Position numbers and translations under genes: made by a program
Assembly (NCBI RefSeq): GCF_029953285.1
Contig: NZ_JASAOI010000066.1
Coordinates: 1 to 43,663, forward strand
Origin: Yinghuangia seranimata
Lineage (GTDB): Bacteria > Actinomycetota > Actinomycetes > Streptomycetales > Streptomycetaceae
Direction of reading: 5' to 3'
Length of the DNA stretch: 43,663 nucleotides
Notes under the pieces: generated by a model
Databases searched by the model: none
What the model saw: the letters and a program-made list of their open reading frames with translations, nothing else
What the model was told of the DNA's origin: nothing
In this document: positions 1 to 43,663 of the stretch, one piece after another
Layout of the letters: each line of letters begins with the position of its first letter
How positions within the stretch are numbered: the first letter of the stretch is position 1

Positions 1-1390
1 ACCAGCCCCCGAGCGCGCCGCCCGGCCCGGACTCCACCGCGGACACGACGTCGGTCCGCTGCCGCCGCCCGGCGCCGCCGGGCGCGATCCGCAGCGCGAA
101 CACGTGCATGTGGCCGTCGGCGGTACGCGCCAGCCCGAGCCCGGGCGCGAGCACGCCGCCCCCGGGGCCGGGGAACACCTCGGGCCGCCGCCATGTGCCG
201 CTGCCCGGCGCCGACTCGCGCCACCGGGCGATCCCGCCGTCGAGCACCGCCCACGCGGTCAGCCGCCCGTCGGGTTCGGCCGCGAGCCACGGCCCGGCCG
301 CCGGATAGCGGTAGGTCGTGCTGCGCGGCCACGGCCCGTCCATGGCCCGCCCGCCGATCTTGCGGTCGCCGCAACCGGCTTTGTCCCCGCAGTAGTTCAC
401 CCCGTCCGCCCACCCGTACGCGTCCAGCGGACCGCGCTTCGCCGCCAGCGCGCCGGGCCCGAGGTTCGCCGGCCACCGCTCGTTGTAGTAGCCGCGGTAC
501 GCGGTCACCGACACGTGCCGCCCGCCGCCGGGCCCGGCGTACTCGCGCAGCGCCTCCCACGCGAAGAGCGCCGCCGCCGTGTGGTCTTGGTGGTCCGAGT
601 GGTCCCCGAAGTCCGCGTGTTGCGGGTGCGCGGCGTCGTGTTCCTGGAGGTCCGGATCCGGGTCGAGCGTGCGCACCACGGTCGGACGCACCGCGCGGAG
701 CAGGTCGACCAGCGACCCGATCAGCCCCGCCCTTGTATAGGAGTACGGTCCGCCGGCGCGGCTGCCGTCCGGCACCAGCGTCACGAGCCGGTCGTGCCGC
801 CCGCTCCAGAGCGTCCGCAACCGCGCCCGCCCCGCGAGGGCCTTCTCCCCTTTACCGGTGTCGAGGAAGACGAGGCGCACGCGCGGCGCCGCGACGAGCG
901 TGTCGAGTTCCGCGACCGCGCCGTCCCGCAGGCGAACGCTCTGCCGGCGCCACGCCGATGCGCGGTCGCCGGTCGCCATCACGGCGTACGCGGCGCGCGC
1001 GCCGTTGTTGCGGGCGGCCGCGTAGGCGTTCGTGTCGGGCCGCGCGCCGGGGCCGTTGCGCCCGTCCGACTCGCCCGCCGTCAGATACACCGTGACCGAG
1101 CCCGCGCCCGAGGCGATGCCGCGCTCGACGTCCGGGTTCATGAAGTAGAGGTCGTCGTCCTGGTGCGCGACGACCTGTAACGCGGTCCCCGGCACCGCCG
1201 CCGCCCCGGCACCGAGTTCCGCGAGCGGCACGACGTCGCGCGCCGGCCGCGTCGGACGCAGGTGCGGGCGCACGACCACGACGGTCGCCGCCGCGACCAA
1301 CAGCGCGACCAGTACCGTGCCGACGAGGAAGCGCCGGGTGCCGGGAGGCGGGTTCACGGGCACGATTCTCGCCCGCCCGTCGTCCCACAT
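1..1390 (-). CDS. PIG-L (LmbE-like) N-acetyl-sugar deacetylase, membrane-anchored, truncated by window edge
   Basis: The frame stays open from an ATG at 1390 to the window edge, so the C-terminus is missing (at least 463 codons). A short cytoplasmic tail is followed by one hydrophobic segment at about residues 18-40, so the enzyme is probably anchored with its catalytic domain outside. The zinc-site motif reads VVAHQDDD, the family's AHPDDE with a final Asp, followed by an HSDHQDH stretch typical of the second metal motif. The region after about residue 330 resembles the propeller-like C-termini seen in some actinomycete PIG-L proteins (inferred). Codon 71 is TTA (bases 1178-1180), the rare codon read by the bldA tRNA. 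GTG codons at 1363 and 1357 are alternative starts. It diverges from galU. By family it would deacetylate an N-acetylhexosamine in a surface glycan; the substrate is unknown. Confidence 0.8.
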   Translation of the reverse strand, partial: MWDDGRARIVPVNPPPGTRRFLVGTVLVALLVAAATVVVVRPHLRPTRPARDVVPLAELGAGAAAVPGTALQVVAHQDDDLYFMNPDVERGIASGAGSVTVYLTAGESDGRNGPGARPDTNAYAAARNNGARAAYAVMATGDRASAWRRQSVRLRDGAVAELDTLVAAPRVRLVFLDTGKGEKALAGRARLRTLWSGRHDRLVTLVPDGSRAGGPYSYTRAGLIGSLVDLLRAVRPTVVRTLDPDPDLQEHDAAHPQHADFGDHSDHQDHTAAALFAWEALREYAGPGGGRHVSVTAYRGYYNERWPANLGPGALAAKRGPLDAYGWADGVNYCGDKAGCGDRKIGGRAMDGPWPRSTTYRYPAAGPWLAAEPDGRLTAWAVLDGGIARWRESAPGSGTWRRPEVFPGPGGGVLAPGLGLARTADGHMHVFALRIAPGGAGRRQRTDVVSAVESGPGGALGGW

Positions 1391-1506
1391 CGCCCATATT
1401 CGGGGCGCTTTGCCCCCGCGCCCCTTTCCGCACAGCTCCCGAGGACCCGCCGCGACGGGGCCGTTCCAGTTTTCGAACCGACTGTGGGTCGGGCACCGGG
1501 AATAAG

Positions 1507-1512
1507 TAGCAT
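1507..1512 (+). promoter_or_regulatory. Candidate galU -10 box, leaderless geometry
   Basis: TAGCAT ends six bases before the galU ATG, which would place the transcript start at or next to the start codon. No Shine-Dalgarno sequence is visible upstream and no convincing -35 was found. The geometry matches the boxes before glf, csoR and mshD in this window. Confidence 0.4.
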
Positions 1513-1518
1513 TGCCGG

Positions 1519-2439
1519 ATGTCTCCCTCCCGTCCCCGCGCCACCAAGGCGGTCATACCCGCGGCCGGTCTCGGCACGCGATTCCTTCCGGCGACCAAGG
1601 CCACGCCGAAGGAGATGCTGCCGGTCGTCGACAAGCCCGCCATCCAGTACGTCGTCGAAGAGGCCGTCGCCGCCGGACTGCGCGACGTCCTGATGGTGAC
1701 CGGCCGCAACAAGCGTGCCCTGGAAGACCACTTCGACCGCGCCCACGAGCTGGAGCTGCTGCTCGCCGAGCGCGGCGACGAGGACCGCCTGGCGCGGGTG
1801 CGGGCGTCGAGCGAACTGTGCGCGATGCACTACGTACGCCAGGGCGACCCGCTGGGCCTCGGCCACGCCGTGCTGTGTGCGCGCGCCCACGTCGGCGACA
1901 ACGCGTTCGCCGTCCTGCTCGGCGACGACCTGATGGACGAGCGCGACCCGTTGCTGTCGCGCATGCTCGACGTCCAGCAGCAGTACGGCGGCAGCGTGGT
2001 CGCGCTCATGGAGGTCGACCCCGCGCACATCCACCAGTACGGCTGCGCCGCCGTGAACCTGACCGACGAGGACGACCTGGTCCGCATCGTCGACCTGGTC
2101 GAGAAGCCCAAGGCCGAGGAGGCGCCGAGCAACCTCGCCGTCATCGGCCGCTACGTGCTCGCGCCGCAGATCTTCGACGTGCTCGCCGAGACCCGCGCCG
2201 ACGGCCGCGGCGAGATCCAGCTGACCGACGCGCTGCGCCAGCTCGCCGCGACCGGTTCCGGCGGCCCGGTGCACGGCGTGCTGTTCCGCGGCCGCCGCTA
2301 CGACACCGGCGACCGCAGCGACTACCTGCGCACCATCGTCAAGCTGGCGTGCGAACGCGACGACCTCGGCCCGGACTTCTCGTCCTGGCTGCTCGAGTAC
2401 GTGGAGAAGGAGCTGGCCCCGCGCCTGCGCGGCGCCTGA
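1519..2439 (+). CDS. galU: UTP-glucose-1-phosphate uridylyltransferase
   Basis: This cytosolic enzyme makes UDP-glucose from UTP and glucose-1-phosphate, the precursor for the GalE and Glf steps encoded just downstream. The 306-residue protein has the usual GalU length. The nucleotide-binding signature is at residues 14-35 (PAAGLGTRFLPATK followed by PKEMLP), and VEKP appears near residue 194. The ATG at 1519 gives the family's normal N-terminus. It is divergent from the PIG-L gene and convergent with galE, separated from the latter by a strong hairpin. Many actinomycetes carry galU elsewhere for general metabolism; its position here suggests it also serves this locus. Confidence 0.95.
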   Translation: MSPSRPRATKAVIPAAGLGTRFLPATKATPKEMLPVVDKPAIQYVVEEAVAAGLRDVLMVTGRNKRALEDHFDRAHELELLLAERGDEDRLARVRASSELCAMHYVRQGDPLGLGHAVLCARAHVGDNAFAVLLGDDLMDERDPLLSRMLDVQQQYGGSVVALMEVDPAHIHQYGCAAVNLTDEDDLVRIVDLVEKPKAEEAPSNLAVIGRYVLAPQIFDVLAETRADGRGEIQLTDALRQLAATGSGGPVHGVLFRGRRYDTGDRSDYLRTIVKLACERDDLGPDFSSWLLEYVEKELAPRLRGA

Positions 2440-2480
2440 CCCGGCCCCGGAAGGCACGAGCCCCGGGCGCGAAGACGACA

Positions 2481-2517
2481 GAAGGCGGGGCGGACCGAGG
2501 AGGTCCGCCCCGCCTTC
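2481..2517. terminator. Bidirectional terminator between galU and galE
   Basis: A perfect 16-bp inverted repeat (2481-2496 with 2502-2517) surrounds a 5-base loop. It lies between the convergent stop codons of galU and galE and has no strong U-tract, as is usual in high-GC actinomycetes. Confidence 0.85.
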
Positions 2518-2551
2518 GTCGTCGTACCGCGAAGCGGCCGCGGCGCCCGGC

Positions 2552-3517
2552 TCAGTGCCGGCGCTGCCAGCCCTCCCACGCCGAGGACACCATGTCCTCG
2601 ATGTCGTAGCGCGCCGTCCAGCCCAGCTCGTGCGCGATGCGGTCGGTGCGCCCGACCACGCAGGCCGGGTCGCCGGGCCGCCGGTCGACCACGACGGGCG
2701 GCAGGTCGGTGCGGCCGGTGACCCGGGCCACCAGGTCGATCACCTCGCGCACGGAAGTCCCGGTGCCGCGCCCGACGTTGAGGGTCAGCGCGGTCTTCGG
2801 GTCGGTCGCCAGGCGGCGCGCCGCGACGACGTGCGCGTCGGCGAGGTCCGCGACGTGGATGTAGTCGCGCACGCAGGTGCCGTCGGGCGTCGCGTAGTCG
2901 GCGCCGAACACGCGTGGCGGCTCGTCGGCGGTGAGCCGTTCGAGCACCATGGGGATCAGGTTGAAGACGCCCTCGTCGGCGAGCTCGGGGGCGGCCGCGC
3001 CGGCCACGTTGAAGTAGCGCAGCGACGCGTACGCGATCCCGTGCGCCTCCGCGGTGGTGCGGATCAGCCACTCGCCGGCCAGCTTGGTCTGGCCGTACGG
3101 GCTGAGCGGCACGCTCGGGTAGTCCTCGTCCACCAGGTCGGTGTCCGGCATGCCGTACACCGCGGCGCTGGAGGAGAACACGAAGCGCGAGACGCCGGCG
3201 TCGACGGCGGCGGCCAGCAGTATGCGCAGCCCCTCGACGTTCTGCTCGTAGTAGTAGAGCGGCCGCGCCATCGACTCGCCGACCTGCTTCTTGCCGGCGA
3301 TGTGCACGATGCCGTCGGGCCGGTGCTCGGCGAGCACGTCGTCGAGCAGCGCGCGGTCGAGGATGGTGCCGACGACCAGCGGGACCTCGTCGGGCACCCG
3401 CGACCTGGTGCCGGTCGACAGGTCGTCGAGGACGACCGCCGACTCGCCCGAGGCGAGCATCGCCCGCACCACATGGGCCCCGATGTAGCCGGCTCCGCCG
3501 GTGACTAGCCACTTCAT
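2552..3517 (-). CDS. galE: UDP-glucose 4-epimerase
   Basis: A short-chain dehydrogenase-type epimerase that interconverts UDP-glucose and UDP-galactose. The NAD-binding GGAGYIGAH is at residues 7-15, the Ser cluster at 115-117, and the catalytic pair is Tyr141 and Lys145 (YGQTK). The length of 321 residues is normal. An AGGA eight bases upstream serves the ATG; the same bases include the TAG stop of the upstream flippase gene, so the two are probably co-transcribed. Its product UDP-galactopyranose is the substrate of Glf, encoded upstream in the same leftward block, pointing to galactofuranose supply. Confidence 0.93.
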   Translation of the reverse strand: MKWLVTGGAGYIGAHVVRAMLASGESAVVLDDLSTGTRSRVPDEVPLVVGTILDRALLDDVLAEHRPDGIVHIAGKKQVGESMARPLYYYEQNVEGLRILLAAAVDAGVSRFVFSSSAAVYGMPDTDLVDEDYPSVPLSPYGQTKLAGEWLIRTTAEAHGIAYASLRYFNVAGAAAPELADEGVFNLIPMVLERLTADEPPRVFGADYATPDGTCVRDYIHVADLADAHVVAARRLATDPKTALTLNVGRGTGTSVREVIDLVARVTGRTDLPPVVVDRRPGDPACVVGRTDRIAHELGWTARYDIEDMVSSAWEGWQRRH

Positions 3518-3527
3518 CTGAGCGATC

Positions 3528-4928
3528 CTACGGTTCGGTGCGCCGAACCGCCGAGACCGCCGACTGCGCGCCCACCGATTCGGCGGTGCCGGCGCCGGTT
3601 CCCTGGGCCGTCCGTGAGCGGTCGCCGGCGGCTTCCGCGCCCTCGCCAGGGGCGGGTTCGCGCAGGTAGAGCACCAGTCCGGTGGCGGCGACCACGATGG
3701 CCAGCGCGGGGCCGACGATCTGGGCGGTGACCGCCCAGAAGACCGCGTCGCCGGGGATGAAGAGCAGTGCGAACATTCCGGCGGTGCCCGCGGTCCACGA
3801 CCACGTCACCCAGCGGTGCCGGTGCGCCGCCACCAGCGCGGGCTGCAGGACCTGCATGACCATGAGCCCGACGGTGCCGACCGCGAGCGCGGCGAGCGCG
3901 GTCCGCGAGACGTCGGCGTCGGCGCCGAAGAACACCCGCAGCACGGTCGGGCCGAGCGCCGCGGACCCGACCACGCCGAGCGCGCCGATGCCGACGAGCA
4001 CGAGCATGACGGTGGTGACGCGGGAGCGCACGGCCGCCCGGTCGTGCCGCGTGACGCTGTCGACGAGCGACGGCATCAGCATCGACTGCAGCGGGCTGAA
4101 CAGGAACAGCGGGATGCGGGTGAGCACGAACGCCTGGGCGACCGCGGCGGCCAGCTCCGCGTTGTCGTGCAGGCGCGTGTTGACGATGATGGGCGCGACG
4201 TTCGCCATCGTCTGCATGAGCAGCGACGCGCCGAGGAGCTGCAGCAGACCGACGCCGAGCACCTTCAGCGTCGGCACCGGCGGGCGGGCGCCGCCCGTGG
4301 GCGCCTCCGCGGGTTCGTCGGCGCCGTCGGTGCCCGGCCGCCAGAGCGCCAGGCAGCCGCCGATCAGCGCGAACGCGCCGCCGAAGGCGAACACCATGCA
4401 GTAGAGGACGGCGTTGGAGATCCCGGCCACGCCGAGCGCGGCCAGCGGGGCCAAACGGGTGGCGCCCTCGAGGATCAGCGTGAGCGCGTAGCCGCGGTAC
4501 TGCCGGCGGCCCGCGAGCACGCCGCGCGCCACGGCCAGCGTGCCGAACGACACGACGCAGACCAGCAGCGACGCGAGCAGCCCCCACGAGCCGTGCAGCG
4601 GGCCGGCCACCAGCACGGGGGAGACGGCGCAGACGACGACGCCCGCGACGAGCATGAGCAGCCCGGCCAGCCGGCTCATGTGCCGGATGATCGGGGACTG
4701 CTCGAAGCCCCACGCGCGGGCCTCGCTGATCGCCCGGTTGGTCTCCTGCTCGACGGGGATCGCGATGCCCGGGCCGACGATGTTGGCCATCAGGTACAGC
4801 GACGCCACCGCGCTCGCGCTCTCGGCGCTGAGCGTGCGGCCCGCCAACGCGAGCAGGTAGTACCCCGCGGCGCCGATCAGGATCAGTCCCACGGCGAGCC
4901 GTGTGGACGAATTCAGGAAGCGGCGCAT
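3528..4928 (-). CDS. Polysaccharide flippase-like multi-pass membrane protein (MOP/MviN-Wzx type)
   Basis: The 466-residue protein has about 12-14 hydrophobic segments from residue 10 to about 425 and a hydrophilic, Ala/Gly/Ser-rich C-terminal tail. The layout (paired helices, conserved charged residues near the start, as in PVEQETNRA at about residues 58-66) fits oligosaccharide flippases of the MOP superfamily. These move undecaprenyl-linked oligosaccharides across the membrane. It lies between galE and a GT2, consistent with export of a galactose- or galactofuranose-containing unit. No clear Shine-Dalgarno precedes the ATG at 4928. Sequence alone cannot separate a flippase from a related MATE-type transporter. 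Confidence 0.75.
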   Translation of the reverse strand: MRRFLNSSTRLAVGLILIGAAGYYLLALAGRTLSAESASAVASLYLMANIVGPGIAIPVEQETNRAISEARAWGFEQSPIIRHMSRLAGLLMLVAGVVVCAVSPVLVAGPLHGSWGLLASLLVCVVSFGTLAVARGVLAGRRQYRGYALTLILEGATRLAPLAALGVAGISNAVLYCMVFAFGGAFALIGGCLALWRPGTDGADEPAEAPTGGARPPVPTLKVLGVGLLQLLGASLLMQTMANVAPIIVNTRLHDNAELAAAVAQAFVLTRIPLFLFSPLQSMLMPSLVDSVTRHDRAAVRSRVTTVMLVLVGIGALGVVGSAALGPTVLRVFFGADADVSRTALAALAVGTVGLMVMQVLQPALVAAHRHRWVTWSWTAGTAGMFALLFIPGDAVFWAVTAQIVGPALAIVVAATGLVLYLREPAPGEGAEAAGDRSRTAQGTGAGTAESVGAQSAVSAVRRTEP

Positions 4929-5043
4929 GCCCGAGGACTCACTTCACGAAGGCGGGCCGACGCTCGGCCGAGACGGTTGAGGCGGTGCCGACCGGCCGGA
5001 GCCGGTCGGCGTGTTCGTCGTGCGGGTCGGGCGCTGGCCCGAC

Positions 5044-5952
5044 CTACTCGGCGATGTGCTTGCTCGGGCCGAAGGTGTGCCGGGAGAGGTTCCGGACGCC
5101 TTCCTTGTGCTTGCTCTTCGCCGCGGCGGGCAGCCGGGTGAGGGCGTGCAGGCGGGACGAGACGTGGTGCCGCGCGGCCCGGCCGGCACGGCTCCAGCCG
5201 AGCGCGTCGACCTCGTCGGCGATCTGCACGAAGTAGTTGCGCTCCTCGATGAACCGGGTGCCGGCCATCGCGCGCCACGACGAGTCGCTCGCCGCGTGAC
5301 GGCGGTACTGGAAGCACACCGTCTCGTCGATGACCATGTCCTCGCCGCGCATGATGAGGTCCATCACGAGCGCGAGGTCCTGCACGACGTCGAGGCCCTC
5401 CCGGAAGCCGACCTCCTTGATGGCGTCGGTACGCCACGCGAGCGACGGGAAGTACAGCCAGTTGCCGCGCAGCAGGCTGAGCGCGAGGTCCTCGCCGCCC
5501 ATGACGCGCCGGCCGTGCACCTTCGGCGCGTACAGGCGCCGCTTGGTGGAGTCGATCAGGTTCTTCGACGGCTTGTCCTCACCGTCGATGACCTGGACGC
5601 CCGGCTGGATCATGCCGACCGTCGGGAACGCGTTGTACGCGGCCTTCACCGCCGCGACGTACTTCGGCAGCATGAGGTCGTCGGCGCCCATGATGACCGT
5701 CAGGTCGTACTCGGCCATGCCGACGCACTTCTGGTAGTTCCGGTTCGCACCGAGGTTGGTCTCGTTGCGGAAGTACCGGATCCGCTTGTCCTGGAGGGAC
5801 TCGAACCAACCCGGGATGCTCTCGTCGGGGTAGCCGTCGTCAACGACAGTCAGCCGCCAGTCGGGGTCGGTCTGCGCGATGATGCTTCGCACGGTGGCCT
5901 GCATCAGGCCAACGTCCCCGTAGTACGGCAGCATGATGTCGATGGTCGGCAT
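5044..5952 (-). CDS. Family 2 glycosyltransferase
   Basis: A GT-A fold enzyme of 302 residues that would transfer a sugar from a nucleotide sugar to a glycan on the cytoplasmic face. The N-terminal strand IDIMLPYYGD is followed by VVDDG at residues 36-40 and MGADD at 88-92, the metal- and nucleotide-binding Asp motifs. I chose the ATG at 5952 over the longer frame opening at 5997 because AGAAAGG lies about 11 bases upstream and MPTIDIMLPYYG is the normal family start. It lies between glf and the flippase gene in the same direction. Proximity to glf makes UDP-galactofuranose a possible donor (inference). Confidence 0.85.
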   Translation of the reverse strand: MPTIDIMLPYYGDVGLMQATVRSIIAQTDPDWRLTVVDDGYPDESIPGWFESLQDKRIRYFRNETNLGANRNYQKCVGMAEYDLTVIMGADDLMLPKYVAAVKAAYNAFPTVGMIQPGVQVIDGEDKPSKNLIDSTKRRLYAPKVHGRRVMGGEDLALSLLRGNWLYFPSLAWRTDAIKEVGFREGLDVVQDLALVMDLIMRGEDMVIDETVCFQYRRHAASDSSWRAMAGTRFIEERNYFVQIADEVDALGWSRAGRAARHHVSSRLHALTRLPAAAKSKHKEGVRNLSRHTFGPSKHIAE

Positions 5953-6024
5953 GGTGCGCGACGCCTTTCTGGAGTCACCGGTCCGCGACGAACGCATCCC
6001 GGGGTCGGGGTTCAGCCGGACAGC

Positions 6025-7701
<1,677 letters not shown>

Positions 7702-8061
7702 ATGAGACTCACTGTCCTGACCGCCATCACTGGCGTTCTCGTGTTGGCCGTCATTTTCGAGCTGCTGCGCCGTCGTCAGCTGCGCGAGAAATACGCCGTC
7801 CTGTGGATGGCCGTCGGCGTGCTGGTGCTGCCGCTCGCCTTCTTCCCGCACGCGCTGGACGATCTCGCGAGCAAGGTCGGCGTCGCGACCGGTATCAGCC
7901 TTCTGCTGTTCTCCGGTTTCGTGTTCCTGCTGCTCGTGTGCGTCCACCTCAGCTGGGAGTCGAGCCGGCTCGAGGAGGAGACGCGCACGCTTGCGGAAGA
8001 GGTCGCCCTGATACGCACCGAGCTCGCGAAGCGCGAAGAGCGGGAACCCAGCCATGATTAA
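7702..8061 (+). CDS. DUF2304 small membrane protein
   Basis: A 119-residue protein with three hydrophobic helices (about residues 4-18, 33-52 and 61-85) and a charged, predicted coiled-coil C-terminus rich in Glu and Arg. This is the DUF2304 pattern, a family commonly encoded next to GT2 enzymes of the polyprenyl-phosphate hexose synthase type. The last eight bases overlap the start of the GT2 gene, implying translational coupling. It probably acts as a membrane partner of that enzyme (inference from context). GTG at 7699 and ATG at 7702 are both possible starts; neither has a convincing Shine-Dalgarno. Confidence 0.8.
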   Translation: MRLTVLTAITGVLVLAVIFELLRRRQLREKYAVLWMAVGVLVLPLAFFPHALDDLASKVGVATGISLLLFSGFVFLLLVCVHLSWESSRLEEETRTLAEEVALIRTELAKREEREPSHD

Positions 8062-8755
8062 CGGAAAGCGCGTCCTCGTCATCGTCCCGGCGTGGGAAGA
8101 GTCGGAGTCGATAGACGCGACCGTCCGCGAGATCCGCGACGTCCTCCCCGAGGTGGACGTGCTGGTCGTCGACGACGGCTCCATGGACAACACTTCGGAG
8201 ATAGCCCGCAACGCCGGTGCGATCGTCACCCGTCTGCCGTACAACCTCGGCGTCGGCGGCGCGATGCGCCTGGGCTACCTCTACGCGAAGCAGCACGGCT
8301 ACGACGTGGCCGTCCAGATCGACGCGGACGGCCAGCACGACCCCCGTTACCTCCCCAAGCTCGTGGACCGGCTCGACGAGTCCGCGCTGGTGATCGGCGC
8401 GCGTTTCGCGGGTGAGGGCGACTACAAGGTCCGCGGGCCGCGCAAGTGGTCGATGGTGATGCTGTCGTTCGTGCTGTCGCGTCTCGCGAAGCGCAAGCTG
8501 ACCGACACGACCTCGGGCTTCCGCGCGTGCAACCGCGACCTGATCGAGCTGTTCGCCGGCTGGTACCCGGTGGAGTACCTCGGCGACACGGTCGAGACCA
8601 CGGTCCGCGTCATCCGTCTGGGCTACAAGATCGAGCAGGTTCCGGTCGCCATGCGCCCGCGTGCGGGCGGCACGCCGAGCCAGTCGCCGGTCAAGGCGAT
8701 GATCTACCTGGGCCGGGCCTTCATCACGCTTCTGCTGGCGCTCAACCGCCGGTGA
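8054..8755 (+). CDS. Family 2 glycosyltransferase, polyprenyl-phosphate mannose/glucose synthase-like
   Basis: This 233-residue protein has the compact single-domain form of dolichyl/polyprenyl-phosphate hexosyltransferases. LVVDDGS lies at residues 37-43 and the metal-binding DADGQHD at 90-96. GFRACNR near residue 156 and YLGDTVETT near 176 match the acceptor region of this group. By family it would move a hexose from a nucleotide sugar to a polyprenyl phosphate, supplying a lipid-linked donor to GT-C enzymes on the outer face. The GT-C-like protein at 10532 is a candidate user. It is coupled to the DUF2304 gene and followed by a hairpin terminator. Confidence 0.85.
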   Translation: MINGKRVLVIVPAWEESESIDATVREIRDVLPEVDVLVVDDGSMDNTSEIARNAGAIVTRLPYNLGVGGAMRLGYLYAKQHGYDVAVQIDADGQHDPRYLPKLVDRLDESALVIGARFAGEGDYKVRGPRKWSMVMLSFVLSRLAKRKLTDTTSGFRACNRDLIELFAGWYPVEYLGDTVETTVRVIRLGYKIEQVPVAMRPRAGGTPSQSPVKAMIYLGRAFITLLLALNRR

Positions 8756-8760
8756 CCGCC

Positions 8761-8799
8761 GCACAGGGCGGGTGCGCACACCGCGCGCCCGCCCTGTGC
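8761..8799 (+). terminator. Terminator after the DUF2304-GT2 pair
   Basis: Inverted repeat of 12 bp (8761-8772 with 8788-8799) with a 15-base loop that can close further with one mismatch. It starts six bases after the GT2 stop codon. Confidence 0.7.
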
Positions 8800-8938
8800 G
8801 CTGTCCGGGCGCTGTCAGGAGCGTGTGGGCGCCGCGTGCCGCGGCGCCGAACGTGCCGGTAGGTACGCTTTCGTGGCAGTTTTCGGCATTCCCGGCGGGC
8901 GCTCGCGGCGCCCGCCACCCCGGGAGAAGGGCTGTTTG

Positions 8939-10333
8939 GTGGCGGTACCCGACAACGCGCCGTCCCGGCGCCAGGTGCTGGCGGCGCTCGCGGCGGTACC
9001 GCTGGCCGGCGCGCTCGCGTCCGGCTGCTCCGACGACGGCGGTGGCGGCGACCCGCCGTTCACCGTCCCCTCGCCCGACCCCGCGCGGTCGGCCGACAAG
9101 GTGCTCAACGTCGTCGCCCACCACGACGACGACCTGCTGTTCATCAGCCCGCAGCTGGTGCGCGACCTCCAGTCGGGCGCGCACGTGCGGTCCTTGTACT
9201 TCAACGCCTCGGACTACGAGGACTACCCGAAGTACATGAAGGACCGCGAGGAGGGCATCCGGCAGGCGTACGCGATGGCGATCGGCGCCGACCCGGCCGG
9301 GTGGCGCCCGCAGCCGTACACCGCCGCCGGAGTCCAGGCGACGCTGTGGACGCTCGGCGACCGGCTGTCGGTCCTGGAGACGCGCATCCCGGACGGCTTC
9401 CGCAAGACCCCGCCCGGCGCCAAGCGGCTGTGGTACCTCTACGCCGAGAACATGCCGATCCAGACCCGGCCCGGCGACACCTTCCCCGAGCAGACCGTCG
9501 ACCGCACCTCGCTGGTGGCGTTCCTGCGCGCGGTCGTCGAGGAGTTCCGCCCCGGCGTCGTCAACACCCTCGACCCGGTCGCCGACCTGCACGGCAAGCC
9601 CGACGTCGAGGCGGGCTTCCACCAGGACCACATCGCGGTGTCGCGCCTGGTGATGCTGGCGACCGAACGGTGGGCCGGCGCGCCGAACGTCGTCTACCAC
9701 CGCGACTACACGATCGACAGCGAGAAGGACAACCTGACGAAGGAGCAGGCCGCGGCCAAGCGCGCGCTGTTCCACAAGTACACCGAGCACGACCCGGACG
9801 CCGCCAAGAACAAGGCGTACGACCCGTGGCTCAAGCGCATGTACCTGTCCGACGCGGCGTGGTGGGGCGACCTGGTCATCCCCATGCCCGCGCCGGTCGA
9901 CGGCTGGGCCCGGCCGGTCCCGGTCATCGGCCGCACCTACCGGGTCGTGAACCGCGGCACCGGGCAGGAGCTCGTGCTGCCGGCCGGCGGCGCGGCGGCC
10001 ACCCGCGCGCCCGGCGCGGACGGCCCCGACAACCGCTTCGAGCTGCGCGCCATGCGCCGCGGCTGGGCGCTCGCCGCGGGGGGCGCGGGCGGCACCGCGT
10101 GCCTGGAGGTCGCCGAGGCGGACGAGAAGGCGGGCGGCCCGGTGAAGCAGAACACCTGTGCGGTCGAGCCCTATCAGGCGATGCGGCTGCACGGCGCGGC
10201 GGACAGCGGCTACCTCGTCGTGCCCGCGCGCACCGACCTTGCGCTGACCGCGGGAGGCCCGGGCGGCGCGGTCACGCTGCAACCGCGCGGCGACGCCGCG
10301 GCACAGCGCTGGGACTTCCAACCAGTGGGCTGA
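8939..10333 (+). CDS. Secreted PIG-L deacetylase lipoprotein with ricin-type C-terminal domain
   Basis: The 464-residue protein begins with a twin-arginine signal (SRRQVL at residues 9-14) and a lipobox LASGC with Cys30, so it is probably a lipoprotein, perhaps exported folded by Tat. The PIG-L zinc motif VVAHHDDD is at residues 58-65 and FHQDHIAVS near 228 supplies the second motif. From about residue 325 onward the sequence looks like a ricin B-type beta-trefoil (RVVNRGTGQ and a closing QRWDF), a carbohydrate-binding module. GTG at 8939 is chosen because GGGAGAAGG lies eight bases upstream. It would deacetylate an N-acetylhexosamine in an extracellular glycan. It is a paralogue of the truncated gene at the left edge. 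Confidence 0.85.
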   Translation: MAVPDNAPSRRQVLAALAAVPLAGALASGCSDDGGGGDPPFTVPSPDPARSADKVLNVVAHHDDDLLFISPQLVRDLQSGAHVRSLYFNASDYEDYPKYMKDREEGIRQAYAMAIGADPAGWRPQPYTAAGVQATLWTLGDRLSVLETRIPDGFRKTPPGAKRLWYLYAENMPIQTRPGDTFPEQTVDRTSLVAFLRAVVEEFRPGVVNTLDPVADLHGKPDVEAGFHQDHIAVSRLVMLATERWAGAPNVVYHRDYTIDSEKDNLTKEQAAAKRALFHKYTEHDPDAAKNKAYDPWLKRMYLSDAAWWGDLVIPMPAPVDGWARPVPVIGRTYRVVNRGTGQELVLPAGGAAATRAPGADGPDNRFELRAMRRGWALAAGGAGGTACLEVAEADEKAGGPVKQNTCAVEPYQAMRLHGAADSGYLVVPARTDLALTAGGPGGAVTLQPRGDAAAQRWDFQPVG

Positions 10334-10382
10334 CCTGCGGTGGACGCCGCCCCGCGAAGGCGGGCGGCGCAGGGGCGCGCGA

Positions 10383-10403
10383 TAGGATTCCGCGGGATCC
10401 CGC
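10383..10403 (+). promoter_or_regulatory. Candidate -10 box with adjoining 12-bp palindrome
   Basis: TAGGAT at 10383-10388 is close to the vegetative -10 consensus. It is followed at the expected start site by the perfect palindrome GCGGGATCCCGC (10392-10403), a possible operator. It lies about 130-150 bases upstream of the membrane protein gene. No -35 is recognised. Confidence 0.3.
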
Positions 10404-10531
10404 AGGGTTCCGCATCGGCCGCACCTCGCGCGGGGCGGCCGGAAAGCCGGTGAGCGCCGGCGCGGCCGCCCGGCGGCGGGCGCCCCCTCGGCGGACGACC
10501 ACCCCTCGGACCCGAAGCGATCGAGGAGCAC

Positions 10532-12595
10532 GTGACGATTTCCCAGACCCCCGCGTCCGCCGTCGCCGGCGGCGGCCCGGCACCCGACCGAGCGTCACGC
10601 GGCCGGCGGTATCCGCTGCTGGCCGGGGCGCTCGCCGCCGCGTGGCTGGTTCCGTTCCTCGCGTACCTCGCCGGTGTCGCGGTCATCGTGCCCGTGCTCG
10701 TCCTGGCGGGTACCGCGTCCCTGCTGCGCAGCGGCCGCACGGTGCTCGACCGGCTGATGATCGCGCTGGCCCTGCTGTTCGGCGTGACGTGCGTCGGAGG
10801 CCTGCTCTTCTCGGTGTGGCCGTGGGGCATCCACCCGGTGGCGATCGGCGGTCTCGGGCTGACCGTCCTGGTGGCGATCTCCGGATTCACCGGGCGGCGC
10901 CCGGAGGTCCCGGGCCTCGGCTCGCTGTCCGACCTGTGGGTGGTGGGCGGTGCCGCGGGCTTCGCGGCGGCGATGGCGTGGCCCTTCCTGGTCCGCTCGT
11001 TCAGCGGGAAGTTCGCGCTGATCGTGTCCGGCGAGGACCTGGCCCGGCACTTCTTCCTCTACGACACGATCCGCACGCACGGCGGCTTCCCGTGGATGGA
11101 CAAGGCCGGGACCGCGACCGAGGTCAAGATCAACCTGGTCGCGTATCCGCAGGGCGCGCACATGAACATGGCCGTGCTGGACAACTTCGTGCGCTCCAGC
11201 ACGGCGGACGGTTCGACGACGACGGCGCTCCACCACTTCATGTGGTTCTACGTCGCCGCCGTGGTCTTCCTGTGCCTGGCGCTGCTGTGGGCGATCCGCT
11301 GGGTGGCCGGTCCGACCGTGCTGGTGTGGCGCTGGCTCCCGGTCGCCGTCGCGGTCGTGGGCCTGCTGTTCTGGGGCGACGGGACCGCGATGTTCCTGCG
11401 CGGCTTCATGAGCGAGTTCGTCGGACTCGGCCTGCTCGCGATGACGATGGCGGTGCTGGTCCGGCCGCTGTCCCGGCATCGTGAGCAACTGCTGGTGCTG
11501 GCCGCGCTGCTGACGGCCGTGTCGTTCACCTACTACCTGTTCCTGCCGGTGTGCGGCCTGATGGCGCTGGTCTGGATGATCACGCGCCGCGCGACGCTGC
11601 TGACCACGCCGGTGTGGACCGGCGTGCTCGCCGTCCTCACCGTCGTGCTGACCGCGGTCACGCCGGTGGTCAACTACCTGAACGGCTACGGCTCCGCGGA
11701 GGAGCTCAACTCCACCGGCGGCATCAGCCCCGTGAACCGGCACCTGCTGTTCCTCCTGCTGCTGGTCGCCGGACTCGGGTTCCTGTCGCGTTCCGCGTGG
11801 CGGAACCCGGTGCGGCGTAACGCCGGGGTGTGGCTCGCACTCTGCTCGGTCGGCGCGTTCGGCATGTTCGCGTACCAGACGTGGGCGCTGCACAAGACGA
11901 CCTACTACTACGAGAAGGTGCTGCACCAGCTGATCGTGGTGGCGGTCGTCGCCCTCGCGGCGTCGCCGTTCGTCACCCGTGACTGGTCGCTCTCCGCGAG
12001 CGCGCAGCGCCGCCGCCCGGTGATGAACATCTGGACGGCCGGGGCGCTGTCCGCCTCCCTGTTCGCGGCGCTGCTGCTGACCGCCGGCCCGGACCGGCCG
12101 GTGTTCCGCAAGCCGCCGGGCGAGCTGAGCTGGGGTGCGGCGTACCTCAAGGGCAAGATGCTGCACAAGGACCCGGCCGACGTCATCCTCGCGGGCATCA
12201 AGGCACGCAAGGCGGCGCACGCCGACAACCGCGCCAACATGATCCAGGTGAGCCGCAACCCCGAGGGCGCGAAGTGGCAGTCGAACTACTTCGGCAACCA
12301 GTGGACCGGCGCGCTGAGCCGCAACTACGGCGCCTCGTGGCCGTCGTGGCCGAGCATGGGCGCCGAGGCGGAGCCGAAGGACCTGCGTGACCTGATCATC
12401 GGGTACGGCAAACCGCTGCGTGTGCTGACCGACGACCCCGTCACGTTCGCCACCGTGCAGAAGCTCCGCCAGGAGCGCCCGGACCTGAACCTGGAGCTGT
12501 ACTTCAGCGCGGTCGGGACCTGCACGTACGACTTCAAGCCGGTCGCGGCCGGGGTGTTCACGCCGCCGCAGGCCGCGGAAGCGGCGCGCTGCTGA
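10532..12595 (+). CDS. Large multi-pass membrane protein, GT-C-like glycosyltransferase candidate
   Basis: The 687-residue protein has about 11-13 hydrophobic segments up to roughly residue 520, then a soluble C-terminal domain of about 160 residues. After the N-terminal helices comes a polar loop with SGEDLARHFFLYD at about residues 166-178. An acidic pair in an early external loop is where GT-C transferases carry their catalytic residues, so this may be a GT-C enzyme using a polyprenyl-phosphate sugar. I do not recognise the exact family, and an unrelated membrane protein is possible. Start is the GTG at 10532 with GAGGAG three bases upstream, which is close. A strong bidirectional hairpin follows. 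Confidence 0.7.
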   Translation: MTISQTPASAVAGGGPAPDRASRGRRYPLLAGALAAAWLVPFLAYLAGVAVIVPVLVLAGTASLLRSGRTVLDRLMIALALLFGVTCVGGLLFSVWPWGIHPVAIGGLGLTVLVAISGFTGRRPEVPGLGSLSDLWVVGGAAGFAAAMAWPFLVRSFSGKFALIVSGEDLARHFFLYDTIRTHGGFPWMDKAGTATEVKINLVAYPQGAHMNMAVLDNFVRSSTADGSTTTALHHFMWFYVAAVVFLCLALLWAIRWVAGPTVLVWRWLPVAVAVVGLLFWGDGTAMFLRGFMSEFVGLGLLAMTMAVLVRPLSRHREQLLVLAALLTAVSFTYYLFLPVCGLMALVWMITRRATLLTTPVWTGVLAVLTVVLTAVTPVVNYLNGYGSAEELNSTGGISPVNRHLLFLLLLVAGLGFLSRSAWRNPVRRNAGVWLALCSVGAFGMFAYQTWALHKTTYYYEKVLHQLIVVAVVALAASPFVTRDWSLSASAQRRRPVMNIWTAGALSASLFAALLLTAGPDRPVFRKPPGELSWGAAYLKGKMLHKDPADVILAGIKARKAAHADNRANMIQVSRNPEGAKWQSNYFGNQWTGALSRNYGASWPSWPSMGAEAEPKDLRDLIIGYGKPLRVLTDDPVTFATVQKLRQERPDLNLELYFSAVGTCTYDFKPVAAGVFTPPQAAEAARC

Positions 12596-12616
12596 ACGCG
12601 TCCGACCCCGTAACGC

Positions 12617-12659
12617 CGAACGCCCCGTCCCCGCCGAGCAGGCGGGGACGGGGCGTTCG
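12617..12659. terminator. Bidirectional terminator between the GT-C-like gene and the GT4 gene
   Basis: A perfect 19-bp inverted repeat (12617-12635 with 12641-12659) closes a 5-base loop between convergent genes. Confidence 0.88.
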
Positions 12660-12676
12660 CCGTAAGGCGGCGGGGC

Positions 12677-13828
12677 TCAGCGGTGCACGAGCTGGAACAC
12701 GTGCTCCCAGCGGGCCAGCACGGCGTCCGGCGAGAACCGCTCGGCGTCCTTGCGGGCCCGGGCGCCGAGTGTGGCGCGCAGCTCCGGGTCGCCGAGCAGC
12801 CGGTCGAGCTGGTCGGCGAACTGCCGGGTGTTGCCGGTGACGGCGAGCAGGCCGTCGGTGCCGTCCCGGATGATCTCGCGGACCCCCGGGGCGCAGTCGA
12901 ACGCGACGCACGGCAGCCCGCACGCCATGGCCTCCAGGAGCGACAGCGGGAAGCCCTCGGCACGGGACGCCAGCGCGAACACCGAGGCCTTCTTGAGCGC
13001 GCCCTCGATGTCGGAGGTCTGCCCCGCAAAGTCGACGCTTCCGGCGATCCCGAGCGTCTCGGCCTGCGCGCGCAGCGCGGCCTCCTCGTCGCCCGTGCCG
13101 TGGAGGCGCAGCGTCCAGTCGGGGTGCTTGGGCGCGACGTCGGCCCACGCCTCCAGGAGAAGGTCGTAGCCCTTCTCGTAGGAGAGCCGGCCGAGGCTGA
13201 CGACGGTCTTCTCGGTGCCGTCGGCGGGTTCGTCGACGACGAGCGGCAGGGGGTTGGGCATGTAGCCGACGTTGGTCATGTGGTCGACCGCCCACGCGTC
13301 GGCGTCCTCGTGGGTCAGCAGCAGCAGCCGGTCGGCGCGCGAGTAGTAGCGCTTCACGCGGCCGTAGCGGCTGGAGGCCCGGGAGGCCTCGTACGACTCG
13401 TGGGACATCGCGACGACCGGAAGCCCGGCGGTGTCGGCGAGCGCGACCCACTCCATCGCCCACACCTGCGCGACGATGATCACCGCGTCGGACGGCGCCG
13501 CGCGGAACACCTCCGACAACTGGTCGGCGGCCGCGCGCATCCCCGTGTCGCGCCGGTGCTGGCGGATCCGCGCCTTGACGTTGGCGTGCTGCCACGGCCG
13601 CCGAGGCCGCCACCCGGGCGGCGGGTGCTCGGTGTACAGCGTGCGCGTGCGGTACGGAACGTCGCGGTAGCCGGCGCGCGTGGTGGCCGGCGTGATGCCG
13701 ATGAGCTCCACGCGGTGCCCGGACGCGACGAACAGCCGCGCGATGTGGTCGGCCCACCGGGTCAGTCCGCCGAGCTCGTCGACGCTGTTGCAGACGATGA
13801 AGATGTCCCGTGCGTGCGTCGTCTTCAC
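12677..13828 (-). CDS. Family 4 (GT-B) glycosyltransferase
   Basis: A 383-residue retaining GT-B enzyme. The N-terminal half has the glycine-rich LGGLTRW acceptor-side loop, and the C-terminal half has VSLGRLSYEKG and the donor-binding AEGFPLSLLEAM at about residues 289-300, the E-x7-E motif of GT4. The GTG at 13828 is correct because it overlaps the TGA of the upstream TagF-like gene by four bases and gives the normal start (VKTTHARDIFIVCNS). A longer apparent frame reaching to 15544 is only stop-free readthrough. Coupling to the TagF-like protein suggests both act on the same phosphate-containing glycan, with the GT4 decorating or extending it. Confidence 0.88.
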   Translation of the reverse strand: MKTTHARDIFIVCNSVDELGGLTRWADHIARLFVASGHRVELIGITPATTRAGYRDVPYRTRTLYTEHPPPGWRPRRPWQHANVKARIRQHRRDTGMRAAADQLSEVFRAAPSDAVIIVAQVWAMEWVALADTAGLPVVAMSHESYEASRASSRYGRVKRYYSRADRLLLLTHEDADAWAVDHMTNVGYMPNPLPLVVDEPADGTEKTVVSLGRLSYEKGYDLLLEAWADVAPKHPDWTLRLHGTGDEEAALRAQAETLGIAGSVDFAGQTSDIEGALKKASVFALASRAEGFPLSLLEAMACGLPCVAFDCAPGVREIIRDGTDGLLAVTGNTRQFADQLDRLLGDPELRATLGARARKDAERFSPDAVLARWEHVFQLVHR

Positions 13829-16728
13829 CGCGCGCCTCCCGTCGTGCCCTTGCCGCCGAAGAACCGCTCCACGACCGCCCTGGCCGCGGTGCCGGTGTCG
13901 TACTCGCCGAACCTCTTCACGAACGCGCCGCGCGCGTCGGCGTACTCGGAGCGGCTCGCGTCGAAGCCGCGCAGCGCCGCGAACAGCCCCTCCTCGTCCT
14001 CGACGAACGGGCCCGGCGCGTGCTCGCGCAGGTCGAAGTACGCGCCGCGCTCCTGCCGCGTGTAGGCGTCGAAGTCGTAGGCGTAGAAGAACATCGGCCG
14101 GTCGAGCAGCGCGTAGTCGAACATGACCGACGAATAGTCGGTGACCAGTCCGTCGGCGAGCAGCAGCAGCTGCGTGATGTCGTGGATGTTCGACACGTTG
14201 CGCACGAAGTCCGCGGCCCCCGGCGGGACGGTGAACTCGTTGAGGTAGTGCGTGCGCACCAGCAGCACCCACTCGGAGCCGAACTCGCGGCCGAACCGGT
14301 CGAGGTCGAACGGCATCTCGAAGTCCGCGACGTCGGCCCCGTCCTGACGGAACGTCGGGGCGTACAGCAGCACGCGGCGGCCGTCGGCCAGCCCGAGCCG
14401 GGTGCGCAGCGCGGCGAGCTGCTCGGCGAGCGCCGCGCCGCCGTCGACCAGCGCGTCGTTGCGCGGGTAGCCGACCGGCAGTACCTCGGCGCGCAGGTTG
14501 AACGCGCGCACCAGGGTGTCCACGTCGTGCCGCGACCGCACCACGAAGTAGTCGAACCGGTCGAGCATGCGGCGCGTGGCGGCGCGCTGCGCCTGCGTGC
14601 GCCGCTTCTCGGCGGGCTGGTCGTCGCCCATCTGCTTGAGCGCGGAGCCGTGCCACGTCTGGATGTACGTGGTCTCGGGGCGCTTGAGGACGTCGCGCGG
14701 GAAGCCCTGGTTGTCGATCCAGAACTCGGCCTGCGCGAGCGCGCGGTAGTACTCCCACGAGCCGCGCTTGACGAGCTTGGCGTCCTTCGGGAAGCCGTCG
14801 GGCTTGCCGCTGTACGACCAGATCGCCTCGAACTTCACGCCGGCGCGGCGCATTTCCTCGTAGATGTACTTCGGGCTGTCGCTGTACTGCTTGCCCATGT
14901 GGCTCTCGAAGACCACCGTGCCCTGGCGGACCGGCAGCTTCATGAAGACGTTCGCGTAGACCTTGGCCTTGCTCTTGGGCCCGGTGAGCTTGTGCGCGAG
15001 GCCACGCGCGGCGACCGCGCGGCGCACCGTGGCCTCGCCGCGCGGCGAGTGCACGAAGTCGTGCACGAACTCGTGCGTGCGGCGGGCGGCGGCGGACTCC
15101 TGGTCGAGCCAGATCTCCAGCTCGCCGCGCGGCCCGCCGACCGCCTGGAACCGGTCGGCGGAGATCGGGCCGGTGAGCGGCAGGACGGGCACGCGCACCC
15201 CGTCCAGCGACACGTCGCCCATGGTCAGTCCGGTGACGACCTTCTGGTCGCCGACCTTGAGCCGCAGCCGGACGTCCCACACCTTGTCGACGACGCCGAC
15301 GGGGTGGACGCGTCGGCCCAGCTCGACGCCGGCCTCCCACTCGACGGCCTCGCCGGTGTGCCGCAGCACGTCGACCGGCACCTCGACGCCGCGCCCGCGC
15401 AGCAGCCCGCGGCGCGGCCGGATCTCCAGCACCGCGGACAGCTTGGCGTCCCGGGGGATGCGCCCGAGCGTGTTGACGACGCTGCCGCCGAACACGATGC
15501 GCTCGCCCTCGACACCCAGCTTGGTCAGCCGGTTGCCCGGCCACAGCTTGGGCAACGTCCGGGTCTGGAAGCCCAGTTCGGTCACGTCGAGCAGTTCACG
15601 TCCGCGCTCGGTGTCGAGGTGTTCGGCGCACCAGTAGACGCGGTCGCCCTCGACGTGCAGCGGAACGGTCACCTTGTGGACCGGCACCGCCGGGACCCGG
15701 TCGACGTTCATGAGGCTGTCCGCGGCGGGCAGCAGGTTGTCCCAGTCGTGCCGCGCGGTCAGCAGCGCGCACACAGCGCGCATGCGCCCGGCGGCCTCGT
15801 ACGCCTCGGGCTCCAGCTGCTCGAGGTACGCCCCGACGGCGTCCGCGAACCGCTCCCGGTAGTCGGTGTCGCGGTGCGGCAGGTCGCGCAGGTGCAGCAC
15901 GAGGTCGTGCTTGAGGAACTTGATGTCCTTGCGGACCTTGAGCTCGTGGCTGCCGTACCGGGCGAAGACCGCGTCGATCCGCCGGTGGATCTCCATGCGG
16001 TCGAGCAGGTTGCCGATCTCGTGGCGCCGGTTGGTGACCGACGGGCGGTCGGTGCGGGTCGCGACGTTCCAGTAGTAGACGATGTTCGGGATGATCGCGA
16101 TGCGCTCGGCGGCCAGCCACGCCTCCGCCGCGAACAGCAGGTCCTCGTAGAAGACGCCGGTCGGGTAGCGCAGCTCCTTGCCGAGCAGGAAGTCGCGGCG
16201 GTAGCACTTGTTGGTCGACAGGGTGTCCCAGACCACCAGGTCGGGCTCCTCGAGGACGGAGTCGAGGACGCGGCTGGTCTCGTACAGCCACGGGTGCCAC
16301 TCGGTGATCTTGTTGCGCTTGTCGACGTGCACACGGACGACACGCGCCGACACCAGGTCGGCGCCGGTCTCCTCGGCGGCGTCCAGCATGCTCATGCAGG
16401 CGTGCCGGTCGAGCCGGTCGTCGCTGTCCAGGAACATCAGGTAGCGGCCGCGCGCGGCCTCGATGCCGGCGTTCCGCGGTCCGCCGCCGCTGCCGCTGTT
16501 CTCCGGCAGCTGGAGCGCGCGCACCCGGCCCGGGTGCGCCTCGGCGAGCCGGCGCGCCACGGCGTACGAGTCGTCCGGACTGTGGTCGTCGACGATCAGC
16601 ACCTCGACGCTGTCGAGGGTCTGGTCGAGGACCGAACGCACCGCGGTCGGGAGACGCTCCGCGTCGTTGTAGACGACGACCACCACCGTGACATCGGGTG
16701 TGGCCTCGCCGGCCGAAGGCCCGGACAC
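13825..16728 (-). CDS. GT2 - TagF-like glycerophosphotransferase fusion
   Basis: A two-enzyme protein of 967 residues. The N-terminal part (about 10-260) is a GT2 domain with VVVVYND, IVDDHSPDDS near 44-53 and FLDSDDR near 100-106. A middle region (about 300-590) has beta-rich stretches without a recognised motif. The C-terminal part (about 600-955) is a CDP-glycerol:poly(glycerophosphate) transferase domain, shown by FESHMGKQYSDSPKYIY, QTWHGSALKQMG near 686-697, VGYPRND and TDYSSVMFDYALL. Fusions of this kind polymerise sugar-phosphate or polyol-phosphate wall polymers in actinomycetes. GTG at 16728 has GGGAGG nine bases upstream. A CDP-polyol made by the adjacent divergent operon could be its donor (inference). 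Confidence 0.88.
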   Translation of the reverse strand: MSGPSAGEATPDVTVVVVVYNDAERLPTAVRSVLDQTLDSVEVLIVDDHSPDDSYAVARRLAEAHPGRVRALQLPENSGSGGGPRNAGIEAARGRYLMFLDSDDRLDRHACMSMLDAAEETGADLVSARVVRVHVDKRNKITEWHPWLYETSRVLDSVLEEPDLVVWDTLSTNKCYRRDFLLGKELRYPTGVFYEDLLFAAEAWLAAERIAIIPNIVYYWNVATRTDRPSVTNRRHEIGNLLDRMEIHRRIDAVFARYGSHELKVRKDIKFLKHDLVLHLRDLPHRDTDYRERFADAVGAYLEQLEPEAYEAAGRMRAVCALLTARHDWDNLLPAADSLMNVDRVPAVPVHKVTVPLHVEGDRVYWCAEHLDTERGRELLDVTELGFQTRTLPKLWPGNRLTKLGVEGERIVFGGSVVNTLGRIPRDAKLSAVLEIRPRRGLLRGRGVEVPVDVLRHTGEAVEWEAGVELGRRVHPVGVVDKVWDVRLRLKVGDQKVVTGLTMGDVSLDGVRVPVLPLTGPISADRFQAVGGPRGELEIWLDQESAAARRTHEFVHDFVHSPRGEATVRRAVAARGLAHKLTGPKSKAKVYANVFMKLPVRQGTVVFESHMGKQYSDSPKYIYEEMRRAGVKFEAIWSYSGKPDGFPKDAKLVKRGSWEYYRALAQAEFWIDNQGFPRDVLKRPETTYIQTWHGSALKQMGDDQPAEKRRTQAQRAATRRMLDRFDYFVVRSRHDVDTLVRAFNLRAEVLPVGYPRNDALVDGGAALAEQLAALRTRLGLADGRRVLLYAPTFRQDGADVADFEMPFDLDRFGREFGSEWVLLVRTHYLNEFTVPPGAADFVRNVSNIHDITQLLLLADGLVTDYSSVMFDYALLDRPMFFYAYDFDAYTRQERGAYFDLREHAPGPFVEDEEGLFAALRGFDASRSEYADARGAFVKRFGEYDTGTAARAVVERFFGGKGTTGGAR

Positions 16729-16893
16729 CGCTCGCTACCTCCCAAGGATGAAGGTCAGGGGAACGGCCCCGACTCTAGCCGCCCGCCCGCCTCCCGCCAG
16801 CTCCCGTGTTCGAACGCGCTGCCCGCACGCCACCCGTTTTCCGGGGTCGGTGATCGCACGTATCCGGCCAGTGTGCGGACGGGGGTGATCGGC

Positions 16894-16899
16894 TAACCT
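16894..16899 (+). promoter_or_regulatory. Candidate -10 box for the CDP-polyol operon
   Basis: TAACCT fits the TANNNT pattern and lies about 75 bases upstream of the first gene of the rightward operon, within the 246-base divergent spacer. No matching -35 is visible. Confidence 0.3.
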
Positions 16900-16974
16900 T
16901 GCGTGTCCTCTGCGGCACGTGACAGCAGGGGGATCCCCCGTCCCGCCCGCTCGTGGCGACATGCATAGGGAGTG

Positions 16975-18888
16975 ATGGACGCCCTGTCGACCGTCCTGTC
17001 GACCGCCTTGGTCGTCACGCCCCCGCCCACCGGTGCTCCACGTGAAGCGCCGCCGGCGGGTCCCGCCGCCGACCTCGCCGCACTGGGCTGCCCGACCGTC
17101 GCCGTGCCCGCCGCGGACCTGCCGCGCGCGCTCGCCGAGGCCCCCGGCGACCGGGTGGCCCTGGTCGACGCCCGGTTCGTCGGGCACCGCCACCTGCTGC
17201 GCATCGCGGTCAAGGACACCCGCTTCACCGCCGTGCGGCTGCCCGGCGTGCTGGTCGTCGAGGGCGACGCCCGCGAGGCCCTGGCCCGCGTCGCCGCCGG
17301 GGCGCCCGGCACCGTCGACGACCTGGCCGCCCGCCTCGCGGCGACCGGCACCCCGCTGCGCGAGCCCGACCCGGGCGTGCTGGTCGCCGAGGTGCCCGCG
17401 ACCGCCGCCGAGCGGGACGCCGCGCTGGCCCGCACGGCCGCCGTCGACGAGGAGGCCGTCCGGCTGACCTCGGCGGTCAAGGCCCGCGACGGCTTCTTCA
17501 CCACGTTCTTCGTCAGCACCTGGTCGCGGTACGTCGCGCGCTGGTGCGCCGGCCGCGGCCTGACGCCCAACCAGGTCACCGTCGCCTCCCTGCTGGTCGC
17601 CCTCGCGGGCGCCGCGGGCGCGGCGACCGGCACCCGCGCCGGCTACATCGGCGCCGCGCTGGCCCTGTACTTCTCGTTCGTCCTCGACTGCACCGACGGC
17701 CAGTTGGCGCGCTACACGGTCGACTACTCGCGGATCGGCTCGTGGCTCGACGCGACGTTCGACCGGGTGAAGGAGTACGCCGTCTACGCGGGCCTGGCCT
17801 TCGGGGCCGCCCGCGACGGCGACGACGTATGGCTGCTCGCGGTCGCCGCGATGGCCTTGCAGACCACCCGCCACATCGTCGACTTCGCGTTCAACGAGAC
17901 ACGCGGTGACGGCGGGGGCGGCGGGGGCGGCGAGGACGGCGAGGAGGAGGGCGCGGGCGCACGGCTGTCCGGGCGCCTCGACAGCGTCGGCTGGACGGTC
18001 TGGGCGCGCCGCATGATCATCCTGCCGATCGGCGAACGCTGGGCCCTGATCGCGGTCCTGACCGCGACCACCCGCCCCCGCGTCGTGTTCGTCGCGCTGC
18101 TGGTCGGCTGCGGCCTCGCCGCCTGCTACACGACGGCCGGCCGCGTGCTGCGCTCGCTGCCGCGCCGCCGCCCGCAGGACCCGGCGGTCGCCTCGGTGCT
18201 GTTCGACCTGTCCGACTCCGGGCCGCTCGCGTGGCTGACCTCCCGGCTGCGCCCGCCCGGCGGCGGCGCGCCCTGGCTGGTGCCGCTCGCCGCGGCGACC
18301 GCGGCGCTGTGCCTGCTCGCCGACTCGGGCGCCGTCATGCTGGTCGCCGCCGGCGCGTACGTGCTCACAGCGGGCGCCGTCGTCGCCCGTCCGCTGGTCG
18401 GCCGACTGGACTGGCTGGTGCCGCCCGTACTCCGTGCGGCCGAGTACACCACTGTGATCACGCTCACAGCCCGGGTCGCCCCGGAAGCGCTCTCCGCGGC
18501 ATTCGGGCTGGTGGCGGTGATCGCCTACCATCACTACGACACCGTCTATCGCCTGCGTGGCGGCCATCCGGCGCCACCGCGCGCGATCGTCTGGAGTATC
18601 GGCGGCCACGAGGGAAGGGTCCTCCTCATGGCCGCGCTCGCGACCGCCGGCTCCGGCGCGTCGCGCACCGGGATCGCGGTGTTCGCGATCGCGGCGGCCG
18701 TCCTGGTCGTCGGCGAGAGCGTCGCGTTCTGGGTACGGGGGGCCCGGCCGGACCTCGACGACGTCGTCCCGGCCGCGCAGCAGGACCAGAGCAACCATTC
18801 GGCCGGTCCGGACGTGGTAGCCGGTGTGCGTACGGGGCACCCGCTCGGGACCGACGGGCCGCCCACCCGAACAGGAGAACCACGATGA
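16975..18888 (+). CDS. DUF5941-type CDP-alcohol phosphatidyltransferase family protein
   Basis: A protein of about 637 residues. Residues 1-160 form a soluble domain that resembles a degenerate nucleotidyltransferase (inference). Residues 170-400 contain a CDP-alcohol phosphatidyltransferase domain with the complete signature D-x2-D-G-x2-A-R-x8-G-x3-D-x3-D at about 237-262. A further membrane region lies in the C-terminal third (DUF5941-like). The family transfers a phospho-alcohol group from a CDP-alcohol to a hydroxyl acceptor in the membrane. It opens the operon and overlaps the next gene by ATGA. The start is uncertain: GTG at 16972 and ATG at 16975 are both too close to AGGGAG (16967-16972). 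A Gly/Glu-rich stretch near residues 310-325 is probably a loop. Confidence 0.8.
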   Translation: MDALSTVLSTALVVTPPPTGAPREAPPAGPAADLAALGCPTVAVPAADLPRALAEAPGDRVALVDARFVGHRHLLRIAVKDTRFTAVRLPGVLVVEGDAREALARVAAGAPGTVDDLAARLAATGTPLREPDPGVLVAEVPATAAERDAALARTAAVDEEAVRLTSAVKARDGFFTTFFVSTWSRYVARWCAGRGLTPNQVTVASLLVALAGAAGAATGTRAGYIGAALALYFSFVLDCTDGQLARYTVDYSRIGSWLDATFDRVKEYAVYAGLAFGAARDGDDVWLLAVAAMALQTTRHIVDFAFNETRGDGGGGGGGEDGEEEGAGARLSGRLDSVGWTVWARRMIILPIGERWALIAVLTATTRPRVVFVALLVGCGLAACYTTAGRVLRSLPRRRPQDPAVASVLFDLSDSGPLAWLTSRLRPPGGGAPWLVPLAAATAALCLLADSGAVMLVAAGAYVLTAGAVVARPLVGRLDWLVPPVLRAAEYTTVITLTARVAPEALSAAFGLVAVIAYHHYDTVYRLRGGHPAPPRAIVWSIGGHEGRVLLMAALATAGSGASRTGIAVFAIAAAVLVVGESVAFWVRGARPDLDDVVPAAQQDQSNHSAGPDVVAGVRTGHPLGTDGPPTRTGEPR

Positions 18889-19622
18889 TCGGTCTGATCC
18901 TCGCCGCGGGAGCCGGTCGACGGCTCCGGCCGTGGACCGACACCCTCCCGAAGGCGCTCGTCCCGGTGCGCGACGAGCGGTCCGTCGTGGACTTCACCCT
19001 GGAGAACTACGCGAAGGTCGGGCTGACCGAGGCCGCGATAGTCGTCGGCTACTGCGGCGACGCGGTCCGCGAGCGCAAGGCCTCCCTCGAACGGGCGTAC
19101 GGCGTCAAGCTCCACCTCGTCGACAACGACAAGGCCGAGGAGTGGAACAACGCCTACTCCCTCTGGTGCGCACGCGACTACCTGGCCGAGGGCGTGCTGC
19201 TCGCCAACGGCGACACGCTCCACCCGGTCACCGTCCAGGAGGCGCTGCTCGCCGCGCGCGACGACGCCAAGGGCATCATCCTGGCGTTGGACGACGCCAA
19301 GCCGCTGGCCGAGGAGGAGATGAAGGTGCGGCTGTCCGCCGAGGGCGGCGTCGCACGCATCACCAAGCTGATGGAGCCCGCCGAAGCGGTCGGCGAGTAC
19401 ATCGGCGTCACGCTGATCGAGGGCCGTTCCGCGGCCGCGCTGGTCGACGCGCTGGAGACCACGTGGCGGCGCGACCCGAACCTGTACTACGAGGACGGCT
19501 ACCAGGAGATGGCCGACCGCGGCCTGCGGATCGACGTCCAGTCGATCGGCGGCGCGGTCTGGACCGAGATCGACACGACCGAGGACCTGATGAAGGCCCG
19601 GGAGATAGCATGCCGGTACTGA
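18885..19622 (+). CDS. Phosphocholine cytidylyltransferase-like NTP transferase
   Basis: A 245-residue GT-A-like nucleotidyltransferase. LAAGAGRRLRPWT is at residues 6-18, followed by the substrate-side LPKALVPV at 21-28, with LANGDTL near 105-111 supplying the metal Asp. This resembles the LicC/phosphocholine cytidylyltransferase-like group, which makes a CDP-alcohol from CTP and a phospho-alcohol. AGGAGA lies six bases before the ATG and the start overlaps the previous stop. Between two CDP-alcohol transferases and a glycerol-1-phosphate-dehydrogenase-like enzyme, it most simply activates a polyol phosphate such as glycerol-1-phosphate (inference). Choline phosphate or a sugar phosphate cannot be ruled out. 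Confidence 0.85.
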   Translation: MIGLILAAGAGRRLRPWTDTLPKALVPVRDERSVVDFTLENYAKVGLTEAAIVVGYCGDAVRERKASLERAYGVKLHLVDNDKAEEWNNAYSLWCARDYLAEGVLLANGDTLHPVTVQEALLAARDDAKGIILALDDAKPLAEEEMKVRLSAEGGVARITKLMEPAEAVGEYIGVTLIEGRSAAALVDALETTWRRDPNLYYEDGYQEMADRGLRIDVQSIGGAVWTEIDTTEDLMKAREIACRY

Positions 19623-20671
19623 CCCGCCTGGTCCCCGCGCCGCTGACGGTCGACATCCGTGCCGGTGCGTTGGACGACCTGACCACGCTGCTCGCCGACG
19701 CCCGGATCTCGACGTCCGGGCGGCTGGCGATGGTGGTCAGCGAGGGCTCCGGGTCACGCATGCGCGAGCGCTTCGCGCCGCAGCTGCCGGACGCCGACTG
19801 GTACTCCGTGACCGGCGGCAGCCTCTCGGCGGCGGTGGACCTGGCGGACCGCATGCGTGCGGGCAGCTACGACGCGGTGGTCGGCGTGGGCGGCGGGCGC
19901 GTGCTCGACGCGACGAAGTACGCGGCGGCCCGGGTCGGGCTGCCGGTCGTCGCGGTCGCCACCAACCTCGCGCACGACGGCATCGCGTCGCCGGTCGCCA
20001 GCCTCGACAACGACGCGGGCCGCGGCTCGTACGGCGTGCCGACCCCCATCGCGCTGGTCGTCGACCTCGACCTGATCCGCGAGGCGCCGCAGCGGTTCGT
20101 CCGCTCCGGCATCGGTGAGGCGCTGTCCAACCTGTGCTCGGTCGCGGACTGGGAGCTCTCGGCGCGCGAGACGGGCGAGGAAGTCGACGGCCTGGCGGCC
20201 GCGTTCGCCCGTACGGCGGCGGAAGCGCTGCTCTACCGGCCGGACACCGCGGACGACGACGCGTTCCTCGTGGCGCTCGCCGAGGGCCTGGTGCTGTCCG
20301 GCCTGGCGATGTCCGTGGCCGGCACCTCGCGCCCGTGCAGCGGGGCCTGCCACGAGATCTCGCACGCCATCGACCTGAAGTTCCCCGAGCGCGACGGTCT
20401 GCACGGCGAACAGGTCGGGCTCGGCGGGGCGTTCGCGACCTACCTGCGCGGCGACCGGGACCTGACGGACCGTCTGATAGCCTGCCTCGACCGCCACAAA
20501 CTGCCCGTACTGCCCGAGCAACTCGGGTTGAGCGCGGATGAGTTCGTGGACGTTCTTGAGTACGCTCCGAGCACCCGCCCCGGGCGGTACACCATCCTCG
20601 AACACCTCAATCTGGGGCGTGACGCCCTCAGGGACGCGGCGGCGGACTATGTCAACACCTACAGCGGCTGA
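19610..20671 (+). CDS. Glycerol-1-phosphate dehydrogenase-like (iron-containing alcohol dehydrogenase superfamily)
   Basis: The 353-residue protein has the NAD(P)-binding GVGGGRVLDATKYAA at about residues 92-106, then ATNLAHDGIASPVAS, then metal-site histidines in CHEISHAID (His248, His252) and LHGEQVG (His265). This layout is that of archaeal G1P dehydrogenase and bacterial AraM, which reduce dihydroxyacetone phosphate to sn-glycerol-1-phosphate. GIGEALSN at 168-175 carries Glu170 where, as I recall the archaeal enzymes, a metal-ligand Asp stands. The start at 19610 overlaps the cytidylyltransferase gene by 13 bases and the end overlaps the next gene by 23, so it is firmly part of the operon. 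It probably supplies the polyol phosphate that is then CDP-activated. Confidence 0.82.
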   Translation: MPVLTRLVPAPLTVDIRAGALDDLTTLLADARISTSGRLAMVVSEGSGSRMRERFAPQLPDADWYSVTGGSLSAAVDLADRMRAGSYDAVVGVGGGRVLDATKYAAARVGLPVVAVATNLAHDGIASPVASLDNDAGRGSYGVPTPIALVVDLDLIREAPQRFVRSGIGEALSNLCSVADWELSARETGEEVDGLAAAFARTAAEALLYRPDTADDDAFLVALAEGLVLSGLAMSVAGTSRPCSGACHEISHAIDLKFPERDGLHGEQVGLGGAFATYLRGDRDLTDRLIACLDRHKLPVLPEQLGLSADEFVDVLEYAPSTRPGRYTILEHLNLGRDALRDAAADYVNTYSG

Positions 20672-21425
20672 ACTGCGCGCGGTCTGCCACCCCGCGGGGT
20701 TGCTCGACCGCCGCAGCGGCGAACACTGGGCCGGGCGCCTCTACATGCGGCGGATCTCGCTGCAGCTGACCCGGCACCTGGTGGGCACGCGCATCACGCC
20801 CAACCAGCTGACCTACCTCATGATCGTCGCCGGTGTCGGCGCGGGCGCGGTCCTGGCGCTGCCGGGCCTGGCCGGCCCGCTGCTGGCCGCGATCCTCATC
20901 CAGGTCTACCTGCTGCTCGACTGCGTCGACGGCGAGGTGGCCCGCTGGCGCCGGCAGACCTCGGTCACCGGCGTCTACCTGGACCGGGTGGGCCACTACC
21001 TGTCGGAGGCCGCGCTGCTGGTCGGCGCCGGCCTGCACGCGTCGGACGTCGCGGGCGACGGCCGGCTCGGCGGCTGGGCGTTCCTCGGCGCGATCGCGGC
21101 GCTCGGCGCCATCCTCATCAAGTCCGAGACGGACCTCGTGGACGTCTCGCGCGCCCGCTCCGGGCTGCCGCCGGTACAGGACTCCGCGTCCGTGCCGCGC
21201 TCGTCCGGCGCCGCGACGGCGCGCAAGGTCGCCGCGTCGCTCAAGTTCCACCGGCTGGTCGGCGGCGTCGAGGCGTCGCTGCTGCTCCTCGCCGCCGGGC
21301 TGCTCGACGCGTGGCACGGCGACCTGGTGTTCAGCCGCGTCGCCGTCGCCGTCCTCGCGGCCGTCGCGGTCCTGCAGACCGTGCTGCACCTGGCGAGCAT
21401 CCTCCTCTCGAGCAGGCTCAAGTGA
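20649..21425 (+). CDS. CDP-alcohol phosphatidyltransferase family membrane protein, altered motif
   Basis: A 258-residue protein with the family's cluster of membrane helices. TPNQLTYLM near residues 48-56 is the usual lead-in. The signature at about 86-110 reads D-x2-D-G-x2-A-R-x8-G-x3-D-x3-H: the last Asp, proposed in structures of the family to be the catalytic base, is His here (LDRVGH). The upstream paralogue in the same operon keeps the Asp. The ATG at 20649 lies within the end of the previous gene and the TGA overlaps the GTG of the next. It would transfer a phospho-alcohol from the CDP-alcohol to a lipid, polyol or glycan acceptor; which one is not visible from sequence. Confidence 0.85.
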   Translation: MSTPTAAELRAVCHPAGLLDRRSGEHWAGRLYMRRISLQLTRHLVGTRITPNQLTYLMIVAGVGAGAVLALPGLAGPLLAAILIQVYLLLDCVDGEVARWRRQTSVTGVYLDRVGHYLSEAALLVGAGLHASDVAGDGRLGGWAFLGAIAALGAILIKSETDLVDVSRARSGLPPVQDSASVPRSSGAATARKVAASLKFHRLVGGVEASLLLLAAGLLDAWHGDLVFSRVAVAVLAAVAVLQTVLHLASILLSSRLK

Positions 21426-22348
21426 CGGCCCCGGCACCGGGCGTCCCCGCGTCGGACGGCACCGCCCCCAAGGCCCGCGGCCCGCGCCTGGGCGCGGTCG
21501 TGCTGACCATGGGCGACCGCCCCGAGCCGCTGGCCGCGCTGCTGGCCTCGGTCGCGGGACAGCACGGCGACCCGATCGACGTCGTGGTCGTCGCCAACGG
21601 CGGCCCCGTGCCGGACGTCGCGACGGCCGACGGCCGGGTGCGCACCATCGGGCTGCCCGAGAACGTCGGTATACCCGCGGGCCGCAACGTCGGCGCGGCG
21701 GCACTGGACGTCGACGTCGTGCTGTTCCTGGACGACGACGGCGACCTGCCCGACCCCGGCGTCGCCGAGCTGCTGCGCGCCGCGTTCACCGCCGACCCGC
21801 GGCTCGGCATCGTCAGCTTCCGCATCGTCGACCCGGAGACGCAGACCACGCAGCGCCGGCACGTGCCGCGGCTGCGGGCCGGCGACCCGACCCGCTCGGG
21901 CCCGGTGACCACGTTCCTCGGCGGCGCGTGCGCCATACGCGCCGACGTGATGGCGGAAGCCGGCGGCCTGCCCGACGACTTCTTCTACGCGCACGAGGAG
22001 ACCGACCTCGCGTGGCGCGCGCTCGACCACGGCTGGTCGCTCGACTACCGCGCCGACATCGTGCTCACCCACCCCGCCACCTCGCCCGCGCGGCACGCGG
22101 TCTACCACCGCATGAACGCACGCAACCGGGTGTGGCTCGCGCGCCGCAACCTGCCGTGGCCGCTGGTCCCCGTCTACCTCGGGTCGTGGGCGGTGCTCAC
22201 GGTGGCCCGCGGCTCGTCGCGCGCCGGCCTGCGCGCGTGGGCGGACGGCTTCCGGGAAGGGTGGAGGGAGCCGTGCGGACCGCGCCACCCGATGGCGTGG
22301 CGGACCGTATGGCGGATGACGAGGCTCGGGAGACCGCCGGTCGTGTGA
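21422..22348 (+). CDS. Family 2 glycosyltransferase, rhamnosyl-/galactofuranosyltransferase-like
   Basis: A 308-residue GT2 protein that starts at GTG 21422, overlapping the previous stop by four bases. Nucleotide-binding VVVVANGG is at about residues 54-61, GRNVGAAA at 87-94, the metal motif LDDDGD at 103-108, and HEETDLAWR near 194-202 supplies the catalytic base. The ANGG and LDDDG variants resemble rhamnosyl- and galactofuranosyl-transferases more than polyprenyl-phosphate synthases (impression, not alignment). It sits between the CDP-alcohol enzymes and the ABC exporter, so it probably adds a sugar to the exported polymer. Confidence 0.83.
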   Translation: MTAPAPGVPASDGTAPKARGPRLGAVVLTMGDRPEPLAALLASVAGQHGDPIDVVVVANGGPVPDVATADGRVRTIGLPENVGIPAGRNVGAAALDVDVVLFLDDDGDLPDPGVAELLRAAFTADPRLGIVSFRIVDPETQTTQRRHVPRLRAGDPTRSGPVTTFLGGACAIRADVMAEAGGLPDDFFYAHEETDLAWRALDHGWSLDYRADIVLTHPATSPARHAVYHRMNARNRVWLARRNLPWPLVPVYLGSWAVLTVARGSSRAGLRAWADGFREGWREPCGPRHPMAWRTVWRMTRLGRPPVV

Positions 22349-22413
22349 CCGGTGGCCGCCCCGGCGGCCCGTGGCTGGTGAACCAGGCAACCCACTGATG
22401 AGAAAGTGTCAAT

Positions 22414-23334
22414 GTGGCCAATAGCGCGCACGCCGACACCCTCCCGCCGGGAGGGCACGCGGCCGACGACGAAGGCGAGCTCGCGCTCAAGGACCTCGCT
22501 GCCCGGTACGGGCTGAGCGTCAGCGGCGCGCGCCCCGGGCTGGTGCCGTACACCCGCCAGCTGTGGCAGCGCCGCCACTTCATCGTGGCCTTCGCGAACG
22601 CGAAGACGCGCGCCGCCTATGCGACGGCGCAGCTGGGCCAGCTGTGGCAGATCCTCACCCCGCTGTTCAACGCGGCGATCTACTACCTGGTCTTCGGCCT
22701 GATGCTGAAGAGCGACAAGGGCGTCCACAACTACATCGCCTTCCTGGTCACCGGCATCTTCATCTTCACGTTCACGCAGAGCGCGGTGCTGGCCGGCACC
22801 CGGTCGATCAGCGACCAGCTGCCGCTGATCCGCGCGCTGCACTTCCCGCGCGCGTGCCTGCCGATCTCGTTCACCGTCGTCCAGCTCCAACAGCTGCTGA
22901 TCTCGATGCTCGTGCTGTGCGGCATCGTGCTGGGCACCGGCGAGCCGGTCACGCTCAAGTGGCTGCTCATCATCCCGGCGCTGGCGCTGCAGTTCGTGTT
23001 CAACACGGGGCTGAGCATGATCGTCGCGCGGATCGGCGCGCAGGTCACCGACATGAAGCAGCTCATGCCGTTCCTGCTGCGCACCTGGCTGTACGTCAGC
23101 GGCGTGTTCTACAGCATCTCCGTGTTCACCAGGAAGGCGCCGGAAGCGGTGCGGTGGATGCTGGAGGCCAACCCGGCGGCCGTCTACATCGAGCTGGCCC
23201 GGGACGCGCTCGTGGAGAGCCACCACAAGATTCCCATGCACACGTGGGCACTCGGCGTCGGCTGGGCGCTGGTGATCGGCATCGGCGGCTACGTGTGGTT
23301 CTGGCAGGCGGAGGAGAAGTACGGCCGTGGCTGA
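22414..23334 (+). CDS. ABC-2 type polysaccharide export permease (Wzm/TagG-like)
   Basis: A 306-residue membrane protein with a soluble N-terminus of about 50 residues and six hydrophobic segments. The region with QLGQLWQILTPLFNAAIYY at about residues 71-89 is characteristic of Wzm and TagG permeases, which export completed undecaprenyl-linked O-polysaccharide or teichoic acid. GTG at 22414 has AGAAAG about eight bases upstream. The last eight bases overlap the ATPase gene. The 65-base gap to the upstream GT2 is short enough for one operon. Confidence 0.9.
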   Translation: MANSAHADTLPPGGHAADDEGELALKDLAARYGLSVSGARPGLVPYTRQLWQRRHFIVAFANAKTRAAYATAQLGQLWQILTPLFNAAIYYLVFGLMLKSDKGVHNYIAFLVTGIFIFTFTQSAVLAGTRSISDQLPLIRALHFPRACLPISFTVVQLQQLLISMLVLCGIVLGTGEPVTLKWLLIIPALALQFVFNTGLSMIVARIGAQVTDMKQLMPFLLRTWLYVSGVFYSISVFTRKAPEAVRWMLEANPAAVYIELARDALVESHHKIPMHTWALGVGWALVIGIGGYVWFWQAEEKYGRG

Positions 23335-24097
23335 TCGCAACGTCGCCCCCACCGTGGTCGTCGACGACGTCCACCTCGTCTACCGCGTGCACGGCGCGTC
23401 GTCCGGCAAGGGCAGCGCCACGTCCGCGTTCTCCCGTCTGCTCACCCGCAAGAAGGCGGCCGGCGTCACCGAGGTCCACGCGGTGCGCGGCGTCAGCTTC
23501 GTCGCCCGCCGCGGCGAGGCGATCGGCCTGATCGGGCGCAACGGCTCGGGCAAGAGCACGCTGCTGCGCTGCATCGCGGGCCTGCTGCCGCCGACCCAGG
23601 GGAAGATCTACACGGACGGCCAGCCGTCGCTGCTCGGCGTCAACGCGGCGATGATGAACGACCTGACCGGCGAGCGGAACATCGTGCTCGGCTGCCTCGC
23701 GATGGGCATGACCAAGCAGGAGGTCGCGGCGCGCTACGGCGACATCGCGGCGTTCTCCGGCATGGACGACTACAACGGCAAGGACTTCACCAAGCTGCCG
23801 ATGCGGACGTACTCGTCCGGCATGGCGGCCCGGCTCCGGTTCTCCATCGCCGCCGCCAAGTCGCACGACGTGCTGATGATCGACGAGGCGCTGGCCACCG
23901 GCGACCGCGCGTTCCAGCTGCGCAGCGAGGCGCGCATCCGCGAACTGCGCGAAGAGGCGGGCACCGTCTTCCTCGTGAGCCACGGCATGAAGTCGATCCG
24001 CGACACGTGCGAGCGGACGATATGGCTCGACAAGGGGATCATCAAGATGGACGGGCCGACCGAAGAGGTCGTCGCGGCGTACGAGAAGAGCGCCTGA
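23327..24097 (+). CDS. ABC-type polysaccharide export ATPase (Wzt/TagH-like)
   Basis: A 256-residue ATP-binding subunit partnering the permease encoded just upstream. Walker A GRNGSGKST lies at residues 70-78, the ABC signature region YSSGMAARLRFS near 162-173 and Walker B VLMIDEALATGD near 183-194. The Y-S-S-G-M variant is typical of polysaccharide exporters. It ends soon after the nucleotide-binding domain, so it lacks the C-terminal carbohydrate-binding domain of some Wzt proteins. Chain-terminus recognition, if any, would have to come from another protein. The Ser/Lys-rich insert at residues 24-46 is longer than in many homologues. Confidence 0.92.
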   Translation: MADRNVAPTVVVDDVHLVYRVHGASSGKGSATSAFSRLLTRKKAAGVTEVHAVRGVSFVARRGEAIGLIGRNGSGKSTLLRCIAGLLPPTQGKIYTDGQPSLLGVNAAMMNDLTGERNIVLGCLAMGMTKQEVAARYGDIAAFSGMDDYNGKDFTKLPMRTYSSGMAARLRFSIAAAKSHDVLMIDEALATGDRAFQLRSEARIRELREEAGTVFLVSHGMKSIRDTCERTIWLDKGIIKMDGPTEEVVAAYEKSA

Positions 24098-24103
24098 CCA
24101 CAG

Positions 24104-24165
24104 GTTCGGGAGGGAACCGCACAGACCTCCCGAACGTGATCTTCAAGGACGTTCTTCTCGGGAGG
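24104..24165 (+). promoter_or_regulatory. Two mutually exclusive hairpins covering the PAP2 gene's Shine-Dalgarno
   Basis: Arm A (24104-24113) pairs perfectly over 10 bp with arm B (24126-24135). Eight bases of arm B (24126-24133) can instead pair with arm C (24158-24165), which contains the GGGAGG ribosome binding site of the gene at 24175. A:B would leave translation open and B:C would mask it. The A:B hairpin may alternatively be a simple partial terminator after the ATPase gene. Confidence 0.45.
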
Positions 24166-24174
24166 TAACCCCAC

Positions 24175-24834
24175 GTGACGCTGCACGCCGTGCCGGCCGC
24201 CGTGACCGACGCCGCCCCGGTGCCCCTGGCTTCGGGCGACAACGCCGACCTCGACGTCCTGCGCGGTGTGAACGGCCTCGCCGACCACACCACGTGGGCC
24301 AACGGGTTCATGGAGTTCCTGGGGGAGTACGGGCTCCTGGCGGCGCTCGGCGTGGTGCTCGGCATCGCGTGGTTCCGGGCCCGCCGGCGGCCGGACAACG
24401 ACGTGGCGGTCGCGGGCGTGCTGTGGGCGCCGCTCGCGGCGCTGATCGCCGAGCTCGCCAACATGCCGCTGCGTGACCTGGTCGACCGGCCCCGGCCGTT
24501 CGTGACGCACGCGGACATCACCGTGCTGGTCGAGGGCAAGGACGATCCGTCCTTCGCGTCCGACCACGCGCTGCTGACCATGGCGATCGCGGTCGCGCTG
24601 CTGCTCGTCGACCGGCGGCTGGGCGCGGTCGCCGCACTGATCGCGGTCCTGCAGGGCTTCTGCCGGCTGTACGTCGGCGTGCACTATCCGACGGACGTGC
24701 TGGGCGGGTTCGCGCTCGGGGCGCTGGTCGCGCTCGCGCTGTCGCCGCTCGCGCTGCGGGGGCTGATTCCGGTCGTGCGGAAGGCCGAAGGGACTGTGCT
24801 CCGGCCGCTGGTGACGGCCCGCGCGGCGGCCTGA
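24175..24834 (+). CDS. PAP2-family membrane phosphatase
   Basis: A 219-residue protein with several hydrophobic helices and the three PAP2 motifs: VDRPRPF near residues 102-108, FASDHA near 123-128 in place of the usual PSGH, and CRLYVGVHYPTDVLGG near 162-177 with the catalytic His and Asp. These enzymes dephosphorylate lipid phosphates such as undecaprenyl diphosphate on the outer membrane face. As the last gene of the export operon it could recycle the lipid carrier. GTG at 24175 follows GGGAGG by nine bases. The Ser-x-Asp-His variant of motif 2 is found in undecaprenyl-phosphate-type members, to my recollection. Confidence 0.87.
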   Translation: MTLHAVPAAVTDAAPVPLASGDNADLDVLRGVNGLADHTTWANGFMEFLGEYGLLAALGVVLGIAWFRARRRPDNDVAVAGVLWAPLAALIAELANMPLRDLVDRPRPFVTHADITVLVEGKDDPSFASDHALLTMAIAVALLLVDRRLGAVAALIAVLQGFCRLYVGVHYPTDVLGGFALGALVALALSPLALRGLIPVVRKAEGTVLRPLVTARAAA

Positions 24835-24925
24835 CGCGCGGGTCGCACATTCATCCGGTCGGGGCAAACAGTCCGGTTCCGCCCCGGAGCGCGGGTCGTT
24901 CCTGTCAGACTCGCCGCGTCCGGTG

Positions 24926-24945
24926 ATCGGATCATCACATCCGAT
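24926..24945. promoter_or_regulatory. Inverted repeat upstream of the sortase-substrate gene
   Basis: A perfect 7-bp dyad, ATCGGAT and ATCCGAT, with a 6-base centre lies about 60-80 bases before the GTG at 25008. It is a candidate operator for an unknown regulator; it could also be a weak transcript hairpin. Confidence 0.3.
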
Positions 24946-25007
24946 GCGTCACCCCTCCGCGCAGTGCCGGACGGCTTCCGCCTGCCGTCCTCCCGAGGGG
25001 TTCCACC

Positions 25008-25628
25008 GTGCCCGAGTCCGTTGTCTCAGTGCCCGTCCGCCTGTTCGCACCGCTCTTCGCCGCCGCCGTCCTGAGCCTGGCCGCCACGGGCCACGCACAG
25101 GCGACCGCCGCCACCCCGCAGCCGCCGAGCACCGACCAGATCCAGGCCGCGCTGAGCCACGTCGTCGACCTGCAACTGCTGCAGCCGACCTGCGGCGAGC
25201 CCGGCGCACTGACCGCCGCCGCCGTCCGCGCGCTCGACACCCTCGGCGTCGAGGCCAAGACGACCGGGCTGCGCAAGGTCGACCTCGGCCCGCTCGGCTG
25301 GATCGGCATCGGCGAGCAACTGCCGGGCCACGCCGTCGCGCTGGACGTCCATCTCCTCCCGCAGGGCCCGGTGCCGGTCAACGTGACCCTGGGCGACAAG
25401 CCCTGCCCCGCGCACCCGACCTCGCGCGCCCTCCCCGCGACGTCGGCGCCCGCGGCACCGACGACCGCCCCGGCCCCCGCGACCGGTCGTGCCGTACCGG
25501 CTCCGGCGAGCCTCGCGCACACCGGGAGCGACACCCCGACGTGGCCCTATCTGGCGGGCGGCGTCGGCCTGTTCGCGGTGGGCGCCGCCGCCGCGGCGAC
25601 GGCCGCGAGGCGTCGCCGGGCGTCGTGA
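25008..25628 (+). CDS. Secreted LAxTG sortase-anchored cell-wall protein of unknown function
   Basis: The 206-residue protein starts with a signal peptide (hydrophobic residues 11-27, likely cleavage near AQA). A folded region follows (about 40-125, two cysteines), then a Pro/Ala/Thr-rich linker. It ends with the cell-wall sorting signal LAHTG near residue 168, a hydrophobic helix and an Arg-rich tail. LAxTG is the motif recognised by class E sortases in Streptomyces and relatives, so the mature protein should be linked to peptidoglycan. GAGGGG lies seven bases before the GTG. The folded region matches no family I recognise. Confidence 0.82.
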   Translation: MPESVVSVPVRLFAPLFAAAVLSLAATGHAQATAATPQPPSTDQIQAALSHVVDLQLLQPTCGEPGALTAAAVRALDTLGVEAKTTGLRKVDLGPLGWIGIGEQLPGHAVALDVHLLPQGPVPVNVTLGDKPCPAHPTSRALPATSAPAAPTTAPAPATGRAVPAPASLAHTGSDTPTWPYLAGGVGLFAVGAAAAATAARRRRAS

Positions 25629-25856
25629 CGCCGCTTCCCTCCTGACGCCGGAGCAGGCGCGCGTCGACCGTCCCCGTTCGCGCGGTGCGCGGCGTATGCC
25701 CCCTCACGCCCCTGTTGCCGCACGTCACCCGCGGCCCCTGAGCTGCGCCGAGGGTGCCGCTTCGGTTACGGTCTGGTGGGGACGCCGGCCGGCACGGGGG
25801 ACCGTGCGGCCCTGCGGCGGGGGTGGCGCGCCGTGTCACGGAGGGACTTTGAGGAC

Positions 25857-26594
25857 ATGGGCGATGCGGACACCGGCGACGGTGCCGACCCGGCGGGTGA
25901 CGCGGCCCGGCTCGGGGCGCGGCTGAGCCTGCGCGAGCAGGTCGCGCGGGCGATCCGGTCCGCTCTGGTGGCCGGCGAGATGCGGCCCGGCGTGGTGTAT
26001 TCGGCGCCGGGACTGGCCGTGCGGTTCGGCGTGTCGGCGACCCCCGTGCGCGAGGCGCTGCTCGACCTCGCCAAGGACGGACTCGTGGAGCCCGTGCGCA
26101 ACAAGGGCTTTCGGGTCCGGGCGCTGTCCGCCCACGACGCCGACGAGATCCACCGGCTGCGCTGCCTCCTGGAGATCCCGACGGTCGTGGAGCTGGCCAG
26201 GACCGGCGTCGCCGACGCGATGCCGATGCTGCGCGGGCTCGCCGACGACATCGTCAACGCGGTCAAGCGCGGCGACGTGCTCGCCTACGTGGACGCCGAC
26301 CAGCGGTTCCACGCCTGTCTGTTGGAGCTGTCGGGGAACCAGCGCCTGGTCCGCATGGTCGTCGAACTACGGTCCCAGGCACGGCTGTACCGGCTGCGCG
26401 CGATGGTCGAGCGCGGCGAGGTCGGCCCGGCGGCGGAGGAGCACCACGAGATCCTCGACGCCGTCGAGGCGTGCGACCCGGCGGAGACAGGCCGGTTGAT
26501 GGAACGTCACCTCGCGTGGTCCCGGCGGCTGCAGCCGGACGACAGCGCGGACGACGCCGGGGAATCCGAGGAGATTCCGCCCGCGCACCCGTGA
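25857..26594 (+). CDS. GntR-family transcriptional regulator, FCD type
   Basis: A winged-helix DNA-binding domain (about residues 20-90, with the typical GVSATPVREAL recognition-helix region) precedes an all-helical FCD ligand domain. The FCD domain's metal-binding residues are suggested by DADQRFH and by the H-rich AEEHHEILDAV. FCD regulators respond to organic acids or sugar acids. ATG at 25857 is chosen, with GGAGGG about 11 bases upstream; earlier GTG codons at 25833 and 25776 are possible. No catabolic gene adjoins it, so its target cannot be inferred. It lies between the sortase substrate and the lipoprotein genes, both on the same strand but separated by gaps of more than 100 bases. 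Confidence 0.88.
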   Translation: MGDADTGDGADPAGDAARLGARLSLREQVARAIRSALVAGEMRPGVVYSAPGLAVRFGVSATPVREALLDLAKDGLVEPVRNKGFRVRALSAHDADEIHRLRCLLEIPTVVELARTGVADAMPMLRGLADDIVNAVKRGDVLAYVDADQRFHACLLELSGNQRLVRMVVELRSQARLYRLRAMVERGEVGPAAEEHHEILDAVEACDPAETGRLMERHLAWSRRLQPDDSADDAGESEEIPPAHP

Positions 26595-26704
26595 CCCCGG
26601 CACCTCCCGCTCGTTCTCCCGGTCGAGCGGTGTCGCGCCCGTCGTGCGCGCGCCCGCGCGGCCGTACGGGTCCGAGCAGGTTTTCCGTCATCGGGAGTCG
26701 TGGG

Positions 26705-27598
26705 ATGAAGGTCCGGATCGTGCTGACCGGCGTCTGCGTGGGCGCACTGGGGCTGACCGGCTGTGGCGGCGGGGGAGGCGGCGGTGCAGAACCGGCCGCC
26801 GCCGGGTCGCCGGAGGCGGTGGCCGCGGTGCGGGCCGCGACGGCCACCACGATCGCCGCCGGCAGTTCGCGTACGAAGACGACGATGACGATGGAGTCCG
26901 GCGGCCGGAGCGTGACGCTCAACGGCGAGGGGCTGTTCGACTACAGCCGCAGGGTCGGCACGGTGAGCCTGGAGGTCCCGAAGGACTCGGGGCTGACCGG
27001 CCCGTTGCAGGAGATCGTGACGCCCGAGGCGCTGTACATGAAGAACGCGTCGCCGGGCATCCCCGCCGACAAGTGGGTGCGGATCGACGCGAACGGCCTC
27101 GCCGACGGCAACCTCATCAGCGGCGGCAGCGCCGACCCGACCACGTCGTTCGAAATACTGCGCGGTGTGAACGACGACGTGCGGCAGATCGGCGTGGAGA
27201 AGCTCGGTGACGCGCAGGTGCGGCACTTCAAGGGCACCCTCGACATCCGCAAGGCGCACGACGCGACCCCGGAGAACCGCCGCGCGCCGCTCGCGGCCGC
27301 GCTGAAGAGCTTCTCCAGCACCACGATTCCGTTCGAGGTGTACCTGGACGACCAGGGCCGGCTGCGCAAGGTGCAGGAGGAGTTCAACCTCGCGCCGGGC
27401 GGCGCCCCGGCCGGCAAGGACGCCAAGGGCCAGACGGCGAAGGTGGTTTCGGCGGCCGAGCTGTACGACTTCGGGGTGCCGGTGCAGGTGCAGCAGCCGC
27501 GTCCCGAGGACCTGTACGTCGCGCCGTCCGCGCAGAAGCCGCCGGCCGCGGCGGCGCCCCCGTCGTCGTCCGCGTCCCCGACCGGACGCAAGCCCTGA
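26705..27598 (+). CDS. LppX/LprG-like secreted lipoprotein
   Basis: A 297-residue lipoprotein. The signal peptide ends in the lipobox LTGC near residue 20, followed by a run of glycines, and the mature part is beta-rich up to about residue 265 before a Pro/Ser/Ala tail. The pattern of a single beta-sheet domain with LYMKNAS, KWVRID and FEVYLDDQGRL resembles LppX/LprAFG lipid-carrier lipoproteins of actinobacteria, which move lipids or lipoglycans across the periplasm-like space. GGGAG sits seven bases before the ATG. A role in envelope lipid transport would fit the nearby glycan locus but is inference only. Confidence 0.78.
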   Translation: MKVRIVLTGVCVGALGLTGCGGGGGGGAEPAAAGSPEAVAAVRAATATTIAAGSSRTKTTMTMESGGRSVTLNGEGLFDYSRRVGTVSLEVPKDSGLTGPLQEIVTPEALYMKNASPGIPADKWVRIDANGLADGNLISGGSADPTTSFEILRGVNDDVRQIGVEKLGDAQVRHFKGTLDIRKAHDATPENRRAPLAAALKSFSSTTIPFEVYLDDQGRLRKVQEEFNLAPGGAPAGKDAKGQTAKVVSAAELYDFGVPVQVQQPRPEDLYVAPSAQKPPAAAAPPSSSASPTGRKP

Positions 27599-27845
27599 GC
27601 GGCTCCCGACCGCATTTCGTGCGCCCCGCCGGGCCGGTGCCCGCGTGGGGCGTATGGCGTAATGGTCCGGACCACCCCGTGCGCCGGTGGCGCGCCGCCC
27701 CGTGAGCGGGCGCACCCCCGGGGGCGGGCGGTGCGCAAATGGCCCATGCGTGTCATGCGCCCGGGCGGGCCGCGACCCTAGGCTTGGTACGCCCGGACGG
27801 GCGGACGCGCCCGCTCGTCTACGCCGATTCGAGGAGGTGGTGTGG

Positions 27846-28061
27846 GTGACGCCATTCTCTGATGTGCGCGTGCACGACCTCGTGATCTTCGACGAGATCG
27901 AGCTCTACGGCGAGCTGATCATCGCGGCGTCGCAGAGCGAAGGCCCGTTGTCCGCCGCGGAGATCGACGCGGTGCTGGGTCTGGGCGCCGCACGTCAGGC
28001 GGCCCGCCCCGCGGCGGCCGCGTGGTCCGAGTGCCCCGACGGGCCGGGCCGGCGTACCTGA
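27846..28061 (+). CDS. Small protein of unknown function
   Basis: A 71-residue, acidic, soluble protein. The first half (VHDLVIFDEIELYGELIIAA) looks like a short helix-strand unit, and SAAEIDAVLGL suggests an amphipathic helix; the tail is Ala/Arg/Pro-rich. I do not recognise the family. The GTG at 27846 is favoured because GAGGAGG lies eight bases upstream; the GTG at 27840 is too close to it. It is convergent with csoR, with a short hairpin between the two stop codons. Confidence 0.6.
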   Translation: MTPFSDVRVHDLVIFDEIELYGELIIAASQSEGPLSAAEIDAVLGLGAARQAARPAAAAWSECPDGPGRRT

Positions 28062-28090
28062 CGCCGGCCGACCCGCGGGCCGACCCGTCG

Positions 28091-28110
28091 CGCGCCGTCC
28101 GTGCGGCGCG
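28091..28110. terminator. Short hairpin between the small gene and csoR
   Basis: A 7-bp perfect inverted repeat (28091-28097 with 28104-28110) and 6-base loop sits between convergent stops; all G+C pairs. Confidence 0.5.
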
Positions 28111-28112
28111 GT

Positions 28113-28454
28113 TCAGGACCTGACGAGGCGCGCGATCGCCTGCGAGGCCTCCTTGACCTTCGCGTCCGCCTCGGGCCCGCCCTGCTCGACGGCGTGCGCG
28201 ACGCAGTGCGCCAGGTGCTCCTCGAGCATGCTGAGCGCGAAGGCCTGCAGCGCCTTGGTCGCGGCGGAGACCTGCGTGAGCACGTCGATGCAGTACTCGT
28301 CCTCGGTCACCATGCGCTGCAGCCCGCGCACCTGGCCCTCGATGCGGCGGAGCCGCTTGAGATGCTCGTCCTTGCGCGGGCTGTAGCCGTGCCCCGCGTG
28401 GGTGTGCCCGGCCGCCTGCTCCTTGCCCTGGGTGTCGACCGCTGTGGTGTCCAT
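28113..28454 (-). CDS. csoR: CsoR-type copper-sensing repressor
   Basis: A 113-residue all-helical DUF156 protein. The copper ligands Cys55, His80 and Cys84 keep the exact spacing of characterised CsoR proteins (x24 then x3). The core begins at about residue 26 (SPRKDEHLKRLRRIEGQ), and the His-rich N-terminal tail (GHTHAGHGY) may also bind metal. In the apo form CsoR tetramers bind GC-rich operators; Cu(I) releases them. A matching operator is within its own promoter, so autoregulation is expected. No copA or copZ gene is in the window, so other targets must lie elsewhere. The same gene neighbours pit genes in Streptomyces coelicolor and S. lividans as I recall. Confidence 0.92.
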   Translation of the reverse strand: MDTTAVDTQGKEQAAGHTHAGHGYSPRKDEHLKRLRRIEGQVRGLQRMVTEDEYCIDVLTQVSAATKALQAFALSMLEEHLAHCVAHAVEQGGPEADAKVKEASQAIARLVRS

Positions 28455-28460
28455 ACCGCA

Positions 28461-28489
28461 AACTTACCCCCGGGGGGTATTTTCGGCAA
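28461..28489 (-). promoter_or_regulatory. csoR promoter with CsoR operator in the spacer
   Basis: Read on the minus strand: -35 TTGCCG (28489-28484), a 17-base spacer, -10 TAAGTT (28466-28461), six bases, then the ATG at 28454. The 15-base near-palindrome TACCCCCGGGGGGTA at 28465-28479 fills the spacer and touches the -10 box. It matches the C-tract/G-tract form of known CsoR operators, so repressor binding would block RNA polymerase. There is no room for a leader, so the transcript should be leaderless. Confidence 0.8.
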
Positions 28490-28739
28490 GCGGTGCGCGC
28501 TTCTGAGGCACGCTCCCGCCCCGGGCCCGCAGTGTGACTTCCGCAACATCGCGCAAGGTGCGGGAACCCGGTGGCCCGGACGACGGTACGTCCCCTTATC
28601 TTCCCCCGCACCGCCCGTCCGCCGCACGGGAGCGGCCGATTCCGGTTGCCGGCGCACGTCGCCCGGATGCCTCTTGGTGGTGGCGCGCGTGCACCCTGTC
28701 ACGCCCGGGTACCAGGCGTGAGGTGTCGCGTCCCCCTGG

Positions 28740-28771
28740 TTTGTGAACCCGCGGTGACAAGCGCCTAGCAT
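28740..28771 (+). promoter_or_regulatory. PHO-box-like repeat and promoter of the DUF47-pit operon
   Basis: GTGA recurs exactly 11 bases apart (28743 and 28754), the spacing of PhoP direct repeats, read on the minus strand as GTCACC-type and GTTCAC-type units. It overlaps a possible -35 TTGTGA (28741-28746), with -10 TAGCAT at 28766-28771 (19-base spacer). The match to the 11-base consensus is partial, so PhoP control is likely but not certain. Confidence 0.5.
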
Positions 28772-28805
28772 CGTCAGGACCGCATTCCTCATCCCGGAGA
28801 TCTCT

Positions 28806-29426
28806 GTGCGATTGCGTCTGACCCCCAGGGAGACGAGCTTCTACGACATGTTCGCCACATCGGCGGACAACCTCGTCACCGGATCCAAGCTCCTGACCGA
28901 GCTGCTCGGCGCCGACGTCTCCGCACGACCGGAGATCGCCGAACGGATGCGGGCTGCCGAGCACGCCGGCGATGACGCGACCCACGCGATCATGCGCCAG
29001 CTCAACTCGTCGTTCATCACGCCGTTCGACCGCGAGGACATCTACACCCTGGCCTCGCAGCTCGACGACATCATGGATTACATGGACGAGGCCGTCGACC
29101 TCGTCGTGCTGTACCAGCTCGACGAGCTCCCGGCCCAGGTCGCGGACCAGATCGAGGTGCTGGTGCGGGCCGCGGAGCTGACCGCCGAGGTCATGCCGCG
29201 GCTGCGCACCATGAAAGACCTGACCGAGTACTGGATCGAGGTCAACCGGCTGGAGAACCAGGCCGACCAGATCCACCGCAAGCTGCTCGCGCACCTGTTC
29301 AGCGGCAAGTACGACGCGCTGACGGTGCTCAAGCTCAAGGGGATCGTCGACGCCCTCGAAGAGGCCGCCGACGGTTTCGAGCACGTCGCGAACACCATCG
29401 AGACCATCACGGTCAAGGAGTCCTGA
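28806..29426 (+). CDS. DUF47 (PhoU-like) Pit accessory protein
   Basis: A 206-residue, all-helical cytosolic protein of the DUF47 family, distant relatives of PhoU that are usually encoded beside Pit transporters and are thought to regulate their activity. Acidic metal-binding positions are visible in RMRAAEHAGDDATH and QLDDIMDYMDEAVD. GTG at 28806 has GGAG six bases upstream. It lies three bases ahead of the transporter gene, so the two should be co-translated. Confidence 0.9.
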   Translation: MRLRLTPRETSFYDMFATSADNLVTGSKLLTELLGADVSARPEIAERMRAAEHAGDDATHAIMRQLNSSFITPFDREDIYTLASQLDDIMDYMDEAVDLVVLYQLDELPAQVADQIEVLVRAAELTAEVMPRLRTMKDLTEYWIEVNRLENQADQIHRKLLAHLFSGKYDALTVLKLKGIVDALEEAADGFEHVANTIETITVKES

Positions 29427-29429
29427 CCG

Positions 29430-30431
29430 GTGGATCTCGTCCTGTTGGCGACCATCGCGATCGTCGTGATCGCGCTGGCGTTCGACTACACCAACGGGTT
29501 CCACGACGCGGCCAACGCCATAGCCACCTCGGTGTCGACCCGGGCGCTCACGCCCCGGGCCGCGCTGGCGATGGCCGCCGTCATGAACCTGGCCGGCGCG
29601 TTCGCGGGTGAACAGGTCGCGAAAACGGTCGGCAAAGGCATCATCGCCGCACCCCAGGGCGACCAAGGCCTGGTGATCGTGGCGGCCGCGTTGTTCGGCG
29701 CGATCGCCTGGAACCTCATCACATGGCGGCTCGGCCTGCCGTCGTCCTCCACGCACGCCCTCATCGGCGGCCTGGTCGGTGCGGCGCTCGCGGGGGCGCA
29801 GACCGTGTACTGGAGCGGTGTCGTCGACAAGGTGGTCATTCCGATGATCGTCTCGCCGATCATCGGCTTCACCGTGGCGTACCTGCTCATGGTCGCGATC
29901 CTGTGGGCGTTCCGGCGCCGCAACCCGCACAAGGTGACCCGCGGCTTCCGCGTCGCGCAGACCGTCTCGGCGGCCGGCATGGCCTTCGGCCACGGCCTCC
30001 AGGACGCGCAGAAGACCATGGGTCTGATCGTCATGGCGCTGGTGGTCGGGGGCTACCAGACCGACTACGACGTGCCGATCTGGGTGACCGTCGCTGCGGC
30101 GTGCGCGATCAGCGCGGGCACCTACGCGGGCGGCTGGCGCATCATGCGCACCCTCGGCCGCCGCATCATCGAGCTCGACCCGCCGCGCGGCTTCGCCGCA
30201 GAGGCGACCGCCGCCGGCGTCCTGTACACCACGGCGTTCGTCTACCAGGCCCCGGTCTCGACGACGCACACCATCACCTCGTCGATCCTCGGCGCCGGCG
30301 CGACCAAGCGCCTGTCCGCGGTCCGTTGGGGTGTGGCCGGCAACATCGTCAGCGCCTGGGTGCTGACCATTCCGGCCGCCGCGCTCGTCTCGGCCGCCTC
30401 GTACGGCATCCTGGCGCTGATCTTCCTGTAA
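29430..30431 (+). CDS. pit: Low-affinity inorganic phosphate transporter
   Basis: A 333-residue integral membrane protein with about 10 helices. The two inverted Pit repeats are marked by FDYTNGFHDAANAIATS near residues 14-30 and by a related APVSTTHTITSSILGAG stretch near 272-288; SSSTHALIGG near 108-117 is also typical. It imports metal-phosphate in symport with protons. It forms a two-gene operon with the DUF47 gene and ends before a long bidirectional hairpin facing pstB. Streptomyces have two pit genes; this one matches the one next to csoR and pst. Confidence 0.93.
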   Translation: MDLVLLATIAIVVIALAFDYTNGFHDAANAIATSVSTRALTPRAALAMAAVMNLAGAFAGEQVAKTVGKGIIAAPQGDQGLVIVAAALFGAIAWNLITWRLGLPSSSTHALIGGLVGAALAGAQTVYWSGVVDKVVIPMIVSPIIGFTVAYLLMVAILWAFRRRNPHKVTRGFRVAQTVSAAGMAFGHGLQDAQKTMGLIVMALVVGGYQTDYDVPIWVTVAAACAISAGTYAGGWRIMRTLGRRIIELDPPRGFAAEATAAGVLYTTAFVYQAPVSTTHTITSSILGAGATKRLSAVRWGVAGNIVSAWVLTIPAAALVSAASYGILALIFL

Positions 30432-30490
30432 GCCGTCCGCCGGCCGCGACGTCGCACGGAGCGGGCGGGACACGGCCGGACGCAGGCCCG

Positions 30491-30555
30491 GCACGACGCG
30501 AGAGGGCGGTTCCCCGCGGAGCATCCGCGGGGAACCGCCCTCTCGCACGTCGTGC
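30491..30555. terminator. Strong bidirectional terminator between pit and pstB
   Basis: A 21-bp perfect stem (30499-30519 with 30525-30545) around a 5-base loop is extended by another 8 bp (30491-30498 with 30548-30555) after a 2-base bulge. It insulates the convergent pit and pst operons. Confidence 0.92.
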
Positions 30556-30590
30556 GCCAAAACCGGCCGCCGTCCTCGGTGCCGGCCGGA

Positions 30591-31367
30591 TCAGCCGAAG
30601 CGGCCGGCGATGTAGTCGGCGGTCGCCTCGACCTCGGGCGCCGAGAAGATCTTCTCGGTGTCGCCGATCTCCACCAGCTTGCCGGGCAGGCCCGGGCCGG
30701 CCAGGTTGAAGAAGGCGGTGCGGTCGCTGACGCGGGCCGCCTGCTGCATGTTGTGCGTGACGATGACGATCGTGTACCGCTCCTTGAGCAGCGCGATCAG
30801 GTCCTCGATCGCGAGCGTGGAGATCGGGTCGAGCGCCGAGCACGGCTCGTCCATGAGCAGCACCTGCGGCTCGACGGCGATCGCGCGGGCGATGCACAGC
30901 CGCTGCTGCTGGCCGCCGGACAGCCCGGAACCGGGCTTGTTGAGGCGGTCCTTGACCTCGTTCCACAGGTTCGCGCCGCGCAGCGAGCGCTCGACGATGG
31001 CGTCGAGGTCGCCCTTCTTCTTGATGCCGTTCAGGCGCAGGCCCGCCGCGACGTTGTCGTAGATCGACATCGTCGGGAACGGGTTCGGGCGCTGGAACAC
31101 CATGCCGACCGTGCGGCGCACCGCGACCGGGTCGACCGTCGGACCGTACAGGTCCTGGCCGTCCAGCTGCACCGAGCCCTCGACCCGGGCGCCCGGGATG
31201 AGCTCGTGCATGCGGTTCAGGGTGCGGATGAAGGTCGACTTGCCGCAGCCGGAGGGGCCGATGAACGCCGTGACCGTCCGGGGCTCGATGGTCATCGAGA
31301 TGTCCTCGACGGCCAGGTGGCTGCCGTAGTAGGCGTTGAGTCCGGAGATTTCGATGCGCTTGGTCAT
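30591..31367 (-). CDS. pstB: Phosphate ABC transporter ATP-binding protein
   Basis: The ATPase of the high-affinity PstSCAB importer, 258 residues, standard length. Walker A is GPSGCGKST near 36-44, the signature LSGGQQQR follows near 148, and Walker B reads [12 protein letters not shown]. The ATG at 31367 has GAGG five bases upstream and matches the family's usual start ([15 protein letters not shown]). An in-frame ATG at 31448 overlaps the pstA stop as ATGA and would add 27 unstructured residues; initiation there cannot be excluded. Last gene of the pst operon. Confidence 0.95.
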
Positions 31368-31444
31368 GCCTGCCTCGTCACGGGCACCGGTGCCCGGGGT
31401 CGGTGTCTTCTGTCGCGGTTCGGGGATTCGGGTGGTCGCCACGG

Positions 31445-32515
31445 TCATCGCCCTGCCTTCGGGGCCTTCCACCGCGCGATCAGACGCGCGACGAGGTTGA
31501 GGAGCATCACGATGATGATGAGCGTGAGCGCCGCGGCCCACGCGCGGTCGGGGGCGAACCGGCTGCCGCTGTGGTTCTGGTCGAACACGAACAGCGGGAT
31601 CGAGCTCTGCCACCCCGAGAACGGGTCGGTGTTGATCGACTGCGACAGGCCGACGAGCAGCAGCAGCGGCGCCGTCTCGCCGATGACGCGGGCGATCGAG
31701 AGCATGACGCCCGTGATGATGCCGCCGATCGCGGTCGGCAGGACCACCTTGAGGACGGTGCGCCACTTCGGCACACCGAGCGCCAGGCTCGCCTCGCGCA
31801 GTTCGTTCGGGACGAGCTTCAGCATCTCCTCGGCGGACCGCACCACCGTCGGCAGCATCAGGATCGCGAGGGCCAGCGAGCCGGCGAAGCCGGACGCCTC
31901 GAAGCCGAGCGCGAGGATCCAGAACGCGTAGACGAACAGGCCCGCGACGATCGACGGGACACCCGTCATGACGTCGACGAAGAAGGTGATCGTGCGCGCG
32001 AGCCGGCCACGGCCGTACTCGACGAGGTAGATCGCGGTCAGTAGGCCGAGCGGGACGGCGATCAGTCCGGCCAGGCCGACCTGCTCCAGCGTGCCGATGA
32101 TGGCGTGGTAGATGCCGCCCTTGTCGTCGCGCGGGCCGACGCCGTTCATCGAGTGGCTGAGGAACTCGGGGGAGAGCTTCTCCCAGCCCTGCTGGACCGT
32201 GTACCAGAGGATCGACACCAGCGGGACGACCGCGACCACGAACGCGGAGTACACGATGCTGGTGGCCAGGCGGTCGCTCGCGCGGCGGCGGTCCTCGATC
32301 TGCCACGAGGCCAAGCTGACCACGACGACGTAGAACAGGCCGGCGAAGAAGCCGCCGAGCGCCCAGTTGCCCTGCACGGCCTTGGTGAGCAGGCCGACGC
32401 CGACGGCGGCCACGGCCACCGCCCACGGAATCCACGTGGGCATGCTGCGGCGGGTCAGCTGGAGCGGCTTGGGCTCCGCGGGGGGCGCGGCGGTGTCCGT
32501 CTTGACGATGCTCAT
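31445..32515 (-). CDS. pstA: Phosphate ABC transporter permease PstA
   Basis: A 356-residue inner-membrane permease. A 60-residue N-terminal part with two helices precedes the six-helix core; the EAA-type cytoplasmic loop reads [17 protein letters not shown] near 245-261. It pairs with PstC to form the translocation path. Its ATG overlaps the pstC stop as ATGA, so translation is coupled. Confidence 0.94.
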
Positions 32516-33555
32516 GCGTTCGCCCCCGAGAACTCCTTGTGGCGGTTGATGACGACGCGCGCGGCACCGTTCACCAGCAGGGTGAGCACGAACAGCACGA
32601 GGCCGGAGGCGATGAGCGCCCCCCGGCCCAGGTCGTTCGACTCGGCGAACTGGTTCGCGATGTTCGCGGCGATCGTGTTCCCGCCAGGGTCCAGGATCTT
32701 GTACGTGAACTCCTGGCTGCTGGACAGCACCATCGCGACCGCGATGGTCTCGCCCAGCGCACGGCCGAGGCCGAGCATCGAGGCGCTGATGATGCCCGGC
32801 TTGCCGAACGGGAGCACCGCGGTGCGGATCATCTCCCAGCGCGTCGCGCCGAGCGCGAGCGCGGCCTCCTCGTGGGCGCGCGGCACCTGGAGGAAGACCT
32901 CGCGGGTCACCGCGGCGATGATCGGGAGGACCATGATCGCCAGGATGATGCCGCAGGTGAACAGCGTGCGGGCGGTGGTTCCCGTCTCGTCCTTGTCGAA
33001 GATCGGGATCCAGCCGAGGTAGTCGCTCAGCCAGGTGTGCAGGCCGAGCAGCTTCGGCGAGAGGAACACCAGGCCCCACAGGCCGAAGACGACCGAGGGG
33101 ACCGCCGCCAGCAGGTCGACGATGTACCCCAGGGTCTGCGCCACGCGCCGGGGCGCGTAGTGCGTGATGAAGAGAGCCACCCCCACCGCCACCGGGACCG
33201 CGATGAGCATCGCGATTCCGGCGCTGATGACCGTGCCACCGACCAGACCCGCGACACCGAAGGCGGGCTTGCTGCCGTCGGTGACCCAGGTCGAGTCGGT
33301 CAGGAAGTTCCCGTTGTTGTCGCCTAGCGCGTCCAGCGCCTTGACGACGAGGAACACCGCGATGCCGGCCATGATGACCAGCAGCGTGATGCCCGCGCCG
33401 CGCGACAGGCCGAGGAACACCCTGTCGCCGAGCCGTACCTGGGTCTTGTTGGGCTTCGCGTCGGCGCCGTGGGCCTGGTCGGCCTTGGGGCTCCGGCGGC
33501 TGCCGGAGTCGCGCTGGGCGTTGTCGCGCGACTCCGGCGTGATGGAGGTGGACAT
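32512..33555 (-). CDS. pstC: Phosphate ABC transporter permease PstC
   Basis: A 347-residue permease with a polar N-terminus of about 50 residues, then six helices. The EAA loop reads [17 protein letters not shown] near 227-243. GGAGAAGAG just before the ATG at 33555 is a clear ribosome binding site. It is the second gene of the pst operon, 37 bases after pstS. Confidence 0.95.
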
Positions 33556-33592
33556 CTCTTCTCCGTGGCTGTCGATCAGGGCTGGTGCCGGA

Positions 33593-34753
33593 TCAGGACA
33601 GGGCGGCGACCGCGGTGCGGACCTTGGTGGCGATCTCGGCGGGGAGCGGCGCGTAGCCGTTCTTCGCGAGGATCGACTGGCCCTCCTCGCTCGAGGTGTA
33701 GGTCAGGAAGGACTTCACCAGCGGGAGCTTGTCCGCCGGGGTGCCCTTCTCGCACGCGATCTCGTAGGTCACCAGGACGATCGGGTAGGCACCCTCGGCC
33801 TTGGTCGCGTAGTCGAGCTGCAGCTTCAGGTCGTTGCCCGTGCCGGTGATCTTGGCCGCGGAGACGGCCTTGCCGGCCGCCTCGGGGGTGAGCTTGACCG
33901 GCGCGGCGGCACCGGTGTTGATCTGCGCGACGCCCAGGCCGGCGTTCTCCGCGAAGGAGCCCTCCATGTAGCCGATGGCGCCCGCGGTCGTCTTCACGAC
34001 GTTCGCGACACCGTCGCTGCCCTTGGCGCTCTGGCCCTCCTGGCTCGGCCAGTCCTGCGACGGGGCCGCGGCCCACGCGTCGCCGCCGGCGGCCTTGAGG
34101 TACTTGGTGAAGTTCTCGGTGGTGCCGGACTTGTCCGAGCGGTGCACGGCCTGGATCGGCGTGCTGGGCAGCGTCGCCTTCGGGTTCAGCGCCTTGATCT
34201 CGGCGGCGTCCCAGGTCTTGATCTGGCCGGCGAAGATGCCGGCGATCGTCTTCGCGTCCAGGACCAGGTCCTTGACGCCCGAGACGTTGTACGCGACCGC
34301 GATCGGGCCGGTCACCATCGGGAGGTTGATCGCCGGGGTGCCCTTGCACGCGGCGGTGCCCTTGGCGACGTCCGCGTCCGCGATCGACGCGTCGGAGCCG
34401 GCGAACGCGACCTGCGAGTCGAAGAACGCCTGGCGGCCCGCGCCGGAACCGTTGCCGTTGTACTCGACCTTGGCGCCCGAGCACTTCTGCTGGAAGGCCT
34501 TGACCCACTCGTCCATCGCGTTCTTCTGCGCGCTGGAGCCGGCGCCCTGCAGGGTGCCGGTCGGGCAGTCGAGCTTGGCCGGAGCTGCGGCGGAGGAAGA
34601 GCCACCAGGCGGGTTGGCGGCGTTCGTCGTCTCGCCCGACGCCGGCTTGTCGCTGTTGTCGTCGGAGCCGCAGGCGGTGAGCGTGAGCGCGCCGGCGACG
34701 GCTATCGCGGCGAAGGCGGCGCTGCGCCGAGCGAGTCGGGGCCGAGTGGTCAC
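33593..34753 (-). CDS. pstS: Phosphate-binding lipoprotein PstS
   Basis: The extracellular phosphate receptor of the Pst importer, 386 residues. The signal peptide ends in the lipobox LTAC (Cys28), then a Ser/Pro/Ala linker, then the binding domain with QGAGSSAQKNAMDEW, GSGAGRQAF and SDKSGTTENFTKYL, the phosphate-contacting loops. I start it at GTG 34753 because GGAAGGA lies about seven bases upstream and the signal peptide begins there; the longer frame to 34840 covers the PhoP-controlled promoter. Heads the pst operon. High expression under phosphate starvation is expected from the upstream PHO box. Confidence 0.95.
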   Translation of the reverse strand: MTTRPRLARRSAAFAAIAVAGALTLTACGSDDNSDKPASGETTNAANPPGGSSSAAAPAKLDCPTGTLQGAGSSAQKNAMDEWVKAFQQKCSGAKVEYNGNGSGAGRQAFFDSQVAFAGSDASIADADVAKGTAACKGTPAINLPMVTGPIAVAYNVSGVKDLVLDAKTIAGIFAGQIKTWDAAEIKALNPKATLPSTPIQAVHRSDKSGTTENFTKYLKAAGGDAWAAAPSQDWPSQEGQSAKGSDGVANVVKTTAGAIGYMEGSFAENAGLGVAQINTGAAAPVKLTPEAAGKAVSAAKITGTGNDLKLQLDYATKAEGAYPIVLVTYEIACEKGTPADKLPLVKSFLTYTSSEEGQSILAKNGYAPLPAEIATKVRTAVAALS

Positions 34754-34788
34754 GGCTGTTCCTTCCGATTGCTTCAAGAGCCTCGCGA

Positions 34789-34803
34789 TGACCACGGTGG
34801 TCA
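34789..34803 (-). repeat. Perfect palindrome in the pstS leader
   Basis: TGACCACGGTGGTCA is a 15-base palindrome around a single central base. If transcription starts near 34809 it lies early in the leader and could form a short hairpin or bind a second regulator. Confidence 0.45.
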
Positions 34804-34815
34804 CCGTCGATGCCG

Positions 34816-34870
34816 ACGTTAGGTCGCACGTGTGAAGCAAACGACGGGGGAAAGTGAACCGAGCGTGAAC
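34816..34870 (-). promoter_or_regulatory. PhoP-activated pstS promoter: four-unit PHO box plus -10
   Basis: On the minus strand four contiguous 11-base units run from 34870 to 34827: GTTCACGCTCG, GTTCACTTTCC, a degenerate CCCGTCGTTTG and CTTCACACGTG. TTCAC recurs at offsets 0, 11 and 33. Five bases later is TAACGT (34821-34816), a good -10, with no -35. That is the layout of PhoP-activated promoters in Streptomyces, where PhoP replaces -35 contacts. Confidence 0.82.
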
Positions 34871-34971
34871 ACAGGCAGGCCATCAGGGTTCACGCGACGG
34901 GCCCGGTTTCGCCGCCGCGCGGCTCGGGCGCGACGCGCTGATCAGGGCGTTTACCAGCGTTTTTGGGCGGT

Positions 34972-34993
34972 GTTCATCCTGTGTTCACAGTCG
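34972..34993 (+). promoter_or_regulatory. Second PHO-box repeat, opposite orientation
   Basis: GTTCATCCTGT and GTTCACAGTCG are consecutive 11-base units on the plus strand, about 100 bases upstream of the main box. A lone GTTCAC is at 34888. It may give extra PhoP binding; no plus-strand gene follows nearby. Confidence 0.55.
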
Positions 34994-35053
34994 TTGAGGC
35001 TTCCGTTCCGCCCGCTGTGTCCGTTTCTTGACCGCGGCGCGACCGGACGGTGG

Positions 35054-35986
35054 TCACCCCTCCGTCGGATACGGGGCGTGACGATCGACGGCCGCCACCG
35101 CGCCCCCGTCGACGTGCAGCGCGACGAACTCACCGGGCAGCAGGAGCTCGTCCGACGCCCTCCCGGGCTGCGCCGCGTGCCCCACCGCGCCGAGCAGCGC
35201 GGGCAGCACCGGGCGGTGCGTGCACACGATCACCGGGCCGCCCTCGGCGACCAGCACCTTGATCAGCTCCGCCGCGGCACCCGGCTGCTCCGCGTGCCCC
35301 TCCTCCGACAGCGCCGGCACCACCTCGACGGCGACGCCCGCCCGGATGCAGTACGGGTCGACCGACTCCAGGCAGCGCAGCGACGGCGAACTGAGCACCG
35401 CCGCCGGACCGTACGCGGCCAGCACCTCGCCCAACCGGTCGGCCTGCGCCCGCCCCGCGGCGGTCAGCGGCCGGTCCGCGTCGGCGTCCCGGTGCGCCGC
35501 GCGCGCCACCGCGCCGCAGTGCCGCAGCACGATCACCGGCGCCGTCGCGAACGGCACCGCGGTCAGCTCGGCGGTCAGCTTGGCGTCCCGGCGGTACGAC
35601 ATGAGCGTGCCGACCTCGTCGGGCGGCAGCCACACCAGCCGGTCCACCTCGCGGTTGGCCAGGAACCGCCCGGCGCGTGCCTCGGCCGCCCAGTAGCGGA
35701 CCAGCTTCAGGCGCTCGCCGACGGCGTACGACTGCACCCCGAGCTCACGGCCGAGCGCGGCGACGAAGCCGGTCTCCTCGTACACCTCGCGCACCGCGGC
35801 CATGGCGGCGTGCTCGCCGGGCTCGATCTTGCCCTTCGGCAGCGACCAGTCGTCGTAACGGGGTCTGTGGACGAGCGCCAGCTCGTAGCCGTGCGGGTTG
35901 TCGGCGGGACGCCACAGCACGGCGCCCGCGGCGCGCACCGGCGTACGCGCCGCCTCGTCGGACGGGTCGCCGCCGAACCGGCTCAT
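35054..35986 (-). CDS. NUDIX hydrolase - histidine phosphatase fusion (MutT1-like)
   Basis: A 310-residue two-domain protein. The N-terminal NUDIX domain (about 15-145) has a complete box: G-x5-E-x7-R-E-V-x-E-E-x-G-F at about residues 52-74. The C-terminal histidine phosphatase domain (about 155-300) has LRHCGAVARA, where the usual RHG reads RHC, and CTHRP for the second catalytic His. This matches mycobacterial MutT1, which hydrolyses 8-oxo-GTP and dinucleoside polyphosphates and is encoded next to ppk, as here. The ATG lies five bases after the CHAD gene stop, so it is third in the ppk operon. Confidence 0.88.
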   Translation of the reverse strand: MSRFGGDPSDEAARTPVRAAGAVLWRPADNPHGYELALVHRPRYDDWSLPKGKIEPGEHAAMAAVREVYEETGFVAALGRELGVQSYAVGERLKLVRYWAAEARAGRFLANREVDRLVWLPPDEVGTLMSYRRDAKLTAELTAVPFATAPVIVLRHCGAVARAAHRDADADRPLTAAGRAQADRLGEVLAAYGPAAVLSSPSLRCLESVDPYCIRAGVAVEVVPALSEEGHAEQPGAAAELIKVLVAEGGPVIVCTHRPVLPALLGAVGHAAQPGRASDELLLPGEFVALHVDGGAVAAVDRHAPYPTEG

Positions 35987-35991
35987 ACCGC

Positions 35992-37437
35992 TCAGTCGCC
36001 CCACCGCTCCACCTCGTCGAGCCGGTCCCGAAGCGTCGGCCACACCGTCGCGAAGGTCAGACGCGCCTCGGCGACCGCGAACCGCTGCACCGTGAACAGC
36101 TCGCCGAGCACGAACGCGGCCGCACCGCCGATACGCGGCGACAGGGCGAGCTCGCGCGCGACCTCGGCGGCGAGCGCGGCGTCCTGGTGCGTGCCGAGCG
36201 ACTCGGTGACCTCCTTCATGCGCTTGGCCAGCGACTTCGCCGGCGCGCCGAACTCCGGGACGCACATGTCGGCGGCGTAGCGGGCCCGCTTGCCGAGGAT
36301 CCGGACGCGGTGCCAGGCCTCGTCGTCCTCGCCGGACAACGGGACGGGGTGGGCATAGGGGACGGCCGCCTCGGCGAGCGGCAGCCCGGCCGCGCCGCGG
36401 GCCAGCCTGCGGAACGTCTTCGCGGCCAACGCGGGCACGACCACGGCAGCGGGCCCGTCGGCCTCGGCGGTGAACCCGAGCCCCAGCTCAGGCTCGGCGA
36501 GCCGGTCGACCAGCGTCGCGAAGTCCGCCGAGTCGAGTGCCCGCAACGCGGTGGTGTGCCCCGCGGCGAGCCCGCCCCGCAACCGCCGCTCCACCGCCGA
36601 CCGCGCCCGAGGCGTCCCCGACCGCACCGGCAACTGCTCCAACGCGCCGACCAGGCGCTCGAGCAGCACCTCGTTGTCCCGCTCCCCGGCCAGACAGTCC
36701 GCGGCCCACCGCAGATCCACGGCCAGCGCCTGCGCCGCCTCCGGCTCGAGCAACGGCTGGCAGGTCCGCAGCGCACTCCGCATCCGACGAGCCGCCACCC
36801 GCATCTGATGCGCCGAATCCTCCCCGTGCTCCCGCACCCGAGGCACCTCGGCCATGAAGGCGGACACCTCACCCCGCAGATGATCGAGCAACACATCCCG
36901 CGCGGTCCGCACCGGGGAGCTGCCGCTGCGCGAGGTCTTGCCCCGCTTGCCGGCCGCAGCCTTCGCACCGTGCACCGAGCCCTCGGCCGACGCTACAGAC
37001 GTGGTGACCTTGCCCGGGGCCCGCTTGCGGCCCTTCCCGGAGCTGCCGCTGTCGGCCGATGCGGCAGGAGCAGGAGCAGGTGCGGGCGCCGCGGCGGGTG
37101 CCTCGGCGTCGGCGCGGCTGCGGGCCTGCGGGCTGTCCGCCGACTGCTCGGCGGGTGCTGCGACACGCGCCGACTCGCCGTCGGGTTCGACCACCCCGTC
37201 CACGTGGCCGCCGGCCGGTGCCGGTGACGGGGCAGGCTCGCCGGGGGGCTGCTTGCGGCGCTTCGGCTTGCGGTCGGTGGGATTGGGCTTGCCGGGTTTG
37301 CGGGGTTTGGTGGGGGGCTTCGGGCGAGGTGGGGTGGGCGCGGGGGTGGAGTCTCCGCGTTGGCGGGGGAGGTGCGGGTCGGGCACCGCGTCCTCCGGGT
37401 CCGTGCCGGTTTCGGTACGCCGCTCACTCCGGCCCAC
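35992..37437 (-). CDS. CHAD-domain protein with long basic disordered N-terminus
   Basis: The 481-residue protein has a low-complexity first third (about residues 1-175) rich in Pro, Lys, Arg and Ala. The helical CHAD domain follows, with conserved basic stretches [17 protein letters not shown] near 205-221 and [15 protein letters not shown] near 377-391. CHAD domains bind polyphosphate through such Lys/Arg/His faces. Its GTG start overlaps the ppk stop by 14 bases, so both are made from one message. The basic tail could also bind polyphosphate or nucleic acid (inference). Confidence 0.88.
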
Positions 37438-39604
37438 GCCGTCGCCTCCTCAGCTCGATGAGGTGGTCCTGTACGTCGCGCAGCACGGCGCCGTCGGGGG
37501 CCGTGGCGTGCCGCGTCCACGTCCCATCGGGGCCGAGGTGCCACGAAGCGGTCTCGTCGCTCATGCCGAGTTCGACGAATTCGGCGATCTGGTCCCGGTG
37601 TCGGCCGCTCAGGCGTACCGCGGCCTCCACCCGGCGGTCAAGGTTTCGGTGCATGAGATCCGCGGATCCGATCCACACCTCGGGCTCGCCGCCGTTGGCG
37701 AAGACCCACACGCGCGAGTGTTCGAGGAAGCGGCCGAGGACGCTGCGGACGCGGATGTTCTCCGACAGCCCCCGAACCCCGGGGCGGATCGCGCAGATGC
37801 CGCGGATCCACAGGTCGACGGGCACGCCGGCCTGCGACGCGCGGTACAGGGCGTCGATCACGGTCTCGTCGACGATCGAGTTCGACTTGAGGCGGATGTG
37901 CGCCGGCAGCCCCTGCTCGTGGTTGGCCACCTCGCGGTCTATGCGTTCGACCAGCCCGTTGCGCAGCGAGTGCGGCGCGACGAGGAGCCGGCGGAAGGTC
38001 TGGGCGCGCGAGTAGCCGGACAGCCGGTTGAACAGGTTCGACAGGTCCTCGCCGACCTGCGGGTCGACCGTCAGCAGGCCCATGTCCTCGTACAGCCGCG
38101 CGGTCTTCGGGTTGTAGTTGCCGGTTCCTATGTGGCAGTAGCGGCGCAGCGTGTCGCCTTCCTGCCGGACGACGAGCGACAGCTTGCAGTGCGTCTTGAG
38201 CCCGATGACGCCGTGGACGACGTGGCAGCCGGCCTGCTCGAGCTTGCGCGCCCACTCGATGTTGTTGCTCTCGTCGAAGCGCGCCTTCAGCTCGACGAGC
38301 ACGAGGACCTGCTTGCCGGACTCGGCGGCGTCGATGAGCGCGTCGACGATCGGCGAGTCGCCGGAGGTGCGGTACAGCGTCTGCTTGATGGCCAGCACGT
38401 GCGGGTCGGCGGCGGCCTGTTCGAGGAAGGCCTGCACGGAGGTCGCGAACGAGTCGTACGGGTGGTGCACCAGGACGTCGCGCTTGCGCATCGCGGAGAA
38501 CACGTCCGCCGAGTGCGCGGTCTCGACCTCGGCGAGGTCGCGGTGCGTGCCGGCGACGAACTTGCGGTACTTGAGCTCGGGCCGGTCGAGGTCGGCGATC
38601 GCGTGCAGCCCGGTCAGGTCGAGCGGGCCGGGCAGCGGGTAGACCTCCTTCTCGGCGATGCCGAGCTCGCGGACCAGTAGGTCGAGGACCATCGGGTCGA
38701 TGCTCTCCTCGACCTCCAGGCGCACGGGAGGGCCGAAGCGGCGGCGCATCAGTTCGCGCTCGAGGGCCTGGAGGAGGTTCTCGGCGTCGTCCTCCTCGAC
38801 CTCCAGGTCCTCGTTGCGGGTGACGCGGAAGGTGTGCCGGCCGATGATCTCCATGCCGGGGAACAGGTCGCCCAGGTGCGCCGCGATGACGTCCTCGAGC
38901 GGGACGAACCGCGCGGGGGAGACCTCGACGAAGCGGGCCAGCAGCGGCGGCACCTTCACGCGCGCGAAGTGCTGGTTGCCGGAGCGCGGGTTGCGGACGA
39001 CGACCGCGAGGTTGAGCGACAGCCCCGAGATATAGGGGAAGGGGTGCGCGGGGTCGACGGCCAGCGGGGTGAGGACCGGGAAGATCCGCTCGCGGAAGAG
39101 CGTGTACAGCGACTGGTGCTCGCCCTCGGTCAGGTCGTCCCAGCGCAGGATCTCGATGTCGGCGTCGGCGAGCGACGGCAGCACGTCGTTGTGGAAGCAG
39201 GTGGCGTGCCGCGCCATCAGCGAGCGGGAGCGGGTCCAGATGTTCTCCAGGACCTCGCGCGGCTGCAGGCCGCTGGCCGCGCGCACGGCCATGCCGGTGG
39301 CGATGCGGCGCTTGAGGCCGGCGACCCGGACCATGAAGAACTCGTCCAGGTTGGACGCGAAGATCGCGAGGAACCGGGCCCGCTCGAGCAGCGGTGTCTC
39401 GGGGTCCTCGGCGAGCTCGAGCACCCGCTCGTTGAACGCGAGCCAGCTGGCCTCGCGGTCCAGGAACCGGTCCTTGGGCAGGTCGGAGGGCCCCGAGTCG
39501 GCTGAGACGACCGCGACCGCCGGGCCGACCGGATTCGTTTCCCCGTCGTCGGGGACGGGGGAGAGGTGGCGGGGTCGAGCGGAGGCGGGCAGATCGGCGG
39601 TCAT
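37424..39604 (-). CDS. ppk: Polyphosphate kinase
   Basis: A PPK1-type enzyme of 726 residues that reversibly polymerises the gamma-phosphate of ATP into polyphosphate. The N-terminal domain begins at [19 protein letters not shown] near residues 47-65. The two PLD-like catalytic motifs are [12 protein letters not shown] with His at about 491 and [11 protein letters not shown] with His at about 652, which I equate with the E. coli autophosphorylated pair. GGGAGG lies about 12 bases before the ATG. It leads an operon with the CHAD and NUDIX/phosphatase genes and sits near pst, forming a phosphate storage module. Confidence 0.95.
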
Positions 39605-39634
39605 CTGATGATCCTCCCTCGGCTCGGTGTCTCC

Positions 39635-39640
39635 ACGGTA
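39635..39640 (-). promoter_or_regulatory. Candidate ppk -10 box
   Basis: TACCGT on the minus strand lies about 30 bases upstream of the ppk ATG, leaving room for the GGGAGG ribosome binding site. The -35 is weak. No PHO box is seen in the 162-base gap to mshD. Confidence 0.35.
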
Positions 39641-39766
39641 AAAAGGAAACGACTCCCCGGAAACCGGAGAGCCGTCCCGCTGCGCTTTCCGGTCGGGCGT
39701 CGGCCCGTCCGGCGGGGGCAGTGCGTGGGTGTTTTCGGGGTCCGCGGCCGTGCGGGCGCGGTCCGG

Positions 39767-40771
39767 TCAGTCCTCCTGCTTCCGGTACATCACATCCACC
39801 GTATGCACGCGGAAGCCGAGACGCGTATAGACGCTGACCGCGGCTTCGTTGTCGGCGTCCACATACAGCAGCACCTCCGCCAGCGGGCCGCCGTCGGCCT
39901 CGGTCTGGGCGAGGTGGCGCAGGCCCACGGCGGTCAGCACCTTGCCGAGGCCGCCGCCCTGGGCGGCCGGGTCGACGCCGACGACGTACACCTCGCCGAG
40001 CGCGCCCTCGTCGGCGGTGGCCGGGTGGACCTTGGTCCAGTGGAAGCCGACCAGCCGGCCCGACGCGTCCTCGGCGAGGAAGAATCCGGCCGGGTCGAAC
40101 CACGGCTCGGCGATGCGGCGGCGCAGGTCGTCCAGCGTCCAGGCGCCCTGCTCGGGGTGGTGCGCGAACGCCTTGGCGTTGATCGCGAGCCACGCCTCGT
40201 CGTCGCGGCCCGGCACGAAGGTCCGGATCGTCACGCCGGGCGGCGGCGGGGTCTCCGGCACGGCGAGGTCGGTCGCGCGGCGCATCTGCCACAGCTCGCG
40301 GAACGCCGTGAAACCGAACTCGGCCGCCAGGTGCTCGGCGGCGGGCTGCTTGCCGTGCGCCCACACCCGGAGCCTGCCGGTCGCGTCGCGGTGCCGGGCC
40401 TCCTCCCACAGCGCGCCGACCAGTTTCCGGCCGTCGCCGCGGCCGCGGTCGGCGGGGGCGACCACGAGCTCGCCGGACGGGCCGTCGTGCGGGTCGGAGA
40501 GGTCGAGGTGCGCGTACCCGGCGACGGTGCCGTCGGCGCGGCGCAGCAGCAGCTCCCGCGTGCCGGGCGCGCCGTGCCGCAGCTCGAGCCGGGTCTGCTC
40601 GGACAGCGGCGACGCGCCGTCGACGCGGGCGGCCTCCTCGGCGAGGGCGAGGACGGCGACGACGTCCGCGGCGTCCGCGCGGTCCACGCCCTCGACGTAC
40701 GTCGCCTCCGACGAGCCGGACGCGGGGTCGGCCGCCTGGCCGGTTTCAGAGTGGGTCTCCTCGTGCACCAT
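39767..40771 (-). CDS. mshD: Mycothiol synthase
   Basis: A tandem GNAT acetyltransferase of 334 residues that acetylates Cys-GlcN-inositol, the last step of mycothiol synthesis. The N-terminal half contains ELVVAPADRGRGDGRKL and the C-terminal half has the acetyl-CoA pyrophosphate loop VVGVDPAAQGGGLGKVL near 264-280, then LYVDADNEAAVSVYTRLGF, the signature that separates MshD from other GNATs. An acidic N-terminal extension of about 25 residues precedes the domain. Mycothiol confines the host to Actinobacteria. A TACGGT six bases before the ATG suggests a leaderless message. Confidence 0.94.
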   Translation of the reverse strand: MVHEETHSETGQAADPASGSSEATYVEGVDRADAADVVAVLALAEEAARVDGASPLSEQTRLELRHGAPGTRELLLRRADGTVAGYAHLDLSDPHDGPSGELVVAPADRGRGDGRKLVGALWEEARHRDATGRLRVWAHGKQPAAEHLAAEFGFTAFRELWQMRRATDLAVPETPPPPGVTIRTFVPGRDDEAWLAINAKAFAHHPEQGAWTLDDLRRRIAEPWFDPAGFFLAEDASGRLVGFHWTKVHPATADEGALGEVYVVGVDPAAQGGGLGKVLTAVGLRHLAQTEADGGPLAEVLLYVDADNEAAVSVYTRLGFRVHTVDVMYRKQED

Positions 40772-40777
40772 GCCCCA

Positions 40778-40783
40778 ACCGTA
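40778..40783 (-). promoter_or_regulatory. Candidate mshD -10 box, leaderless geometry
   Basis: TACGGT on the minus strand is exactly six bases from the ATG at 40771, with no usable Shine-Dalgarno between. The -35 is not obvious. Confidence 0.4.
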
Positions 40784-40877
40784 CGGCGCACGCCGGTGCC
40801 CGACGGCGAGGCGGTGCGCGCCATCCCCCGTTCCGGCCTGGGGTTTTCCCTCGTCCTGCCCGGCAAATCACCGCAAT

Positions 40878-40915
40878 ATTGGCGAACCTGGGCAGCAACT
40901 GCCAGTATGGCCAAT
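40878..40915. promoter_or_regulatory. Nested dyad in the mshD / membrane-protein divergent region
   Basis: ATTGGC (40878-40883) and GCCAAT (40910-40915) are symmetric about the same centre as CTGG (40888-40891) and CCAG (40902-40905). The whole 38-bp element is a likely operator for a dimeric regulator shared by the divergent genes; the regulator is unknown. Confidence 0.4.
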
Positions 40916-41006
40916 CGACTTCAACGGGAAGGGCCGCGATGCCGGTAGCGTGTCGAGGCTTGCGAGTACCCGCCGACCAGCCCCCCACGTCGAACAGGAA
41001 TGACCA

Positions 41007-41315
41007 ATGTCGTACGCGCCTCCGACAGGACCGCACGGCGGCATACCCCAACAGCAGCCCTGGGGTGCCGCGCCTCCTCCCCCGCCGTACAGCGGCCCGG
41101 CCGCGCCCAGGAAGCTCCTGGTGGGGGCCGTCGGGTTCCTCATCGTCGCCGCGGTGGTGTCGGTCTTCGTGTTCTACGTGCTGTGGGGCGACAACATGGT
41201 GAAGGAGACGGGTTTCACCGGCACGGACGATCTGAAGGAACTCCCGGCCCCGAAGGGCATGGGCGTGACCGCGCCGCTCGTTCCCGGCGCGTCGGTCGCG
41301 GGGGGTGGCGCGTGA
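41007..41315 (+). CDS. Small single-pass membrane protein of unknown function
   Basis: A 102-residue protein with a Pro/Gly/Gln-rich cytoplasmic N-terminus (about 1-35), one transmembrane helix (about 37-60) and a 40-residue external tail containing FTGTDDLKELPAPKGMG. AGGAA lies six bases before the ATG. The stop overlaps the GTG of the following gene by four bases, and both proteins share the Pro-rich N-terminus plus single-helix design, so they probably act together. I recognise no family. Confidence 0.75.
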   Translation: MSYAPPTGPHGGIPQQQPWGAAPPPPPYSGPAAPRKLLVGAVGFLIVAAVVSVFVFYVLWGDNMVKETGFTGTDDLKELPAPKGMGVTAPLVPGASVAGGGA

Positions 41316-43564
41316 CGACTCCGCCGTCGTTCCAGATCCCGGACGACAACGAGGACCCGAACAACCCTCGTCGGCAGCAAGGGCAGCAGGGGCAGCAGCC
41401 GCAGCAGGGGCAGCAGCCGCCGTCCTTCGCCCCGCCGCCCGCCAGCCAGCCGCAGCAGGGGGCACCGTCGTTCGGTCCGCCGCAGGGTGCGCCGTCGTCG
41501 TACGGTCCGCCGCCGCAGAGCGGCCCGTCCTCGTACGGTCCGCCGCCGCAGAGCGGCCCGTCCTCGTACGGTCCGCCTCCGCAGAGCGGCCCGTCGTCGT
41601 ACGGTCCGCCGCCCGGCCAGGCACAGCAGCAGCCGTACACGCCGCCGCAGTCCGCGCAACCTCCGTACGTGCCCCCGCAGTCGGCGCAGCCGCCGTACGT
41701 GCCGCCGCAGTCCCAGCCGCAGCCGCAGTGGTCGGGCGGGGGCGGCGGCGGGTACGCCGGCGCGCCCGCCGGGCCGGGCAACGCGTACGCGCCGTGGGGC
41801 CAGCCGCCGCCCGGGAACATGCCGCCGCCGAGCGGTCCGCAGACGGGCGGGCCGGTTCCGCCGGGTGCGAACCCGCCGCCGGGGCAGGCGTTCTCGCCCG
41901 CGAACATGCCGCCGCCGTCGGGCCCGGCGAACAGTGGCGCCTTCCCGCCTCCGGGCGGGCCCGGGGCCTTTCCGCCGCCCGGGGCTCCGGCCGGGTACCC
42001 GCCCCCGGGCCAGATGCCTCCGCCCGGCGCGGTCCCGCCGCCGCGCGGCCGCCAGGCCGCCGCGCCGCCGGTGCCGACCGGCCCGCTGCCGACGGACGCG
42101 GAGCGACGGGACATGCACCTGGGGCCGCCGCGTGCACAGCGCCCCGGGAAGCGCAAGCGCTCGCTGCTGATCCCGGTCGCCGTCGTGTGCCTGCTCATCG
42201 CGGCGTCGGCGACGGCCGGGGCGATCAAGCAGGCGACCAAGGACAAGAACGACGGTCTCGGCGAGGCGCTGGCCAAGGGCACCGTGCAGTGGTCGATCAT
42301 GGACGGCCGGGACGGCCCCGCGCCGGACCCGGCCGCGAACGCGTCGATCACGCCCGGCACATGGTTCTCCGGCGACAACATCGTGGTCACCGAGTCGAAC
42401 CGGATCGTCGCCTACAACATGGACACCGGCAAGGTCGCCTGGGAGTACAAGTCGGGTTCGGGCGACGCGTCTCTGGTGTGCATGGCGGCGCCGCAGTTCG
42501 ACGACAAGACGGCGATCGTCGCGTTCGGCCCCAAGGACGGCTGCACGTCGATGGAGGCCGTTGACGTGACGACCGGCAAGAAGATCTGGTCGTCCCCGGT
42601 CAGCCCGGCGAAGGGACTGGCGGGCATCGGCACCGAGGAGGTCGACCTCCCGCTGTCCGGCGGCGTCGTGGTGTACGGCGGTCAGGCGTACCAGGTCGCC
42701 GACGGCAAGCCGACGTGGAACGTCAAGACCGTGTTCCCGGCCGGCTGCTCGTCGCAGAAGGTGTACGGCGGCAAGGGCATGGTCGTCACGGCCTCGTGCC
42801 GCGGCGTGTACAACGTGGCCGAGATCGACCCGGCGACCGGCAAGGCCAAGTGGACGACCGAGTACAAGGGCACCGGACCCGTGTCCGGCTACGGAACCCA
42901 GGTGATCGGCACCTCGCCCGTGATGGTCATGGAGGGCAACTCGGTCCAGGGGAACACCGTCATCACGGTCCTGGACGCGCAGGGCAAGGCCGCCTTCAAG
43001 ATCGACAAGAACCACCCGGTCGTCTCGGCGCCGGGCGGCTTCATGTCCTCCGTGAGCGGCGCCACGCCGGTCCTCGCCGACGACAAGCACATCTACGTGC
43101 CCGGCAGCGACATGTCGGCGTCGTTCGGCGCGGGAGGCGTGTCGGCCAACCAGATGACGGCCTATGACCGGGCCACCGGCCAGGAGCTGTGGACGAAGAC
43201 GGTCGCGACCGGCCTCAAGGTCTTCAAGCTCACCACACAGGGCCAGCTGCGCCCGTTGCGTGTCGACGACAACGGCGACGTGCTCGCGCTGGCGACGGGT
43301 GGGACGGGGTCCTTCAAGCCGATCCACCTGGTCAAGTTCTCCGCGCAGGACGGGACGATAACCCACCTCAAGGAGTTCCCGGGTGTGGCGGCGTACGGCG
43401 CGTCGCAGATGCAGGCGTCCACGCCGTACGAGCACGGCGGCAAGCTCTTCTACGTCGGTGACTCGACGTCCCAGAAGGACTCGGACTCGATGAAGGAGAT
43501 CGCGCCGAAGCTCGAGAACGCGACGGCGGGCCTCAAGAACTACCGGGTCATCGCGCTCGGGTAG
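41312..43564 (+). CDS. Membrane-anchored PQQ-type beta-propeller protein with repetitive Pro/Gln-rich N-terminus
   Basis: A 750-residue protein. Residues 1-270 are low complexity (Pro, Gln, Gly, Tyr, Ser), including QQGQQPQQGQQP, three and a half copies of an SYGPPPQSGPS unit and two copies of QSAQPPYVPP. A positively charged stretch KRKR precedes one transmembrane helix (about 283-303). The external C-terminal 430 residues contain PQQ-like propeller blades, e.g. NMDTGKVAWEYKSG, VTTGKKIWSS and DRATGQELWTK. Such propellers often serve as protein-interaction or assembly modules, as in BamB. GTG start overlaps the previous gene. The function is unknown. Confidence 0.83.
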   Translation: MTTPPSFQIPDDNEDPNNPRRQQGQQGQQPQQGQQPPSFAPPPASQPQQGAPSFGPPQGAPSSYGPPPQSGPSSYGPPPQSGPSSYGPPPQSGPSSYGPPPGQAQQQPYTPPQSAQPPYVPPQSAQPPYVPPQSQPQPQWSGGGGGGYAGAPAGPGNAYAPWGQPPPGNMPPPSGPQTGGPVPPGANPPPGQAFSPANMPPPSGPANSGAFPPPGGPGAFPPPGAPAGYPPPGQMPPPGAVPPPRGRQAAAPPVPTGPLPTDAERRDMHLGPPRAQRPGKRKRSLLIPVAVVCLLIAASATAGAIKQATKDKNDGLGEALAKGTVQWSIMDGRDGPAPDPAANASITPGTWFSGDNIVVTESNRIVAYNMDTGKVAWEYKSGSGDASLVCMAAPQFDDKTAIVAFGPKDGCTSMEAVDVTTGKKIWSSPVSPAKGLAGIGTEEVDLPLSGGVVVYGGQAYQVADGKPTWNVKTVFPAGCSSQKVYGGKGMVVTASCRGVYNVAEIDPATGKAKWTTEYKGTGPVSGYGTQVIGTSPVMVMEGNSVQGNTVITVLDAQGKAAFKIDKNHPVVSAPGGFMSSVSGATPVLADDKHIYVPGSDMSASFGAGGVSANQMTAYDRATGQELWTKTVATGLKVFKLTTQGQLRPLRVDDNGDVLALATGGTGSFKPIHLVKFSAQDGTITHLKEFPGVAAYGASQMQASTPYEHGGKLFYVGDSTSQKDSDSMKEIAPKLENATAGLKNYRVIALG
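41498..41617 (+). repeat. 33-bp in-frame tandem repeat
   Basis: Units at 41498-41530, 41531-41563 and 41564-41596, and a partial unit at 41597-41617, encode SYGPPPQSGPS. The copies differ at only a few third-codon positions, so they are recently duplicated or recently homogenised. Copy number could vary between strains. Confidence 0.9.
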
Positions 43565-43585
43565 CGCGTAGGCGGAACACGAAGG

Positions 43586-43663
43586 AGGGGCGGGGGGGGG
43601 GGGGGGGGGGGGGGGCCCGCCCGGGGGGGGTGGGGGGGCGGCGGCGGGGGTCGGGGGGGGGGC
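43586..43663. other. G-homopolymer tail, probable sequencing or assembly artefact
   Basis: After the last stop codon the sequence degenerates into G runs, including 24 consecutive G from 43592 to 43615 and several runs of 7-10. This is unlike any other intergenic sequence in the window and suggests a contig end built from poly-G reads. No feature should be called here. Confidence 0.8.

Follow-up and report, generated by a model that had tools for sequence, protein, structure and literature searches.

A gene cluster in Yinghuangia seranimata, a soil-dwelling relative of Streptomyces, sets a dehydrogenase of the glycerol-1-phosphate dehydrogenase (G1PDH)/AraM type among CDP-alcohol enzymes, a glycosyltransferase and a glycan exporter, which raises the question of which activated polyol it might supply and where that polyol would be placed. 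The original prediction proposed a route from DHAP through a polyol phosphate and a CDP-polyol to transfer, sugar addition and export, and suggested that archaeal glycerol stereochemistry might thereby enter a bacterial surface polymer.

Gene content and organization

The window, i.e., the whole stretch of 43,663 nucleotides analyzed, carries eight + strand genes between positions 16972 and 24834, with two further genes on the - strand beside them:

16972-18888 (ATG at 16975), +: CDPT1, CDP-alcohol phosphatidyltransferase, extended N-terminally and carrying DUF5941 at the C-terminus (PF01066, PF19365)
18885-19622, +: CT, LicC-like nucleotidyltransferase, predicted CDP-polyol synthase (PF00483/PF12804)
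19610-20671, +: G1PDH/AraM-like dehydrogenase (PF13685; PRK00843, 224 bits, residues 8-341)
20649-21425, +: CDPT2, second CDP-alcohol phosphatidyltransferase (PF01066)
21422-22348, +: GT2 glycosyltransferase (PF00535)
22414-23334, +: Wzm/TagG-like ABC permease (PF01061)
23327-24097, +: Wzt/TagH-like ABC ATPase, 256 aa (PF00005)
24175-24834, +: PAP2 phosphatase, undecaprenyl-diphosphatase-like (PF01569)
13825-16728, -: fusion of GT2 and a TagF-like CDP-glycerol glycerophosphotransferase domain, divergent from the operon (PF00535; PF04464, 333 bits)
12677-13846, -: GT4 glycosyltransferase, downstream of the GT2-TagF gene (PF00534/PF13692)

The first five genes overlap successively by 4, 13, 23 and 4 nt, the start of the GT2 gene having been revised to a GTG that overlaps the CDPT2 stop, and the Wzm and Wzt genes overlap by 8 nt; gaps of 65 and 77 bp precede Wzm and PAP2, respectively. 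Every gene listed in the original prediction is present in the order given there and on the + strand, and because the same order recurs in other genomes it exceeds what chance would produce. The GT2-TagF and GT4 genes just upstream were absent from that description. Among NCBIfam models the Wzt-like protein scored best against TagH (161 bits), ahead of galactan Wzt (154 bits), reaching neither cut-off, and the PAP2 protein, at 59 bits against the SepP model, also stayed under its cut-off.

Conservation of the locus

Strong CT and strong G1PDH matches were found in the same 41 of the 61 genomes searched, and the pair is present in 35 of the 37 Streptomycetaceae genomes. The two genes lie at most 30 bp apart in all 80 named loci, and beyond this family, 15 of the 20 loci (fetched out of 31 such genomes) have the CT gene within 350 bp of the dehydrogenase gene on the same strand; a few fetched loci share one genome (e.g., L070 and L091), and distinct sequences were counted separately. 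The comparative evidence supports CT and dehydrogenase as a conserved pair. A CDP-alcohol transferase, a GT2 and an exporter are kept with this pair in most of the 80 named loci, the GT2 and the TagGH-like Wzm/Wzt exporter in 75-77 of them. PAP2 is a lineage-specific neighbor of the core, located beside it solely in Yinghuangia and Embleya-type loci (L070 and L071 of the 20 fetched; 2 of the 80 named). The GT4 gene adjoins GT2-TagF in L070, L071, L085 and L086.

Proposed pathway

The reading that we favor, tentatively and at a little short of an even chance, is that the cluster would provide dedicated CDP-polyol supply, transfer and export for a cell-surface glycoconjugate, leading from DHAP to sn-glycerol-1-phosphate (Gro1P), CDP-1-glycerol and an exported product. 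The dehydrogenase, judged by its family, would reduce DHAP to Gro1P, and CT, judged by its fixed pairing, would form CDP-1-glycerol from Gro1P and CTP. CDPT1 might then transfer glycerol-1-phosphate onto a membrane acceptor, GT2 would add a sugar, with UDP-galactose plausibly provided through a GalE-like gene that is close to 43 of the 80 named loci, and the TagGH-like ABC pair would export the product. The adjoining GT2-TagF of Yinghuangia, Embleya and certain further Streptomycetales may draw on the same CDP-polyol when assembling a glycosyl-glycerol-phosphate polymer.

The stereochemical part of the original prediction has to be narrowed, as bacteria are already known to have Gro1P in surface polymers, lipoteichoic acid among them, where it is made by another route (PMC7086022; PMC8262930). 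The novelty would lie in a CDP-activated Gro1P donor, considered likely absent in bacteria in a 2021 mBio paper (PMC8262930). Neither teichulosonic acid nor polydiglycosylphosphate, the wall polymers that PMC11481543 names for Streptomyces, contains glycerol, and this counts against the CDP-1-glycerol reading.

The dehydrogenase and its partner cytidylyltransferase

Similarity to solved G1PDHs extends along most of the dehydrogenase chain, with 154 bits against 4rgq, 154 against 4rfl, 143 against 5fb3 and 89 against 9h4x; among solved chains named glycerol dehydrogenase, 3ce9 reached 142 bits and the next best, 1kq3, 56 bits. Its 224 bits fall below the NCBIfam G1PDH equivalog cut-off of 413 bits, which is too strict to be decisive because just three of the 14 control genomes reach it, even though these include four archaea and B. 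subtilis. By sequence, the protein belongs with the G1PDH/AraM-like proteins.

As references we took 15 G1PDH-like sequences (three solved chains named G1PDH, 3ce9, which is named glycerol dehydrogenase, and 11 uncharacterized proteins). Of the 48 positions shared by at least 85% of them, 37 were kept in 61 operon-clade sequences, eight were mixed and three were replaced. The SRPxSG and DGxxSP motifs are largely retained, as are the histidines, and the metal-site position holds an acid throughout (D in 52, E in 9), which we take to bind the metal. The Glu of the SGxEH motif, found in all 15 references, is Cys or Asp in every one of the 109 operon-clade rows, which comprise 104 distinct sequences, and the Leu beside the metal-site acid is replaced by A, V or S in all 61. 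With these replacements the pocket may fit another substrate, and it is here that the route of the original prediction is weakened; that route gains from the conserved dehydrogenase-CT pair, the co-conserved transferase, GT2 and exporter, and the TagF association described below.

The same architecture could accordingly serve a larger ketose phosphate (e.g., C4 or C5), which would be reduced and activated by CT to, for example, a CDP-pentitol. Both replacements are confined to the operon clade, as would suit such a substrate, and TagF-type enzymes can use CDP-ribitol. We nevertheless regard this alternative as unlikely, given that over three quarters of the reference-conserved positions are kept, that the top-scoring solved relatives are named G1PDH, and that more distant dehydrogenases retain the Glu and yet show the same CT pairing in 8 of 11 of their loci.

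The best match of the CT family profile was LicC (1jyk), followed by 6pd1, presumably a PntC-type (phosphonate) enzyme, and 4jd0, presumably of the IPCT type. It can be asked on this basis whether the cluster belongs to a CDP-activated phosphonate pathway, in which a phosphonate-type CT would act with an Fe-ADH-like enzyme reducing phosphonoacetaldehyde; this possibility is taken up after the better-surviving one that concerns membrane lipids.

The two CDP-alcohol phosphatidyltransferases

CDPT1 and CDPT2 are not equivalent. The family motif is complete in CDPT1 (D..DG..AR(8)G...D...D), and its fourth Asp, the catalytic base of these enzymes, is kept in all 89 homologue rows with a recognizable motif, out of 93 rows in all. 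The other four are short ORFs (three of 145-180 aa and one of 296 aa), apparently truncated at contig ends. CDPT2, whose best solved relative is AF2299, lacks this residue: it is His in the Y. seranimata protein and, across 105 homologue rows, Ala in 65, His in 40 and Asp in none (Ala in 63 and His in 39 of 102 distinct sequences). Profile comparison did not support DUF5941 as a second CDP-OH_P domain, nor the N-terminus of CDPT1 as a dead cytidylyltransferase.

The loss of the fourth Asp counts against the CDP-1-glycerol reading, although CDPT2 could act on a phosphate acceptor, since no base would be needed. A speculative extension is that CDP-1-glycerol would be made family-wide in the streptomycetes, with Gro1P being incorporated on the cytoplasmic side into a surface glycoconjugate, and that CDPT2 could pass Gro1P on to a phosphate acceptor, for example polyprenyl phosphate, priming a glycan on a glycerol-diphosphate lipid. 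This broader proposal is a serious possibility that we would still sooner doubt than accept.

TagF-type genes and alternative donors

At E<1e-50, PF04464 was found in 40 of 41 operon genomes versus 1 of 20 others; a limit of E<=0.001 gives 44 of 61 genomes, the weak matches in G039, G042 and G058 being dropped from our counts. Fisher p-values of 1.3e-13 by genome and 6.7e-6 by genus are descriptive, since the genomes share descent and co-occurrence counts across them are not independent. Neither an orthologue of the CT-dehydrogenase pair nor PF04464 is present in G001, which belongs to the same genus as the host. In the host, the GT2-TagF gene, which by domain content falls with TagF-type polymerases, is the only PF04464 match at E<=0.001; with 21.8 bits, a 749-aa protein encoded on contig C37 falls narrowly short of the 22.1-bit cut-off. 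PF04464 members need not all use CDP-glycerol. A distance of 4.2-6.8 kb separates the domain from G1PDH in 9 of 41 genomes, representing four genera and two families.

The product might, rather than a wall polymer, be a membrane glycolipid or phospholipid variant, with CDPT1 placing glycerol phosphate on a lipid and the TagF association being secondary. Lipids are the classic substrates of CDP-OH_P enzymes, TagF is near the core in just 3 of the 80 named loci, G013 holds the CT-dehydrogenase core with PF04464 absent, and squalene/phytoene-synthase genes follow the core in 12 of the 20 fetched Streptomycetales and class-level loci. The near-constant exporter and GT2 and the strong genome-level association of TagF-type genes speak against this alternative, which we consider decidedly improbable.

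The CDP-1-glycerol reading is favored where other sources of a TagF donor are lacking. TagD gave no match in the host and none over cut-off in the 61 genomes, with weaker matches in 23. Matches of 60-67 bits in seven operon genomes, considered as a TagD under another name, fit HldE and TagD almost equally and are ambiguous between the two; the strongest sub-cut-off match (109 bits) is in G053, a genome without the operon, the domain comparison having covered the seven others. A second IspD-family (TarI-like) gene above 100 bits is absent in 30 of 40 genomes with both operon and TagF, and is found in 10 of 41 operon genomes. Elsewhere in its genome the host has an IspD-SDR gene (CDP-ribitol type) accompanied by genes for a TarS-linker GT2 and an LCP protein; as a possible alternative donor source for TagF, it counts against the CDP-1-glycerol reading.

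The phosphonate pathway is very improbable: PEP-mutase-like matches of 250-300 bits exist in some relatives, but the best in the host reaches 39.9 bits and the dehydrogenase groups with G1PDH (the PEP-mutase cut-off, passed by none of the 61 genomes and none of the 14 controls, decides nothing by itself). An archaeal-type ether lipid fed by G1PDH as in Bacillus (AraM-PcrB), which the AraM-like enzyme might bring to mind, is rejected as next to inconceivable: PcrB/GGGPS exceeded cut-off in none of the 61 genomes (one weak match, G054) versus 7 of 14 controls, including B. subtilis and four archaea, so that the Bacillus use of Gro1P looks unavailable, and the CT pairing would be left unexplained.

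Implications and comparison with known systems

Should the CDP-1-glycerol reading hold, a gene set near-universal in the Streptomycetaceae genomes searched would give bacteria a CDP-activated "archaeal" glycerol phosphate and would provide, where a genome has no recognized TagD, the step that supplies TagF-type enzymes with their donor. The stereochemical question on surface polymers would then reduce to a two-enzyme assay.

The Streptomyces araM/tagGH syntenic region of PMC13118837, comprising a CDP-alcohol phosphatidyltransferase, GT2, nucleotidyltransferase, araM, tagG, tagH and crtB, is evidently the same cluster; the passage that describes it links it only with teichoic acid biosynthesis and does not put forward a CDP-1-glycerol pathway. 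Wall teichoic acid synthesis by Bacillus TagD-TagB-TagF (CDP-3-glycerol) resembles the system predicted from the genes here in its CDP-glycerol donor, TagF-type polymerase and TagGH-like exporter; unlike it, the present system has no TagD above cut-off and two CDP-OH_P proteins, and its donor would be of opposite configuration and come from G1PDH and a LicC-like CT. B. subtilis AraM-PcrB, which forms heptaprenylglyceryl phosphate, likewise employs a G1PDH-family enzyme in a bacterium, whereas here that enzyme has a cytidylyltransferase partner, no PcrB above cut-off and Cys or Asp for the motif Glu.

The combination of CT and CDP-OH_P functions recalls glycerophosphoinositol and di-inositol phosphate synthesis (IPCT/DIPPS; A. 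fulgidus, Aquifex GCTs), although here these are separate proteins, followed by GT2 and an exporter. A. fulgidus lysate contains a Gro1P-preferring GCT activity whose gene is unidentified (PMC8262930), and the CT family would, if our reading is correct, be a candidate for this archaeal cytidylyltransferase. By domain content, finally, GT2-TagF resembles the Actinobacillus capsule polymerases Cps3D/Cps7D, in which a GT is fused to a TagF domain and the product is a poly(glycosylglycerol phosphate); their partners are CTP:glycerol-phosphate cytidylyltransferases preferring Gro3P, whereas the CT described here would use Gro1P.

Organization of the operon and its surroundings

The operon is a real, conserved and phylogenetically wide CDP-polyol cluster, and CDP-1-glycerol is the leading candidate for its product. 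The eight genes claimed in the original prediction are all present in the window in the order that it gave: the CDP-alcohol phosphatidyltransferase CDPT1, the cytidylyltransferase CT, a G1PDH-like dehydrogenase, a second transferase (CDPT2), GT2, Wzm, Wzt and PAP2. With overlaps of 4, 13, 23 and 4 nt, the first five likely form a single transcription unit. Two genes absent from that prediction's gene list diverge from the operon:

13825-16728, minus strand, GT2-TagF fusion, 243 bp from the operon
12677-13846, minus strand, GT4 gene, beyond the GT2-TagF fusion

The window is contig C50 of the 9.8 Mb host genome. Adjoining the operon, positions 1519-8755 encode a UDP-galactopyranose mutase, two GT2, GalE-like, NTP_transferase and DUF2304 genes, which look like a galactofuranose-type glycan cluster. 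A phosphate-metabolism neighborhood (28806-39604) contains genes of the PhoU_div and PHO4 transporter families, ABC genes including one for a PstS-like binding protein, and a polyphosphate kinase gene adjoining a CHAD gene. The long open frames at 3528-4928 (466 aa) and 10532-12595 (687 aa) had no Pfam matches at E<=0.001.

Distribution within and beyond the family

The 61 genomes compared were the host and 60 relatives. A strong dehydrogenase match (E<1e-100) was found in 41 of them, the same 41 that strongly match CT (E<1e-70), and both genes occur in 35 of the 37 genomes of the host's own family, being missing from G001 and G016. A contig search revealed dehydrogenase relatives encoded on at least 591 stretches; 78 of the best 80 of these loci have Streptomycetaceae titles, the rarer genera being counted with that family. 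Counting best tblastn matches above 80 bits in the same best 80 of at least 591 loci, the core genes were CT (80), CDPT2 (79), CDPT1 (77), Wzm (77), GT2 (76) and Wzt (75), and the accessory genes were GalE-like (43), TagF (3), GT4 (3) and PAP2 (2); the lower counts are minimum values, as some loci run to contig ends. CT lies within 30 bp of the dehydrogenase in all of these best 80. Downstream of the core, 12 of 20 loci fetched from relatives carry a squalene/phytoene-synthase-type gene, 11 a second one and nine an amine-oxidase-type gene; these families were assigned via one representative each, and we presume the genes to be hopanoid hpnCDE.

An alignment search of 396 genomes of the phylum (E<=1e-40) matched the dehydrogenase in 43, of which 12 belong to the family (host included) and 31 lie outside. 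Loci were fetched from 20 of these 31, and in 15 CT is on the same strand within 350 bp of the dehydrogenase; the others are L208 and L219, both on short contigs (4-6 kb), L209, L220, and L213, with CT 3.4 kb away. The seven core genes are complete in L201, L203 and L206, five or six are found in L204, L205 and L207, and in L202 three genes are consecutive: CT, G1PDH and one for a CDP-OH_P protein. The CT-G1PDH pair is the operon's most constant unit, which provides the chief argument that CT would use the product of the dehydrogenase.

A second arrangement around the pair occurs in five loci from other Actinomycetota (L212, L214, L216, L217 and L218), comprising a DUF4012 gene, CT, G1PDH, a PF01663 phosphodiesterase-family gene and a Bac_transf sugar transferase. 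Its G1PDHs have the canonical Glu of the SGxEH motif, and the three flanking genes of L217 have homologues in all five loci.

The dehydrogenase and its substrate

The best solved relatives of the dehydrogenase are chains named G1PDH. Of the 109 operon-clade rows, 61 were aligned with 15 references: 11 distant dehydrogenases and four chains of solved structure, three of which bear the name G1PDH and one (3ce9) that of glycerol dehydrogenase. At least 85% of the references agree at 48 positions; of these, the operon clade kept 37, was mixed at eight and replaced three: a Pro by Ala (57 of 61), the Leu beside the metal-site acid by Ala, Val or Ser, and the SGxEH Glu (position 249, L070 frame) by Cys or Asp. 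Across all 109 rows this last position is Cys in 106 and Asp in three (101 and three distinct sequences), and it is Glu in 11/11 distant dehydrogenases. Of the sequence evidence, this replacement casts the most doubt on DHAP as the substrate; the operon enzyme may still bind DHAP, in an altered pocket.

Two CDP-alcohol transferases

Profile alignment relates CDPT1 to CDPT2 (hhalign, 97.8% probability). CDPT1 keeps the entire CDP-OH_P motif, D..DG..AR(8)G...D...D, and the fourth Asp of CDPT2 is Ala or His in 105 of 105 rows. In AF2299, the closest solved relative of CDPT2, this residue is reportedly the catalytic base. CDPT2 may serve as a partner subunit, or as a transferase for an acceptor that does not need the base. 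The fourth Asp is kept in the CDP-OH_P genes adjoining G1PDH in L202, L210 and L213. In its C-terminal part (window 18190-18765), CDPT1 carries DUF5941 as a fusion; profile comparison detected no relation between this domain of unknown function and CDP-OH_P.

TagF and possible sources of the donor

The TagF-type domain PF04464 (E<1e-50) is encoded in 40 of the 41 operon genomes compared with one of the 20 genomes without the operon. The exceptions are G013, with the operon only, and G051, an incomplete genome with PF04464 only; G001, from the host's genus, has neither dehydrogenase/CT orthologues nor PF04464. In nine of the 41, PF04464 lies 4.2-6.8 kb from G1PDH, a linkage that may be ancestral, since it spans four genera and two families.

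TagD (TIGR01518) was found above cut-off in none of the 61 genomes, with weaker matches in 23 and no match in the host. The host is one of 10 operon genomes (of 41) with a second gene of the IspD family that scores above 100 bits. Such a gene is missing from 30 of the 40 that have both operon and TagF; 27 of these 40 have neither this gene nor a 60-67-bit TagD-like match. In the host it is an IspD-SDR fusion on contig C37 (L090, 824-8997), beside genes for a GT2 with TarS linker, an LCP protein and a very divergent PF04464-like protein of 749 aa (21.8 bits); together they look like a distinct locus for a ribitol-type wall polymer. Because the host itself thus appears to have a CDP-ribitol-type source, the TagF argument rests on its relatives.

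Relation to known systems

Other streptomycetes have wall teichoic or lipoteichoic acids of the poly(glycerol phosphate) type. We found no bacterial CDP-1-glycerol pathway reported in the open-licence literature, and the available portions of PMC9385802 and PMC3123327 contain nothing on this cluster. Excerpts of PMC8262930 regard CDP-1-glycerol as likely absent in bacteria and the Gro1P-preferring GCT of A. fulgidus as unidentified, and those of PMC11666461 and PMC8587909 use CDP-1-glycerol as a test substrate. Bacterial lipoteichoic acid is described as containing Gro1P and wall teichoic acid Gro3P (PMC7086022, in part). Bacterial AraM is placed in some species, notably Bacillus (PMC13400652, excerpt), and a G1PDH alignment includes a Streptomyces protein (PMC5059525, excerpt). 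The Streptomyces wall polymers reported in the accessible text of PMC11481543 are teichulosonic acid and polydiglycosylphosphate; in that of PMC7831098, teichulosonic acid is the major S. coelicolor glycopolymer, yet several Tag homologues are present. A Streptomyces region with araM, tagG and tagH has been noted as teichoic-acid associated (PMC13118837, excerpt).
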